Made by a program: the position numbers and the translations under genes
Part shown: positions 1 to 64,000 of the stretch, piece by piece
Numbering within the stretch: the first letter of the stretch is position 1
How the letters are laid out: each line of letters begins with the position of its first letter
Notes under the pieces: model-generated
Told to the model about the DNA's origin: nothing
Database searches by the model: none
The model's input: only the letters and a program-made list of their open reading frames with translations
NCBI GenBank assembly: GCA_030374765.1
Contig: JARGXX010000093.1
Location: 1-64,000 of the forward strand
DNA length: 64,000 bases
Origin: Agarophyton chilense
Lineage: Eukaryota > Rhodophyta > Florideophyceae > Gracilariales > Gracilariaceae
Reading direction: 5' to 3'

Positions 1-1973
1 CCCTAAAACCCCTAAACCCCTAAACCCCTAAAGCCCTAAACCCCTAAACCCCTAAACCCCTAAACCCCTAAACCCCTAAAACCCCTAAACCCCTAAACCC
101 CTAAAACCCCTAAACCCCTAAACCCCTAAACCCCTAAACCCCTAAACCCCTAAACCCCTAAACCCCTAAACCCCTAAAACCCCTAAACCCCTAAAACCCC
201 CTAAAACCCCTAAACGCCCTAAACCCCTAAACGCCCTAAACCCCCCTAAACCCCTAAACCCCTAAAACCCCTAAACCCCTAAACCCCTAAACCCCTAAAA
301 CCCCTAAACCCCTAAACCCCTAAAAACCCCTAAACCCCTAAACCCCTAAAACCCCTAAACCCCTAAAACCCCTAAACCCCTAAACCCCTAAACCCCTAAA
401 CCCCTAAACCCCTAAACCCCTAAAACCCCTAAAACCCCTAAAACCCCTAAACCCCTAAACCCCTAAACCCCTAAACCCCTAAACCCCTAAACCCCTAAAA
501 CGCCCTAAACCCCTAAACCCCTAAACCCCTAAACCCCTAAACCCCTAAACCCCTAAACCCCTAAACGCCCTAAACCCCCTAAACCCCTACGCCCTAAACC
601 CCTAAACCCCTAAAACCCTAAAGCCCTAAAGCCCTAAACCCCTAAACGCCCTAAACCCCTAAACCCCTAAACCCCTAAAACCCCTAAAACCCCTAAACCC
701 CTAAACCCCTAAAACCCCTAAACCCCTAAAGCCCTAAACCCCTAAACCCCTAAAACCCCTAAACCCCTAAACCCCTAAAACCCCTAAACCCCTAAAACCC
801 CTAAAACCCCTAAACCCCTAAACCCCTAAACCCCTAAACCCCTAAACCCCTAAACCCCTAAACCCCTAAACCCCTAAACCCCTAAAACCCCTAAAACCCC
901 TAAAACCCCTAAAACCCCTAAACCCCTAAACCCCTAAACCCCTAAAACCCCTAAACCCCTAAACCCCTAAACCCCTAAACCCCTAAACCCCTAAACCCCT
1001 AAACCCCTAAACCCCTAAACCCCTAAACCCCTAAACCCCTAAAACCCCTAAACCCCTAAACCCCTAAACCCCTAAACCCCTAAACCCTAAACCCCCTTAA
1101 ACCCCTAAACCCCTAAACCCCTAAACCCCTAAACCCCTAAACCCCTAAACCCCTAAAACCCCTAAAACCCCTAAACCCCTAAACGCCCTAAAACCCCTAA
1201 AACCCCTAAACCCCTAAAACCCCTAAACCCCTAAAACCCCCTAAAACCCCTAAACCCCTAAACCCCTAAAACCCCTAAACCCCTAAACCCCTAAACCCCT
1301 AAACCCCTAAACCCCTAAACCCCTAAAACCCCTAAAACCCCTAAACCCCTAAACCCCTAAACCCCTAAACCCCTAAACCCCTAAACCCTAAAACCCCTAA
1401 AACCCCTAAAACCCCTAAACCCCTAAACCCTAAACCCCTAAACCCCTAAACCCCTAAAACCCCTAAACCCCTAAACCCCTAAAACCCCTAAACCCCTAAA
1501 CCCCTAAAACCCCTAAACCCCTAAACCCTAAAACCCCTAAAACCCCTAAAGCCCTAAACCCTAAACCCCCTAAACCCCTAAAACCCCTAAAACCCCTAAA
1601 CCCCCTAAACCCCTAAAACCCCTAAAACCCCTAAAACCCCTAAAACCCCTAAAACCCCTAAACCCTAAACCCCTAAACCCCTAAACCCCTAAAACCCCTA
1701 AACCCCTAAAACCCCTAAACCCCTAAACCCCTAAAACCCCTAAACCCCTAAAACCCCTAAAACCCCTAAACCCCTAAACGCCCTAAACCCCTAAAACCCC
1801 TAAACCCCCTAAACCCCTAAAAACCCCTAAACCCCTAAACCCCTAAACCCCTAAACCCTAAACCCTAAACCCCTAAACCCCTAAAACCCCTAAACCCCTA
1901 AACCCCTAAAACCCCTAAACCCCTAAACCCCTAAACCCCTAAAACCCCTAAACCCCTAAAACCCCTAAACCCC
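1..1973. repeat. Telomeric repeat array at the chromosome end
   Basis: About 240 head-to-tail copies of a C-rich telomeric repeat. The commonest unit is CCCCTAAA, with CCCTAAA, CCCCTAAAA and occasional GCCCTAAA or CGCCCTAAA variants. The C-rich strand reads 5' to 3' into the sequence, which is the orientation expected at the left end of a chromosome. The G strand is therefore TTTAGGGG/TTTTAGGGG, related to but longer than plant-type TTTAGGG. The unit length varies throughout, suggesting an imprecise telomerase template or slippage. There is no coding potential. Confidence 0.97.
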
Positions 1974-4900
1974 AGAGCACAGCGACGCCGCACATTCCCA
2001 CCGCATTTCTTAACACCTAAACCCCGTTCGCGGAATAGAAAAATGCCGTCGCCAACCAAGTACCCTTAAGGGGAACAGTTGCAAGTCGATTAGTACCTTA
2101 AATGGAAACGTCGCAAGTCCATAAGTCAAGCCAATATGAGTACGTTTAGCTCAGTGGTTAATATTTGTTAATATTTTCCACAAGTCGTGGGTTCAATTCC
2201 CATTGTTTGCAGGACAATTACAATTAGGAGTAGCGCCCCTAATATCATGTAATTAGCTTAATGACGAGGTAACACTTGCAATTAAGGTTTGGCCACCCCT
2301 AATTAGCAAATTAAGTTCCTCCAGAGCACAGCGACGCCGCACATTCCCACCGCATTTCTTAACACCTAAACCCCGTTCGCGGAATAGAAAAATGCCGTCG
2401 CCAACCAAGTACCCTTAAGGGGAACAGTTGCAAGTCGATTAGTACCTTAAATGGAAACGTCGCAAGTCCATAAGTCAAGCCAATATGAGTACGTTTAGCT
2501 CAGTGGTTAATATTTGTTAATATTTTCCACAAGTCGTGGGTTCAATTCCCATTGTTTGCAGGACAATTACAATTAGGAGTAGCGCCCCTAATATCATGTA
2601 ATTAGCTTAATGACGAGGTAACACTTGCAATTAAGGTTTGGCCACCCCTAATTAGCAAATTAAGTTCCTCCAGAGCACAGCGACGCCGCACATTCCCACC
2701 GCATTTCTTAACACCTAAACCCCGTTCGCGGAATAGAAAAATGCCGTCGCCAACCAAGTACCCTTAAGGGGAACAGTTGCAAGTCGATTAGTACCTTAAA
2801 TGGAAACGTCGCAAGTCCATAAGTCAAGCCAATATGAGTACGTTTAGCTCAGTGGTTAATATTTGTTAATATTTTCCACAAGTCGTGGGTTCAATTCCCA
2901 TTGTTTGCAGGACAATTACAATTAGGAGTAGCGCCCCTAATATCATGTAATTAGCTTAATGACGAGGTAACACTTGCAATTAAGGTTTGGCCACCCCTAA
3001 TTAGCAAATTAAGTTCCTCCAGAGCACAGCGACGCCGCACATTCCCACCGCATTTCTTAACACCTAAACCCCGTTCGCGGAATAGAAAAATGCCGTCGCC
3101 AACCAAGTACCCTTAAGGGGAACAGTTGCAAGTCGATTAGTACCTTAAATGGAAACGTCGCAAGTCCATAAGTCAAGCCAATATGAGTACGTTTAGCTCA
3201 GTGGTTAATATTTGTTAATATTTTCCACAAGTCGTGGGTTCAATTCCCATTGTTTGCAGGACAATTACAATTAGGAGTAGCGCCCCTAATATCATGTAAT
3301 TAGCTTAATGACGAGGTAACACTTGCAATTAAGGTTTGGCCACCCCTAATTAGCAAATTAAGTTCCTCCAGAGCACAGCGACGCCGCACATTCCCACCGC
3401 ATTTCTTAACACCTAAACCCCGTTCGCGGAATAGAAAAATGCCGTCGCCAACCAAGTACCCTTAAGGGGAACAGTTGCAAGTCGATTAGTACCTTAAATG
3501 GAAACGTCGCAAGTCCATAAGTCAAGCCAATATGAGTACGTTTAGCTCAGTGGTTAATATTTGTTAATATTTTCCACAAGTCGTGGGTTCAATTCCCATT
3601 GTTTGCAGGACAATTACAATTAGGAGTAGCGCCCCTAATATCATGTAATTAGCTTAATGACGAGGTAACACTTGCAATTAAGGTTTGGCCACCCCTAATT
3701 AGCAAATTAAGTTCCTCCAGAGCACAGCGACGCCGCACATTCCCACCGCATTTCTTAACACCTAAACCCCGTTCGCGGAATAGAAAAATGCCGTCGCCAA
3801 CCAAGTACCCTTAAGGGGAACAGTTGCAAGTCGATTAGTACCTTAAATGGAAACGTCGCAAGTCCATAAGTCAAGCCAATATGAGTACGTTTAGCTCAGT
3901 GGTTAATATTTGTTAATATTTTCCACAAGTCGTGGGTTCAATTCCCATTGTTTGCAGGACAATTACAATTAGGAGTAGCGCCCCTAATATCATGTAATTA
4001 GCTTAATGACGAGGTAACACTTGCAATTAAGGTTTGGCCACCCCTAATTAGCAAATTAAGTTCCTCCAGAGCACAGCGACGCCGCACATTCCCACCGCAT
4101 TTCTTAACACCTAAACCCCGTTCGCGGAATAGAAAAATGCCGTCGCCAACCAAGTACCCTTAAGGGGAACAGTTGCAAGTCGATTAGTACCTTAAATGGA
4201 AACGTCGCAAGTCCATAAGTCAAGCCAATATGAGTACGTTTAGCTCAGTGGTTAATATTTGTTAATATTTTCCACAAGTCGTGGGTTCAATTCCCATTGT
4301 TTGCAGGACAATTACAATTAGGAGTAGCGCCCCTAATATCATGTAATTAGCTTAATGACGAGGTAACACTTGCAATTAAGGTTTGGCCACCCCTAATTAG
4401 CAAATTAAGTTCCTCCAGAGCACAGCGACGCCGCACATTCCCACCGCATTTCTTAACACCTAAACCCCGTTCGCGGAATAGAAAAATGCCGTCGCCAACC
4501 AAGTACCCTTAAGGGGAACAGTTGCAAGTCGATTAGTACCTTAAATGGAAACGTCGCAAGTCCATAAGTCAAGCCAATATGAGTACGTTTAGCTCAGTGG
4601 TTAATATTTGTTAATATTTTCCACAAGTCGTGGGTTCAATTCCCATTGTTTGCAGGACAATTACAATTAGGAGTAGCGCCCCTAATATCATGTAATTAGC
4701 TTAATGACGAGGTAACACTTGCAATTAAGGTTTGGCCACCCCTAATTAGCAAATTAAGTTCCTCCAGAGCACAGCGACGCCGCACATTCCCACCGCATTT
4801 CTTAACACCTAAACCCCGTTCGCGGAATAGAAAAATGCCGTCGCCAACCAAGTACCCTTAAGGGGAACAGTTGCAAGTCGATTAGTACCTTAAATGGAAA

Positions 4901-6550
4901 CGTCGCAAGTCCATAAGTCAAGCCAATATGAGTACGTTTAGCTCAGTGGTTAATATTTGTTAATATTTTCCACAAGTCGTGGGTTCAATTCCCATTGTTT
5001 GCAGGACAATTACAATTAGGAGTAGCGCCCCTAATATCATGTAATTAGCTTAATGACGAGGTAACACTTGCAATTAAGGTTTGGCCACCCCTAATTAGCA
5101 AATTAAGTTCCTCCAGAGCACAGCGACGCCGCACATTCCCACCGCATTTCTTAACACCTAAACCCCGTTCGCGGAATAGAAAAATGCCGTCGCCAACCAA
5201 GTACCCTTAAGGGGAACAGTTGCAAGTCGATTAGTACCTTAAATGGAAACGTCGCAAGTCCATAAGTCAAGCCAATATGAGTACGTTTAGCTCAGTGGTT
5301 AATATTTGTTAATATTTTCCACAAGTCGTGGGTTCAATTCCCATTGTTTGCAGGACAATTACAATTAGGAGTAGCGCCCCTAATATCATGTAATTAGCTT
5401 AATGACGAGGTAACACTTGCAATTAAGGTTTGGCCACCCCTAATTAGCAAATTAAGTTCCTCCAGAGCACAGCGACGCCGCACATTCCCACCGCATTTCT
5501 TAACACCTAAACCCCGTTCGCGGAATAGAAAAATGCCGTCGCCAACCAAGTACCCTTAAGGGGAACAGTTGCAAGTCGATTAGTACCTTAAATGGAAACG
5601 TCGCAAGTCCATAAGTCAAGCCAATATGAGTACGTTTAGCTCAGTGGTTAATATTTGTTAATATTTTCCACAAGTCGTGGGTTCAATTCCCATTGTTTGC
5701 AGGACAATTACAATTAGGAGTAGCGCCCCTAATATCATGTAATTAGCTTAATGACGAGGTAACACTTGCAATTAAGGTTTGGCCACCCCTAATTAGCAAA
5801 TTAAGTTCCTCCAGAGCACAGCGACGCCGCACATTCCCACCGCATTTCTTAACACCTAAACCCCGTTCGCGGAATAGAAAAATGCCGTCGCCAACCAAGT
5901 ACCCTTAAGGGGAACAGTTGCAAGTCGATTAGTACCTTAAATGGAAACGTCGCAAGTCCATAAGTCAAGCCAATATGAGTACGTTTAGCTCAGTGGTTAA
6001 TATTTGTTAATATTTTCCACAAGTCGTGGGTTCAATTCCCATTGTTTGCAGGACAATTACAATTAGGAGTAGCGCCCCTAATATCATGTAATTAGCTTAA
6101 TGACGAGGTAACACTTGCAATTAAGGTTTGGCCACCCCTAATTAGCAAATTAAGTTCCTCCAGAGCACAGCGACGCCGCACATTCCCACCGCATTTCTTA
6201 ACACCTAAACCCCGTTCGCGGAATAGAAAAATGCCGTCGCCAACCAAGTACCCTTAAGGGGAACAGTTGCAAGTCGATTAGTACCTTAAATGGAAACGTC
6301 GCAAGTCCATAAGTCAAGCCAATATGAGTACGTTTAGCTCAGTGGTTAATATTTGTTAATATTTTCCACAAGTCGTGGGTTCAATTCCCATTGTTTGCAG
6401 GACAATTACAATTAGGAGTAGCGCCCCTAATATCATGTAATTAGCTTAATGACGAGGTAACACTTGCAATTAAGGTTTGGCCACCCCTAATTAGCAAATT
6501 AAGTTCCTCCAGAGCACAGCGACGCCGCACATTCCCACCGCATTTCTTAA
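1974..6550. repeat. 349-bp subtelomeric tandem array, 13 copies plus a partial
   Basis: A unit starting AGAGCACAGCGACGCCGC recurs with an exact 349-bp period at 1974, 2323, 2672, 3021 and so on to 6162. A 14th copy starting at 6511 breaks off at about 6550, where telomeric repeat resumes. The copies look identical by eye, so the array is recently amplified, homogenised by conversion, or an assembly product. The unit itself contains a telomere-like CCTAAACCCC, and the right junction falls exactly there, pointing to recombination between that stretch and true telomere. Each unit also holds a tRNA-like segment, a CCCTTAAGGGG near-palindrome and an ATTAGG...CCTAAT inverted pair. No long reading frame is present. 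Confidence 0.95.
2140..2210 (+). tRNA. tRNA-like segment (probably tRNA pseudogene or Pol III promoter unit)
   Basis: This 71-nt segment in the first repeat unit recurs every 349 bp (13 copies, last at 6328). It carries a good A box (TAGCTCAGTGG) and a good B box (GGTTCAATTCC) at normal tRNA spacing, and a T arm that pairs as GTGGG/CCCAT around a seven-base loop. The acceptor stem pairs only in part, the D stem is not closed and the anticodon stem is weak. The TGTTAA...CCACAAGTCG stretch recalls tRNA-Asn. It is most likely a degenerate tRNA or tRNA-derived SINE-like piece rather than a working tRNA, but it could still recruit RNA polymerase III. Confidence 0.5.
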
Positions 6551-6842
6551 CCCCTAAACCCCTAAACCCCTAAACCCCTAAAAACCCCTAAACCCCTAAA
6601 CCCCTAAAGCCCTAAACCCCTAAACCCCTAAACCCCCTAAACCCCTAAAACCCCTAAACCCCTAAACCCCTAAAACGCCCTAAACCCCTAAAACCCCTAA
6701 ACCCCTAAACCCCTAAACCCCTAAACCCCTAAACCCCTAAACGCCCTAAACCCCTACACAATGTTTTCCTCTCCGTAAATTCAAAATCCCATAAAGGTAA
6801 AGCTTCCCCTAAAACCCCTAAACTCCTAAACCCCTGAAACCT
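6551..6842. repeat. Internal telomeric repeat tract
   Basis: CCCCTAAA repeats resume directly after the broken 14th tandem unit and run cleanly to about 6756. They then continue as scattered degenerate units (CCCCTAAAACCCC, CTCCTAAACCCC) to about 6842. The inward decay marks this as an older tract than the terminal one, so the 349-bp array sits inside what was once a continuous telomere. Confidence 0.9.
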
Positions 6843-6891
6843 GTAAAAGCCAGTACCCAATTGTTTCCTGTACGAAAACGTAAACTCCCGT

Positions 6892-7752
6892 AGGCCCTGA
6901 CCAATAGCTACTTTGTGGCGATGGCACTGTTGGACAAACCTTAACGTCATAAGACCCTACCTGGCATCGTTAAGCATACGTCATCCCTACCTCACTAAAC
7001 GCACTGCACGCGTCTTCTTTAGCTGAGAGTGTGGCGCCAGCACTCGCCTGACCTACTACTCACCACACTCAACCTCCATTGAACTTGACAATACCAACGA
7101 ATATCGGCCCCCAGTGTTGCCGGATATGAAAACCATCCTAGAACCAAGCGCAAACGCACCTTTTCTAGCCGCGTCCACGACCCCAAAAACGCACATACAA
7201 AACGCCTGACAATGTGCCAACTGCCTCCACGAAATCGCCACAGAACCAAGCGCAAACGCATACCCCAACCCTTTCTTTTGATAAAAATTTCGCACATTAT
7301 CCAGCTTACAACACAGCTCGACTGTGCAGCGGAGATGTGGCTGAAACCAAGCGCCTTTGAGTGCCACACTCGACGCACGCCTCCACGTTGTGTAGCAAAA
7401 ATGTTACAATAAAGCATGTGCAAACGCAGGATTGGGCAGAAAGCCCAGCGCGCGTAAAATTTATGATTTTTTCAAATGCAAAAATTGCGAAAATGGGTGC
7501 TGCGCCCCAACATCTGGCAAGTCGCGCGCTACGTTACCCGAACGAAGCGCCTGAGCGCAATTAGCCACGATTTTTTGAGCGTGCCAATGTGTCATACGCG
7601 CTCTCCAGCACAACGTTTTCCATCCAGGGGGTCAAAATCGCACATACGTCGAATGCAGCGCGTGGCGCTTGGTGTATGTAATTACCAAGCGCTACTGACA
7701 ACTGCGTTTTACCAAGCGCCAGCCCACACTTACAACCTGTAATATATATATA
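6892..7752. repeat. Subtelomeric repeat, copy A
   Basis: Copy A of a dispersed repeat also found at 21226-21836 (copy B, left part missing) and 22623-23480 (copy C, full). A and C align from AGGCCCTGA to a terminal (TA)n run and differ only at scattered positions. The repeat is studded with ACCAAGCGC or close variants (about 7143, 7234, 7349, 7684, 7712), with CAAAAACGCACATAC near 7183, and with a hairpin at 7665-7692. Short frames on both strands are open in all copies but their products resemble nothing I know, so I read it as non-coding. Confidence 0.85.
7665..7692. other. Conserved hairpin in the subtelomeric repeat
   Basis: GCGCTTGGT and ACCAAGCGC form a perfect 9-bp inverted pair around a 10-base loop. 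The same pair occurs at 21750-21777 and 23396-23423, with one base changed in the loop of the last. The arms are the same 9-mer that recurs singly through the repeat, so this may be a paired protein-binding site. Confidence 0.6.
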
Positions 7753-7802
7753 AACCACTTCCCGTCCGTTTCAGCCTCTACTTTTTGCACCATTGTAAAG
7801 TG

Positions 7803-7871
7803 CAGGGCCGTAGCTACAGATATAGTGCGCCCTCCCCGGGACCCCCCCCGAATTGGGGGGCTGCGCCCCCC
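7803..7871. other. Possible left terminus of the telomeric mobile unit
   Basis: CAGGGCCGTAGCTACAG resembles the terminal inverted repeats of several eukaryotic cut-and-paste families, which often begin CAGGG.CGTAGC. It is followed by a G/C-run block containing the hairpin GGGGGGC-TGC-GCCCCCC (7855-7871). It lies between the end of subtelomeric copy A and the first start codon of the protease gene. No matching inverted copy was found downstream, so this is a suggestion only. Confidence 0.3.
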
Positions 7872-7987
7872 AAACCCCCCCCCCTCTTTTTCGTTCTCAC
7901 CAGGTACTCCATTTGAGGTTTATCTCCGTTCGGATCAACCACTTTTCATTTCCACTACCTCGTTTTGACTTTTTCCGCCTTTCTCTC

Positions 7988-8866
7988 ATGCCCAAGCGCG
8001 ATGCTGTTAAGGTCAATACCGCCTATGACAGAAGTATGGAATCCCTTTCCATCTTCTCGTCAAATGTTTATCGACGAATTCAGGAAGCCAGAACGTCTTC
8101 TGTGCGTGTGGCTTGTGTAGATCTCTTCGTTGGACCCGTTTTTGGCCGTCGCACATCTATGAAGAAGTTAACTACGTTAGCCCAGGAGATTGGTTCAAGT
8201 CTGGAATACCATTTGTCAGAGCCTCTGCTGATACTGAACGGAACGGGTAGCGTGCTGTATGGTAAACTGGTTGTTGTCGGTGGTGGACACCGTTTCCTGG
8301 TGGGAGCCCGACAGAAGCATATGCTCTTGATACCGTACCAAGTTGTGGATCTATCTAATCTTAATGATGATGGAAGTCCTGTAGACTTTTTGCGCCACGA
8401 TTTCCTTCTCATTCATCACATAGAATCTTCTGAGCCGCGGCCTGCGGTTTACGGGATCATGGCACAAGTAGCCGAATATGAAAAGCTTCGAAACTACTGG
8501 AAGATGAAAGAAAATGAGCGCGTCCGCAAGCTCAACCACCCCAGCGCTACACCCCTATCCCCAACACATCCCAAAATTATCGATCTCTACAAGGTACTCT
8601 ACAAACCATCGCGAAACAGAAGTACTCATGCCATTGCTTTCATGGATCCATCTTTAACTATGAAGACATTGCACGGTTACTTATCGGGGGCGGATAGATT
8701 ACTGAAAGCAAACGTGGTTGGAGATCTCTGTTTCTTGGAAGGCTTTGCAAACACAAGCTTCAACATTAGATCGCTTGAAACTGTACGTACCTGGAAGATC
8801 TCAAAGATTAAAGCTACCTTGACCACTGGTTCCATATCATTGAGAAGGAACCAGATACGCTGCTAA
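7988..8866 (+). CDS. Uncharacterised N-terminal frame of the Ulp1-like protease gene
   Basis: The frame is open from 7853, but the first convincing start is the ATG at 7988 (MPKRDAVK), giving 292 residues; upstream sequence is G/C-run repeat. I recognise no domain. The middle part alternates hydrophobic and charged stretches typical of a folded protein (for example LLILNGTGSVLYGKLVVVGG). The last 20 or so codons overlap the next frame, which is shifted by -1 and already open from 8812 with protein-like sequence (YLDHWFHIIEKEPDTLLKF). The two frames therefore probably encode one product, joined by a frameshift, an unrecognised intron or a sequence error. A GTACGT donor at 8783 with AG at 8867-8868 would restore frame but lacks a pyrimidine tract. 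It lies on the same strand as, and upstream of, the recombinase-helicase gene. Confidence 0.6.
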   Translation: MPKRDAVKVNTAYDRSMESLSIFSSNVYRRIQEARTSSVRVACVDLFVGPVFGRRTSMKKLTTLAQEIGSSLEYHLSEPLLILNGTGSVLYGKLVVVGGGHRFLVGARQKHMLLIPYQVVDLSNLNDDGSPVDFLRHDFLLIHHIESSEPRPAVYGIMAQVAEYEKLRNYWKMKENERVRKLNHPSATPLSPTHPKIIDLYKVLYKPSRNRSTHAIAFMDPSLTMKTLHGYLSGADRLLKANVVGDLCFLEGFANTSFNIRSLETVRTWKISKIKATLTTGSISLRRNQIRC

Positions 8867-10788
8867 AGTTTGTCAAGGAGAGAAAAACGGGAAAGAAGAA
8901 GGACAATAATTCTACCGATAAGCAGTCCTGTAAGAACAATTCAACCATCCCCGGTCCGCCGATTCAGCATACAAAGCCTCCTGCTGGATGGGAATCTTAC
9001 ATTAATTGGACAGTGCAGGGGACGCTTTCCCTACTTGATCAACTGAAGTGGGCGCTCGAAGAAGAAGACGAAAGGGTGAGGAAGCAGGCGGGATGTTCGG
9101 CTACGGTGATTGATGACAACTCAGACAAACTGGATATTGTTGAAAAAGTGAGATTGAGGATGTTATCTGCCCAAACGAAAGCTGGGCATGTTGTTGACTT
9201 AGCAGCCCTTGTACAGGAAGAATCTGTTTCTTTCGAAACGGCCAGAGACCGTAGTGCTGAACTAGTTGTGGCAGGAGGGTTACTAAGGACCAAACTCAGT
9301 CTATCTCCAAACGATATACTTTCTATACAGAACCTAAGCTGGGCTACTGATCAAGTGCTTTTGTATACAATCTCGTTTTTGAACAACTGGACAGATCGCA
9401 CTATGAAAGAAATATACGTATTGGACCCTTTACTAACGCACGGGTGGTGGGATAACAAATTTAACGAGGACTCCGCTGCTCTCAGACAGTTGCAGCAAAA
9501 CGTTCGATCGACCACAAAGGCGAAAATCAACCCCCACGAACTAGTTTGGAGGTCTCAGGTGTCGTTCTTGCTAATGTGTGGAAACAAGCACTGGAGCCTA
9601 GCTGTGCTTATAAACCTCCCCCAACTTCTTGATTCAATGGAGTTCAACTCAAATCTTAAGGATGAGCAGTATCCGTCCCACCAAGTCGCTCGATGTATTA
9701 TAATGGATAGCATGAATGCCAAGACATCGCCACATCAGAACCTTGCGCAAAATGTACTGCATTACCTTACCTGTGCGTATCCGAACCCGACGCTACAGAC
9801 TGAGACTCTGCGAAGATCACTTCCCATTTTCGAGTACAGAACAAACCTGCAGAAAGCGTGTGAATGTGGCTTTTTCGCCACTTACCATGCTGCAGTCACA
9901 ACTCGAAACATTCAAGTGTTCCGTGAAGGTAATTTGGAGGATGTACGCACCTACCTCAGTGACGTGCGGAGGAGTTACTCGTTCAGTGAATATGCTCATT
10001 CTCTTCAAACGAGAATGCATATCATGCAATTCAAATTTGGCCAAAACGGGAGAAAATGTGTAGGCAGCAACGTCTTTCTTTGGAACGACTATGAAAGTGC
10101 TCATGAGCCTCATCAGCGCGAGGATTCAAAGAAGTTACCGGAATCAAAGCTCTCCAAACATGAGCCTGTGTCGAACAGGACAAGGCTAAAAGCTGGAACG
10201 TCCAGAACGTCGCAGAAGACCATCGATATCAGCGATGAAGCCCCATCGTCCAACGACCCAACCCGAGAAGACAAATCAACTACAAGGCCACCAACAACTT
10301 CGTCACCCAACCTTGAAACCAACAAAGGAATTGCTCGTGCTCTACTGCAGTTCAGTCTTAATACCGCCCCGGAAACTAAAGTCGAGGAAGGTGGTTTCAT
10401 TCACATTTTGAGCGACCCGAATGTGGAACGGGTGATGCAAGAAGTGTACCGGAGCAACGATGTGCTGCAGGCTATAGGAAAGGTCACTTCCGTTCTGGCG
10501 CCTCGTATTGAAGAGGCTTTGCAAAGGACGAGAACCCCTCCTACAAAAGAGAGTTTCAACGGAGACAAAGGCCCGAGTTTGATGTTACCAACCTCTCAGC
10601 TCGGTGCCTCCAACCCAGATCATCATTTCGAGGAGCGGACTGGCACTGATGCAGAATCAATATTACTGGAAGGTGCAAAATTGATGAAACACAGCGCGGA
10701 CAAGAGTATTCAGAAAGAATGGCAGGAATGTATGCAGAAAGCGAAGGAGCTCATTGATCATGTGAAGAAGAAACGTAGGCTCAACTAG
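8812..10788 (+). CDS. Ulp1/SENP-like cysteine protease (peptidase family C48)
   Basis: The frame is open from 8812 and has no ATG near its start (9013 is GTG), so it depends on the upstream frame. The C48 catalytic set is readable in order: His in NKHWSLAVL (codon 9589), Asp in IIMDSM (codon 9706), oxyanion Gln (codon 9850) and the nucleophile Cys in ECGFF (codon 9865). Family members remove SUMO or related modifiers; many DNA transposons, such as KDZ elements, carry one of unknown role. The last third (after about 10090) is Ser/Thr/Pro-rich and charged, probably disordered, ending in a basic KKKRR tail that could serve as a nuclear signal. It lies upstream of the helicase gene on the same strand with a 1.4-kb gap. 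The protease fold is well supported; the substrate is unknown. Confidence 0.78.
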   Translation, partial: SYLDHWFHIIEKEPDTLLKFVKERKTGKKKDNNSTDKQSCKNNSTIPGPPIQHTKPPAGWESYINWTVQGTLSLLDQLKWALEEEDERVRKQAGCSATVIDDNSDKLDIVEKVRLRMLSAQTKAGHVVDLAALVQEESVSFETARDRSAELVVAGGLLRTKLSLSPNDILSIQNLSWATDQVLLYTISFLNNWTDRTMKEIYVLDPLLTHGWWDNKFNEDSAALRQLQQNVRSTTKAKINPHELVWRSQVSFLLMCGNKHWSLAVLINLPQLLDSMEFNSNLKDEQYPSHQVARCIIMDSMNAKTSPHQNLAQNVLHYLTCAYPNPTLQTETLRRSLPIFEYRTNLQKACECGFFATYHAAVTTRNIQVFREGNLEDVRTYLSDVRRSYSFSEYAHSLQTRMHIMQFKFGQNGRKCVGSNVFLWNDYESAHEPHQREDSKKLPESKLSKHEPVSNRTRLKAGTSRTSQKTIDISDEAPSSNDPTREDKSTTRPPTTSSPNLETNKGIARALLQFSLNTAPETKVEEGGFIHILSDPNVERVMQEVYRSNDVLQAIGKVTSVLAPRIEEALQRTRTPPTKESFNGDKGPSLMLPTSQLGASNPDHHFEERTGTDAESILLEGAKLMKHSADKSIQKEWQECMQKAKELIDHVKKKRRLN

Positions 10789-12217
10789 ATTTTGTGCCCC
10801 ACAACATAATGAATTCTCGAACCGCATGCTATTTTTTTTCCAAACCAACGGCAAAGCCCTCTTCTTCAAAATAGGACTCTCAACAAATCTCAAAATTATT
10901 TTTACATTCGTTTTTCAACTACATTTTTTACGAATTGGGTGTATAGAATTTGGAAATCACACCTTCGAATGTCAAGACAATTAATTTCGATATTGTTTCA
11001 AATCTTTTCGAAATGGAGGGCATAATCCTCCTATTCACAATGTGGCGCTCAGGGAAACTTCGAAAGTTTTATTCAAAACTTATTGTGAGTCTTAAAACGT
11101 GAAAAATGCAGTCTTCAATCAAATAATTTAGAACGTTTTCTGAAATATTCAAAATTGATGGCATCGTCGTGTTTTCCGGTATGTGACGCTCCGCCAATTT
11201 TTAACAATTTGGTTCGACACTAATGCAGAGCCAATTTACATGGACCTTTCATTTTTCACAACTTGAACCAATCAAGAGTCTCTTCGAGGTCAATCTTAAT
11301 AGAAATCGGACTCTCATTTTTCGGTAGCGACAACTGACTACCCTAACGTTTCATGGTGTGTGCAATGAATACAGATTGAGACACACTCTTCTTTTCAGAT
11401 CAGAAAAATTCTGGAATTATTCGAATACTTCGATAAACATATTATTCTGGTTTATCAGACTCACGAATTTGTTCACTTGACCAACGGACCTTTCAGCTAG
11501 GATTGAGAAATACACAAAGTTCTAGGAAAATGGATTACCAATTACTCTTTTCCAACTTACTATCACTACACTCAAAATACGCCGTTGAACGACCACCTGA
11601 CACAAATGGAACGGAGAATGTTCACGAAAAAAATGGTAGAAGTTCATCCAAGATTTATGCACGAAGCAAAACTTCGCTCACCGGAACGCTATTTCACAAT
11701 ATCCACCATCACCATCGAGTCGTATCAGTTTTTCTGTCGGGATCCGAATATGTGGAACACCGCAAATATTCAGGTGTCCATCACCAAGTAAGCAGTTCGC
11801 ATCATTCCTTGAGATTGTGGTCCCCCCATTTGTGAATGCTTCCCGCAGCGCATTCATAATGAAGAGCACATGGAACACGGTGAAAAATCATGCATGTTTT
11901 CGTTGCCAAGTAAGCAGCTTGCATCATTCCATGATGCTACAATCCCCCATTGCAAACGTTACACGGATCGCAATCATAATTTCATTTGCGATTCTGCCCT
12001 TCTCCAGAAATCAACATGGAGCAAGTGGGTCCAATATCCCTTTAGGATACACCTTATCACACATCACCACACTACATCAATATGGCTTTGCATGTTGTGT
12101 CTTTCGAGTGCATTCTTCGTCTTCTTCTTCAGCCTGGAGCTTTCGTTGGAGCTTGGTATTTGCCTTTTCTTGCGTGCATACTGTGTTCACACTCTTTTTT
12201 TCATCAATCAAACCATT
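10789..12217 (+). other. AT-rich gap with a 122-bp duplication before the helicase gene
   Basis: 10789-11500 is AT-rich with no supported gene. From 11503 short overlapping frames appear. About 11748-11869 and 11870-11991 are diverged tandem copies 122 bp apart, each containing CCAAGTAAGCAG followed by TTGCATCATTCC or similar. The CAA|GTAAGC in each looks like a 5' splice site, so this may be a duplicated small exon-intron unit belonging to the 5' end of the gene starting at 12218. The long frame remains open back to 11870 but the added 116 residues are low in conserved character. Confidence 0.45.
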
Positions 12218-15200
12218 ATGAACGGGGATATAGAAATTGGAGTTCATTCAGTGGGATTCTTCGTGTTGTGCCTTACATGTAAATTGGGAATACGATCTTC
12301 AAAAGGGGTAGCACGCCATCTATCTGTTCGGCACGGTGCCTCAACTGATGAGGGAAAAGATATGGCTGCGACAGTTTCGGAGAGAAAGCAAGAATTGGAG
12401 TCGAAGCTTCCGTACGTACCTCTCTGGAATCGCTACATCGCTCATAGTGAAGAGGAAAACTGCAGAAGTGGTGTTTCGGGCATGGAGCCGACTGCCGTTT
12501 TTATGTCAGCAAGGCCACTAGCCCCCCTAACCGGCCTTAAAGTCTTGTACGGGTACAAATGCCCGAATTGCATCACGTGCTACACGGACATGAGAAGTTT
12601 ATCTACGCATCTCTCGACCGCGCATGGCGTTGAAGATACGGCCAATGTCATCACTGACGTAAAAAAACATGGATTGATACGCCTGCAAACCATTTTCGGA
12701 GGACGTTGTCGAAAACTGTTTCCTGTATCAGAAGCTGTCCAGGTGGGAGAAGTGACGATCGTCTTCACTTCCAAATGTAGCTCCCCTCGGCAGAAAATTT
12801 CGAATCCTAACCTTCTTGGGCAGAACTCACTGAACGGATCAGAGGAGGGTCTTAGGATCGTTCACGAAGAAATCTCTGGTGTTGGTATGAACTCGGCTGC
12901 CTCAAAAATCATTTCGTCTATTGTAGGGTTTACTGATGACCTACAAGAACAGGAACCTATGCATGACAAGATGAAAAATACTTTTGTTGCCTTGTCAAGG
13001 GTAGATGAGGTCCTAGATCACAGGAAGATATCACTTCAGGACGCGGTGAAACTCTCTGGGTCAATTACTGAGAAAAGTATTTTATGGGACGTCGTGCAGC
13101 AAGACGTCGTTCAGTACCTCAGGATGGTTCGGGATTTAACCATTGACATGCCGAACTGTGTGCTTGAATCTATCAACGTAAGAAGCCGGGGTGATAATCG
13201 CTTTACATTCAGAACCGTTTCTTCTAAGTGCATCAAAGCCTATGCGGTTGAGATAAGTCACTTTCTATCGTTCTGCATCAAATGTCAGCACCGCCATGAA
13301 CACCTATGCAATAAAGAAGTTGCCGGATTAATCGCTTTATATCTGGAGGAGCTTAATGAGAATGTTTTACATCAAAAACTTGACGTTCCAGACCCTTTCA
13401 AATCCACGAAACCAATGTGCTTCAAAAAAAGATACCTTGGTCTTCATTTCTTCATGAAAAGCGTTCTGCTAGAGGTTCGCCCAATGTCTTCTTCTTGCGA
13501 ATCACTTGCAGTGAAAAATTTCTTTAGTTGTCGCTGCGTGCGATCTGAGGAAGACGCTCGTTTGCAGACAGCTCAACCCAACAACTTTCGATATGCAGAA
13601 GCATGGGAGGTCACAAGAACACTTGCAGCTCTCCAGTATTGCATATCTGCCTGCGCAGTGCATGAGGTATCCATTTCTCAAAAACAAAATGAAGACAACA
13701 GAAATGGATTTCTCTTAGACAGCACTGACCACACGATGAATTTGATCAAGGACGCTCTGGACCTCCAAAAGAACAACACTACATCATATGTGCGATCTGC
13801 TTTGAGTTTGGCAATGGGTGTCATTGACCAGGAAGAAATTGCTGTTACTTTCGATTGCTGTCGGAGCCATGATCTCTGTGGAGTGGTCAATAACACTCAT
13901 ATTCGATTACAAGATGTCGGGACTTGGGTGAGGGACGCTCATATCAGAATCGACTCGCTCCTGTTCAGTAACCTTCTGAACAATACTGCACTTCCTGATG
14001 GGTTTATGAACATGATTCAGTCGTTGACAGACAATTTTACTGTTAAGGCCCCAGGTTACAACTTCATGTCAGTTTTGGAAAAGAAAAAGAATTGGTTGCA
14101 AAAGAACACTTGCTTTGTACTCGAATCGTTGAAAACGCGTGCTGGTTGGATTTCTCTTAGTCATCCCAACGCTTCCGGAGTATGTCTTCCAGGAGATAAA
14201 GAAGTTGTAGATTTGCACGGTGTCCTTATGCTCAAGTCAAAGGTTCTTGACTGGTTGAACTACTGCCGTCAGATTCAGGAACTTTTATTGTTCTGTGTAC
14301 ATATATCATCAGGATCTCCTGCTAGGGCTACAGAAATAGCTACTCTTCGTCTCACAAACGATATATATGGGATGCGAAGTCTTTTCGTCTCACAAGGTCA
14401 GGCAATGATCGTTACAAGGTGGGTCAAAACCCGAGGAATGAAAGGATTCTCGAAGCCCATACCACGTTTTCCAGATTCCAAAACAAGCGAGTATTTTCTC
14501 ATGTATCTTGTTCTAATAAGGCCATTGGAAACTGCAATGGTCTCAGCTTTATATGGGCCCTCTTTGGGAAAAGAACACTGGAACATCCTCTTCTGCAACA
14601 AGGGTAAACCTTTCACTGATGATTACATACGCGGTTTGGTATCGAAACATCTTGAACTAAAAGGCATCCAACTAACCTTCAACGACTACAGAAATTATTC
14701 AGTTGGCATGGTCCCTGCCGTTAGTGAAGGAAAAGCTCATGATCTAATGGATCAGATTCGTGACGAGTTCCGTGCAGTCGGGCACAATCAGGCAGCTCAC
14801 AGTGTGGAAACTGCTGAAAGGGCTTACGCCAGAACTAAAGAGGAATTAATCCATTTGCAGAAACCTAGTTTGGACAAGTATCGTAGATGGTCTATGCAAT
14901 GGCACAAATACCTGGGCTTTCACGGGAAAGAAAGGAACGCTTCTGAGCTTCAAAACGACACAGATGAGTCTGGTCGTCCCAGAAAAAGGCTGAAGCCTTT
15001 AAACTTGCCTACATCAGAGAACAAAGTCCAGATGCAAGACAAGTCAGGGCATCACCCAAATCTTGATACGATTCCTTTCGATGTATCGAAACCAAGTTCT
15101 CAGAGTCTTGGGCGCCGAAGCTATTCTGGAGCCGCTGTTCTGGAAAGCGATATTTCTTTGGAATACAGAGGAAATACAATCTTTGAAATTGGCCCATATC

Positions 15201-17410
15201 AGCCCATGTCTCCCTTCGGTGTCAAACTCGTCGATGTAGGGACTCGTACATATGAACATCATCTCCCTACTTTTCTAGAGCACCTTCGCACAATGAACAG
15301 CTGTAATCACTCGGTGTTTAAGTCCACCATGCAATTTAATGTTACTGTTGCAGTAGCAGAACGCCGTGAAAACATTCTAGTGGTCATGCCCACCGGATCG
15401 GGAAAGACTTTGTGCATTCTACTTCCAGCGTTTATGGAACGCTCATCCTTTACTACAATCATGATTGTTCCGCTGGTGGCACTGGTAGAGGAACTTAGGC
15501 TCCGTGCCGAAAAATGTGGGCTTCATGCCAGTGCAACTATACCTGGAAACATCGGAGAGCCAGCCGACGTTTACATGCTCGTTCCCGAGCAGGTTCGGGA
15601 CCAACGATTCAAGCAGTTGGTTCAAAAACTTGTGGCGGAGAGAAGACTGGCCCGCGTTGTAATCGACGAAGCCCATCTCACTGCATCTTGGTCTTCTTTT
15701 CGACAAAGCCTGCGTGATTTGAGATACGGACTACTTGAAGTACCGAAAAACATCCCACGCATCTTACTAACTCGGACAATTCCACCACGAGATCGCTCTG
15801 CCCTTGTCGCAAAGCATGGAATGCGTAAAGCTTCTGTTCTCAGCATGCCCACAGTCCGCAAGAACCTTTGTTTCGCCGTGATCAACGTCGAAAGCGATTC
15901 ATTATGTTCGCAAGATCGTTCAGAGGGCGGAAGGTTTCAAAGTGCGAAGCAGAAGATCCTCGAGAAGACTCTCTCCGTTCTTGAAGAAAAGTTAGAAGAG
16001 ATAGGTCAACAAGTTAGGCTTAACGCCAATGCTCATCAGGACTCGCCTGCTTTCCGAGTTCTCCTTTACGTCACTCGAAGGAAGGACGCCGAGCAGCTCA
16101 GTGATATTCTATCAGCCTTATACGAGGAGGAACAAGGTTTAGACAACGGAAGCCCCAGGAAACCACTATCGAAAAAGGTCTCTTTTCTTTGCTATCACGC
16201 CGGCATGGACAAGATTCAACGGATCCAGATATACAAAGCTTGGAGACAGCAAAATAGTCAAGGTGAAAAAGATACGACGGATTCATCTCAGTGCACAGTG
16301 GTCCTCATGGTGTGCACGTGTGCGTTTGGAGCTGGAATAGACGCCCCTAATGTGAGAATAGTCTTGCATGTAGGTGGATCTACGTCACTTTCAGACCATG
16401 CTCAGGAGTCTGGAAGAGCAGGGAGGGATGGAAGGCTCGCTTTTTGTATCACCGTCTACTCCAGTAGTCTTGCACGTTCCTTTGAGGCTGAACTAGAGCG
16501 AAAGGCATTGCAGATCCAAAATGAAGAAGACTATATTAAACTAGAGCAGTGGAGGGAAGAACAGAAATGGCTCGAAAACACTTTGTTGTGCCGAAAGAAC
16601 TGGATGTATGGTGTCATGGACGGGGAACAAAGTGGCATGTGCCTGCTAGATAGCGAGTCGGAAAATTGTGACATTTGCGACACTCAAAGCAATGGTGCAC
16701 CAAAATTTGATGACGGTGATAAGCGACAGAGTTGGGAGAATTGCAGCCCTGCTGGGCCGAAATGGAGACCGAAACCCCACGCCCTGGAAGCGGAAGGTCC
16801 TGCTAACGCCTTCTCTCAAGCATATGAACCTTCTAGTCGGGCACTACAATTTACATCTTCTCATGAAGAAGACTCAATGAGTCATGTTGTAGGGACTTGT
16901 GAGTCCCTCATTCGAGAATTTGAACATGATTGCATTGCTTGCTATGTTTCACACAAAGCAGTTGTGAAACACGGTAATCAAAGTTGCGGGTGGAAAAGGA
17001 ACCGATGCTTCAGATGCTACTCAAAGGATCACAGGTACCACTTGTGTGACAAAGATCTTGCAATACCATCTGGAGGTTGTTTCAAGTGTGGTCTGTCTTA
17101 CGCGAAAGGATTCAAAGTACACAGGGATGGGCTGGGTTTCGGTCCTACTTGTAGACTGGTTCTTCTCAGGGAGCTTGGCTGGTTTCTGTGGAGATCATCG
17201 CCGATGAAAAGGGCGCGTTTGGTACAGGATCTTTTCTGCGACAGAGACTGCAGTCTCTTCAACGAATCACAAGTGGCAAGCTTACGTTCTGACTCTACTA
17301 TGTTTCACGAACAAGACCGGGTGTTTGCGAAATGGTTACCGTCGTCGGACGACGAAACTCCCAATGTTCTAAGGATTTGCGTTTGGTTTTCAAATATGAG
17401 GAAGGAGTAA
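12218..17410 (+). CDS. C2H2 - tyrosine recombinase-like - RecQ helicase - zinc knuckle protein
   Basis: I start at ATG 12218 (1730 residues) because the next residues lead straight into the first zinc finger. Domains in order: C2H2 finger C18/C21/H34/H39; second finger C115/C118/H131/H136, a pair like that of fungal OrsC/DUF3505 proteins; a tyrosine recombinase-like region with R703, K737, N822..R825 (Asn where His is usual), H856 and Y870; an SF2 RecQ-like helicase with Walker A PTGSGKT (1058-1064), DEAH (1150-1153) and motif VI QESGRAGRDGR (1396-1406); a CCHC knuckle C1597/C1600/H1605/C1610 and a further CxxC at 1621. Telomere-linked RecQ helicases are known at fungal chromosome ends. With its position 5 kb inside the telomere tracts and its Ulp1 neighbour, I infer a DNA-integrating, helicase-bearing subtelomeric element. 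The frame is intact. It could instead be a domesticated telomere-maintenance gene. Confidence 0.85.
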   Translation: MNGDIEIGVHSVGFFVLCLTCKLGIRSSKGVARHLSVRHGASTDEGKDMAATVSERKQELESKLPYVPLWNRYIAHSEEENCRSGVSGMEPTAVFMSARPLAPLTGLKVLYGYKCPNCITCYTDMRSLSTHLSTAHGVEDTANVITDVKKHGLIRLQTIFGGRCRKLFPVSEAVQVGEVTIVFTSKCSSPRQKISNPNLLGQNSLNGSEEGLRIVHEEISGVGMNSAASKIISSIVGFTDDLQEQEPMHDKMKNTFVALSRVDEVLDHRKISLQDAVKLSGSITEKSILWDVVQQDVVQYLRMVRDLTIDMPNCVLESINVRSRGDNRFTFRTVSSKCIKAYAVEISHFLSFCIKCQHRHEHLCNKEVAGLIALYLEELNENVLHQKLDVPDPFKSTKPMCFKKRYLGLHFFMKSVLLEVRPMSSSCESLAVKNFFSCRCVRSEEDARLQTAQPNNFRYAEAWEVTRTLAALQYCISACAVHEVSISQKQNEDNRNGFLLDSTDHTMNLIKDALDLQKNNTTSYVRSALSLAMGVIDQEEIAVTFDCCRSHDLCGVVNNTHIRLQDVGTWVRDAHIRIDSLLFSNLLNNTALPDGFMNMIQSLTDNFTVKAPGYNFMSVLEKKKNWLQKNTCFVLESLKTRAGWISLSHPNASGVCLPGDKEVVDLHGVLMLKSKVLDWLNYCRQIQELLLFCVHISSGSPARATEIATLRLTNDIYGMRSLFVSQGQAMIVTRWVKTRGMKGFSKPIPRFPDSKTSEYFLMYLVLIRPLETAMVSALYGPSLGKEHWNILFCNKGKPFTDDYIRGLVSKHLELKGIQLTFNDYRNYSVGMVPAVSEGKAHDLMDQIRDEFRAVGHNQAAHSVETAERAYARTKEELIHLQKPSLDKYRRWSMQWHKYLGFHGKERNASELQNDTDESGRPRKRLKPLNLPTSENKVQMQDKSGHHPNLDTIPFDVSKPSSQSLGRRSYSGAAVLESDISLEYRGNTIFEIGPYQPMSPFGVKLVDVGTRTYEHHLPTFLEHLRTMNSCNHSVFKSTMQFNVTVAVAERRENILVVMPTGSGKTLCILLPAFMERSSFTTIMIVPLVALVEELRLRAEKCGLHASATIPGNIGEPADVYMLVPEQVRDQRFKQLVQKLVAERRLARVVIDEAHLTASWSSFRQSLRDLRYGLLEVPKNIPRILLTRTIPPRDRSALVAKHGMRKASVLSMPTVRKNLCFAVINVESDSLCSQDRSEGGRFQSAKQKILEKTLSVLEEKLEEIGQQVRLNANAHQDSPAFRVLLYVTRRKDAEQLSDILSALYEEEQGLDNGSPRKPLSKKVSFLCYHAGMDKIQRIQIYKAWRQQNSQGEKDTTDSSQCTVVLMVCTCAFGAGIDAPNVRIVLHVGGSTSLSDHAQESGRAGRDGRLAFCITVYSSSLARSFEAELERKALQIQNEEDYIKLEQWREEQKWLENTLLCRKNWMYGVMDGEQSGMCLLDSESENCDICDTQSNGAPKFDDGDKRQSWENCSPAGPKWRPKPHALEAEGPANAFSQAYEPSSRALQFTSSHEEDSMSHVVGTCESLIREFEHDCIACYVSHKAVVKHGNQSCGWKRNRCFRCYSKDHRYHLCDKDLAIPSGGCFKCGLSYAKGFKVHRDGLGFGPTCRLVLLRELGWFLWRSSPMKRARLVQDLFCDRDCSLFNESQVASLRSDSTMFHEQDRVFAKWLPSSDDETPNVLRICVWFSNMRKE

Positions 17411-17838
17411 AACGAGCTTAGTCAGATATGAAAGTAAATGCAGCTGTACGTAAGTATAAACTTTCACATTCGTTTCACACGTACATGTGTTAGGGCAGTA
17501 CTGCACCATTACCGATCAGAGATATGAAATGCGAGTTATATGAACCGTGTGATGCTTGAAGTAAAGACCATGCTCCATTTCGCCGCGTTCTATGGTTTTG
17601 GTATCGTAAAATGATCAACAATGGAACGGGGCTCAATTTACCGGAGCGCCTTGGCATACAACTGGTTCTCCAAAAAATTAAAAATTTAATCGCGTTCCAT
17701 TGCATCCATCAGGCGCTGTCAAAAACGCACATACACTTATTCTGCGCTGCGTTCCATGGTTGGCGTCAGAGCAATGACAACATGTAAGCAGCCCAAACGC
17801 ATGTAAAATCATAGAACCCAACCTGATCCTAGTAGTAG
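17411..17838 (+). other. 3' tail of the helicase unit
   Basis: Non-coding tail conserved at 20790-21219 downstream of the second, partial copy. It contains CAAAAACGCACATAC at about 17719, a motif shared with the subtelomeric repeat (about 7183). The two copies part company after TAGTAGTAG, which I take as the right boundary of the duplicated unit. Confidence 0.7.
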
Positions 17839-19744
17839 GGTATCAAGAGGGGAGAGGCTCTGAACTACAGAGACAGTAGACTGTTTCGCTACAAAAGCGG
17901 CCTTTGGTATATTACACCGGAGAGCGTGTCGAAGTGGCGAGATGGGGGCCTTGTCAGCGCTCAGGACGCATTACTTCAAGAATGATCCCAATTTTTAAGA
18001 ATTTCAGAAGAGAATTTAGCTCCATATACTTGCCAAGAGTTTTGTGTACAGAAACATCCCGTATCATGACTTCTTCCATGCGTGAATTACAGTCCTTCAG
18101 AACTGTACAAAATCGTGTAAGAACCTTACTGTACCTGCAGTTTCCTATCAGTCGAGCGGTATTCGCTTCAGGCTATTAATTACGCCGCTTCTGCTGCCAA
18201 TGCGCTAGTCGACGCCGTAGCAACAATAGTGGCGTCCCGTGGCAGCAGCCTCGCTACCGCTCTTGATCGAGTTGCGACACTGCTGGCGATGTTGAAGTTG
18301 CCGCGGTTCGCTCGCTTAACGACTGGTAAGGCTGTCCCACAGTCAATGTGCTTTCCGCTGCTGCGCCGCTCGCCAGGTTACCATCTCTGCCGTCGCCGCC
18401 GCCGAAACACACCGCATGCGAATCCCGCTGCCGATCGTCGCCGTTCGTTGCTGATCGATACGCTGCCGCTGAAGCGCTACAATACTTTCTCGTTGTGACG
18501 AATTTATGCCGCTCATGCACGCTTTAAACTTGCTGCACCCGCACCATTCGTATTGCTGCCGCCTGCTCCGCAACATCACCCCTAGAATTGTGGATTCAGC
18601 CACCGCCCTTTTTCGGTTAGGGTTGAAACCACGCACGGCTCCGGCTGTGGCTCCCGCCGTTCACTCGGTCGTGCTGTTGCGGCCGTTAGACTTCGCATGT
18701 TGATTCGACTGCCAAAGGGCCACGCCAGTTGACTTTCATCACATAGGCCTCCCAATTATTGGAGCCTCCTCCGCCACACCATGCTCGCTGTCGAAGCGGC
18801 CGTCGGGTTGCGTTGGGTGCAGCCCCGGCAGTAGCTTAGTGCTTGTCGAAGTCTCTGCAGCAACATCGCAATCGTTGTTGCCACTGCCATCCAGCGGAGC
18901 TCTTTATAACTGCCGCCATTGCGCCGCGCTCCATAAGCCAAACTTGTTGTCGACGTTGCTGCTGTCTTTCAGTGGAGCTTTTCGTCGCCGCTAGAGTCGG
19001 ATTACATTGGTTGTCGCCGCTAGAGTCGGATTACATTGGTTGTCGCCGCCGTTGTCGCGCCGTACTTGTTGGCGCCGTTCACGTTTCGCTGCGATCGTTT
19101 TCGCCAACGCTTTCTCGCTGCCGGTGCGCTGTTATTATCATCGCAGTCGTTATTTGAGACCTTCGTGCGCATGTCTGCTAGAAAGCTCCTCGCTGGTTCT
19201 CGTCCTCGCCGTCGTACAACCTACAGTCTTAAAAGCGGTCGCCGTCCGGTCTGCTACTGGCGGCCTTCTGATCATGGCGCTTACGCTCTTTGCTGCCCCT
19301 ACTGGCACAATCGGAAACATGTACGTCGTTTTTGGTCGATTCCGACGCAATGCCGCCGGCACTAGCCAGCAGTGACTTGCAGCCGTCCTGTCGCCCGTGC
19401 GCCTTTGAATACGCAGGTTTCGCTCGTTGCCGCCTTCACTTCGCCGGCATCGTGCCGCTGTATACAACACTTTCGCTTCTCCATGCCGCATCCATGAAGC
19501 AACCAGAGCACAGTGTTTGGGACAACTGATAGAACTATCATATAGTTCTGAGACTCGTGATAGTATGACAGTAAGGATTTTACCGTGAAGTTATTTTGGG
19601 GTTAAAGTCGTTTAACAATGTTCGGGTTCAGCGATACGAGAGAGAACCTTAACGTGTTTCGGGCGACGCCAAAAGGGCTCAACATGATGCACATAGGCTG
19701 CGTTGAATCTGGCAGCTGTCCTAACTTTCTGGAACGGGCTTCAG
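17839..19744. other. Gene-free block with degenerate triplet-rich sequence
   Basis: 17839-18179 shows nothing I recognise. About 18180-19500 is a GC-rich stretch of imperfect GCC/GCT/GTC triplets open in several frames on both strands, which is typical of low-complexity DNA rather than a gene. It includes a perfect 29-bp tandem duplication (18984-19012 and 19013-19041). No start, domain or homologous copy supports a coding call. Confidence 0.6.
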
Positions 19745-20000
19745 ACAAAGCCGTGCTTTCTCAGACAACCTTGATTTTCAGCACCATTCATGGTGTTTTT
19801 TCAATCCCGGACAGACATGCGTTTACAACGTCGTGAGGCGTGTTCTTCGCTAAATTCATTAAAATAACATGTCTTTCCGCTCAATCTGGACCTCAGCATA
19901 AAATTTACAATTTTTTTTTTAAACGGCCTTGTTCTCACCTCAGACACAGACATCGAAAAATTCAATGATTTTTCAGCTTCCAAAAACACCAATATATTCA
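19745..20000. repeat. Subtelomeric block shared with 22335-22622
   Basis: This stretch aligns with 22335-22622, sharing TCTCAGACA, the phrase ACTCAGACACAGACATC, and a closing CACCAATATATTCAGG. In one place it runs into the partial helicase copy at 20001; in the other it runs into subtelomeric repeat copy C at 22623. The switch at the same base in both marks a mosaic breakpoint. Confidence 0.7.
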
Positions 20001-20789
20001 GGGGAACAAAGTGGCATGTGCTTGCTGGATAGCGAGTCGGAGAATTGTGACATTTGCGACACTCGAAGCAATGGTGCACCAAAATTTGATGACGGTGATA
20101 AGCGACAGAGTTGGGAGAATTGCAGCCCTGCTGGGCCGAAATGGAGACCGAAACCCCACGCCCTGGAAGCGGAAGGTCCTGCTAACGCCTTCTCTCAAGC
20201 ATATGAACCTTCTAGTCGGGCACTACAATTTACATCTTCTCATGAAGACGACTCAATGAGTCATGTTGTAGGGACTTGCGAGTCCCTCATTAGAGAATTT
20301 GAACATGATTGCATTGCTTGCTATGTTTCACACAAAGCAGTTGTGAAACACGGTAATCAAAGTTGCGGGTGGAAAAGGAACCGATGCTTCAGATGCTACT
20401 CAAAGGATCACAGGTACCGCTTGTGTGACAAAGATCTTGCAATACCATCTGGAGGTTGTTTCAAGTGTGGTCTGTCTTACGCGAAAGGATTCAAAGTACA
20501 CAGGGATGGGCTGGGTTTCGGTCCTACTTGTAGACTGGTTCTTCTCAGGGAACTTGGCTGGGTTTTGTGGAGATCATCGCCGATGAAAAGGGCGCGTTTG
20601 GTACAGGATCTTTTCTGCGACAGAGACTGCAGTCTCTTCAACGAATCACAAGTGGCAAGCTTACGTTCTGACTCTACTATGTTTCACGAACAAGACCGGG
20701 TGTTTGCGAAATGGTTATCGTCGTCGGACGACGAAACTCCCAATGTTCTAAGGATTGGCGTTTGGTTTTCAAATGTGAGAAAGGAGTAA
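19965..20789 (+). pseudogene. 5'-truncated copy of the helicase gene (C-terminal zinc-knuckle part)
   Basis: From 20001 this matches 16622-17410 with roughly 1-2% difference by eye. It holds only the C-terminal 262 codons: no recombinase or helicase motif remains, but both zinc-knuckle clusters do. The frame is still open and, by chance or selection, is preceded by an in-frame ATG at 19965 supplied by the upstream repeat (MIFQLPKTPIYSGEQ). Its 3' tail (20790-21219) is also conserved. The loss of the 5' side with an intact 3' end recalls incomplete copying or recombination at a chromosome end. Whether the 274-residue product is made is unknown. Confidence 0.8.
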
Positions 20790-21219
20790 AACGAGCTTAG
20801 TCAGATATGAAAGTAAATGCAGCTGTACGTAAGTATAAACTTTCACATTCGTTTCACACGTACATGTTTTGGGGCAGTACTGCACCATTACCGATCAGAG
20901 ATATGAAATGCGAGTTATATATGAACCGTGTGATGCTTGAAGTAAAGACCATGCTCCATTTCGCCGCGTTCTATGGTTTTGGTATCGTAAAATGATCAAC
21001 AATGGAACGGGGCTCAATTTACCGGAGCGCCTTGGCATACAACTGGTTTTCCAAAAAATTAAAAATTTAATCGCGTTCCATTGCATCCATCAGGCGCTGT
21101 CAAAAACGCACATACACTTATTCTGCGCTGCGTTCCATGGTTGGCGTCAGAGCAATGACAGCATGTAAGCAGCCCAAACGCATGTAAAATGATAGAACCC
21201 AACCTGATCCTAGTAGTAG
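20001..21219 (+). repeat. Partial duplicate of the helicase unit's 3' end
   Basis: A 1219-bp copy of 16622-17838, including coding end and 3' tail, with few substitutions and a 2-bp TA insertion. It is flanked on the left by the block shared with 22335-22622 and on the right, almost directly, by subtelomeric repeat copy B. Confidence 0.9.
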
Positions 21220-21225
21220 AGTCAA

Positions 21226-21836
21226 GAACCAAGCGCAAACGCACCTTTTTTAGCCGCGTCCACGACCCCAAAAACGCACATACAAAACGCCTGACAATGT
21301 GCCAACTGCCTCCACGAAATCGCCACAGAACCAAGCGCAAACGCATACCCTAACCCTTTCTTTTGATAAAAATTTCGCACATTATCCAGCTTACAACACA
21401 GCTCGACTGTGCAGCGGAGATGTGGCTGAAACCAAGCGCCTTTGAGTGCCACACTCGACGCACGCCTCCACGTTGTGCAGCAAAAATGTTACAATAAAAC
21501 ATGTGCAAACGCAGGAATTGGCAGAAAGCCAAGCGCGCGTAAAATTTATGATTTTTTCAAATGCAAAAATTGCGAAAATGGGTGCTGCGCCCCAACATCT
21601 GGCAAGTCGCGCGCTACGTTACCCGAACGAAGTGCCTGAGCGCAATTAGCCACGATTTTTTGAGCGTGCCAATGTGTCATACGCGCTCTCCAGCACAACG
21701 TTTTCCATCCAGGGGGTCAAAATCGCACATACGTCGAATGCAGCGCGTGGCGCTTGGTGTATGTAATTACCAAGCGCTACTGACAACTGCGTTTTAACAA
21801 GCGCCAGCCCACACTTACAACCTGTAATATATATAG
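21226..21836. repeat. Subtelomeric repeat, copy B (left part missing)
   Basis: Nearly identical to 7141-7752 and 22873-23480, beginning at GAACCAAGCGCAAACGC and ending at the TATATATA run. It carries the same ACCAAGCGC motifs and the hairpin (21750-21777). Confidence 0.88.
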
Positions 21837-22334
21837 ATTGTTTTCCTTACTGCAAATATAAAACCCCGTAATGGTGCATCTTCCCCTAAACCCACCTCTT
21901 TTCTTAAGGGACTGCAAGTCATTCAAACATTTTTCGGCATGCTAAAACGCCAATCATCACACGGTTTTTGTGTCCAACTCGGTCCCTCTTCAGCACTCTT
22001 ACACATCATTCACATCCAACACACTCTCCTCAGCCCTACTTGTGCATGTCCACAGTTCGGTGAATCACGAGCTAGTCATCTGCCGTCTACCGCACTCACG
22101 GCAAAGACCTTTTCTCAGATTGTAAAACCCCTCCCAAACACACCCAAATCCGAAGCTTTTCGAAAATTAGATCAGATCATCTAGCGGCCACCATGTTCAA
22201 CTGTACACTTTGGATTTCTCTAAGATCCTCCCTCACACGTCTTTATACGTGTTTAGCCGCGTTACAGGCCCGTGCAACGTGTAGTCCAGTGCCCAGAGAT
22301 GAGTTTGGTATGGCAACTGTCACAAGTTCATACA
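21837..22334. other. Subtelomeric spacer without recognisable gene
   Basis: About 500 bp between two subtelomeric blocks. Short frames on the + strand (21939-22184, 22193-22459) show no domain or start context that I would trust. A weak telomere-like CCCCTAAACCC occurs near 21882. Confidence 0.5.
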
Positions 22335-22622
22335 CACCCGTGGTGTCTCAGACACCCGTTTTGTCTCAGACACCTGTTTTGTCTCGGACAACCTCCATTT
22401 TTGGCACCTTCTATCGCGTTTTTCTAGTCTCGATCAGACTTGCATTTGCGGTGTACTGAGGCCTGCTATTCGGTAGATTTAATCAAAATACATGTCTGGC
22501 TGCTTGACCTGCGCCACAGCATAATTTTTACAATTTTTTGTCTGGCCGGCCCTGTTATCAACTCAGACACAGACATCAAAAAATTCATTGATTTTTCAGC
22601 ATGCCAAAACACCAATATATTC
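22335..22622. repeat. Subtelomeric block shared with 19745-20000
   Basis: Contains three near-tandem TTTTGTCTCAGACACC units (22341-22390) and then the sequence shared with 19745-20000 up to AATATATTCAGG. It leads directly into subtelomeric repeat copy C. Confidence 0.7.
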
Positions 22623-23480
22623 AGGCCCTGAACGATAGCTACTTTGTGGCGATGCCACTGTTGGACAAACCTTAACGTCATAAGACCCTACCTGGCATCG
22701 TTAAGCATACGTCATCCCTACCTCACTAAACGCACTGCACGCGTCTTCTTTAGCTGAGAGTGTGGCGCCAGCACTCGCCTGACGTACTACTCACCACACT
22801 CAACCTACATTGAACTTGACAATACCAACGAATATCGACCCCCAGTGCTGCCGGGTATGGAAACCATCCTAGAACCAAGCGCAAACGCACCTTTTTTAGC
22901 CGCGTACACGACCCCAAAAACGCACATACAAAACGCCTGACAATGTGCCAACTGCCTCCACGAAATCGCCACAGAACCAAGCGCAAACGCATACCCTAAC
23001 CCTTTCTTTTGATAATATTTTCGCACATTATCCAGCTTACAACACAGCTCGACTGTGCAGCGGAGATATGGCTGAAACCAAGCGCCTTTGAGTGCCACAC
23101 TCGACGCACGCCTCCACGTTGTGCAGCAAAAATGTTACAATAAAACATGTGCAAACGCAGGATTTGGCAGAAAGCCAAGCGCGCGTGAAATTTATGATTT
23201 TTTCAAATGCAAAAATTGCGAAAATGGGTGCTGCGCCCCAACATCTGGCAAGTCGCGCGCTACGTTACCCGAACGAAGCGCCTGAGCGCAATTAGCCACG
23301 ATTTTTTGAGCGTGCCAATGTGTCATACGCGCTCTCCAGCACAACGATTTCCATCCAGTCGGTCAAAATCGCACATACGTCGAATGCAGCGCGTGGCGCT
23401 TGGTGTATGTATTTACCAAGCGCTACTGACAACTGCGTTTTACCAAGCGCCAGCCCACACTTAGAACCTGTAATATATAT
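22623..23480. repeat. Subtelomeric repeat, copy C
   Basis: Full-length partner of copy A (6892-7752), with scattered substitutions and the same motif set. The hairpin is at 23396-23423. It is the innermost recognised subtelomeric block, followed by mobile-element remnants. Confidence 0.88.
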
Positions 23481-23838
23481 AAGCTGTTTTCCAAGCCAAT
23501 GAAAGCCTCTCGGCGAAACTGGTAGACGTAGAACTGTCGAAAAAGACGAGGTGGTTGATATATTTCAAAAGATTATTGTCGTCTTTTACTTGGCACAAGC
23601 TAGGACAACAAATACTACTAAAGTAGGATGAGATCCATCGAATACGCCGTCGGCCAATTACGGCGGTAGATAACTGTCAGGCACGGCGCTTTCCTGACAG
23701 AATCCCGCGGCACTGGCGGAGAAGTCTGCCAAGATTTCCACAGGTTTTATCCGAAATGAGACGTGTTGCAAGGCAGCTTGAACACGATCAAGAAGCGATC
23801 TCATCCCGCACTTCGCGCTTGCTACGTGAAATTTATGG

Positions 23839-24810
23839 GTGAACTTTATTAGACGCTTTCTATTATATCTGGATCCCTTGCTCCACAACGTGCAGGCACG
23901 CCTGGAGACGACGAACTCAGTTTGGACGAGGAGGCATTTCTATCACGTGCGTTGCCGTGGGAAAAAAGTGCTGCAGTTTCTGGTTGCAATCGAGATGCTG
24001 CCCGTAGGATACGCCTGCAGAAAACGCAACAGAAGTTGCTGGCTGGGCGAATGAGTGATCGTAATAGGTTTCGGTTGGGCTTTGTATGGGAAATGGTTGA
24101 TGCTGAAGCAATGAGCTGGATAGCACCTTAAACTATGAACATTGCTGTGAGCCAGCAAAAAGGAAAGCAGGCTTTTCGGTTTCGTGTCTCGTGCATGATA
24201 GACATTAACGAATATTCATTAAGTTATTTGGAATGCTCTGAAAAATTGAAGAAAGGTTACTACAATTCTATGAATAAGGTTATCGTCGAGGGAGTTCGTC
24301 GGCTACTTGGAACAGTGCATGCATCAACGGAGCAACTGCGAGTAGATTTTGTTATGTTGCACAAATGAATGCTTGTTCACTGCATACAAACAAAACGCCA
24401 GCAAACGAGTGCTGTTGTGAAATACTGGAAGGTTTTAAACGAGAGCAATTGGCTGGTGAGCCCAGTTCCGTTCAATGCACTGGCCCATGCTGCCTTGTGT
24501 GCCCAGGCCTCATCTGCCTCTGTAGAGAACCTTTCTATTGACCTGGGACAAAGGGAGGGTTCCCAAAGTACGTCCATACATTCCAAAACGCTGGCGATGA
24601 CAGAAATGATACGATGCTTTGTAGTTAAAGAGCTGCGGGAGACTCGTCTTGGTCTAAACCAGAGCAGTGTGCTAAAGCGACAGCTTTTGAACAGCTTGTA
24701 CAACACGTTGCTGGTCGTCTCGAAAATGAGGAAACTACTTGGGTGTGCAGCTGTTCAGAACGCGTAAGAGGCTGGCCACAGGCCATAATTGATCTAATGA
24801 TTGTATACGA
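23839..24810 (+). mobile_element. hAT-family DNA transposon remnant
   Basis: The frame at 24369-24767 contains YWKVLN, then FNALAHAALCAQASSASVE, followed by DLGQREG and TEMIRCFVVKEL. This is the C-terminal hAT dimerisation region, where the small-residue run before Glu and the following glycine are the usual landmarks. A second frame overlapping its end carries FEQLVQHVAGRLENEETTW. Upstream pieces (23839-24368) are open in changing frames and may be the eroded remainder of the transposase. There is no intact catalytic core, so the copy is dead. Terminal repeats were not found. The right side is cut off by the LTR element at 24879. Confidence 0.55.
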
Positions 24811-24878
24811 AAACATACTTTTGAAACAGTGTTGTGCACTTGATGGTTTTTGTTTGGTGTAAAATGTGCTTTACAGTA

Positions 24879-25545
24879 TGTTGTATTCTACTATGTCGGG
24901 GAATCCAATATGTTGGTTTTTCGCGAAGTCGCGGTCGGAACTCATAAGTGAGTGATATCATCAAACTTGTGATATGAAACGGCACACCGCGTAGGATGCC
25001 TAGAGGCAGAATTTCTTAGTGGGACACGTGGTATCACGAGTGGAGTGGCTTGCAACGGCGCATTTAGTGGCAATCCACGTGGCTGGTTTTACTACCCTTT
25101 GTAGCTAGACGTCCATTAGGGACCGTACCCATACAGTGGTTTGGCTAAGTGGCTGACCACTGGGTATCATTTATATATTTATTTGAGCACTCACCCTGGC
25201 ACACAGTATATAGTGTACCCGAGGTAAGAGCCGACTCCAAGTAAAGGAGATAACATGGGCATCATGACTATTCTGTTCCTCGCTTAGGATTCCTTAACCG
25301 GAGATCCGGAAGAGCTAAAATAGATATTCAGCCCCCAACCACTTCACGAGCCGTCTCGTACCTAGGTTCCATCAACGTTTTACAGTTGCAATGTTCACCC
25401 TCGCTGGCGAATAGTGGCCTTACACCCCACTTCCAGCTCGCTGGTGTTGTACCTCTACCACCCCTTTTCCTTCGCCGCAAGCGACCCATCGGCAGTCCGA
25501 ACGCTGTCGCTGGTGTCTGCTCTCTCCGTTAGAGCGGATACTACA
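24879..25545 (+). repeat. 5' LTR of the Ty3 element
   Basis: 667 bp, matching 33839-34552. The LTR ends form an inverted pair of the TGTAGTAT...ATACTACA type (here TGTTGTAT...ATACTACA). It abuts the hAT remnant on the left. Confidence 0.85.
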
Positions 25546-25547
25546 AG

Positions 25548-25566
25548 TGGTCTCCCGACTTAGAAC
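25548..25566 (+). other. Primer-binding-like site
   Basis: TGGTCTCCCGACTTAGAAC begins two bases after the 5' LTR and starts with TGG, complementary to a tRNA CCA end. The core CTCCCGACTTAGAA is shared with 62329-62342, just after an LTR of another family. Confidence 0.55.
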
Positions 25567-28500
25567 CACTGTGGTCAGCTTCACTGAACGATTCGTTCCT
25601 GGAACGTGGAATCGATATCGATACTTGGAAGAAGTGGAATCACTACAGTTATTGTTTATCGAACCAGCTCCAGCAATTGCGGAATTCATCGTGGTTGAAC
25701 ACGTGGTCGAGAAGTCGAAGACACCATTTGGTTCGCACCTTGACTCAGGTTTAGTCTAGGATGCCGAAGACCCGAAGCCAGTCGAGTACTGGTCGCCCCG
25801 GTCCTGCGGGACCACCCCCGAAACCGGGGCTCGCCTCATCTGTTGAAGCCGGAGAGCGGCCGTATCGTCAAGCGATGTCGCGCTCACGCTCGGTGAATGA
25901 TGAACGAGATCTTTTGGATGTACCGGCCCCTGTGGCAGCGGCAGTCACGCCCACCACAGAAGCCGTAGTTGACCCTGAGGTCGTCTGACCTCAAGAAGAG
26001 GATGATTTGCGCAGGGAAGTGCGTCGTCTCAAGTCTGAGTCAAGCGCTTCGCGTGTGCGCATGGTTGCGTTGGAATCGCAGATCGCTGCTCTTATCGCTG
26101 ATGACGAACAATTACGCAGTGCGCACCGAGCACTCGTTCGTCAAGACGATGGGAAGCAGGTTTCTGTATCAGTGAAAACACTACGTGAGGATTTGAAAAA
26201 TCTACTGGAGAGGTACGGGAATACGCCCGATGCGCTACCCGGCTTAACCGTGGATGTAGAGGAAGTCCTCACTCGAGTTAACCCTCGTTTAGAACGCCTG
26301 GAGGCGGCAGTTCATGCGTAGACTGCTGCTAAACCAGTCGTGCTGGAAGAGGAAGGAGCTTCTTTGAAGGAAGCTCGTTCGAAGAAGTCGAAGTCCCGAC
26401 GTAAAAAGCGGAAGTCTGCACGTTATTCGAGTGATGAATCGTCAAGTACGGAGGGTTTCAGTTCCAGTACTGATGATTCTGATGATTCAGATACGTCAGA
26501 TGACAACGACAGTGATGATGGTCATCGAAGGTCCCGATCTCGGAAGAAGAACACGTCTTCGTTGTTAATGCGAAAAAAAGCTCACATTACAGAGGATTGA
26601 AGGTGCTCCCGTGTACGAATCCAATTTATCGGAAGGTCCTGAATAACAGGTATTACCGTCTGAAGGTGAAGAGCAAGAAGCGCTCAGGACGCGAAACCGC
26701 GAAGGTGAAGGATCACATCAAACGATTGAAGATCGGCCTTAATGATTTAACATTTGATGGGAAAACCCCCATTCTCGTTATCGAGTTTCTCACTCGATTC
26801 GTTGCCGAAGCAGACACTCTAGAGATGAGTCAACCACAGGCATTTGTGTCTTAACCACACTTCCTGAAGGGTTTTGCTTTAGAGCAATTTCGTTCCGTAT
26901 GCGGATCATTGACAGACGATGAAGGCGGCGTTACCTCATGGCCAGAGGCAGTGCAGTATTTGCTGCGCAGTTACGCGACTTCAAACGCGATACGTCAGGC
27001 GATCCTGGACCTAAGGGATGTGACCCAAAAGCCTGAGGAGGGCGAAGCTGAGTACAGCTCAAGCCTTAACAAAGCTTCAGTCCGCTGTGGAAACTTCCAC
27101 TCGACGGAGGACAAGATTACCTTGTACATCGACGGGCTGGACTCGAGCATCAAGTCTTTGGTAGCTCGATATCCAGAGAAGCATGGAAGAGTCTCCTTTT
27201 CTGGGTTAGTTCAGTTTGCGAAAGCTGAAGGAGACGCGGCCAGAGCGCGTGGTAGCCCCCGTCGTTCAGTGGCTTTTGGAACCTCAATGGGTAAGGAGAA
27301 GATCTCCGCCAAAGTTAATAAGCGCAATAAACTGCTACATCTGGAATCTCCCGTTGACTCGCGAGATACGTCGTTGGCGCCCAATGGGAGGGACTCGCAT
27401 GAAGAGGCGGTCCATTTAATGGAATACACGGACTCTTCTGTACCTACAGTGGATCTCCCACAATTGGAGTCTCAGAACGAGGAAGCCCTAATGGCTATGG
27501 AGGGCCGTCGTCCTATGTATCGTCCCTACACGGTGCATCCACAAGGTGGTTTCAAGAACGAGAAACCCGGATGGGTGGATACTCGCACGGCATACCATTC
27601 ACAACCTATGTTGACCAACCGTCGTGACGGTTTGATATGTTATTCATGTTATGGAAAACACCATTTGAGTGCAGAATGACCGCTTCCTGCAAAGGATCTG
27701 AGTTGTATCATGACGAATTATGAAGCACTCTCAGAAAAGGAACGGGGCCGCGTACCGGCGGGCATGTATTGGAAAGCCAAAAGTTGGTTTTCTCAGACAC
27801 CAATGCGCCGGACGGACAAGCCGGTTGCTCAGAATGCTGAAGTGTTACAACCCGGAACCCCGTTTGGAAGAGGCGCCTTTGAGGCGAATAAGCCGGTGCA
27901 ACCGGAAAACTAAGTAAGGGAGCCCCTCGGGGGTCGGCACTAGGGGGTCGGCACTAGTCGATCCCGTAGTGCTGACCAGGGAGAGCTTGCCTCCCTGCTC
28001 CCGCGCTTGGAAGGCCAAGATTCCCTTGAGGACTCCCAAATTTCCGCCGTACGGAATCAATCCGCCGGAGAGAAAGCGAGTACAGTTTGACTGTGAGTTA
28101 CATCGTTCTTGGAGACGTTATACTTGTTTATCAAAACGGGAAAGTTACCTCATGGTAGTGTCTAAAAGAAGCTTTAAGGTCTATGCCGACATCGGCTCTA
28201 ACAGGAACCTGTTATCTCGTCGATGGGCTATCTTGGACACAGGTGCAGGTCCGAGTTTTACACAGGAATCGGAGCTCGATCCTGCTGACTTAGAACGTAT
28301 TCGATACGGTCCTTCACCGGACATCCGGGATGCCAACAAAAATGCTGTGAAGACACTGGGAACAGTTCGACTCGTGGTGCGTTTGGGACGCTTTGTAGTC
28401 CTAGTCGACTTCATCGTCTGTAAGACGTTAGCTGCACCAGTGATACTGGGATATGATTATTGCGACAAGTTTGTCGAAGCCATTCGCCTGCGAAGAAAAC

Positions 28501-31500
28501 TAGTCGAACTAGATGATGGATCAATGGTACCAATTGTTCGCAAGCCAATGCGTCGTTGCTCTGAAGCACCTCCACTTCCACAATCTATGGAATACGAGAA
28601 ATCTCGAGGACGTGTCTCGCCGAGGATTCGAGTAGCGAAGAGTGCCATGATGAAGGCACAAACCAAAACTTCGGGTCAAGTAAGAACAGAACGACATGGA
28701 CTCGTGGTAATTCAACCGAACACTCGGATGTACGAATCCCGTGGATTGCTAGTCGCTAACGGCATTGTTCAGGTTGATCCTGGTAGCCCCTTTTGGATAC
28801 TAGTGAAGAACTTCACCGATAACGATTATCAGATACCGAAGAATCAGGTTGTTGTAACAGCTTCGCCTCATCCCACAGTGGTGGTCCCTACTCATATTTC
28901 TACTGCAGAAGTATTGGGATTAACCCATGTCGGTGACACAGACGAAGAACTGCAAACTCCGTCTGGAGATCAATTGCCAACGGCAAAGGATCCAGAGAGC
29001 CTGGTCGATGAGCTAGACTTAGCATATGTGTCGGAACACTACAGAACGAAGATCAGTTCTATGCTGAAGAAGTACACATCCCTGTGGAGTGGAAAACTAG
29101 GAGAGATCTCCGCTATGGAACACCACATTGATTTGGTCCCAAGGTCCCGACCCATCTCCCAACCACCCTACAGAGCGCGCCCGCGAACTCGCCAAATCGA
29201 GGAGGAGAATGTCAGCAAAATGATGGAAGAAGGAGTAATCGAAGCAGCTCAATCTGCTTTGGTCTCACCAGTGATGCTGGTTCCAAAACCTGATGGTTCT
29301 TTACGATTCCGTATCGATTATCGAAAACTGAACGCAGTTACAGTTCGAGATAGATACCCGTTGCCTCGAATGGACAAATGTATTGACAGCTTAGGAGAAG
29401 CGAACGTGTTCACCGCCTTGGACGCCAACTCTGGCTATTGGCAGGTGCCTGTAGCGGAAGAAGACCAAGATATAACCGCATTTGCGTGTCACGCCAGTCT
29501 CTACCGTTTCAAAAGGATGCCCTTTGGCTTAACGAATGCACCGGCTACTTTCCAGCGTACTCTCGACATCTGGCTCTCAAGATACAAGTGGAAGACTTGT
29601 TTAGTCTATTTGGACGATGTGATCATCTTTTCCCAGGATGTGGAAAGCCATTTACGGCATGTCGAGGAGATCCTTAAAGCACTACAGAGCGCGGGTATCA
29701 CCTTGAAATTCAAGAAATGAGAATGGTTCGCTGGACCCGTCCGGTACTTAGAACATGTAATCAAGCCAGGGCAGCTTGCCATTCAAGAGGCTCAAACATC
29801 GGCTCTCCGCGAAGTAGAACCTCCGTCGACATAGAAGCAATTGCGTTCTTTCCTCGGCTTGTGCAACGTCTACCGACGATTCGTGCCGCGATACCCGCAC
29901 AGAGCGGCACCGCTCAACGCAAAGCTGCGTAAAGAACAACCAGTACAGCTGGAACAATTCAGACAAGCTGAAGCGGAAGCGTTCGACACGCTGAAGACAA
30001 AGATAATTACAGCCCCAGTCTTGGCGCTGCTCATCCCCAACCTGCCATACTCAGTGGATACCGACTCTAGCGAGTACCAAGTAGGGTGTGCCCTTTTTCA
30101 AACACACCCTGATGGTGAACGCAAACCCATTGGTTACTGGTCAAGATCGCTGAACGCAGCTGAGAAGAAGTATTCAGTTTCAGAAAAGGAATGCCCTGCA
30201 GTCGTTTGGGCACTAACCACATTGCGACCGTATCTCCAAGGAGAACGTTTTACCGTCGAAACGGATCATTCGTCTCTACGATGGTTACTGTCCATTACAG
30301 ACCCGTCTGGTCGTCTCAGACGATGGCGCTTATGCCTTTCTGAATTCAATTTCGAAGTGAAGTATAAGAAGGGATTGGCCAATGTCCAAGCTGACGTTCT
30401 ATCGCGACTCAAAACACTTGGCGAAACCCAAGGCGAAATCGATGAAGAGATACCTTGCTTCTACATGGAGACCCATTCACCATCTTTTGAAGAAGAGGAA
30501 CAAGAGACCCTTGATGATTATTCGGATGCAAACCCGTTCCTTGTATTAGCAGACACTGACCCTTCAGTTCAACTCGAGCGAATCTCGTGCACTGAGCTCC
30601 TCAATGAGCAACACGCCGATACGTTTTGTGCGTCGATACGCTCTCGTCTTAACGGGGGGAGGAGCTCCCCTTCTCACTCGATTCACGAGGAATACTGTTA
30701 AGACATGTCGTAAATCATGATCAAATCGTGTTTCCACACGTCTTGAAGAGTCGAGTACTCCATCTGGCACACTACAGCAGGCTGTCTGGTCATCCAGGAA
30801 AAACGAAGTTGTTCATGAATCTAAGAACATATTTTTACTGCCCTACTTTGGCAATGGACTGCCATGCTACAGTGAAGTTGTGTACAACATGTGCGAAGAA
30901 TCGCGTGAAGCTTTACAGGAAGCGGAAACCGATGACGTTATTCCAGGCGAAAGCGCCTTTACAATACGTCAGTATCGACACCCTAGGGGAATTGATTCGC
31001 TCAAGGCAAGGTTATCGCTACCTGTTGGTAATCAACGACCGCTTCTCGAAGTATCGGGATATCCCCCGTGGCACGCCCACACCCGTGAATATAGAAATGG
31101 AACCTGAAAGCAGGAACGACATTTTGGAATTTGGCCCGAAGGACTTGGAAACGAGTGCACGCGAAAACGCGCCGTTGCCGCTTCAGGCTGAACCGTCAGG
31201 TGGAGCACCACTCGCTGTTCCGCCGATATCGGCTCCCATCCCTCGTCGGCAGGAAGAAAAAGAGGTATCGCCTCCTGTTGTGGTGCAAGCACCATCGTCC
31301 ACCCAACAGCGGTCAGAATCGGATAAACCGAAGGAAGTTCATCCACGAATGGAATTGAGAAGTAGCAAGAAGTACGCTTCTATGGAACCTGGAAAACAGG
31401 ATAGGTATTTATCTGAGAAAGCTTCTCAAGGAATGAGTACACTGCCCCGGCGGGCAGAACGACAGTTAGTCGACGAGCGAACGCTTAGCGGCGCTGAGAC

Positions 31501-31839
31501 TGCTAACACAGAGACGCTTGGGTCAGCCCTAAGGCATTTCAAACCTGTTAACAGGAGTCTTGCGCCAACAGCGAAAGCATTGGAAAACGCCCAGGGATAT
31601 GTTATGGATCGCATATGTGAACATGGCGAGCATGAAAATACTAGAGAATTACTGTATCGAGTCCGTTGGTACGGTTTTCCTCCGGAAGCGGATACGTGAG
31701 AACCTATAGCTCATATCCCCCGTTCGCAGCTCGTGCGATATCATCGACGCATGCGATTACCACTCCTCACTCAGATCGACTCCTCGATGGTCGGGCTCAT
31801 GGGCACATCCCATTTCTAAGTATGGGCTACAAAGGTAGT

Positions 31840-32060
31840 TAAAACTCGAAAGGCGAGAAGAAAACAAGAAATCATGAATAGGAAACGTGAAGACACGCAA
31901 GCAAAGGACATTTACTGATTATAACCTATGACAAACTCGAGAAGCGAGAAGAAGGATTGAAGAACTCGAGAAGCGAAAAGAAGAAATTAAGAACTCAAAA
32001 AGCGAGAAGAGATGAAGATTAGAAGATAAGAAGGGAACGTGAAGACACGAAGTCACCGGA
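31840..32060 (+). repeat. Purine-rich degenerate tandem repeat
   Basis: Imperfect copies of GAACTCGARAAGCGARAAGAAG interleaved with AACGTGAAGACAC follow the chromodomain region of the Ty3 element. It is low-complexity and untranslated in appearance, lying between the pol region and the antisense frames. Confidence 0.65.
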
Positions 32061-32359
32061 GTTTTATTGGAATCAAGATACCACCGCAAGGGTGTTGACT
32101 AGGAGTCTTTTCTAGGATCATCAAAAAGACGTGCGAGCATGCAGGTTTGCAAAAAGCTGTGCACGATCACCCTCAACTTGGTCCACAGGAAAGCCCGCAT
32201 ATAAGAAGAACTCCCTCAGTGGATCCAAGGTTCAGTTTCAGCTCCTGGCGCTTCTTCACACGGTTCCTCTCCTTTCTCGGATGGATTAGCATCGTACAAG
32301 TATCCAGTAAGCGGATTCGGTGGCATGTCACGCGGGTTATCCCGAAGAAAGCGAGCTTT

Positions 32360-33445
32360 CTAGGAGGTGATCAACTGGCGCGTCCAGGGGTCGTACCAAT
32401 CGAAATCTCCAGCACTTGCTGTTAGTCCAGGAGAATGGTCGTAGTGTCTTGCACGGGTTCCGCGAGCGGATTGACGAGCTGGCACTCCAGACCAATCGAC
32501 ACTGTCGATCAAATCCACAAGATGGAGGAAGTCGGCATGGTTCGCACGGGATCCCAGGACAAGGGAAAGATCGAGTTCTCTCGCATACTTTCGCGCTGTT
32601 AGCGACATGTACCAAACTCTAAAGGTATCATAAGCATCCCACAGGTGGAAGACGGCCATCTTGGCGATAAACTCGGTATAAACCACCGTCCAATATCCTG
32701 AGAACGGGTCGTTAACCAACGCGGACCCGATGTAGGAGATCGCCGGTGGGAGCTCCACAGGGCAACCACGAGGACTTTCGATCGCCGCCCAATGCCCCGG
32801 AATACCGATGTAGCGCCCGAAGCGCGCGTTCCGCCGGATGCGGTCAGTCTCGATCATTTGATACGGCACCAAATAGCCCAAACGTGATCGAGTACGACGT
32901 TCCCAACGGAGATAATCCCAATATGGAATGTCACGCTTTCGAAGGAAGCGGAACTCTGCACGGAGAAGAGGTTGCTGAAAGCAGAGAGCTGCATCACGCA
33001 CACCGCGCACACCGCGCCAACCGCTAACCTCGACTTCAACGAGTGTCTCGATATAAGAGTAACCTTCACCGTTGGTACGGGCTTTCCAGGTATCTAGTTC
33101 CAAGTCCTGCGGGAGGGGAACCGTAATGATGAATCGGTGAAGACGCAGGTAAATCAGCTTGGTGAACTGCGTACGGGCTTCGGACAAGGTTTCCGTTGAA
33201 TATCGCGCCATCGCGTTGTCTGGCAAAGAAATATGGCTCGGCCAGTCGTCGCTATAAATCGCGTGTTCCGGAATACCGTCAGGGAAGTACCCACCGTGTA
33301 CATACTGTTGTATCAAGGCGTCATCGCAGATAGCAACTGGATCAAACCAGGGCGCTTGCGCGAAAAGTTCAATGTGGTCGAGAGGATCTCGTCCATAGAA
33401 ATCCGCAAGGTGCCGGTAGCTCTGCTGAGCACGACGAGAAGGAGC
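32360..33445 (-). other. Antisense open frame inside the Ty3 element
   Basis: Opposite in direction to gag-pol, between pol and the 3' LTR, a minus-strand frame of 318 codons (32360-33316) stays open. Its composition is that of a real protein: rich in Trp and Tyr, for example YWTVVYTEFIAKMAVFHLWD. A Ser/Pro-rich minus-strand frame lies between it and the LTR. I recognise no domain. Some plant Ty3 elements carry an antisense gene in this position, which is the closest precedent. Part of a fossil element. Confidence 0.45.
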
Positions 33446-33838
33446 TCAAATCACACCCGCGGAGGCGACGTACGCCGAGTTCGGCATCGGAGCCACGGTT
33501 GGCTGAGGTAACGGTACCGACCGGAATCCGGTGTACGGTGTGGGGAACGAATGGTATGGACCGAGTTGAGCAGTAGGCTGCGACGCATAACCAGCAGTGT
33601 TGGACGGAGACCCAGAAGGCACATCCTCAGAGGAAAGCTGGAACGGGTTGGACCCGGCGTTCGGATCCATCGCGAGAGATCGAGCTGAGGAGCGGTGAGG
33701 AACACAACGCTGTTGAGAACTGTGAGAGTTGGTCGGGCGGCGAGGAATTCGTGATGACGATGAGTACCAGGAACACCGGTCCGACTGTGTATAAACGCTT
33801 CTTGCGTCCCCCATGGTTCGCGCTTAACGAGGGGGGTG

Positions 33839-34552
33839 TGTAGTATTATACTATGTCGGGGAATCCGACAGGTTGGTTTTTCGCGAATTCGCGGTTGGAA
33901 CTCATAAGTGAGTGTTATCATCAACATTGTGATATGAAACGGCATCCCGCACAGGACGCCTAGAGGCAGAATGTCTTACTGGAACACGTGGCATCATGGG
34001 TCGGGTGGCCTACCACGGCGCGCGCATAGTTGCGACCCTTCCTAGGGGAATTCCATTTGGAAACGGCGCATGTAGTTGCGATCCACGTGGAGGGCCTTAC
34101 TACCCTTTGTAGCTAGACGTCCATTAGGGACCATACCCATACAGTGGTTTGGCTAAGTGGCTGACCACTGGGTATTATTTATATATTTATTTGGGCACTC
34201 ACCCTGGTACACAGTATATAGTGTACCAGAGGTGAGCGCCGACTCCAAGTAAAGGAGAGAACATGGGCATCATGACTATTCTGTTCCTCGCTTAAGATTC
34301 TTTTACCGGAGATCCGGACAAGCTATAATAGATAGTCAGCCCCAAACCACTTCACGAGCCGTCTCATACCTACGTTCCATCAACGTTTTACAGTTGCACT
34401 CTTCACTTTCGCTGGCGAGTAGTGGCCTTACACCCCACTTTCAGCTCGCGGGTATTGTAACTCTACCACCCCTTTTCCTTCGCCGCAAGCGACCCATCGG
34501 CAGTCCGAACGCTGTCGCAGGTGTCTGCTCTCTCCGTTAAAGCGGATACTAC
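33839..34552 (+). repeat. 3' LTR of the Ty3 element
   Basis: 714 bp, starting TGTAGTATT directly after the polypurine GAGGGGGGTG and ending ATACTAC. It is longer than the 5' LTR, largely because of extra sequence near 34027-34090. Confidence 0.85.
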
Positions 34553-37440
34553 GGCCAGTTGGTACATGTCCAACTGGAACTGATTCCGGAACGCACCAAG
34601 TTGGTTCAGCGCCTTCATGTACTGTGCATTGCGCGGCAACAAACATTCAAGGAGCGTTAATGCAGCAACCACGGAAAAAGGCCCAGCCCTCTAAAAGTTG
34701 GTGACGCAAGCCTGGCGGATTCGAGCCAGCAAACCGACCTCGGCCGGAGAATCCATCATAAGTTGAGGCGGAGGACAAGCAATACCCGCCAACAAAGGTC
34801 GAACCGGACCAGCAACCTGCGAGGAGCTTGGTTGAGTAGGAGTCACACCTGTAGCGATAGGCGACTTACGACCTTGAGGTAACGGCTCGGACGGGAAGGG
34901 ACCAGCATAACGACCAACCGATGTCTCCACAGTACCGTGATAAGGTTCGGGGCTCGCGGGAGATCCATAAACAGGAGACTCCCCGGGATAATATTGGGCG
35001 TGGCGAGGCACAATCTTCCAAGTTGCGGGATCGAAAGCCTCCCAACCTTGATGGGAATCCAAATGGTAATTCTTGCTCTGCTCGAGATACGAGTCCAAAT
35101 CCTCCATGGTATAATCGGTCCCGTCAACGATGTTCTCGTAACCAAATCGGGAAATATTCTGGAAAACCCTCGGAGGTATGAAGAAGATGCGACCTACAGG
35201 TTGAACACCATCTCGGTATATTTCAGAGTCTGGATTGCGACAACCCCAATCAATACCGTAACGACCGGCCTCCAGAGCCAGGATGGCAACCAACACGGTC
35301 CACTCCGAGAGAGCAATCGACCAAATGAGGTAATACCGCTCAAGGTTCCGCGAAATTTGACTCTAGAAGTACGCCAAAACCGGCGGAGTGGGCACGCTCA
35401 GCGATAACGGAACCTCATAGGACTCCCACCACTCTGGTCGAAGCACGTACCAATCGCGTCTACCCTTTGCAGGTTGTGAGAAGTGCTCGACGTTATGAAA
35501 CATATGAATAACGTGAGTGAAAGAGTAACGAGTGCGAACGCGACTCTCCGTCGTTGCATCTTCGCCCCACCTACTACGGTCCGGCCATTTAATAATTGTG
35601 AAAGGCCAATTCAGGGAAACCAAGTCAGTTGAAACCGGAAGGTAAGTCTCCGGAAGAGACGGGTACTAGCACACTTGCACCAACAATCGACGGTAATAAT
35701 CCAGCTCCGGTTCGATGCGCACATACGGCAAGTCGCTCGGATATATCGGCGGGATGAAATACCTGAAACGTGTATGACGCTGCCGACTCTGGTAACATTC
35801 CATTCGACCCTGACGACGTTGAGACTCTTGGTCCCTTTTCTTCAAGAGCAATGGAACGGAGCGAAGGCGCTAGCAGTCCCAACGGGACAAACCAAAGTAG
35901 GTATCCAATTGTGGTCTAGTGAGAGCTGCCGGCCATGACGAATTCCCCACCGCCACAGGACAGGCCAATCTTGCTTCAACAGGTCATTGTGCGTCACCTG
36001 GTCGAAGGTAATACCAAAAGTCCATACTGACTCGTCGTCCGGGTCGCCGCACCAAACGCGAGATCGTGAGCTCAATTGGTTTGTTTTGTCGGGGAAAGTC
36101 CACCACTGCGTTGGTACGGGTCAGCCGGAGTCCCAGGGGAGAACTGTGTCGCAGGAACAGGCACGCTGCGAAAACTAATGTTGGTAGGCGTTCGAGAAGT
36201 CGAGCGAGTCATCTTCTTGGTAATACTACCGCCTCCACGGCCACGCGATGGGCCGCTACTTGAAATGGTTGGGAAGGCCGTAGATCGACCCGACGAACCA
36301 GGTGATGACTCGACCTCCACCACCGCGGTGAACACTAGCGGGTATTCATCCTTCTGAAGTGGAGCCTCCTCGGTCCGTTTTGAGGAGACGGCCAACGTAT
36401 CCCACCTTTCCGGTAGTACCGATATCGACGTTTCAGGTACAACAGTTGCCAGCGCACGGTCGCGAGCGGGTCCAGACCTTTGAGGTATCGTGGAGCGGGA
36501 CCAATCCGACCTTAAAGGCATAACTGCAGGGGTATCAATCCCTTCGGAGTCGCTGACTTCTTTAACCTCAATGGTAACCGGCATCTCACGTCTCTCGAGC
36601 GCTGGTGCTGCTTGTGGGGACGACTCACCCGTTCGAAGTATCGGTGACGAATCCACGATGCGGCGCGAGGTGCATCGACGTGGCACCGAGTGGGTTCGAA
36701 CGCGTGCGTGGAGGCGGTGCGATCCTGTCATCGCCTTGAGGGTAAACCGGAATACAAAACCGGAAAAAGGTCGCGCAATTACCGATGGGGCCGCTCAACA
36801 CCAAAAAGTTCTCACAACCGGAAGATTCTACCACGGACCCAGGCCAACACCTCAATGGTTGTATGGACGCAGGCTCAGGCCCCACAGGCGCTACGAGTCA
36901 ATCCTTAAAATCTACATGAAACCTGAAAGGTCGAGAAGCCGGGAAACCTTCAGGGAAAGCCGGAAGGCACGATTACGGTCGCGTCGCCGCTAATTAAAGG
37001 CAGCAATACCTGAAGAGTTGTCGAGCCGGGGAAACGACTAGGCGGGACGGCGCGCGCAGGGACCTAGGAGGGAAATGAAGTTTGAGCAACCGAGAAAGGT
37101 GCAATACCAACTTGGTTACACAGTGGGCTATGCGGAAGCAGAATCGCAAGCACGCAGGGCCACTACCGAAAAGGTGTCCGCGAGAGCGCTATTGACACTT
37201 CATCGTCCTCATGACAATCCCTACCTGAATTTTTGTCGCTCAATTCGTGTGCCGCCGTCGTCGATCGCCCTCCCCAACCGACACTGGCGCCGAGTTCTGA
37301 ACCTCAAGGAATCGCGCGTCGCGCATCGTGAGCAACCGCCGGCAGACACTACTTCGATGCCCGCGCCGCTGTCGCCCGCCATACCTCTATGGTTTGATGG
37401 AAGGAGACAGAGGGCGTGTCTCACGGGTAGGAAGGGGGTC
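34553..37440 (-). other. 3' part of a second LTR family with antisense frames (fossil)
   Basis: Between the Ty3 3' LTR and the LTR at 37441 the only sizeable frames are on the minus strand. The outermost (36072-36731) is Ser/Pro/Arg-rich and low-complexity. Those nearer the Ty3 LTR (to 34691) are Trp/Tyr-rich, such as FGYENIVDGTDYTMEDLDSY. The arrangement mirrors the antisense region of the neighbouring Ty3 element, so this is probably the internal 3' region of an element whose 3' LTR is 37441-38074, cut on its left by the Ty3 insertion. It is broken, with several breaks. No domain is recognised. Confidence 0.4.
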
Positions 37441-38074
37441 TGTCGTATAGTGGCAGAAGGGCTGACCTTTGAGGTTGTCGATATACTACGATGACCTTGT
37501 AGGTGATGGGTGCGAGGAATCATTGGCCAGGCAGCTCCGGGCGAGCTACCATCTAGGTGTTGTCAGACACGTGTAGTGTTGACATGTACCTTCTGGTTGA
37601 GTAATTGTTAGTACTTGTAATTATAATTATATTTATTATAGTACAGTAGTGGAGTGGCCACCTGGCACTGTAGCCAGTGCTGGCCAGGTCTCTGACACTA
37701 GGTCAGAGACCGTGCCTGGCTGGTACCTCCCGGGTGGTCTGGAGAGTGCAGTCCACTGCATATAGGGAACTACACCTCTACTATCCTAATCTTATAAAGA
37801 CAGGCATCACTTGGGGCACGGCAACACCTTTTGGTTCATCGTTTCTCAACTACCACACAGACGTTCCCGCGCGTCGACGCCTACCATCATTCACCTACAC
37901 GGTATAGGGTAGTTGCCCCGCCGTTTGTCCCTGCTGATTTTCACGGTGCCGTGTTACCATCGAGGTTTATTACGGGTACTTTCTAAAGTTGAGCGTCACC
38001 ACGTTTTCTAGGATTGAGAGTCTCCTTGCTCCCGATACAAGAGAGTAGCATACCCCAGAGGTGATTGTACGACA
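37441..38074 (+). repeat. LTR of a second family, copy 1
   Basis: 634 bp with perfect 6-bp inverted ends TGTCGT...ACGACA, preceded two bases upstream by a purine run (AGGAAGGGGG). It matches 61713-62321 throughout with moderate divergence. Inside lies a perfect hairpin (37687-37711: GGTCTCTGAC, loop ACTAG, GTCAGAGACC). Confidence 0.82.
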
Positions 38075-38272
38075 AGGCGGGGTACGTAACGGACATTTTC
38101 TCTTGTTCTTTTCGTTTTCTAAATGTTCAATGTATGTGCAGTGCTGAGCGATGTACGAGGAGTCAGTTTGCTACTAAATTTCTAAATTTATTCTCGGAGT
38201 GGATTCAAAAAGTGGTTAGTTTTATCTGTAGGGATAATGATGAAGATGTGATCTAATGATTTGGTTTAAGCT

Positions 38273-38276
<4 letters not shown>

Positions 38277-38320
<44 letters not shown>

Positions 38321-38325
38321 TGTGT
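38277..38325. repeat. (GT)n microsatellite
   Basis: About 20 uninterrupted TG units followed by slightly degenerate ones. Confidence 0.95.
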
Positions 38326-39199
38326 TCGTAAAGTGCGTTAGGCAACGTGTGAAAGATGAAAACAGGAAAGGTTTGAAGAGGTTTGTTTGGTTTCTGCAAT
38401 GAGTGAATGGCGGTTTGTGACTGATTGGGGGTTTCTCTTATTTTTTGAGTGGTATTTTGTCATGTGTTTTTGGGGGTGGTAGGTAGTAATTTTGGATGGA
38501 ATCTTTGTGGTTTAAGTTTTATTAGCCATGCTTAGCATAGTCCTCAAGGGGTGTTTCGGAGGGTTGTGTAGCGACCCTTTTTAGCCGAGAAAGTCGGTTA
38601 ATTTTAGGCAATATCATTTACTAATCTTTCTTGTTTCCAAGTTTGCTAGTATTAGTGTGGTAATATACACGTCGAAATTGACCTTCATTTCTGCTGTTTT
38701 TCTGGTGCAAGAAGGGAGAATCTGAGCTACGGAATTCTTCCTCTCATCCTAGAAGTTTGCTAGTGTGCTAGATTCTTTAGCACTTTCGTACTAGCACATT
38801 TGCAGATTAACGAGTGACTTCCTAGCATTAAAATACTTGGTTTTTGGAAGTAAATTTCCATTTCTGAGAAAACAGACGGAGTGAGCTCGCTTATTTGCAG
38901 CACATAGTCTTCCCGGCAAATTCTCCAAGTCGAGTGCCTTGGAATCTGTCGTTAAGGACTTTCTTTCATTTATCGGATGGCAACAGGATCTTCATGAGAA
39001 TATCATCGGTCAATACTCGGAAAATCTGCTTCGTATATGTTGCTTGCAATGCGTACCACTGTCTTCTGTCAAACAACCACCGGTCGCCCTTGTTCTGTAG
39101 TTGGGGGGTTTGATCTGGAGATTGCCCGCAATCCGACCATCGCTATTCTTCCTGAAAGCATCTTTCTTTGTCACTCATCACTCATGCACGTCTTTTTGA
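38326..39199. other. Gene-free stretch
   Basis: AT-leaning DNA with no reading frame, RNA gene or repeat that I can support. Short frames near 38895-39113 and 39037-39306 overlap in different frames and do not look conserved. Confidence 0.5.
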
Positions 39200-39757
39200 G
39201 GGCTTTATCTTGCCGCACGGAAGGAGGCGTCCGCTTTATCATCAGTTTTACCACTGGCACATATAGATCCCGATGGGGAGAGCTGGACAACCTTCGTCGC
39301 CTTTGACGCAAGTCCGAATACAGCAGGTATCGTTTACGCCAAAGTCTTCTACAGTGCAATAGAACTATTATTAGATCTTGCAGCAAGAGGGCACACTCTT
39401 ACAAACCTTGAATGTCAAAAATTACACAGTATCGTGCGCCGTTGTGAAGATATTCCGGCCTTTTCTCACAAGTTGCGGCAAATGCAGCACATCAACGGTA
39501 TCGAAGGACATACGGGTGTTTTCGCACTCGAATGAGTCGTCTCATGTGACAAATATGGAAGACGATTTGGTCTGCTCTCTGATTCTACTCCGGCAATAGG
39601 TGCTTTCACGAAAAGAAGGTCTTCATCGCTAAGTCCCGCACTACCAGCTCGTCGGTTTGTGGCAGTGATGCTAGCTCACGATTTTGGCCCATGCCTTCCA
39701 TACAACCCATCTCGTATAATCCCTGATCTCCTTCGACTCGTTTGGCCGTCTTAAACC
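39200..39757 (+). pseudogene. Protein-like open frames of unknown origin
   Basis: 39200-39533 is open without an ATG and reads like coding sequence, for example TFVAFDASPNTAGIVYAKVF and ELLLDLAARGHTLTNLECQK. 39548-39757 is open in the same sense direction and ends LLRLVWPS. The FDAS...GIVY stretch weakly recalls an RNase H-like strand, but I would not name a family. It may be an eroded gene, or leader sequence of the LTR element starting near 40080. Treated as a relic. Confidence 0.3.
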
Positions 39758-40079
39758 ACCGTGTTTCCGTGACTTGTGCATGGAGTTCCAAACGAGACTC
39801 AAGATTGCTCGAACGAACGTTTTCGGCTTGCGTTTTCGTCATCGCCCATAACCGATTACTGCAGTACAGAGAACAAAACACACGCTTTCACCTGCCTCCG
39901 AAATTTGGCTCATCTACATCCGCTGGAATTGGAATCGCGCAAACAATAGTTGGAGACAGTGAAATCACTATCATCAATCATGAGACAGTGACAACACGTC
40001 AAATCTTGCATGTCGATGTTGTCTCCAGGAAAGCTTTTTGATTTGAAATAAACCCCCTAACATAAAGAAGTTAAGAATG

Positions 40080-43000
40080 CGGCAACGTTTTTGCCTGTTC
40101 TTGGACAGGTTGGTGCGCTTTCTGTCACTTTCAAGACGGTAAACGCCGCATATTTGAAAAGGTAGAAGATTTCAACAAGGACCACGAAGAGGCCGTAAAA
40201 CTCAGTTCTGCGTCTAGCAAAGACTGCACTGACAGTTTTACACTGCATTCTATCTGCCTGCTCGGTGAAATCGAAGGTGCAGATTCAATCGAACAGGCCA
40301 CGGGAGAGAAAGTCAGAACTTGGTTTGCGACAGCCTCTATAGTACCATCGAAGGAAAAATCTGAACGCTTGGACGCTGTATTGAACGCAGTGACCTACAC
40401 GCCATACAAAGAGAATCCTGGCGCAGGCGTAGCAAAATCCATCATCGATGTATTCAAGTTTCTTTAAAAGCAGAACGTTTCAGAAGTGATACAGGACATA
40501 GATCTTTCAAGCCATTTCATCAATCGCTTTGTAAAGAAATTAGAACCCACTGTCCTTCGAGAGATAATCAAAATGAAACGATCAGGGTGGCAAAAGCCTC
40601 AACTGGCTAATATTCGTTTATTCAACGACGAAGTTTCACAAGTCGCCAGTGAAATTCTTCTGATTGAAGTGGCACGGCTGCGGACCAAATCACGGAACTC
40701 CCGCGAGCGTTCACACAGCTAACGCAAAAAAGAGCGAAATAAACCTGCACGACAAGAAGAACCAGGACAAGTGGGAGACCACGGCTGACGCTTCTAATAC
40801 ACGCAAGAAGAAAAAAAAGAACGTAGAGAGGACAGACACATGTCTCAATCCTGACTGCAATCTACAGCATTTTCTGAGGGACTGTAGTAATACCTCTTCC
40901 GATAGCAAAACAGAGCTCTTTAAAGAACATTACAAACGTAAAACCTCTCAAAGGGCCGAAGCGGTCAGAGATGTCTCTAAGTCTACTGCCTCGGCACCTG
41001 AATTGGAAAATGGCAGTTTTGATTTTGCTCGGGAAGCTGTATTCGATGTGGTTCTGGGGGATTCTGGATCCGATTTCATCGCGATCACGGTTCCAGCATT
41101 GAACAAATTGTTGGCTGTGAAACCGGAACTGGTCGTAAATCACTTCAATGAACCTTTAGAGTTGGTTGTCGAATTCAAGCTTGACGATAACAGCAAGTTT
41201 ACTGCCATGCGTTCCGTTCTACTATCCGTCAAAATTTATCTACCAGGATCGAATATTCCGCTGCACTTCCGCGGATTCGAGTTCTAAGTTGTGGACCAAG
41301 AAATGGACGAATTATAACTGGGTCACCCTTTTTTGAATTCTATTGGTTTCAAGCTGAAGGATCATCTCGTCCGTGTAAATTCGATGATAAATGATAAGCA
41401 CGTAGATGAATTGGAACCACAGAAGCTGACGGTGGGAGTAGCATCATATCACGGGCTCTCGTATGAAATTGGCGACTATGATCCAATCACACTTCCGCAG
41501 TCCATCTCAGCGGGATTTGGGGCAGACTCAGAGCAGTCAATCAAGATTGCTTTTGCGAAAATACTCCGAGATGAAAAAAAGAATGGTATATCATCTGACG
41601 TTCAGACTCGGTTGGAAGCTTTGCTGAAGCAGTACAGAGGTGTCTTCCGCATCGAGCTTGTTAATGACCAACCTGCAGATGTTCCGCCTGTTGTGATTAC
41701 GCCAGTGAAGAACGCCAAGCCGTATCGTTCGCCTCAACGACGATATGCAGCTCAGGAGCGCGTTTTCATTTCGAACAAGACTCGAGAGCTGAAGACCATT
41801 GGAGCTAGTCCAACCCTCGCTCTCCCGAAGCCAGGATCAGAAAAACTGCGCTTCACAGTAGATCTACGTGGTCTAAACTCGCGGACTGCGCCTATTCAAT
41901 TTGCGATGCCTCATTCGGCTTCTTTACTCCAAGAAGGAGTAATAAGCACATGTTTTGCGAACGTAGATCTCGCTCATGGGTATTGGCAGGTCCCACCCTC
42001 TGCGGATTCTCAACAAATTATGTCAATTCAAACACCACTGGGAGCCTATTCGACAAGGCGCTTTCTTCAGGGAGGAAATGATTCTGGAAATCGCTTTCAA
42101 GTTGTTCTCGCCGGAAATTTCGAAAAACATGTAAGAAATATGTGCCAGTGGCTCAATGACGTTCTATTTTTCGCCAAGGATGAGAAGGAGCTACTGGATA
42201 ACATCGACTTCTATCTGGGAGTATGCAAAGAAAGTGGACTGAAAATACATGCAGAGAAATCTAGTTTCTTTGCACGTGAGGCACACTTGTGTGGGCGAAT
42301 TATTTCGACCGCAGGAGTGAAGTACCATCCATGACATTTCCAGTCCCTGTTATCAATAAAGGCACCAGAGAAGACATATGACCTCAAACAGTTTCTTTGC
42401 GCCACGAACTGGATGCGGAACTCAATACCGAATTGCACCGCGCGTGTATCCTCTCTTCACAGACTTCTTGAAGTCTCATACACCAAGGCCGGAAAACGGA
42501 CAAAGAGGGCATTTCGAAATATTTCCATGGCCGACTGAGGGGGGTGGGATCACGATGCCGCTTTCACCAACATCAAATCTCAACTCGCCGCCTCCCTCAA
42601 ACTCGCGCACCCTATGGACAACCACAACATCTGTTTACTTACAGACGCATCAGATACACTCTGGCCGGCCCTTCCTACCCAGGTACGCACTGAAGATAGA
42701 AACAAGCCCATCTAGGAACAGAACCACCAATCGCTTTGCTTCCTATCCGGAACCTTCTCCGGCTCTGCGGCCAACTGGACGGTATCAGAGAAGGAAGGGT
42801 AAGCCATAGTCGAGTCTTTGTGCCGTTTCGACAATCTATTCGTGGGTTACGAGGTATCTATCTTTAAAGACCATGCGAATTTGGTGTATTTGTACGACCC
42901 ATACGGCCGTAGCCATAAAATAAGTCGTCACACTTTAAGCAAATTAATGCGTTGTGCCATCTAGCTCAGTGCATTCCGCTATGCTATCGAACATCTCCCT

Positions 43001-44450
43001 GGCGATCGAAACGTCTCGGCTGACATGCTCACGCGTTGGGCTGTTCAGTGTAAAGATACCATTAAGGCTACAAAAATTCTTCAAGCCGAGTCCTTAATGG
43101 TCGGCCCAGTCAATCCCGGCGTCGAGACCAAGAAGAACTGGCCATATCTGCATGACATATTGGAGTCCCAGAAGAGAAGTAATGAGAAACCGCAAACTTC
43201 ACTGAGGGAAATCGATGGAGTAGTCAAAGGAGAGAAGAATTTGATTTGGGTACCAAATGAGGACGTAAGACTCAAACTTCGAATTCTTATTGCAGCGCAC
43301 ACAGGCCATGGTGGACACCGTACTGTAACCAGAGTCACTCTGGATACAGTACGAGCTCATTTCTACTGGGACTGTACGTTAGTTTTGAAGGACGACCACA
43401 ACGGCTATGTGTGGCTGACACCTACCAAGAAAGCCACCGGCGAGGTCCTTACTACAGTACTCATTCGTTTGTTTGCAGCTTTGGGTGTTGCCCACCAATG
43501 GATCTCAGATCGCGAATTCCATTTCAAGAATGAGCTTTTCCGACTACTAAAGGCCAAAACCAAATCCGACCATCACTTTACCTTTGCCTATTGTCCCTAG
43601 TCAAATGTAAGAGTGGAGGTAGTTAACAGGGAGCTTCTACTGGCGATGCGTGCTCTACTCTCCGAAGACCTTCTGAAGCATAGTTGCTGCAAAGCCTAAC
43701 CCCAGTGGTACAGTCGATTCTTAGTAAGTCTATTTTGGAGCGGCTTGGGAATCGATGTCCTCTCACTGCATTCACAGGGCTGCCATTAGACACACCTCTG
43801 CGTGCGATTCCCCGCAACTTTGATTGCAAGTTGCAGCTGCACAGTGTTAATTTTGTGCACGCAACACAGAGACAGAACATTAGGAATCTCTTAACGGGCT
43901 TGGAAAAAATGCACAAAGAAATAGCAGCCAGTACAAGCAAGAAGCGTTAAAAGGCGGTTGCACGGCAAACTCGGAAAACGACTGTTCGTCCCGTGAATTT
44001 CGCTGAAGGGGACTACGTGCTGCGATGCGTTATCTCTCATGAACGCTCTCGAAAGCCTGCGCTTAGGTAGATTGGTCCCTTTCGCATTGTTGAATGCCGT
44101 AGCAACTACCTTCTTCTCATCGAAGACCTTCTGACAAATTGCAATGGGAGATGTCATGGACGGCGGCTAGAGTTTTTCCGAAACGAGGATTTCAAAATTA
44201 CAGAAGAAATTCAAGAACACTTGGCAAATCAACAAGATGATCTACTGGATATCGTCAGTTTTCTTGGCATTCGTCGCCGAAATGGTAAGATCCAGCAACA
44301 GATAAAGTGGTGGGTTTCCGAAGTGGAGGAAACAGACTGGGTTCAACTGTCATGTCTACGGAACGATGTTCCGGAAATGGTCGCAGAATACATTTCGGAG
44401 CTCTTTCAGCAAGGTACGACGAACGAACGAACCCTCGCTTTCACAATTTG
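40080..44450 (+). mobile_element. Second Ty3/gypsy element with chromodomain (fossil)
   Basis: A distinct Ty3 lineage without recognised LTRs. Parts in order: gag-like region (about 40140-40720, with FVKKLEPTVLREIIKMKR); a cysteine-bearing CLNPDCNLQH segment (near 40845); aspartic protease (DSGSDF, near 41060); reverse transcriptase (near 41850-42330; NVDLAHGYWQVP and the catalytic-loop equivalent QWLNDVLFF); RNase H region (to about 43030); integrase HHCC zinc region (near 43300) and core (near 43500); C-terminal chromodomain-like segment (near 44240-44400). Its style resembles Ty3 elements of oomycetes and similar protists. It is broken, with several breaks, and looks old. Confidence 0.8.
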
Positions 44451-46227
44451 ATATCGATTTCAACGCTTACGTTTCGAACTCATGGGGTGCTGTTGTGGGC
44501 AGCGGCGTGGCGCAGATGCATCAACCTGATTACAGTACACAAAATATATCGCGCGCAAATGCACTGGATTGAATAAGATATCAGACTGTGCTGTTTAGTT
44601 GATTCATCCTCCCACGTAGTGTACCACGCCTCGGTGCCTCTACGTTTACGTTCTGCCAGCGGCGAAGTGCCACACTTGTCTCCGTAAAAGCTCTCTGACA
44701 TCTTCAGTCAGGGGTATCAGACCTCAATCAAGAGGTGTGCCCGATAGATTGGCTTCAGTCTTCTCCCGTTCAGAGAACCTTGGCGTTCCGTAGAACAAAC
44801 AGCCCAAGATCCGTTAACAATCTTCAGCGCTGCATTACAAAAAGAGGTTGGTTGCAAACACCTCTGTTAAGATTGGGTTGTTGGTAGAAAACAGGATCGT
44901 TTGATTGAAGTGCCTGACCAGAATATATTCTTTTCTCAATGTTCTACTGCTGTTTTTGAGGTCATCGCAGACAACGAAAGAACACCACGGGCAAAAATCA
45001 TTCCCGATCTTTGCAAGAAAAGGTTTACATATTACGTTTTCAACACTCTTTTCTGCCACAATATCCAGCCAAGCTTTCGATAACGACTTCCCAAAGATCG
45101 AAGAAGGATTTCTATCTAGCTGTACGCATGGTGACGATTAGGCAAAGCAGTTCCGCTCACAAATAGATTTCAATGACACGATGACGTCAACTGAGCATAT
45201 GCACTCACATCGCGCCAGACACACGTACACAGATCCACAAGAAGATAGAGTTCAAAGCTAGAAAGTACACTAGGTCTCTAAAAAATGTACCAAATGCATG
45301 TCAAGGGACTTGCGTTTTTCCAAAAGAGTAAGAAATTCCGAAATGGAAAGCTTTTATTATTGAAATAGATATCCACCACAAATACAGCTCCGATGCCTGT
45401 TTCAAAATCATATCGCTCGCCCAGATTATCCAAAAATTAACGTTTTGTGTACAGAAAAGCTAACAAAATCAGTGTGACAAAATTTTGATGTAAAAATACT
45501 ATTTCAAACACATAACCTTGATTGCATCATATTTACTCTAACGCTAGAGCAGTACATTAATTTAACTCCTTAAACCTCTATAACGCTTATACAGCGCTTT
45601 GGAATTGATTCCATAAACCGGTTTATGGAATTACTGTCAATCTTTTCTAAGCAATCTTTGATACAATTCTTCAAGGAAAAATGCATTAAAATGGCTCTTT
45701 TGCCCATAAACCATTGAAGCTAACTTCGGGCCAACATTTCTGCGAAACATGGGGAATGCACAAGTAAAATGCGCGCCGCTTCTTTTATACTGGAGGATTC
45801 CTGAAAACATAAATTACTCCACCCGAAATAGTACGCACATTTTACTTTAGTACGCCATAATACCACGAAAATGAGACGTAGATTTCTGTGTGTAGCCGTT
45901 TCAAACGCTTTCCAACTTTAAAACAAGTTCTACGCGGAACAAATCGTTTACCTCCCTCTCTGAGAACGTTGCGCCACAACCGCCCGTAGCCTATCCTCCA
46001 CATCTGCCACGTCTACCACGTCCGCTAGCGCTGATCTGACGTCCTTGACTGCGCCCACGACCCGATATTCGCGCTACACGGCGCTAGTTCGGGGTCGCTC
46101 GTAAAATTGGAGCGTAGGAGAGAGTCGGTGGATCGGCGATCAAGGCAGTGGCGATAAGAAGGTCAGATCCTCCGTAGCCTGCCGATACGACCCCACTCGA
46201 GAGGGATTACGCTAAAAATTGCGGTAG
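44451..46227. other. AT-rich gene-free stretch with a perfect palindrome
   Basis: There are no supported genes. Small frames at 44835-45141 on both strands have no recognisable content. A perfect 24-bp palindrome, ATTCCATAAACCGGTTTATGGAAT, lies at 45608-45631. Confidence 0.5.
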
Positions 46228-46476
46228 TGCAAGGCGTTTCCGAAGTGTGTGCGCGTGCGGAAACGGGATGAAATAGTGGTATGTGACGATTTGCGGGCGC
46301 AGTTGCAAAGGGACGGGGTGCGCGTCTTTGCGGAGCTCTTGATGCGCGATTTGTGGCGTGAGCGTGCGGGAAAAGAGGTTCAAGAAGAATTTGAGGGATC
46401 TCTGCTGATAGCGAGTGGAGAAGCTGGGGTTTTAGTTGGAACGGCGAAGAAGCAAACTGGGGATGCGAAATACTAA
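46228..46476 (+). CDS. Possible gene fragment, unknown function
   Basis: This frame is open from 46228 to the stop at 46476 with a charged, helix-like sequence (RDEIVVCDDLRAQLQRDG, LLMRDLWRERAGKEV). There is no ATG near the start; the first in-frame ATG is at about 46339. It could be the last exon of an interrupted host gene or a relic. GC content rises here relative to the flanks. No domain is recognised. A minus-strand frame over the same bases (46163-46645) is Pro/Arg-rich and looks like its shadow. Confidence 0.25.
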   Translation, partial: CKAFPKCVRVRKRDEIVVCDDLRAQLQRDGVRVFAELLMRDLWRERAGKEVQEEFEGSLLIASGEAGVLVGTAKKQTGDAKY

Positions 46477-47864
46477 AAACTAGCACGTTCAATTGGATGG
46501 TCGGAAATGGGGATTTTTGAATACACATATGGTTCAAAATTGCACAAACTGTGAAAACACACTTTCTGTTTTTATGTTTGTAGGAGTTCTCCACTAACGT
46601 AAGGAAAGCAAATCGGTCTACCGTTGCACTCAAGTAATGTAGCAATTAAGATCTTAATTGGACATAACACTGTAGAAAGGATAATTATTTAAAGCCACAA
46701 TTACGGTACGAAACGCAGATGAGTTCTGATTTTATAAAGGCGCGCAAATAAAGACAAGCTGCCGGTGCCGTATCATAAGCCGCACGACTTCTCGCGCCGG
46801 TATGCCTCCAAATTGTCTATATAAAGCCAGCCTTGGTCGACTCAGACCAAGTATGGTCAAGCAAGCTCGTATAAGGCTGCTCGAAGACTATTTGTTTTGG
46901 CACGAAAATCATCTTTAAGCACAGTCTGTACCTTTCTCGCCATCAAGTCTTTTCTTTCTTGGGCTGATTTCTGTTCTCTCCAGCGACAGAGCCATTCTTT
47001 TTTGGAAACACGTCACTAACATGGGACTGTTTAGAACCTATTGTCGATATCATAACTGCGTGATACGGCGTAGGGCTCACACTCTACGGCTATTTAAAAT
47101 TCTTTGAAGAGTAAGTGATTTTCACTGCACATTTGGTATTGTGAGGAAGTACTGAATTTGTGTGTCTCGCATACATTGGCAATGTCTGCGAAATTTTTGG
47201 GCCAGTATAAAACTGTGCATGCTTCTGATTCGGAAATAAAAGCCGTCAGTGTCACCAATGAAACCACATCCTTCACGAACTCTTCACAATCTCCCGGATT
47301 TCTGAATGACCCCTCGCCCATCACATTTCCGAGTCGTACCTCAACTTGAAAAGCTTCGCCATCGTTCTCCATTTTGTAAAGTCTCCCTTAAACGCTTTTC
47401 CATTTGCAGCATCAATGTGCAAAGCCAGCGCCAATTTTAGGTACATTAAGGCAGCCGTTAGCATCAAAACGCGTTACGACACGCTAATCACAGAGATAAC
47501 GACATCTGGTGCCGCGTATGCGATAAAAAGATTCCCGAAGCTCACCATCTTTCTCTTAATTATAAATGTTGTCTTTATCGTGCCAGCGTCAGAAAAAAAG
47601 AATATCAGAACGTTTGCGATATATATATACACAGTTTTTTGTCGTGATGTAGGCCTTAACATATTTTATTTAATTAAATCACATCTTTATACCTTTGATG
47701 CTGCCTGTCAAATATATATATTGATCATTTTATCATTCGCACTCTGTACCTATTACACCTCTTCTTTCTGCAGTGTTTCTTTGTCTCCTTTTCTTTGCTC
47801 TTTTCTGGACTGGTACTCTCGATAGCATATCTATTACTTGTATCTCCTTGGGTGATAACCAACC
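46477..47864. other. Gene-free stretch
   Basis: AT-rich, with TATATAAAG near 46819 and poly-T/TA runs. Small frames (47094-47372 minus, 47346-47825 plus) are hydrophobic or low-complexity, and I see no domain. Confidence 0.45.
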
Positions 47865-50153
47865 TTGTTGTGCTTGGAACATTCAATGATAACTTGCGTC
47901 TCTTCAATCATTGCAAATACAGCTGTAAAAAGATCTGAAGTGGAGTACTGTCTCAAAGAATTTGAGGATCAATCGAAAGATCTAGGAATTCGAAATGACC
48001 CTTCTTCAGACAATGAAGGATCTTTTCACTACCTAGACGACCTCCCAGTTCTATTATCAGTATCAGATTATGAATCCGATAATGAAGAAGACCTACTGGA
48101 TAGTGGTATTTGTTTTCACGAAGGCAGCGATCGAAATGAAAATGAAAGATACCGACTGCAAGTGTGCTTGTACAACTGTCGCCAGATAATCAGAGAAGAC
48201 ACTCGAACTGTGGCACCATCGACTTGCTTACACTTCCAAGACTCAAAATATTGCAAGTATGTTGAAAAGTGGTACTTTACAAACGAAATCGCACTTAGAG
48301 CCCAACTGTGTTCCGTGCCTACAAGGAAAACTCAAAAATTCCTTCAATAGGTCTCTCAGATCAGCGTCACGTCCTGGACATTAGCACGCCGACATTAACT
48401 TTGTTGGAACAGACTCTTCTGAAGGTTTCAGATATTATATCGTCATAGTCGATGAAGAGACTCGCGTTCTGTTTACCGAGCCACTTCGTCAGAAAAGTCA
48501 GGCTTCTGAGATGATATTGGATTTTATCAAGTGGTATGATCGTTAAACTGCTTAAAATGTTCAGTCAATACACACAGATGGTGATTCTGAGTTTTTGAAG
48601 ACCCAAAAAGCACTTCGTAAGCTCGGTGTAAAGTTTGACAGTCATCGATGTTGTCCGATCTGGAAGTTTGGCCCCGACGGTCCAAGGTGGACGTTTGGTC
48701 ACTGTTGTCCGATACGGACGTTTGGCTTCTACACTGCGCTCAATTACGAGCACTGGTACGGTGCAGCACTACATTCTGGATTTTGGGTGACTAGAAGGCT
48801 GGAGGCCAAGTAGCTAGAACGAGTAGTACTTAAGACCATAGCAGCGCGACACCGTACCAGGAAAACGTCGGTAGCTTCGACGAAACAACTTCTGCATCTA
48901 CGATAAGAATCGCAATACACACCGTCGTCAAACGGGCTTACCAAACGTCATATTGCCATACCAATGGGACCGATCAGAGCTTTTCTGCAGAAAAGAAAAG
49001 TATCTCTCACATACTGGCCGGAAGCTGTGGCACCTGTTATCGATTAAAAGAACAGTATAATACACAGAACCAAAACCACAAAGAAAGTTCCATATGCCTA
49101 CCTTTACTATGAGCAGCCTCAATTTCTGAAATATCTACGTTCGTTTAGATGTCGCGCACTTGTTCTGGGCAATAAAGATTCGAAAAACGGAACCTCGTCT
49201 TACTGATGCCATTCACCTTGGTCTTGTACAAGGTAAAAGTATTGGATTCTTAAACACTCTGGAATAGTAACCATCAAACACGTTCGATTAATTGAGTCTC
49301 AGTTTCCTGACACAGTGGTTCCTTTCCGAACTCCGGCTGCCACAATCTCTAATATCGTGCTAAATATCGCTTGCTACATATCTGATGATGAAGTGGACGA
49401 GGACTTTGTCAAATCAGAAACTTATTCTCTTTTTCATACACCTATGGAGTCTGATAGAGCAAGGCATTAAATCGTTCGACCAGTCACCGACCCCCTCGCC
49501 GGCTTACGTCCTCCGAAGGGACCTCTGTGCTACCGCAGGCATACGTCCTCCGATCGGACCTCTGTGCCACCTAGGTAGCCTCCCTGGGACCTGCACCTCT
49601 TGGCTACTGACTGCTGAGGAGTACCAGAGCCAGCCACTCGGGAAGGTCTGCAAAAAACAGCCCATGGACTTTTTATTCCGAATCTAGACAACCTGAATAT
49701 ATGTGCTCTTGGTCTCATACAGATTGGGGCCGTTATCTTGACAAACGTCGTTCCAGGGGTGGATACTGTATTAGAGTTGGAACAGTGCCTGTGATATGGA
49801 GCTCGAAATTACAAAAGTCAACCGCACTCTCCACAACAGAAGCTGAATTCTACTCGCTCTCTGAGTGCATTCGACAGATCGCCTGGATAAGGAACTTCTT
49901 CCAAGAAGTTTAAATGGAGACTACTTACGCAATTTCTTCACATCGAGACAAAGTCGGTACTATTTCTTGTACCAAGGCCGCTATAACGAATGAAGGTACC
50001 ATCATAAAAAAATCTTGCAGACATATTTACGAAATCCCTGATTGGAGAACAGTTCTGCAAAAATCGCGACTCTCTTGGAATTGCTCTTTGTCAGGTCGAG
50101 GGAGGCTTTCAGTGAGTTTGAATATGTCTGTAGTAATTGCTAGATTGTATTAA
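47865..50153 (+). mobile_element. Ty1/copia element remnant (fossil)
   Basis: Parts recognised in order: a pre-integrase zinc-type segment (near 48290-48330; CVPCLQGK); integrase core (near 48390-48600; DINFVG, YYIVIVDEETR and IHTDGDSEF); later integrase sequence (near 48980-49190); and a copia RNase H segment (49701-49913) with the signature SSKLQKSTALSTTEAEFYSL. The reverse transcriptase is not recognisable. LTRs were not found. The element is heavily broken, old, and interrupted by the dispersed repeat at 48649-48906. Confidence 0.75.
48649..48906. repeat. Dispersed 250-bp repeat, copy 1 (inside the copia remnant)
   Basis: Matches 56692-56939 over its whole length, from TGTYGTCCGAT to CTACGATA. 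The left part holds near-tandem GTCCGATACGGACGTTTGG units, each with a GTCCG/CGGAC inverted pair. It has no coding content; probably a small non-autonomous transposon. Confidence 0.75.
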
Positions 50154-51171
50154 TGTATTGGTATTTGAATGTTTGTAATTTATGTTTACGTCAGCCCTTG
50201 CGTGATCATCCTCGCATTCTAATAATGACATGTACTTGCTTTTATAAAGGAAGTTACAGAAACTTGATGGCAAGTTGTGACGCACTCGGACACACGCGTA
50301 ATCCCAAAAGGGATCCGAGTCCGTTTTGAATCAAAAGCAGGCCACGCAACAACTAGGCTATGAAGCATGCAACCAATGGCTTGGTAGCAGTAGCGAGTGA
50401 AATCCTTCCCCACTAGAGAGACGGATTCAGTACTTAAGGCGCAACAAACTGGACTGCTTGAGTAAACCGAGTAATCGAACTTTTTTTCTCTACTGATCGT
50501 CCGGTCAGCACACAAGTCTACAACACCCGAACTCATTCTATTGCATCTACCTTTCCTTGGTCAAGAGTCTAGAACAATTTAGGAGGGCTCTAAAGTAATA
50601 TGTAAGAAATAGAGAACAGAGCAGAGTCAAAGGAAACGATTTAAATATAACACTTTACAGTATCCACTATCAAGTGTACTTTAAACCATCATCACATTCT
50701 TAGATGTTTCGAATTGTGGCTGATGGATGATTTTGAAATCCTTTTTTTTTCAGGGAGCTAGGAACTGGTAATTGTCACCAAAATCTCATAAACGGGTACA
50801 ACGTCACACTTTCAACATGGTTGCCCTTCTCCTTGCAATGTGCAAACATATTTTATTCATGCAAGTTGCTGCTTTTGCGTGTTGACGCTGCACTAAATAG
50901 CCGGGTAAATAAGACAAACAAGACAAATAACAACTGCAGCTGCCCGTAAACTACTCTGCTACAATGCGTCACATGCACACGGTGTAGCTTATCTGATGGA
51001 GAAACTCCAACGAGCAAAGATTTTCTGCTCTTCCAATGCATAACTCAATGGTCCTCAATCGCTCAAACACAGTCCTTTGTATCGCAATCGAGTTCATGCT
51101 TGGCTCGGCATAGCTACAGGAAAGACACTTCACGAGTTTCAAGATGTAGGAGTAATGTTGAAAATCGAGTT
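50154..51171. other. Gene-free stretch
   Basis: No frame, RNA or repeat that I can support. Short minus-strand frames (50219-50536, 50853-51041) lack recognisable content. Confidence 0.45.
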
Positions 51172-51255
51172 CAGATATCGGGGCACGACACATTAAAAAA
51201 TTGTGGCCCGAGCCGTAGGCGAGGCAGCAATTGCTGTGGAGTGCCCCGATGTCTG
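51172..51255. other. Long hairpin (possible structured RNA or foldback repeat)
   Basis: CAGATATCGGGGCAC (51172-51186) pairs with GTGCCCCGATGTCTG (51241-51255) over 15 bp with one G-T wobble. The 54-base interior ends with the perfect palindrome CAGCAATTGCTG (51225-51236). Confidence 0.5.
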
Positions 51256-51349
51256 GACGAGATTCTCAACATAACCTTATCATACTGCTGGCACATATAC
51301 TGTGAAATTGTACAGGGGCACAGAATGTGCAGATACAACATATATAAGT

Positions 51350-52653
51350 GCGAACTGCCCACAGTACATATATACAGTGCGTTTCAAAAACATATCCCTT
51401 CCTGAAACCGGGCCAAAAGGCGTTTTCTGTACTGTAGAGCCAATTTCTCACCAAATAAAACCTTTTCAGGTCAAAAAACTTGTTTCTTAAACACATCCTT
51501 TATACAATATAGAGCTCCATTATGACTTCTGTACCGCCTTTATCTTGCCAAAACTATATGAAAATTATTAGATTGGACCACAAAGGCATGATCCCGACTT
51601 TTATAGCGCAAAAACAAATATATGAATTTAGGCGATGTTTGAGCCATACCGCATTCTTTCTAACACAAAAACGCGTGGAGGTAAGCTTTATCTGTTCTGT
51701 GATACGTCATCGTGCCAAAACAATTGAAACAAAACAGCGTTTGAATTTAAAATGTTCTTAAATATGACGCAAATTAAAAAGTCAAAATTGGTTAAACTAT
51801 ACAACAACAAAGAATCTTCTTTTGAAAACGCACCATAAACGCAAACGTGCATTGTGTTCCTCGGAAAAGCCACATTATCAAAAAAAAAGAAAAAAGAAAA
51901 TGTTTTGGACGAAAACTTTGAATATGGACGAACCATGTTTCTACAAATTCTATTAGCATAATAATTTCAAAACAAATCTGAATTGTGTAAGAGAGTTCTT
52001 TGGTTTTACATCTGAGATGGTTTTAGATGACATATTTAAAGTAACACCAATTAAAATAGCAATTGTAAAAGCTGAAATGGCTTAGAAACGTTATGGTAAA
52101 GTGTTAGAAAGTTATGTGCTACTTTATTCCTACTTTACGTATGAATTAAATTATGGTTTTTAGCAGGATAGTGCGCTTGTAAAACAGTAAAAGGTTTAGA
52201 AACAATACATGAATGGTTTAAATATGACTGATACGGAACTTTCATGACGAATTGCCGATGTACACTTTATTGAAAACACCAATGGAGTGCTAGATTAGAT
52301 GATTTATGGGCAAATTAGACAGTTCAGTACAGTTTTTTATTCGAAAGTTTGTATCACAAATTACTATGACAAAATAACGTTTAATTTAATTCATTTTTTT
52401 ATTGAATAAATGATAACACACTCTGTAAGTTTCAGTAGGGTTAAAGAGGCGAAAACAAACTACTAAAAGCGCGCTGTAGAGAATATGACGGACGAAAGGA
52501 TATGTTTTTGAAACAGTATTTTGACTTGATATTTTTCATGTGTTGTTTTCATTGAGTGTACTGTAGTCGAAAAGGCAATTTACGAAGTATTTGTGCAAGG
52601 GATATGTTTTTGAAACAGACTTTATCTCATATATGTACTGTCCACAGTTCATG
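51350..52653 (+). mobile_element. Tc1/mariner DNA transposon relic
   Basis: Inverted repeats of at least 50 bp: 51350-51400 (GAACTGCCCACAGTACATATATAC, then CAGTGCGTTTC...CATATCCCTT) face 52597-52653. A further inner copy of the right repeat lies at 52495-52516 beside TA, as the left CAGTG end is at 51373-51374. Between 52130 and 52320 a decayed transposase is readable: a QDSALVKQ segment matches the QDNAPVH box, and an HFIENTNGVLD segment matches the PIENLWGILK box of the third catalytic acid, with several stops. The interior is far more AT-rich than its surroundings, suggesting transfer or long neutral decay. The doubled right repeat may mean two overlapping insertions. Confidence 0.7.
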
Positions 52654-53732
52654 TATCCCATATTTGTACTGCCCCAGTATGATACGAGGGGCAAGTTTCA
52701 AAATTTTTATTGTGAGCAGTGAGATAAGCCTACAAAGACGACTACCTCACATTTGCATCTGCTTCCATGCACAGAATACAATCCATGTTACACATTGCGT
52801 ACATGATTCAGAAATGTTTTCAAGATTTTTAGTCGATTTTTTCGAAATGAACACCATTGTTTTAAGTTTGGAAATACCTTCTTACTGCCTTCTTACGCCA
52901 AGCGTTTATGATAGATCTCTGTTGTTTTGAAAGTAAAGGAGACACAGGGCGGGAGAACCATTTGCCCTGCTAAACCGTAAAGCAGGGACTTAGGCGTTCA
53001 GTGCGTCCGACCAGGGCGTCGCTGCTCAATAGGGGAGAGTGTGGAGGGAATTTTTGGCAGAAGAACCGCACAGAGGCGGCGCAAGGTTGATGAGGGAGCC
53101 CGGAGCCGTCGCCGTGATGAAAGAAGACTCAGAGGCAAATGATCTAGCAAGCAATGATCGTACACCCGGATCGTCGCCGGCGGCGACGAGACATGCAAAG
53201 TCCCACAGTGCCCTCAGTGGTTCCAAACGCTCACCCCGCCAGCTCCAGTGCGTAAATAAATCTTCTTATACGTCCCTAGAAACCCTATTTCTTAGTTCTG
53301 GACCGCTTCACAGCATTTGCTGCCCTTCGTCTCCTCTTTTTTAATTATGGCGTTGAAAACAAGTGAAATAGGTGTTCAGGGAACAACGCGACAAGGACAT
53401 ACAGGATTTGCTTTTCCTCTAAATCAAAACACCCATGCCCACCTGTAATGCTGGTACTACGTTCATTTGCTACCAGCAATTGCGCTTTTGTGTTGTGCTG
53501 TATTTACGCGTGGGCCTTCCACATTGCCACGAATTACAAATTCGCGTTGGTAGCTTCCCAAGGGCAGTTTCTTGTATAAGAACATGCGTCGCTCTCGAAC
53601 AGCGGCGGCCAGTCACGAACACATCGCTTCCAGCCTCAAAAAGTCTGTGAAAAGAAACTGGATAGCCAGTGATTCACCCGGGAACAAGGACATAAATCAA
53701 ACGACTCAATCTTCACTTTAAACTGCAGCTCT
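52654..53732. other. Gene-free stretch upstream of the secreted-protein gene
   Basis: No supported gene. A GC-richer island at about 52940-53260 holds an Ala/Arg/Ser-rich frame (53039-53344) whose start is GTG; I do not trust it. The promoter of the gene at 53733 must lie here, but no clear TATA element is seen. Confidence 0.45.
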
Positions 53733-55547
53733 ATGTTTTGCATTCTTGGCCCCATCGTATTGCTGCTATGTACGAACGTCGCTATGGGCAACGATTGTCC
53801 GACGGGTTCCTTTTGGGACTTGGAAACGTCTCAATGTACTCTCTGCCCTCCTGGATCATACCAACATGCCAGAAACGCAACCAGCTGCATACCATGTGAA
53901 CCTGGAAACTTTCTTTCATATGCAGGAGCTCAAAGTGCTGGGGTTTGTAGCAGGTGCCCCGCGGGAACGTTCTCTCTCGCAGGCTCGTCTTCCTGCTCGC
54001 CATGCGCAGAAGGTACGTTTTCTTCGGAGAGTTCTCCACGCTGTGTAACATGTCCTAAGGGAACATTTGTGGCAACTTCTGGGTTTGATATGAATCTTGA
54101 GGGCTGTGAAACCTGCTACTCTGGTTATGCAGACGAAGAAAATCTTCTGGAATGCAAAAGCTGCCCTCCTGGACACTCTGCCCCTCCTGGCGCTACTTCA
54201 GTTGACCAATGCAATCCATGTCCAGCTGGAACAGCTTCTGATGGATACAATGAATGTCATGAATGTGCACCTGGAAGTTTCAGTGGTCAAACAATGTCGT
54301 CGGGATGTACACAATGTCCGGTTGGTTCCACATCTGAAAAAGAGTTTGGATCAACAAAATGTATTCCATGTCCACCAGGGCAATACGGAAGACTAGCACG
54401 TGAATACGGTCTTGTTCCTGGATGCTTTGATTGTCCCGGGCACACACAATCGCACACTTCTGGCCGAAGGTTCTGTCGAAGAATTGATGGGCCATGTCCA
54501 CCTGGCTACATCAAAACCTCTACTGGAGATTGTGAGAGATGTGAAACTGATGAATGGTACCGCATAGGAAGGGAACTGTGCGCAACCTGCCCCAAAAATG
54601 AGGGGAGCGTTGGTGGACTCCCACTTCATTGTGCACCGTGTGCCGAAGCAATAAGAGCGGGAGTTTTCACATCGCATTGTGCACCGACGTACCCCCAATC
54701 CGATGTACCCGTTCCTAGCCAAACGTGTGATCCTGGAACATATATCAGTGACACCGAATTCGGGCGCTTCTGTTTGCCTTGTACTTCTGGATTCTTTAGT
54801 TCCGAATCAAATTCGACTGAATGTCTTCGCTGTCCGGATGGGACAGTTTCTGCACGCTATGGCGCATCACGCTGTGAACCTTGCCCAGAAGGCATGGTAC
54901 CGGATGTCAGTTCTATCCAGTGCCTCGATCGTGAGACAAACTGCCCTGTTGATACCCATCTTGTCACATTGCTTCAAGGGAGTACTATTTGTATATCGAA
55001 AGAATGCTCTGTCTCAGAAGACGGTTCGTATTCATGTCCACCATGCACAGGATCATTCTCCGACACTTATAGTTTCGACGGATGTGAACCTTGTCCGAGG
55101 GGTCAAGTGCGGCATATTGACTTCAGTTGCGGATGTCGAGGAGCCCTTGCTCAGAATTCGGGGATCCTCAACGGGACTTGTTCTGAATGTCCTGCCGGTA
55201 GCTATGGAAAACTAATTGCTGGCTCGGATGAAAATGAATGCGTCAAGTGCCCTGCCGGAACATACCGTGTGGTTCCGACGAGGAATGAGATGCTTTCTTC
55301 GCTTTATCCAAGGGGATCTGTAGCTAAACCTTGTCAAAAGTGCCCCGCTGGCTTTGTTACGAGACGGGACGGTGCCACTGAATGCGAGCAGTGTCCTCCG
55401 GGTTCTTTTAGCTACGGTATTGGTGACACGGAATGTTTGCTGTTGGGAGCCCCCAATGGAGAAGTGCATTTCAACCATCCGCTGGATTTGAATGTGAAGA
55501 GAGAACTTGAACGATTTCCGGAATGGTGGGAAGTCGTTTTTACTTAA
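53733..55547 (+). CDS. Secreted cysteine-rich GCC2/GCC3 (ephrin-receptor-like) repeat protein
   Basis: 604 residues in a single open frame. Residues 1-19 form a signal peptide (hydrophobic core ILGPIVLLL, likely cut after AMG). The rest is about 14 repeats of the pattern C-P-x-G-x-(F/Y)-(8-15)-C-x2-C, such as CPAGTFSLAGSSSCSPC, which is the GCC2/GCC3 or ephrin-receptor-like cysteine repeat, disulphide-bonded and extracellular. The last 30 residues lack Cys, and there is no transmembrane segment or anchor signal, so secretion into the wall or medium is likely. Such repeats are common in protists and algae as parts of large surface proteins; here they stand alone. It is the first intact host-type gene from the telomere and has no evident partner. 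Confidence 0.85.
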   Translation: MFCILGPIVLLLCTNVAMGNDCPTGSFWDLETSQCTLCPPGSYQHARNATSCIPCEPGNFLSYAGAQSAGVCSRCPAGTFSLAGSSSCSPCAEGTFSSESSPRCVTCPKGTFVATSGFDMNLEGCETCYSGYADEENLLECKSCPPGHSAPPGATSVDQCNPCPAGTASDGYNECHECAPGSFSGQTMSSGCTQCPVGSTSEKEFGSTKCIPCPPGQYGRLAREYGLVPGCFDCPGHTQSHTSGRRFCRRIDGPCPPGYIKTSTGDCERCETDEWYRIGRELCATCPKNEGSVGGLPLHCAPCAEAIRAGVFTSHCAPTYPQSDVPVPSQTCDPGTYISDTEFGRFCLPCTSGFFSSESNSTECLRCPDGTVSARYGASRCEPCPEGMVPDVSSIQCLDRETNCPVDTHLVTLLQGSTICISKECSVSEDGSYSCPPCTGSFSDTYSFDGCEPCPRGQVRHIDFSCGCRGALAQNSGILNGTCSECPAGSYGKLIAGSDENECVKCPAGTYRVVPTRNEMLSSLYPRGSVAKPCQKCPAGFVTRRDGATECEQCPPGSFSYGIGDTECLLLGAPNGEVHFNHPLDLNVKRELERFPEWWEVVFT

Positions 55548-56691
55548 TATGCCAAGTGCCCGGCGGAACCTTGACTTATGAATTGCTATGATGGAATCGT
55601 GTGAGTGCAAGGTTTGATGCAATTGTAATACGGAAAGTGAAAATCGAATATTTCTAGACCTTAACAAACAAAGAACTTTCAACAGATGCTATTCAGCCGG
55701 CGCTCAAGTCCTCATTGCTCTGTGTGTGTTCTCTATGACACACAGCCACTCACAAGAGGAGCTAGCAGCAAACACTCTAGCACTCAGTTCCTTTGCAGCA
55801 TACTCCTCCTGATCAATACATGACGGACAGGGAAATTAAATAGCGCTTTGGTGCTAACGGTTTTGTCTCGCTTTATGGGAGTTCAAGACAGCACGCATGA
55901 AACAGGAATGCCTGTTTTGCTAACGGTAACCAACTGCTATTCTTAGCCCAGTTGCATCAGTGGAGGGAACAAAATGTGATGGCTGGCAAAAACTAAGTTC
56001 GCTTTTAAAAAGATATAATCTAGGTACAGAAGACCAGCAAAGATGCGCCGGATTTGCTCAGTTGTTTCACCATGGCTGCGTTCTAACATAAAGTATGCAT
56101 ATGCGAAGAGCACATGCAATGTGTACACGTATGCTCGTATACTGGCATGAGAAACCATGTACAATTCTAGGATGCATGTTGGCTTACACATTCTCCGGGA
56201 GTGTCACTCGTTTATCATTCTGGTATCTAAAGCCTTCGCGAGAACATCGGTCATGCTCGGCACATCGAAATGTGTCACCAAGATGCAGAACGTTAAAGGA
56301 AAATAGTGCAGCCTTAGTCACCTGCGCCTCTTTTTCGTCCAATTCGTCGTCCACTGTTCCAACAATTTGTTAGTTTCTGATAGCTCCAGGTGGAAGACTA
56401 AAATATGATATTTTACTAGTTAAGTACTAGAAGAAGAACGGGTCGCACTTCTCTGCTCTTTTCCTCTTGTCTTACCAATCAATTCTCCTCAATTCTCAAA
56501 TTCCTCTTGTCCATATTACTGATACAAAGGTTTTGTGGCTGCTCGATTTATATCTTCAGCATAAGATATGTTATGGGCTTCGAAGCTGTACAAAAGGTGA
56601 TCTAACAGTTTTACGTGGAGCAGTACGACATCACCATTCATTCATTCCTTCTGACTTTCAGAGAACTATTTACTACATCGTTCAATCAGAG
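55548..56691. other. Gene-free stretch
   Basis: Small frames on both strands (55943-56191 minus, 56095-56373 plus) show no recognisable domain. Confidence 0.45.
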
Positions 56692-56939
56692 TGTCGTCCG
56701 ATATGGGCGTTTAGTCTCGATAGTCCGAGATGGACGTTTGGCTACTGCTGTCCGATACGGACGTCTGGCTTCTACACTGCTCTCAATTTGGAGAACTGGG
56801 AGGTGCAGCACTTTTTTCAGAGACTAGAAGGCTGGAGGCCAAGTAGCTACAACAAGTAGTACTTTGGACCCTAGCAGAGCGACACCGCGACAGTAAATCA
56901 CCGGCAGCTTTGATGCAACAACTTCTGCCTCTACGATAT
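56692..56939. repeat. Dispersed 250-bp repeat, copy 2
   Basis: Second copy of the repeat at 48649-48906, with moderate divergence. It contains the same GTCCGATACGGACG inverted motif and ends in CTACGATA. It lies in otherwise unremarkable DNA. Confidence 0.75.
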
Positions 56940-58780
56940 GATGATCAACAGCGTAAACCAACACCTGCGAATGCTCAGAGGCCAAAAGTGCTAGTCTGGA
57001 GAACAAAATTGGCGCATTGCCCCGCACAAGTAAAGGAGCTATCATCATTACGTTGGTTCTCATTCCACGAGGTTATTTTTCGTTTATGGGCAAAACACTG
57101 CTCCTTGTGCGTCCACTTGAAGGCCTTGTCTGTGATTGGTAACAATGTCAGCTTAGAATTCTCGTTCTAATGCATCTTGCTCCGAGCAGAATTTCGAGCT
57201 CATATGGTAACATGTACCTTCTTTGTTGCTAGTGTCTCGGTTTAAGATGAGCAAACCATCACCAGCGCGTTTGCGTTTCCTGAACTCTTTATTTTTATTA
57301 CCGCCCGACGAGTATGGTTGCATCGACAGACTTTCGGGCCAAAGGGATAATAATGTGGAGCGCCAAATCTTCTCAAGCACAGCCATGCGACTACACGTAT
57401 TTTGAAAGCTGTTGGAGAAAGTACACCTTACTTTTCTGATGAATGACTACTATTTTGGGCATCATTGATGTCTCTACACGTCTTTCATGTTCTTTATTCC
57501 CGGCGTATCCTCGGCTAATCCTTGTGGTGAGGGCGATCTCCGGGGGCCTTCAGGCATTTCCCGATTGTAATTGTTTAAGAAGAGTTTTGAAGAGTGCGTC
57601 TGACTTGTAATCTGGCTAGAAACTGCTACTGCCTCATTCAATCATGTTCCTCCCTTGCCATCGGCTTTCAAACCAATAACTGCCCGAGCTTGAGGAAACA
57701 ATGCTGTTACGCCGGCGGCACCGCCTCCTTGCGTACTTACGGGCCTCCGCCAAGTGAGGGCAGCCGAAAGGGACGCCGGCAGATGTGTACTGCTCGAGTT
57801 GAGCTGAGGGTGTTTGATTGGCGAAACAAGCGTTATCGTCCCCTCAAATAGGTTCTCCGGTCGACGGCGACAGGCTAGCCCTGAACCGTAACATGAGAAA
57901 GCTTACGCCCCAGTTTCCGCCTTCACGTGCACTTTGTGGACGCAGATGAGCGAGGAGAAGGAGGGGGCTCACGGATGTGAATTGGGCTACTTACAGTAAT
58001 CCACATGATGTCATTTTTACAGTCATACAGCTTTGAAACGTTTTAGAATTGCCTCTTTCGCTCATGGTTCAAAGGGTAGATGCGACAGAGCTGTAGCAAT
58101 TCGTGATTGCCTTCTAGGTCTTTTTTAGTACTCATGAGCTCCAATCAACGTTTCAAAAGGCAAGCCCGCCTATCGGCTTCGTTAGCCTAATGCCGATCCC
58201 AAAGTCAGGAAGAAATTTCTCTCGTCATCTCGGAGCGTCCTCGCCATGAAGTGGAATAACTGCCACACATCTCTGTTTGTTGACTGTTCGAACAAAGTAT
58301 GTCGGTTGTCGAAATTCTAAGTTCTTTCATTCATTCAAAACCCTTTCTCCGGCCGAGACGGGCCAGGTTCACTCGTGGCGTCAAAACGAAATGAAGCTGC
58401 GTTACGTAATTGTGCGGCCAACTATTGGACATCAAACACCCATAATGGGCCAATCAATGGCTGCCAGAAAAGCGCTTGAGCTGGTTGGACGAGGAGTTGT
58501 GGTCATAGCGGCGACCGCTGTTCGGGCTCATTTCCAACCGACAGTGTTGCGACCTGCGGTGTGAATCACTTTCTTTTGACATGTTTTTCAACAATCGGTC
58601 CACTCGTGATAGTGCAGTATCACCTTGCCGACATGAGCTACACTATTTCAAGCGCAGTGTGTTCCCTCCACTTTAGCTTTTATGTCGCACGTACCGCCGC
58701 GCAACTTATCGTCCCGCACATCGTATACTCAAAGCAAACCACGAGCTTCTTTAACCCGTTCTCTAGGCAACCATACACGC
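56940..58780. other. Gene-free stretch upstream of the reductase gene
   Basis: No gene can be supported. A Cys-containing frame at 57594-57851 and one at 58277-58564 lack domains. The reductase frame is open back to ATG 58682, so the last 100 bases may be coding. Confidence 0.4.
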
Positions 58781-59413
58781 ATGCACGTCACAGTTTTCGG
58801 AGCCAACGGCCAAACAGGCAGTAAAATCGTCGAACAACTGGTACAACGGGGACACACCGTAACGGCCGCAGTACGCCGCCCTGAAACAGTTGAGAGCAGA
58901 GAACATGTCACAGTGTGCAAGATAGACTTCGACGACCAACAATCCATTCTCGCCGCTCTAAAGGGTAGCGATGCAGTGATCTCCGCCGTTGGAACTGGCG
59001 CATTACGAAGCGCGCGCAAGCGAACCTCGTTGTACAGCAACGCTGTACAAGCGTTGAGAACGGCTATGAGACAGTTGGGTATGAAACGAATCATTGTGCT
59101 CTCTTCCAGTGGGGTGGATGAGGAAGATAACGCGCCAGCTTTTTACAACTGTATCATCCGTAGGTATCTCATGAACACGTACATTGATATGGCAAGAATG
59201 GAAACCATTTTGAGCGAAAGTGATGATTTAGAGTGGACCAGTGTTCGTTTGTCGTATCTTGTGGATTGTAAGAGCCAAACATATATCGTGAAGGACAAGT
59301 CGCTTGATGAAGGAAACTTCAAAATTGGGTTTAAAGATGCAGCCGACTTTGTGGCCAAGGAGGTGCTTGAGGGCAAATGGGTGCGTAAAATGCCTGCACT
59401 TGCGTATCCATGA
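58781..59413 (+). CDS. NAD(P)-binding reductase of the BVR-B/NmrA-like atypical SDR family
   Basis: 210 residues from ATG 58781, which puts the Rossmann strand MHVTVFG at the N terminus as is usual for the family. GANGQTG (7-13) is the GxxGxxG dinucleotide loop; the Arg pair at 32-33 after the second strand suggests NADPH. KIDFDD (47-52) and SDAVISAVG match the third and fourth strands, and IIVLSSSG the fifth. Length and layout match biliverdin-reductase-B/flavin-reductase-like proteins (NAD(P)-binding domain 10), probably soluble; substrate unknown. An in-frame ATG at 58682 would add 33 Arg/Ser-rich residues that could act as an organelle-targeting leader. It appears to be a free-standing host gene. 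Confidence 0.82.
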   Translation: MHVTVFGANGQTGSKIVEQLVQRGHTVTAAVRRPETVESREHVTVCKIDFDDQQSILAALKGSDAVISAVGTGALRSARKRTSLYSNAVQALRTAMRQLGMKRIIVLSSSGVDEEDNAPAFYNCIIRRYLMNTYIDMARMETILSESDDLEWTSVRLSYLVDCKSQTYIVKDKSLDEGNFKIGFKDAADFVAKEVLEGKWVRKMPALAYP

Positions 59414-59554
59414 TTCAGCTCGTATACTGAGTGGCAAAGTTTGAAGGCAGTCCGTGCATGCTCACATGCTTATTAGAAACTACAAACAGAACGTCAACTA
59501 GTATAGCAGAATGATTTCTGACACAATGCATCAGCCTCTTTTAGCTTAAAATGT

Positions 59555-59719
59555 TCATGCTTCTCTTGAGTCCAGAGTCTGGAAACGAGGGAGGTGTTTG
59601 ACGGGTTCGTACATATCCTCACATGAAGGGTAGCCATACCATCGCACTCGATAGGTCCATTCTCCAGTCGGAGTCATCAAGTGAGTGATCAGCCTCTCGA
59701 CCACGAACTCCTGGGCGTA
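59555..59719 (-). mobile_element. Ty3/gypsy chromodomain fragment (fossil)
   Basis: The minus strand encodes a clear chromodomain ending: FVVERLITH, then WTYRVRWYGYPSCED and EPVKHLPRF, the usual aromatic-cage layout at the C terminus of Ty3 chromodomain elements. Minus-strand frames upstream (to about 60417) may be more of the same element but are unrecognisable. It is a broken relic with no LTR seen. Confidence 0.65.
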
Positions 59720-61194
59720 CGTCTCGCGTTGGATCGGCCATGGTGTGCCTTCTCGTTGGGACCATCAGCAATGCTGAGTGCAGTAGTAGCGTCGGGTGCA
59801 GCGGGTTTACGACCGATAGCTTGGTCGATACGGTGAAAGCGGGATTTTCTCAGATTGAGTTTAAGCGCTCCACAAATGGTGTTTATAAAAAGAAGTAAAC
59901 ATTTCAATCAAATCAATAATGTGTCCGCGCGGATTGCGCATCTGCTAGCGGAGATATGGCTTCTCGGATTTGAGTCCTCATCAGTGTCATCGTGTTGACC
60001 GTTGTGACGGTTGACTGCGAAGGGTGAGCCGTGCTCCGTGCAGCGGTGACATATATGCAACGTGTTCCCATTGGTCGGTATAACACCCAGTGTCCATTCA
60101 TATTTCCACGATGTGGCCTGCACTACGCGCCGTGGCAAGCCTGCAAATTTCGGGGGGGTCTGCCCGAGGGCTCGTGCGCACCACCCTGTGCTGCATATGC
60201 GTGTGTACTCGCACTTGCGCGTGGTCACCAGGGCGGTCGTGTGTTCATACGGTCTCAACATGAATTCACTCGTACGTGTTGTGTGTGTAGAGTGCACCCA
60301 GTCCAAGTCGACGACGGAATGGTGGATGATCGATGAGGTCCAAGAGAAACAGGAAGAAGAGGGAGAGTGACCAGAGCGAGAGCCCAGTCGAGAAACGGGC
60401 TGTGAGTTTGTTCGCAATGACGGTTGAGTTTTTTTCTTAATTCGTTCTTTTCTTATCCTCCTGTTCTAGACTCTCCGCTACGAGCTCCTGCTCTTTTATA
60501 CATGAGTTCTCGGTTGCTGGACTTACGCTGCCCGTCTAGTCGCTGTTGATTATCAGTTCAACACTTACGGACGCAAACAAGTAGAGCGCTTTGTCCATAC
60601 AGCCATCGAACTGCGTCGTGCCCAAGCATGCCGACTGTGTTTGCATTTACGTTCTAGTGTCTACACGCCCGGCGGATTGGCCTCACATAAGGCCAGCTTG
60701 GTCTCATATAAGGCCAGTTCTATTTTCGAAAAATTAGTAAAAATCGCTGGTTTCCATACAGCAGCGACGTATTCTATTCTCTAAGAAAAAAAACTAATTT
60801 TCTAACCATGTTCCTCCTGCTTTAAAGCAATCCTTTGACAGTTGTCTGCAATAACAGCAGCTCAGTAGTTTCACGACCGCGCCGAGACTGATTGAAACCG
60901 AGTTCCAACCTCGCTGATTTCACTGTACCTCGAAAAATCCTACGGGAGCTCGAATAATTTTAAAACTTATTACGGTCTAAGAACGCATTTGCGTCCACTT
61001 GAACAGCAGACAAAATAAGGTGACATCTGCAAAAGAGATTGTTTCGTCAAAGATCATAATGTATCTAGCAAGTTGAATAATGTGGATTTAATTAGTAGGA
61101 AACTTAACGTAACTTGAACGTTTGCTTTAAACTTTTAAAAGATGCCTTTAAGATGCCTTAAAAACGCATGTTGACACAAGAACATCAATGATGT
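59720..61194. other. Gene-free stretch, partly element debris
   Basis: 59720-60417 has minus-strand frames of no clear identity next to the chromodomain fragment. 60418-61194 is AT-rich with a short duplication of CTCATATAAGGCCAG (about 60682-60718). No gene is supported. Confidence 0.45.
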
Positions 61195-61700
61195 TGACTA
61201 TATTTTGCTTGAAATGTGATGAATGTCACAAAGATGATCTATAATACATTCGCGACAGGTTCTACTGAGACATGTATAAACATTCATATCATTGTACTTT
61301 TTACATTCTGAAAAAACATATTTGGATTCGTTAGTGGTCTTGCAGACTTTGCATCGTCCTTGATATGTTTGAGACGTCAAAAAATCATCTAATTTTCTTT
61401 TTTTCGATTGGTCGTCATTAATGGAATGCCGATACCAGCCATATATGGGTTTTCGATTTCATTTTCTTCCTTACGTTTTCTTTTCATAGTTTAAATAGCA
61501 TCCCAGGTTTTATCTATAAATCCGTCTGCGAGATTACAATAGAAATTATGCGGTGTAATATTTTATGAGTTTCCATATGCACCCTTGAAAAGATTCCAAG
61601 CATGAACCACGCACATTTCCAGCAAAGACGTATTCACTCTAAAAGACCATTCTTTCACTTTAAGCTTCTTTTCCATATGCAGATCATCTTGACGTGACCT
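61195..61700 (-). mobile_element. piggyBac-like DNA transposon remnant
   Basis: On the minus strand a segment near 61560-61680 reads KEWSFRVNTSLLEMCVVHAWNLF, resembling the last helix of the DDE_Tnp_1_7 (piggyBac) catalytic domain. It is followed near 61198-61380 by a 60-residue Cys-rich tail (GRCKVCK, FSECKKY, TCLSRTCRECIIDH) like the C-terminal zinc finger of that family. The frames are interrupted by stops, so this is dead. The rest of the transposase would lie to the right but is replaced by the LTR starting at 61713, only 13 bp away. Confidence 0.5.
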
Positions 61701-61712
61701 ATTATTCCCATA

Positions 61713-62321
61713 TGTCGTGAAGTGGCGGAAGGGCTGACCTTCGAGGTGTCCGATACACTACGCTGACCTTCTATGTGATGGGTGCGAGGAATCATCGGCC
61801 ACCTGGCTCCGGGCGAGCTACCATCTAAGTGTTGTCAGCCACGTGTAGCGTTGACATGTACCTTCTGGTTGAGTAATGGTTAGTGATAGTAATTGTAATT
61901 ATGCGTATTTTAGTACAGTAGTTCAGTGGCCACCTGGCACTGTAGCCAGTGCTGGCCAGGTCTCTGACACTAGGTCAGAGACCTTGCCTTGCTGGCACCT
62001 CCCGGGTGATCTGGAGAGTGCATTCCACTGCATATAGGGAACTGCACCTCCCCCATCCTTATCTGATAAAGGCAGGCATCACTTGGGTCACGGCAACACC
62101 TTTTGGTTTATTGTTTCTCACCTACCACACAGGCTTTCCCGCGCGTCGACGCCTACCATCATTCACCTACACGGTATAGGCTAGTCGCCCCGCCGTTTGC
62201 CCCTGCGGGTTTTCACGGTTCCCTGTTACCATCGAGGTTTATCACGTCTACCTTCTAAGGTTGAGCGTCACCACGCTCCCGAGACAAGACAGTAGCAGAC
62301 CCCAGAGGTGATTGTACGACA
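61713..62321 (+). repeat. LTR of the second family, copy 2
   Basis: 609 bp with inverted ends TGTCGT...ACGACA, matching 37441-38074. The hairpin is conserved at 61959-61983. A primer-binding-like CTCCCGACTTAGAA follows at 62329-62342, which fixes the orientation as + and makes this a 5' LTR. It abuts the piggyBac remnant. Confidence 0.82.
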
Positions 62322-63380
62322 TTTTGCTCTCCCGACTTAGAAAGTTTTTTTAGATTTCGTCGTACCTTCACGGTTCACACGAGATTCCGAGAAGAATTGG
62401 ACGCTCGTACACCTAGTCGGTTTCAGGAAATCCCGCGAAGCAATACAGGATACCACTATTGGTCACAAGTAGAACGACCTACAAGGAATACGCGTGGTCT
62501 GAGCGCCCCGCAAAGCCATAAAGGTCTTAAAGGAGTCTCATCGGCTCAACCGATTCTGTAAAACCCCGAGGAACTGCTCCGGCACCCTCAAGACAAAACC
62601 GGAAAGGTACATGGTCCGCCGCCCATTGGCAATGGAACCTCAAAGGGAATTACCAATTGAGGTTGCAGCGCAGGAGCTATGGCCTCAGCTCGAAGAGCGA
62701 GCGAAAGCGCTCGTCACCCTCGCGCTCGAGGAAGCATTAACCATAAAGGAGAAGTCGGGTACCCGGATGGTTCCGCCCTCAATGGCCCTAGAAGAAAGTA
62801 GTGTGGCAGCCACGGGGTGGGTACAGGACTGGACGTGTACAGCAGTGCTTGCAGAGTGTCATTGGAGTACACCGAGTAGTGCTCAGCGAGTACTGTGCTC
62901 CTCGCAGAGTGTACACGGAGTACGTGTCGCCACAATTGAATAATGGAGGGCGAACAGAGTGCACTTAGTCTGCCTCCACTTCCTGCAAGAGAACAACCTG
63001 AACTCATTTGACAAAGGAGAGTGATGTTTTAGTCATTGCGTGACAATGGTGTGCAAGCCCATGGAATCTGTGTAAATGGGAATCCTGTTTGAGACTAGTC
63101 TTTCTATAGGTGGAGAGCGGATCGGCCTAAACGAGCTGATTTGCAAGGTACGGAGATCTGAACCTAGCTTTCTGATTGGTCAGAAGTCCGACGTCAGCGA
63201 CGCCGTGTCGATTGGCCTCCTGCCCCCAGCGCGTCGTTCTTTTCGGCGCGACATGCGAAGGGTACATCCGCCGCACATACTTCGTTCGGTCACTTCTCAT
63301 CGTCGTCGTCTGCTTCGTCGTTCGACGCGCTTCTTCGCCTTAAGTACGTTGTCTTCACACCGCATTTTCTTGTTCCAGTC
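62322..63380 (+). other. Leader and possible gag start after the LTR (fossil)
   Basis: After the primer-binding-like site a Glu/Ala-rich frame (62611-62943; ELWPQLEERAKALVTLALEE) could be the beginning of a gag region. 62944-63380 has no clear feature. I cannot tell whether the element continues beyond or ends here. Confidence 0.35.
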
Positions 63381-64000
63381 ATGAATGTTGCTTCTGTTTC
63401 GCACGATGCCCGAACCCTTGCGCATGCGCGTGGACGCAAGCACGAGCGTGGCCGCGGCCGCGGCCGCGCCCGTGGTAGGGGACGTGCGCGTGGAAGGGGT
63501 TCGTCTGTTTCTGGTCGCGTCGCCGATTCTCATGCTGTGCCTTCGCCTTCAGCTGATGCTCACGTGCCCGGTACAGATCCGTTGAACGGTTCCAACCATG
63601 CATCGCCTCAGCTTCCCTTACATTTGATCACACTTGTTGATGCTACATCACCCCCATCTAAGGAGAACCCCACCGTGCAATCACAACCTGATTCCATCGC
63701 CCCTGCATCCTCGCCGCTGTCTCAAGTTCCTGTTGGCGATCAGGTATCGCCGATTGCTTCACCTGCTCGACAGCAGCGTCCTGTCAGCATTCGCTCTGGC
63801 ACCACTCCACGCAACATGACCGTTGTTCTCAACCAAACTAATCAGGTTTCGATCGATAGCGACCACGTCCCACCCGCCATGTCCATTCCTGGCAATATTG
63901 CTACGCTTGTTGACCCTATCAAACCGCTCGCATCACCAAGGCCAGTACAGCGCGATATGAACAATTCGGCTACCGATCCTGCTCACCCTTCTCACAAAGC
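63381..64000 (+). CDS. Arg-Gly-rich protein, N-terminal part, runs off the window
   Basis: The frame starts at ATG 63381 and is open for 206 codons to the window edge with no stop. Residues about 15-36 form an RG-rich tract (HARGRKHERGRGRGRARGRG), typical of RNA-binding RGG boxes or nuclear proteins. The following 170 residues are rich in Pro, Ser, Ala and Val with no domain, probably disordered. It lies 1.06 kb downstream of a + strand LTR, so it could be the gag N terminus of that element or a host gene. The local DNA is GC-rich over the RG tract. Confidence 0.5.
   Translation, partial: MNVASVSHDARTLAHARGRKHERGRGRGRARGRGRARGRGSSVSGRVADSHAVPSPSADAHVPGTDPLNGSNHASPQLPLHLITLVDATSPPSKENPTVQSQPDSIAPASSPLSQVPVGDQVSPIASPARQQRPVSIRSGTTPRNMTVVLNQTNQVSIDSDHVPPAMSIPGNIATLVDPIKPLASPRPVQRDMNNSATDPAHPSHK

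Follow-up and report, generated by a model that had tools for sequence, protein, structure and literature searches.

What brings a protease gene of SUMO-protease type and a zinc finger–recombinase–RecQ fusion gene to lie side by side just inside a telomere, and how could such a pair have come to be there? The window analysed here is a 64,000-nucleotide stretch of Agarophyton chilense DNA (GCA_030374765.1, contig JARGXX010000093.1, positions 1 to 64,000, forward strand). It opens with a terminal telomeric repeat of the CCCTAAAC type at 1–1973, seen as its C-rich strand, whose 28-base form is present in the genome 392 times forward and 499 times in reverse (control, 0 and 0). About 13 copies of a 349-bp subtelomeric satellite follow at 1972–6562, with tRNA-like internal boxes readable by eye (a tRNA search found no tRNA), and then a second, internal telomeric tract at 6549–6756. 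Beyond it, all on the forward strand, lie a 5'-truncated copy of the 3' terminal region of a unit termed element B (6762–7750, its 3' end at 7750) and an apparently full-length element A (7751–17838, 5' toward the telomere and 3' toward the centromere). Next come unit E4 (17839–20002), a second, 5'-truncated element A (20001–21219, equivalent to 16622–17838 at 98% identity), a 5'-truncated element B (21225–21835, equivalent to 7140–7750), unit E3 (21836–22625) and a further 5'-truncated element B (22623–23481, equivalent to 6892–7750). E4 holds no frame of at least 150 aa in the program-made frame list; over their final 246 bases, E4 and E3 share 77% identity. The two-gene association of the original prediction is real: helicase and protease form one repeated unit of about 10 kb, element A, and the predicted end at 17838 coincides with its 3' end.

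The helicase gene is a single open frame from an ATG at 12218 to a stop at 17410, encoding a 1730-aa protein with an OrsD zinc finger, a tyrosine-recombinase-like core, a RecQ helicase and a C-terminal zinc-knuckle-like region. The predicted helicase domain is assigned to RecQ from its Pfam matches (DEAD, E 1e-14; Helicase_C, E 3e-9) and its nearest solved relatives, with RecQ5, BLM and RecQ1/WRN chains ranking top. The OrsD C2H2 domain stays under the Pfam cut-off in the window protein (21.9 vs 26.6 bits) and exceeds it in the paralogue RecQ-B (28.2 bits). The recombinase-like core has no Pfam match; R703 and K737 are invariant in the 16 of 17 aligned relatives in which this column is present, and all 17 have R825, H861 and Y870. 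The His of HxxR, three residues before R825, is not conserved. When profiles were compared with those of 17 bacterial integrases, R703 and R825 fell on the catalytic arginines with a weak score (P 0.0095, or 0.033 with a shorter core, at a probability of only 4%); three other regions gave P 0.16, 0.56 and 0.71. The best named relatives come from the red alga Gracilariopsis chorda, and named fungal relatives were found too; scans of viral and bacterial contigs, used solely as a source of integrases, gave one viral locus and 80 bacterial ones among the matches listed, in all of which only the helicase region matched. Six copies compared gave dN/dS values of 0.32–0.79, the truncated copies L090 and L091 being left out because they include misaligned ends.

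The Ulp1-like C48 protease gene (7988–10788, forward strand) is split over two frames near 8800. An intron at this place is rejected, and we read a frame break in the window copy, because the copies on C97, C4 and C19 are each one open frame (1024, 925 and 982 aa). The motifs HWSLAV, DS and CGFF, a candidate His, Asp and Cys catalytic set, can be read by eye in the window protein, which had no match in Pfam, the PDB or a large protein set searched at E 0.001; a paralogue in the same genome, 29% identical, passes the Peptidase_C48 cut-off (28.9 vs 20.7 bits). Element A (7751–17838) contains no reverse transcriptase (RT) among frames of at least 150 aa, and its frames match no transposase family in Pfam, KDZ transposases included.

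Element A recurs as a unit, beyond what chance would give. The helicase gene occupies 17 genomic places among the best 27 of 167 candidates scored. The protease gene occupies 8 places, each with a copy of the helicase gene 3.4 kb downstream of it, so that the pair, as the original prediction required, recurs together within its own genome. Among the same best 27 of 167 candidates, all 17 helicase loci reach the gene's last residue and 8 of the 17 begin within it, including a copy on C111 that begins 112 bases from the contig start. Of 15 element A 3' ends that were read, 12 are identical, terminating in ...CCTAGTAGTAG, and 11 different neighbours follow these 12 exact ends; on C111 the element joins a truncated RT relative directly. 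One 5' start is common to the copies on C93, C98 (two copies) and C1, which have one neighbour, and to that on C97, which has another. Since the four copies on C93, C98 and C1 share one B–A junction at about 99% identity or more, segmental duplication also occurs. Element A appears as head-to-tail copies near chromosome ends, with intact 3' and truncated 5' sides; the unit is telomere-associated, multicopy and evidently mobile, in support of the original prediction.

The protease is not an obligatory part of the architecture: element B pairs its own OrsD–recombinase–RecQ gene with a DNA methylase–SET gene, an N6/N4-type methylase with a SET domain that on C10 lies upstream of the helicase in the protease's stead. 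Element B has one exact 3' end in 49 of 56 junctions read, with three more carrying an extra AT, and behind these ends stand 45 different 16-base followers, about 40 after merging near-identical ones. Its matches of at least 323 bases, taken from the best 40 of 125 candidates, all end at base 989 (51 of 51) and start variably. The 989-bp repeat was also considered as a separate short element and rejected, as all 11 RecQ-B 3' regions listed enter the same leader; in L096, L098, L099 and L101 the repeat comes after the RecQ-B leader. The element B junctions show microhomology: where the acceptor is found intact elsewhere, a hand count gave G before the junction in 25 of 26 cases and AG in 15 of 26, the remaining acceptor (L147, a telomeric repeat) having A rather than G; in four other acceptors the base differs among copies. 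Splicing as the origin of the AG junctions is rejected, no common intron-like sequence following the terminal AG. CTAG resembles the 3' end of a Helitron, but Helitron-type ends are rejected because it is the 5' side that is truncated. Elements A and B share a 17-base motif, GTCAAAANCGCACATAC, at an equal distance of about 104 nt from their 3' ends (17718–17734, forward strand, in element A), with an alignment score of 34, where none of 200 shuffles exceeded 26, and with 149 genomic matches against 0 in the control.

Near contig ends, A, B, E3, E4 and RT units form head-to-tail arrays, mostly with 5' toward the end. Among contigs whose length is known and reaches 100 kb, every copy of RecQ-A (16 of 16), RecQ-B (6 of 6) and Ulp1-A (7 of 7) has its 5' side facing outward and is no more than 100 kb away from a contig end. 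The same holds for 48 of 49 element B 3' regions, 8 of 10 Ulp1-B copies and 16 of 22 RT rows. Interior copies comprise two RT pieces, one element B and two Ulp1-B, and C98 carries four diverged RT fragments in opposite orientation. The RT unit, which we take to be Penelope-type from motifs recognised by eye, occurs as tandem copies in near-end regions similar to those of A and B: 40 rows are identical across all 602 residues, mostly 3060 bp apart, a second RT family is spaced at 3231–3232 bp, and 66 relatives of the 602-aa protein were found, none of them informatively named. This protein scores 30.0 bits against RVT_1, just above the cut-off of 29.6, and matches no GIY-YIG or other endonuclease family in Pfam; a general RT-domain search, covering the best 150 of 3134 candidates, is left out of these results. 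A hammerhead-type core lies in the 3' UTR of both RT copies in L100, RT 3' ends run into telomeric repeats, and an RT copy truncated at its 5' side is joined to telomeric repeats. Penelope identity is suggested by the motifs, the size, the missing endonuclease and the hammerhead core rather than by a tree. A hammerhead descriptor found none in the window (control, 10 mononucleotide shuffles of the window), and Rfam at its gathering threshold gave no match, L100 included. A Telomerase-RBD match on C73 marks a TERT-type gene.

The anatomy of the elements, with arrays, exact 3' ends and one-sided truncation, is well supported. The suggestion that the recombinase could integrate the unit is not supported in that form: the copies show one-ended addition, a constant 3' end with variable 5' truncation, which, with RT copies in similar regions, points to copying onto chromosome ends. 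We favour, at a probability of roughly 55%, a reading in which neither A nor B is autonomous and both are copied onto eroded chromosome ends, much like HeT-A arrays or the terminons of rotifers, the enzyme probably being a Penelope-type RT acting in trans. A transcript of the unit would end exactly at the terminal ...AG, its last one or two bases would pair with the 3' end of an exposed chromosome, and an RT would copy the RNA outward, so that the 3' junction stays constant and the 5' side is often cut short, after which telomerase or another unit would cap the end. Because A and B show no RT, the enzyme would be supplied in trans, most likely by the endonuclease-less Penelope-type unit; HeT-A of Drosophila encodes no RT either. 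From co-occurrence and family knowledge, as for this choice of enzyme, RecQ may act in opening or processing the chromosome end and the recombinase-like core in joining or resolving ends, while SUMO may be stripped from end-binding or silencing proteins by the C48 protease. Unwinding of G-rich ends and relief from SUMO-based silencing, as first suggested, likewise stay hypothetical roles. Against the reading, A–RT and B–RT 3' comparisons were not significant (0.085 and 0.135 of shuffles as good), and A and B have neither the hammerhead motif nor the RT unit's telomeric 3' end, so that recognition of their 3' ends by this RT is presumed. Folding of the 3' end is no better than in shuffles for A (z +1.1) and modestly better for B (z -2.1). 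The reading is further weakened by the opposite-facing RT fragments, by the interior copies, by the segmental duplication, by the telomeric acceptor without G, and by scoring confined to the best candidates (27 of 167 for RecQ-A, 40 of 125 for element B), which may have missed short 3'-truncated pieces.

DNA-based movement, in which the recombinase-like domain joins a copy, circular or linear, by its defined end to a chromosome-end AG or G and outer loss yields the 5' truncations, seems unlikely to us. In its favour are the precision of the 3' ends, at which one or two bases are shared, and a recombinase–RecQ protein encoded by A and B alike, with R, K, R, H and Y invariant over 17 relatives where the column is present. 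However, the acceptors have only one or two bases in common, the recombinase fold depends on a weak profile match, and none of the 17 RecQ-A loci and 51 longer element B matches (from the best 27 of 167 and 40 of 125 candidates) is split or 3'-truncated. A bolder and rather improbable extension would make the telomere-linked RecQ genes of eukaryotes the engine of RT-less selfish units instead of host genes, the OrsD–recombinase–RecQ protein joining a defined unit 3' end to eroded chromosome ends with the help of a chromatin-modifying partner (a SUMO protease in A, a DNA methylase–SET protein in B). That there is no element at all, and that unequal exchange, gene conversion or break-induced replication has spread what is an ordinary subtelomeric gene family, we consider very doubtful. 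Such recombination is known for the tlh genes of S. pombe. It would fit the blocks at C93, C98 (two copies) and C1, which are nearly identical and have one junction in common, and it is described for yeast Y' (PMC4522978). Yet recombination alone does not set the same terminal base against some 40 different sequences, nor does it explain strictly one-sided truncation. It is just as improbable that one giant terminon includes both A and B as accessory parts, its RT lying elsewhere in the unit and acting in cis, as rotifer terminons with accessory ORFs, an endonuclease-less Penelope RT and 5'-truncated head-to-tail arrays might suggest (PMC6431247), since each of the two elements has a 3' end of its own and many different neighbours, with the RT not consistently adjoining and repeating alone about every 3 kb.

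The proposed copying onto chromosome ends by an RT in trans invites comparison with several known systems. Like terminons and Athena-type endonuclease-deficient Penelope-like elements (PMC6431247), the units occupy chromosome ends in head-to-tail arrays with 5' truncation and accessory ORFs, and the RT unit shares with them an RT without an endonuclease domain and a hammerhead motif. Element A differs in having no RT, in a 3' end of ...CCTAGTAGTAG instead of a hammerhead followed by telomeric repeats, and in its cargo of a C48-type protease and an OrsD–recombinase–RecQ protein. The Drosophila HeT-A/TART/TAHRE arrays likewise keep a constant 3' end on the chromosome, variable 5' truncation and one orientation, whereas here there are telomeric repeats and a telomerase-type gene, and the proteins differ. 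Cryptons and Starships, both tyrosine-recombinase elements, resemble element A in the recombinase-like core of the encoded protein, but there is no evidence of precise two-sided insertion here. In Mycosphaerella graminicola, a methyltransferase-domain repeat, RecQ and a Penelope-type repeat lie at chromosome ends (PMC4522978); unlike that repeat, element B has an N6/N4-type methylase with SET upstream of the helicase, on C10.

Also comparable are the fungal telomere-linked RecQ helicases (TLH) and yeast Y', which are subtelomeric and multicopy with full and truncated RecQ genes, and are described as genes or regions, whereas here the gene belongs to a unit that ends exactly at its 3' side and contains a partner gene. 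RecQ genes are found together with telomeric retroelements in Fusarium (PMC12857005) and in Mycosphaerella (PMC4522978), the association is absent for MoTeRs in Magnaporthe (PMC12857005), and the link between subtelomeric RecQ genes and telomeric retroelements in several fungi is left unexplained (PMC12857005). Finding RecQ in a unit whose 3' ends are exact and whose truncation is one-sided leads to a testable proposal, namely that subtelomeric RecQ genes ride on chromosome-end addition; the same-facing stacked units and their exact shared 3' ends suggest that these helicase genes spread through copying onto chromosome ends. The same units, largely confined to ends in a genome with a telomerase-type gene, place SUMO-protease-like and DNA methylase–SET genes in this setting. 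Overall, RecQ genes linked to telomeres and Penelope elements at telomeres are both known, and a RecQ unit with the anatomy of end addition appears to be a new form.

The helicase and protease genes of element A (window 7751-17838, plus strand, with its 5' side toward the telomere) had originally been predicted to form a telomere-associated mobile system, and the pair does occur together elsewhere in the genome: each of the 8 Ulp1-A loci, the protease copies, lies about 3.4 kb upstream of a RecQ-A helicase copy on the same strand. We searched 79,762,974 bases in 135 contigs, including the 614,247 bases of C93, of which the window is bases 1-64000. The helicase search gave 35 rows among the best 27 of 167 candidates, comprising 19 rows of RecQ-A (at least 89% identity, at least 17 loci) and 16 of the diverged paralogue RecQ-B (32-35% identity, at least 8 loci), these locus counts being lower bounds since the best 27 of the 167 candidates were scored. 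The protease search gave 22 rows, namely 9 of Ulp1-A, 11 of its diverged paralogue Ulp1-B and 2 weak ones. One long RecQ-A copy, on C33, stands without Ulp1-A because it is cut at 11615. Where a contig's length is known and reaches 100 kb, copies of RecQ-A (16/16), RecQ-B (6/6) and Ulp1-A (7/7) sit no more than 100 kb from one of its ends and have their 5' side outward, as do 8 of 10 Ulp1-B copies, the exceptions being C4:1114638 and C103:247215. An interior block at C4:1107940-1116185, about 650 kb from the contig end, holds element-B and Ulp1-B copies, and would be either an old fusion point or an assembly join.

The helicase gene (12218-17410) is a single frame of 1730 aa with Pfam matches to DEAD and Helicase_C; its top solved relatives are RecQ5, BLM, RecQ1 and WRN chains, and the best named ones are both from the red alga Gracilariopsis chorda (two proteins, at 37 and 38% identity). 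Toward its N terminus the protein is similar to the OrsD C2H2 domain, a match that falls short of the Pfam cut-off in the window helicase and passes it in RecQ-B. Seventeen relatives, a Pyrenophora protein (P0013) and another encoded in a lichen-fungus assembly (P0015) among them, were aligned over the stretch that separates the zinc fingers from the helicase: R825, H861 and Y870 never vary, nor do R703 and K737 in the 16 relatives where the column is present. Pfam finds no integrase match in this region. Profile comparison with 17 bacterial integrases gives P 0.0095 for residues 560-920 and 0.033 when the core is shortened; three other regions of the protein give 0.16, 0.56 and 0.71. In the alignment R703 and R825 fall at the positions of the catalytic arginines, with a match probability of only 4%, so that a putative tyrosine recombinase is supported by motif rather than by fold. 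Six RecQ-A copies compared with the window copy show dN/dS of 0.32-0.79 (stretches L090 and L091 excluded). The window protease has no match of its own in Pfam, PDB or a large protein set; a paralogue on C1, 29% identical to it, exceeds the Peptidase_C48 cut-off. In the window the protease frame breaks near 8800; the copies on C97, C4 and C19 are open throughout. Adjoining Ulp1-B on C1, an 869-aa antisense frame (L101:3954-6563, minus strand) with weak XerD similarity (E 0.05) is possibly a second recombinase.

Element A has one fixed and one variable boundary. BLAST of its copies reveals a single 3' end at window 17838/17839, followed by varying sequences; the end is identical (..CCTAGTAGTAG) in 12 of 15 copies read, with 11 different sequences behind these 12, and is diverged in L091, L175 and L181, while a further stretch compared with it, L178, gave no match. 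The window itself holds a second, truncated copy, 16622-17838 being repeated at 20001-21219. Among the best 27 of 167 candidates, the last helicase residue is reached in 17/17 RecQ-A loci, 8 of which start inside the gene. Copies start at 7751 on C93, C98 (twice) and C1 with one neighbor and on C97 with another, at 7840 on C19, 8010 on C4 and 11615 on C33, and elsewhere at later points inside the gene; the copy on C111, cut inside the gene, starts 112 bases from the contig start. On C97 the unit upstream of element A ends ..CAATTTTAG. Two antisense frames, L097:532-2319 (minus strand, 595 aa) and L100:7092-8872 (minus strand, 320/308 aa), are alike by eye and have no Pfam match.

The 989-bp repeat directly upstream of element A (6762-7750) belongs to a second unit, element B, and forms its 3' portion. 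All 11 RecQ-B 3' regions examined continue into one leader, which is followed by the repeat wherever longer sequence is available (L096, L098, L099, L101). On C10 the order is a DNA methylase (N6/N4) frame with a SET domain (L189:1557 to L099:1082), the OrsD-recombinase-RecQ-B frame and the 3' region. Among the best 40 of 125 candidates, all 51 matches of at least 323 bases stop at base 989, and their starts vary. The 56 junctions read represent 55 places, a single place in the window being counted twice. Forty-nine of them share one exact end, 3 carry an additional AT and 4 end differently, with 45 different 16-base followers (about 40 once near-identical ones are merged). By hand count, 25 of 26 acceptors intact elsewhere have G immediately before the junction and 15 have AG there, excluding junctions whose acceptor is not known or known only at another unit's end (E3 starts, L124, L092, L146); the sole non-G acceptor, L147, is a telomeric repeat, and copies disagree on the acceptor base for L114, L118, L127 and L142.

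A 17-base motif is common to elements A and B, at a distance of about 104 nt from the 3' end; by eye, both also have AACCTG at about 18 nt. Of the 15 pairs of units whose 3' ends were aligned, A-B scores 34, and none of 200 shuffles exceeds 26. Two other subtelomeric units, E3 (21836-22625) and E4 (17839-20002), form a pair of true relatives by the same comparison; B-E4 (0.005), B-E3 (0.025) and E4-D (0.035) are marginal, and the remaining pairs, including those with the repeat encoding a 602-aa reverse transcriptase (RT unit), show no significant alignment relative to shuffles. The motif occurs 5 times in the window, always in 3' ends of A or B, and 149 times genome-wide (control 0); among 100 places listed, 73 of 74 testable ones are close to the end of a contig and have the 5' side outward.

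The window opens with telomere (1-1973) and a 349-bp satellite (1972-6562), then a short internal telomeric tract. The satellite, also on C129, C128, C75, C71, C31, C12, C2, C1, C96 and C121, carries what we take to be tRNA-like A and B boxes, and ARAGORN finds no tRNA in it. On C96 and C121 a truncated satellite starts exactly at the element-B 3' end, and the satellite thus participates in the same junctions. Another element-B junction, on C99, abuts sequence resembling window 26946, within LTR-type retroelement remnants (26855-31699; others at 40664-43600) recognized by eye from pol-like frames. Further inward, a 624-aa cysteine-rich frame (53673-55547) has repeated CPPG-like motifs.

Exchange or break-induced replication would hardly explain one end beside many different sequences, and truncation on one side only, with no copy among those scored being split, speaks against insertion at internal sites. 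What A and B show appears to be the pattern of copying onto chromosome ends. As neither shows a reverse transcriptase, a helper would be needed, for which a Penelope-type RT is the best candidate and telomerase an alternative; we infer the parts played by RecQ, the recombinase-like core and the protease.

In the 602-aa RT, RVT_1 is slightly above cut-off and no endonuclease was found among Pfam families. Two head-to-tail RT units lie telomere-side of an A copy on C1, and on C111 an element-A 3' end directly abuts a truncated RT relative. The RT unit's 3' end continues into telomeric repeats, in which one truncated copy starts. Forty genomic rows are identical across all 602 residues, mostly 3060 bp apart, and a second family (71%) has 12 rows spaced 3231-3232 bp. 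In arrays on C87, C127, C32, C89 and C63, mostly exact 3060-bp spacing and identical proteins suggest recent tandem amplification or homogenization. On long contigs of known length, 16 of 22 RT rows are at most 100 kb from an end and have their 5' side outward. Four diverged fragments at C98:1360589-1439677 are oriented opposite to the other units, two of them beyond 100 kb, and interior pieces lie at C97:275627 and C98:1042305. A descriptor search found a hammerhead-type core in the RT-unit 3' UTR, in both copies in L100, with an extra match on the minus strand of L100 outside these UTRs and none in the window or in 10 mononucleotide shuffles of it. C73 carries a Telomerase-RBD match.

Related arrangements are described in fungi. 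Fusarium has full and truncated TLH regions co-occurring with telomeric retroelements, which is not so in Magnaporthe (PMC12857005); Mycosphaerella chromosome ends carry RecQ genes, a DNA-methyltransferase repeat and a Penelope-type repeat (PMC4522978); in Agaricus 19 RecQ gene models are subtelomeric and two ends carry Penelope elements (PMC7473861); and Ganoderma has RecQ genes close to some telomeres (PMC10817607). In a partial literature survey covering few subscription papers, we noticed no report that presents RecQ as a unit whose 3' end is defined, nor one of RecQ joined with Ulp1 or a tyrosine recombinase. HeT-A arrays arise by copying onto chromosome ends, a pattern that A and B appear to share. 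Terminons are alike in the same respect (PMC6431247).
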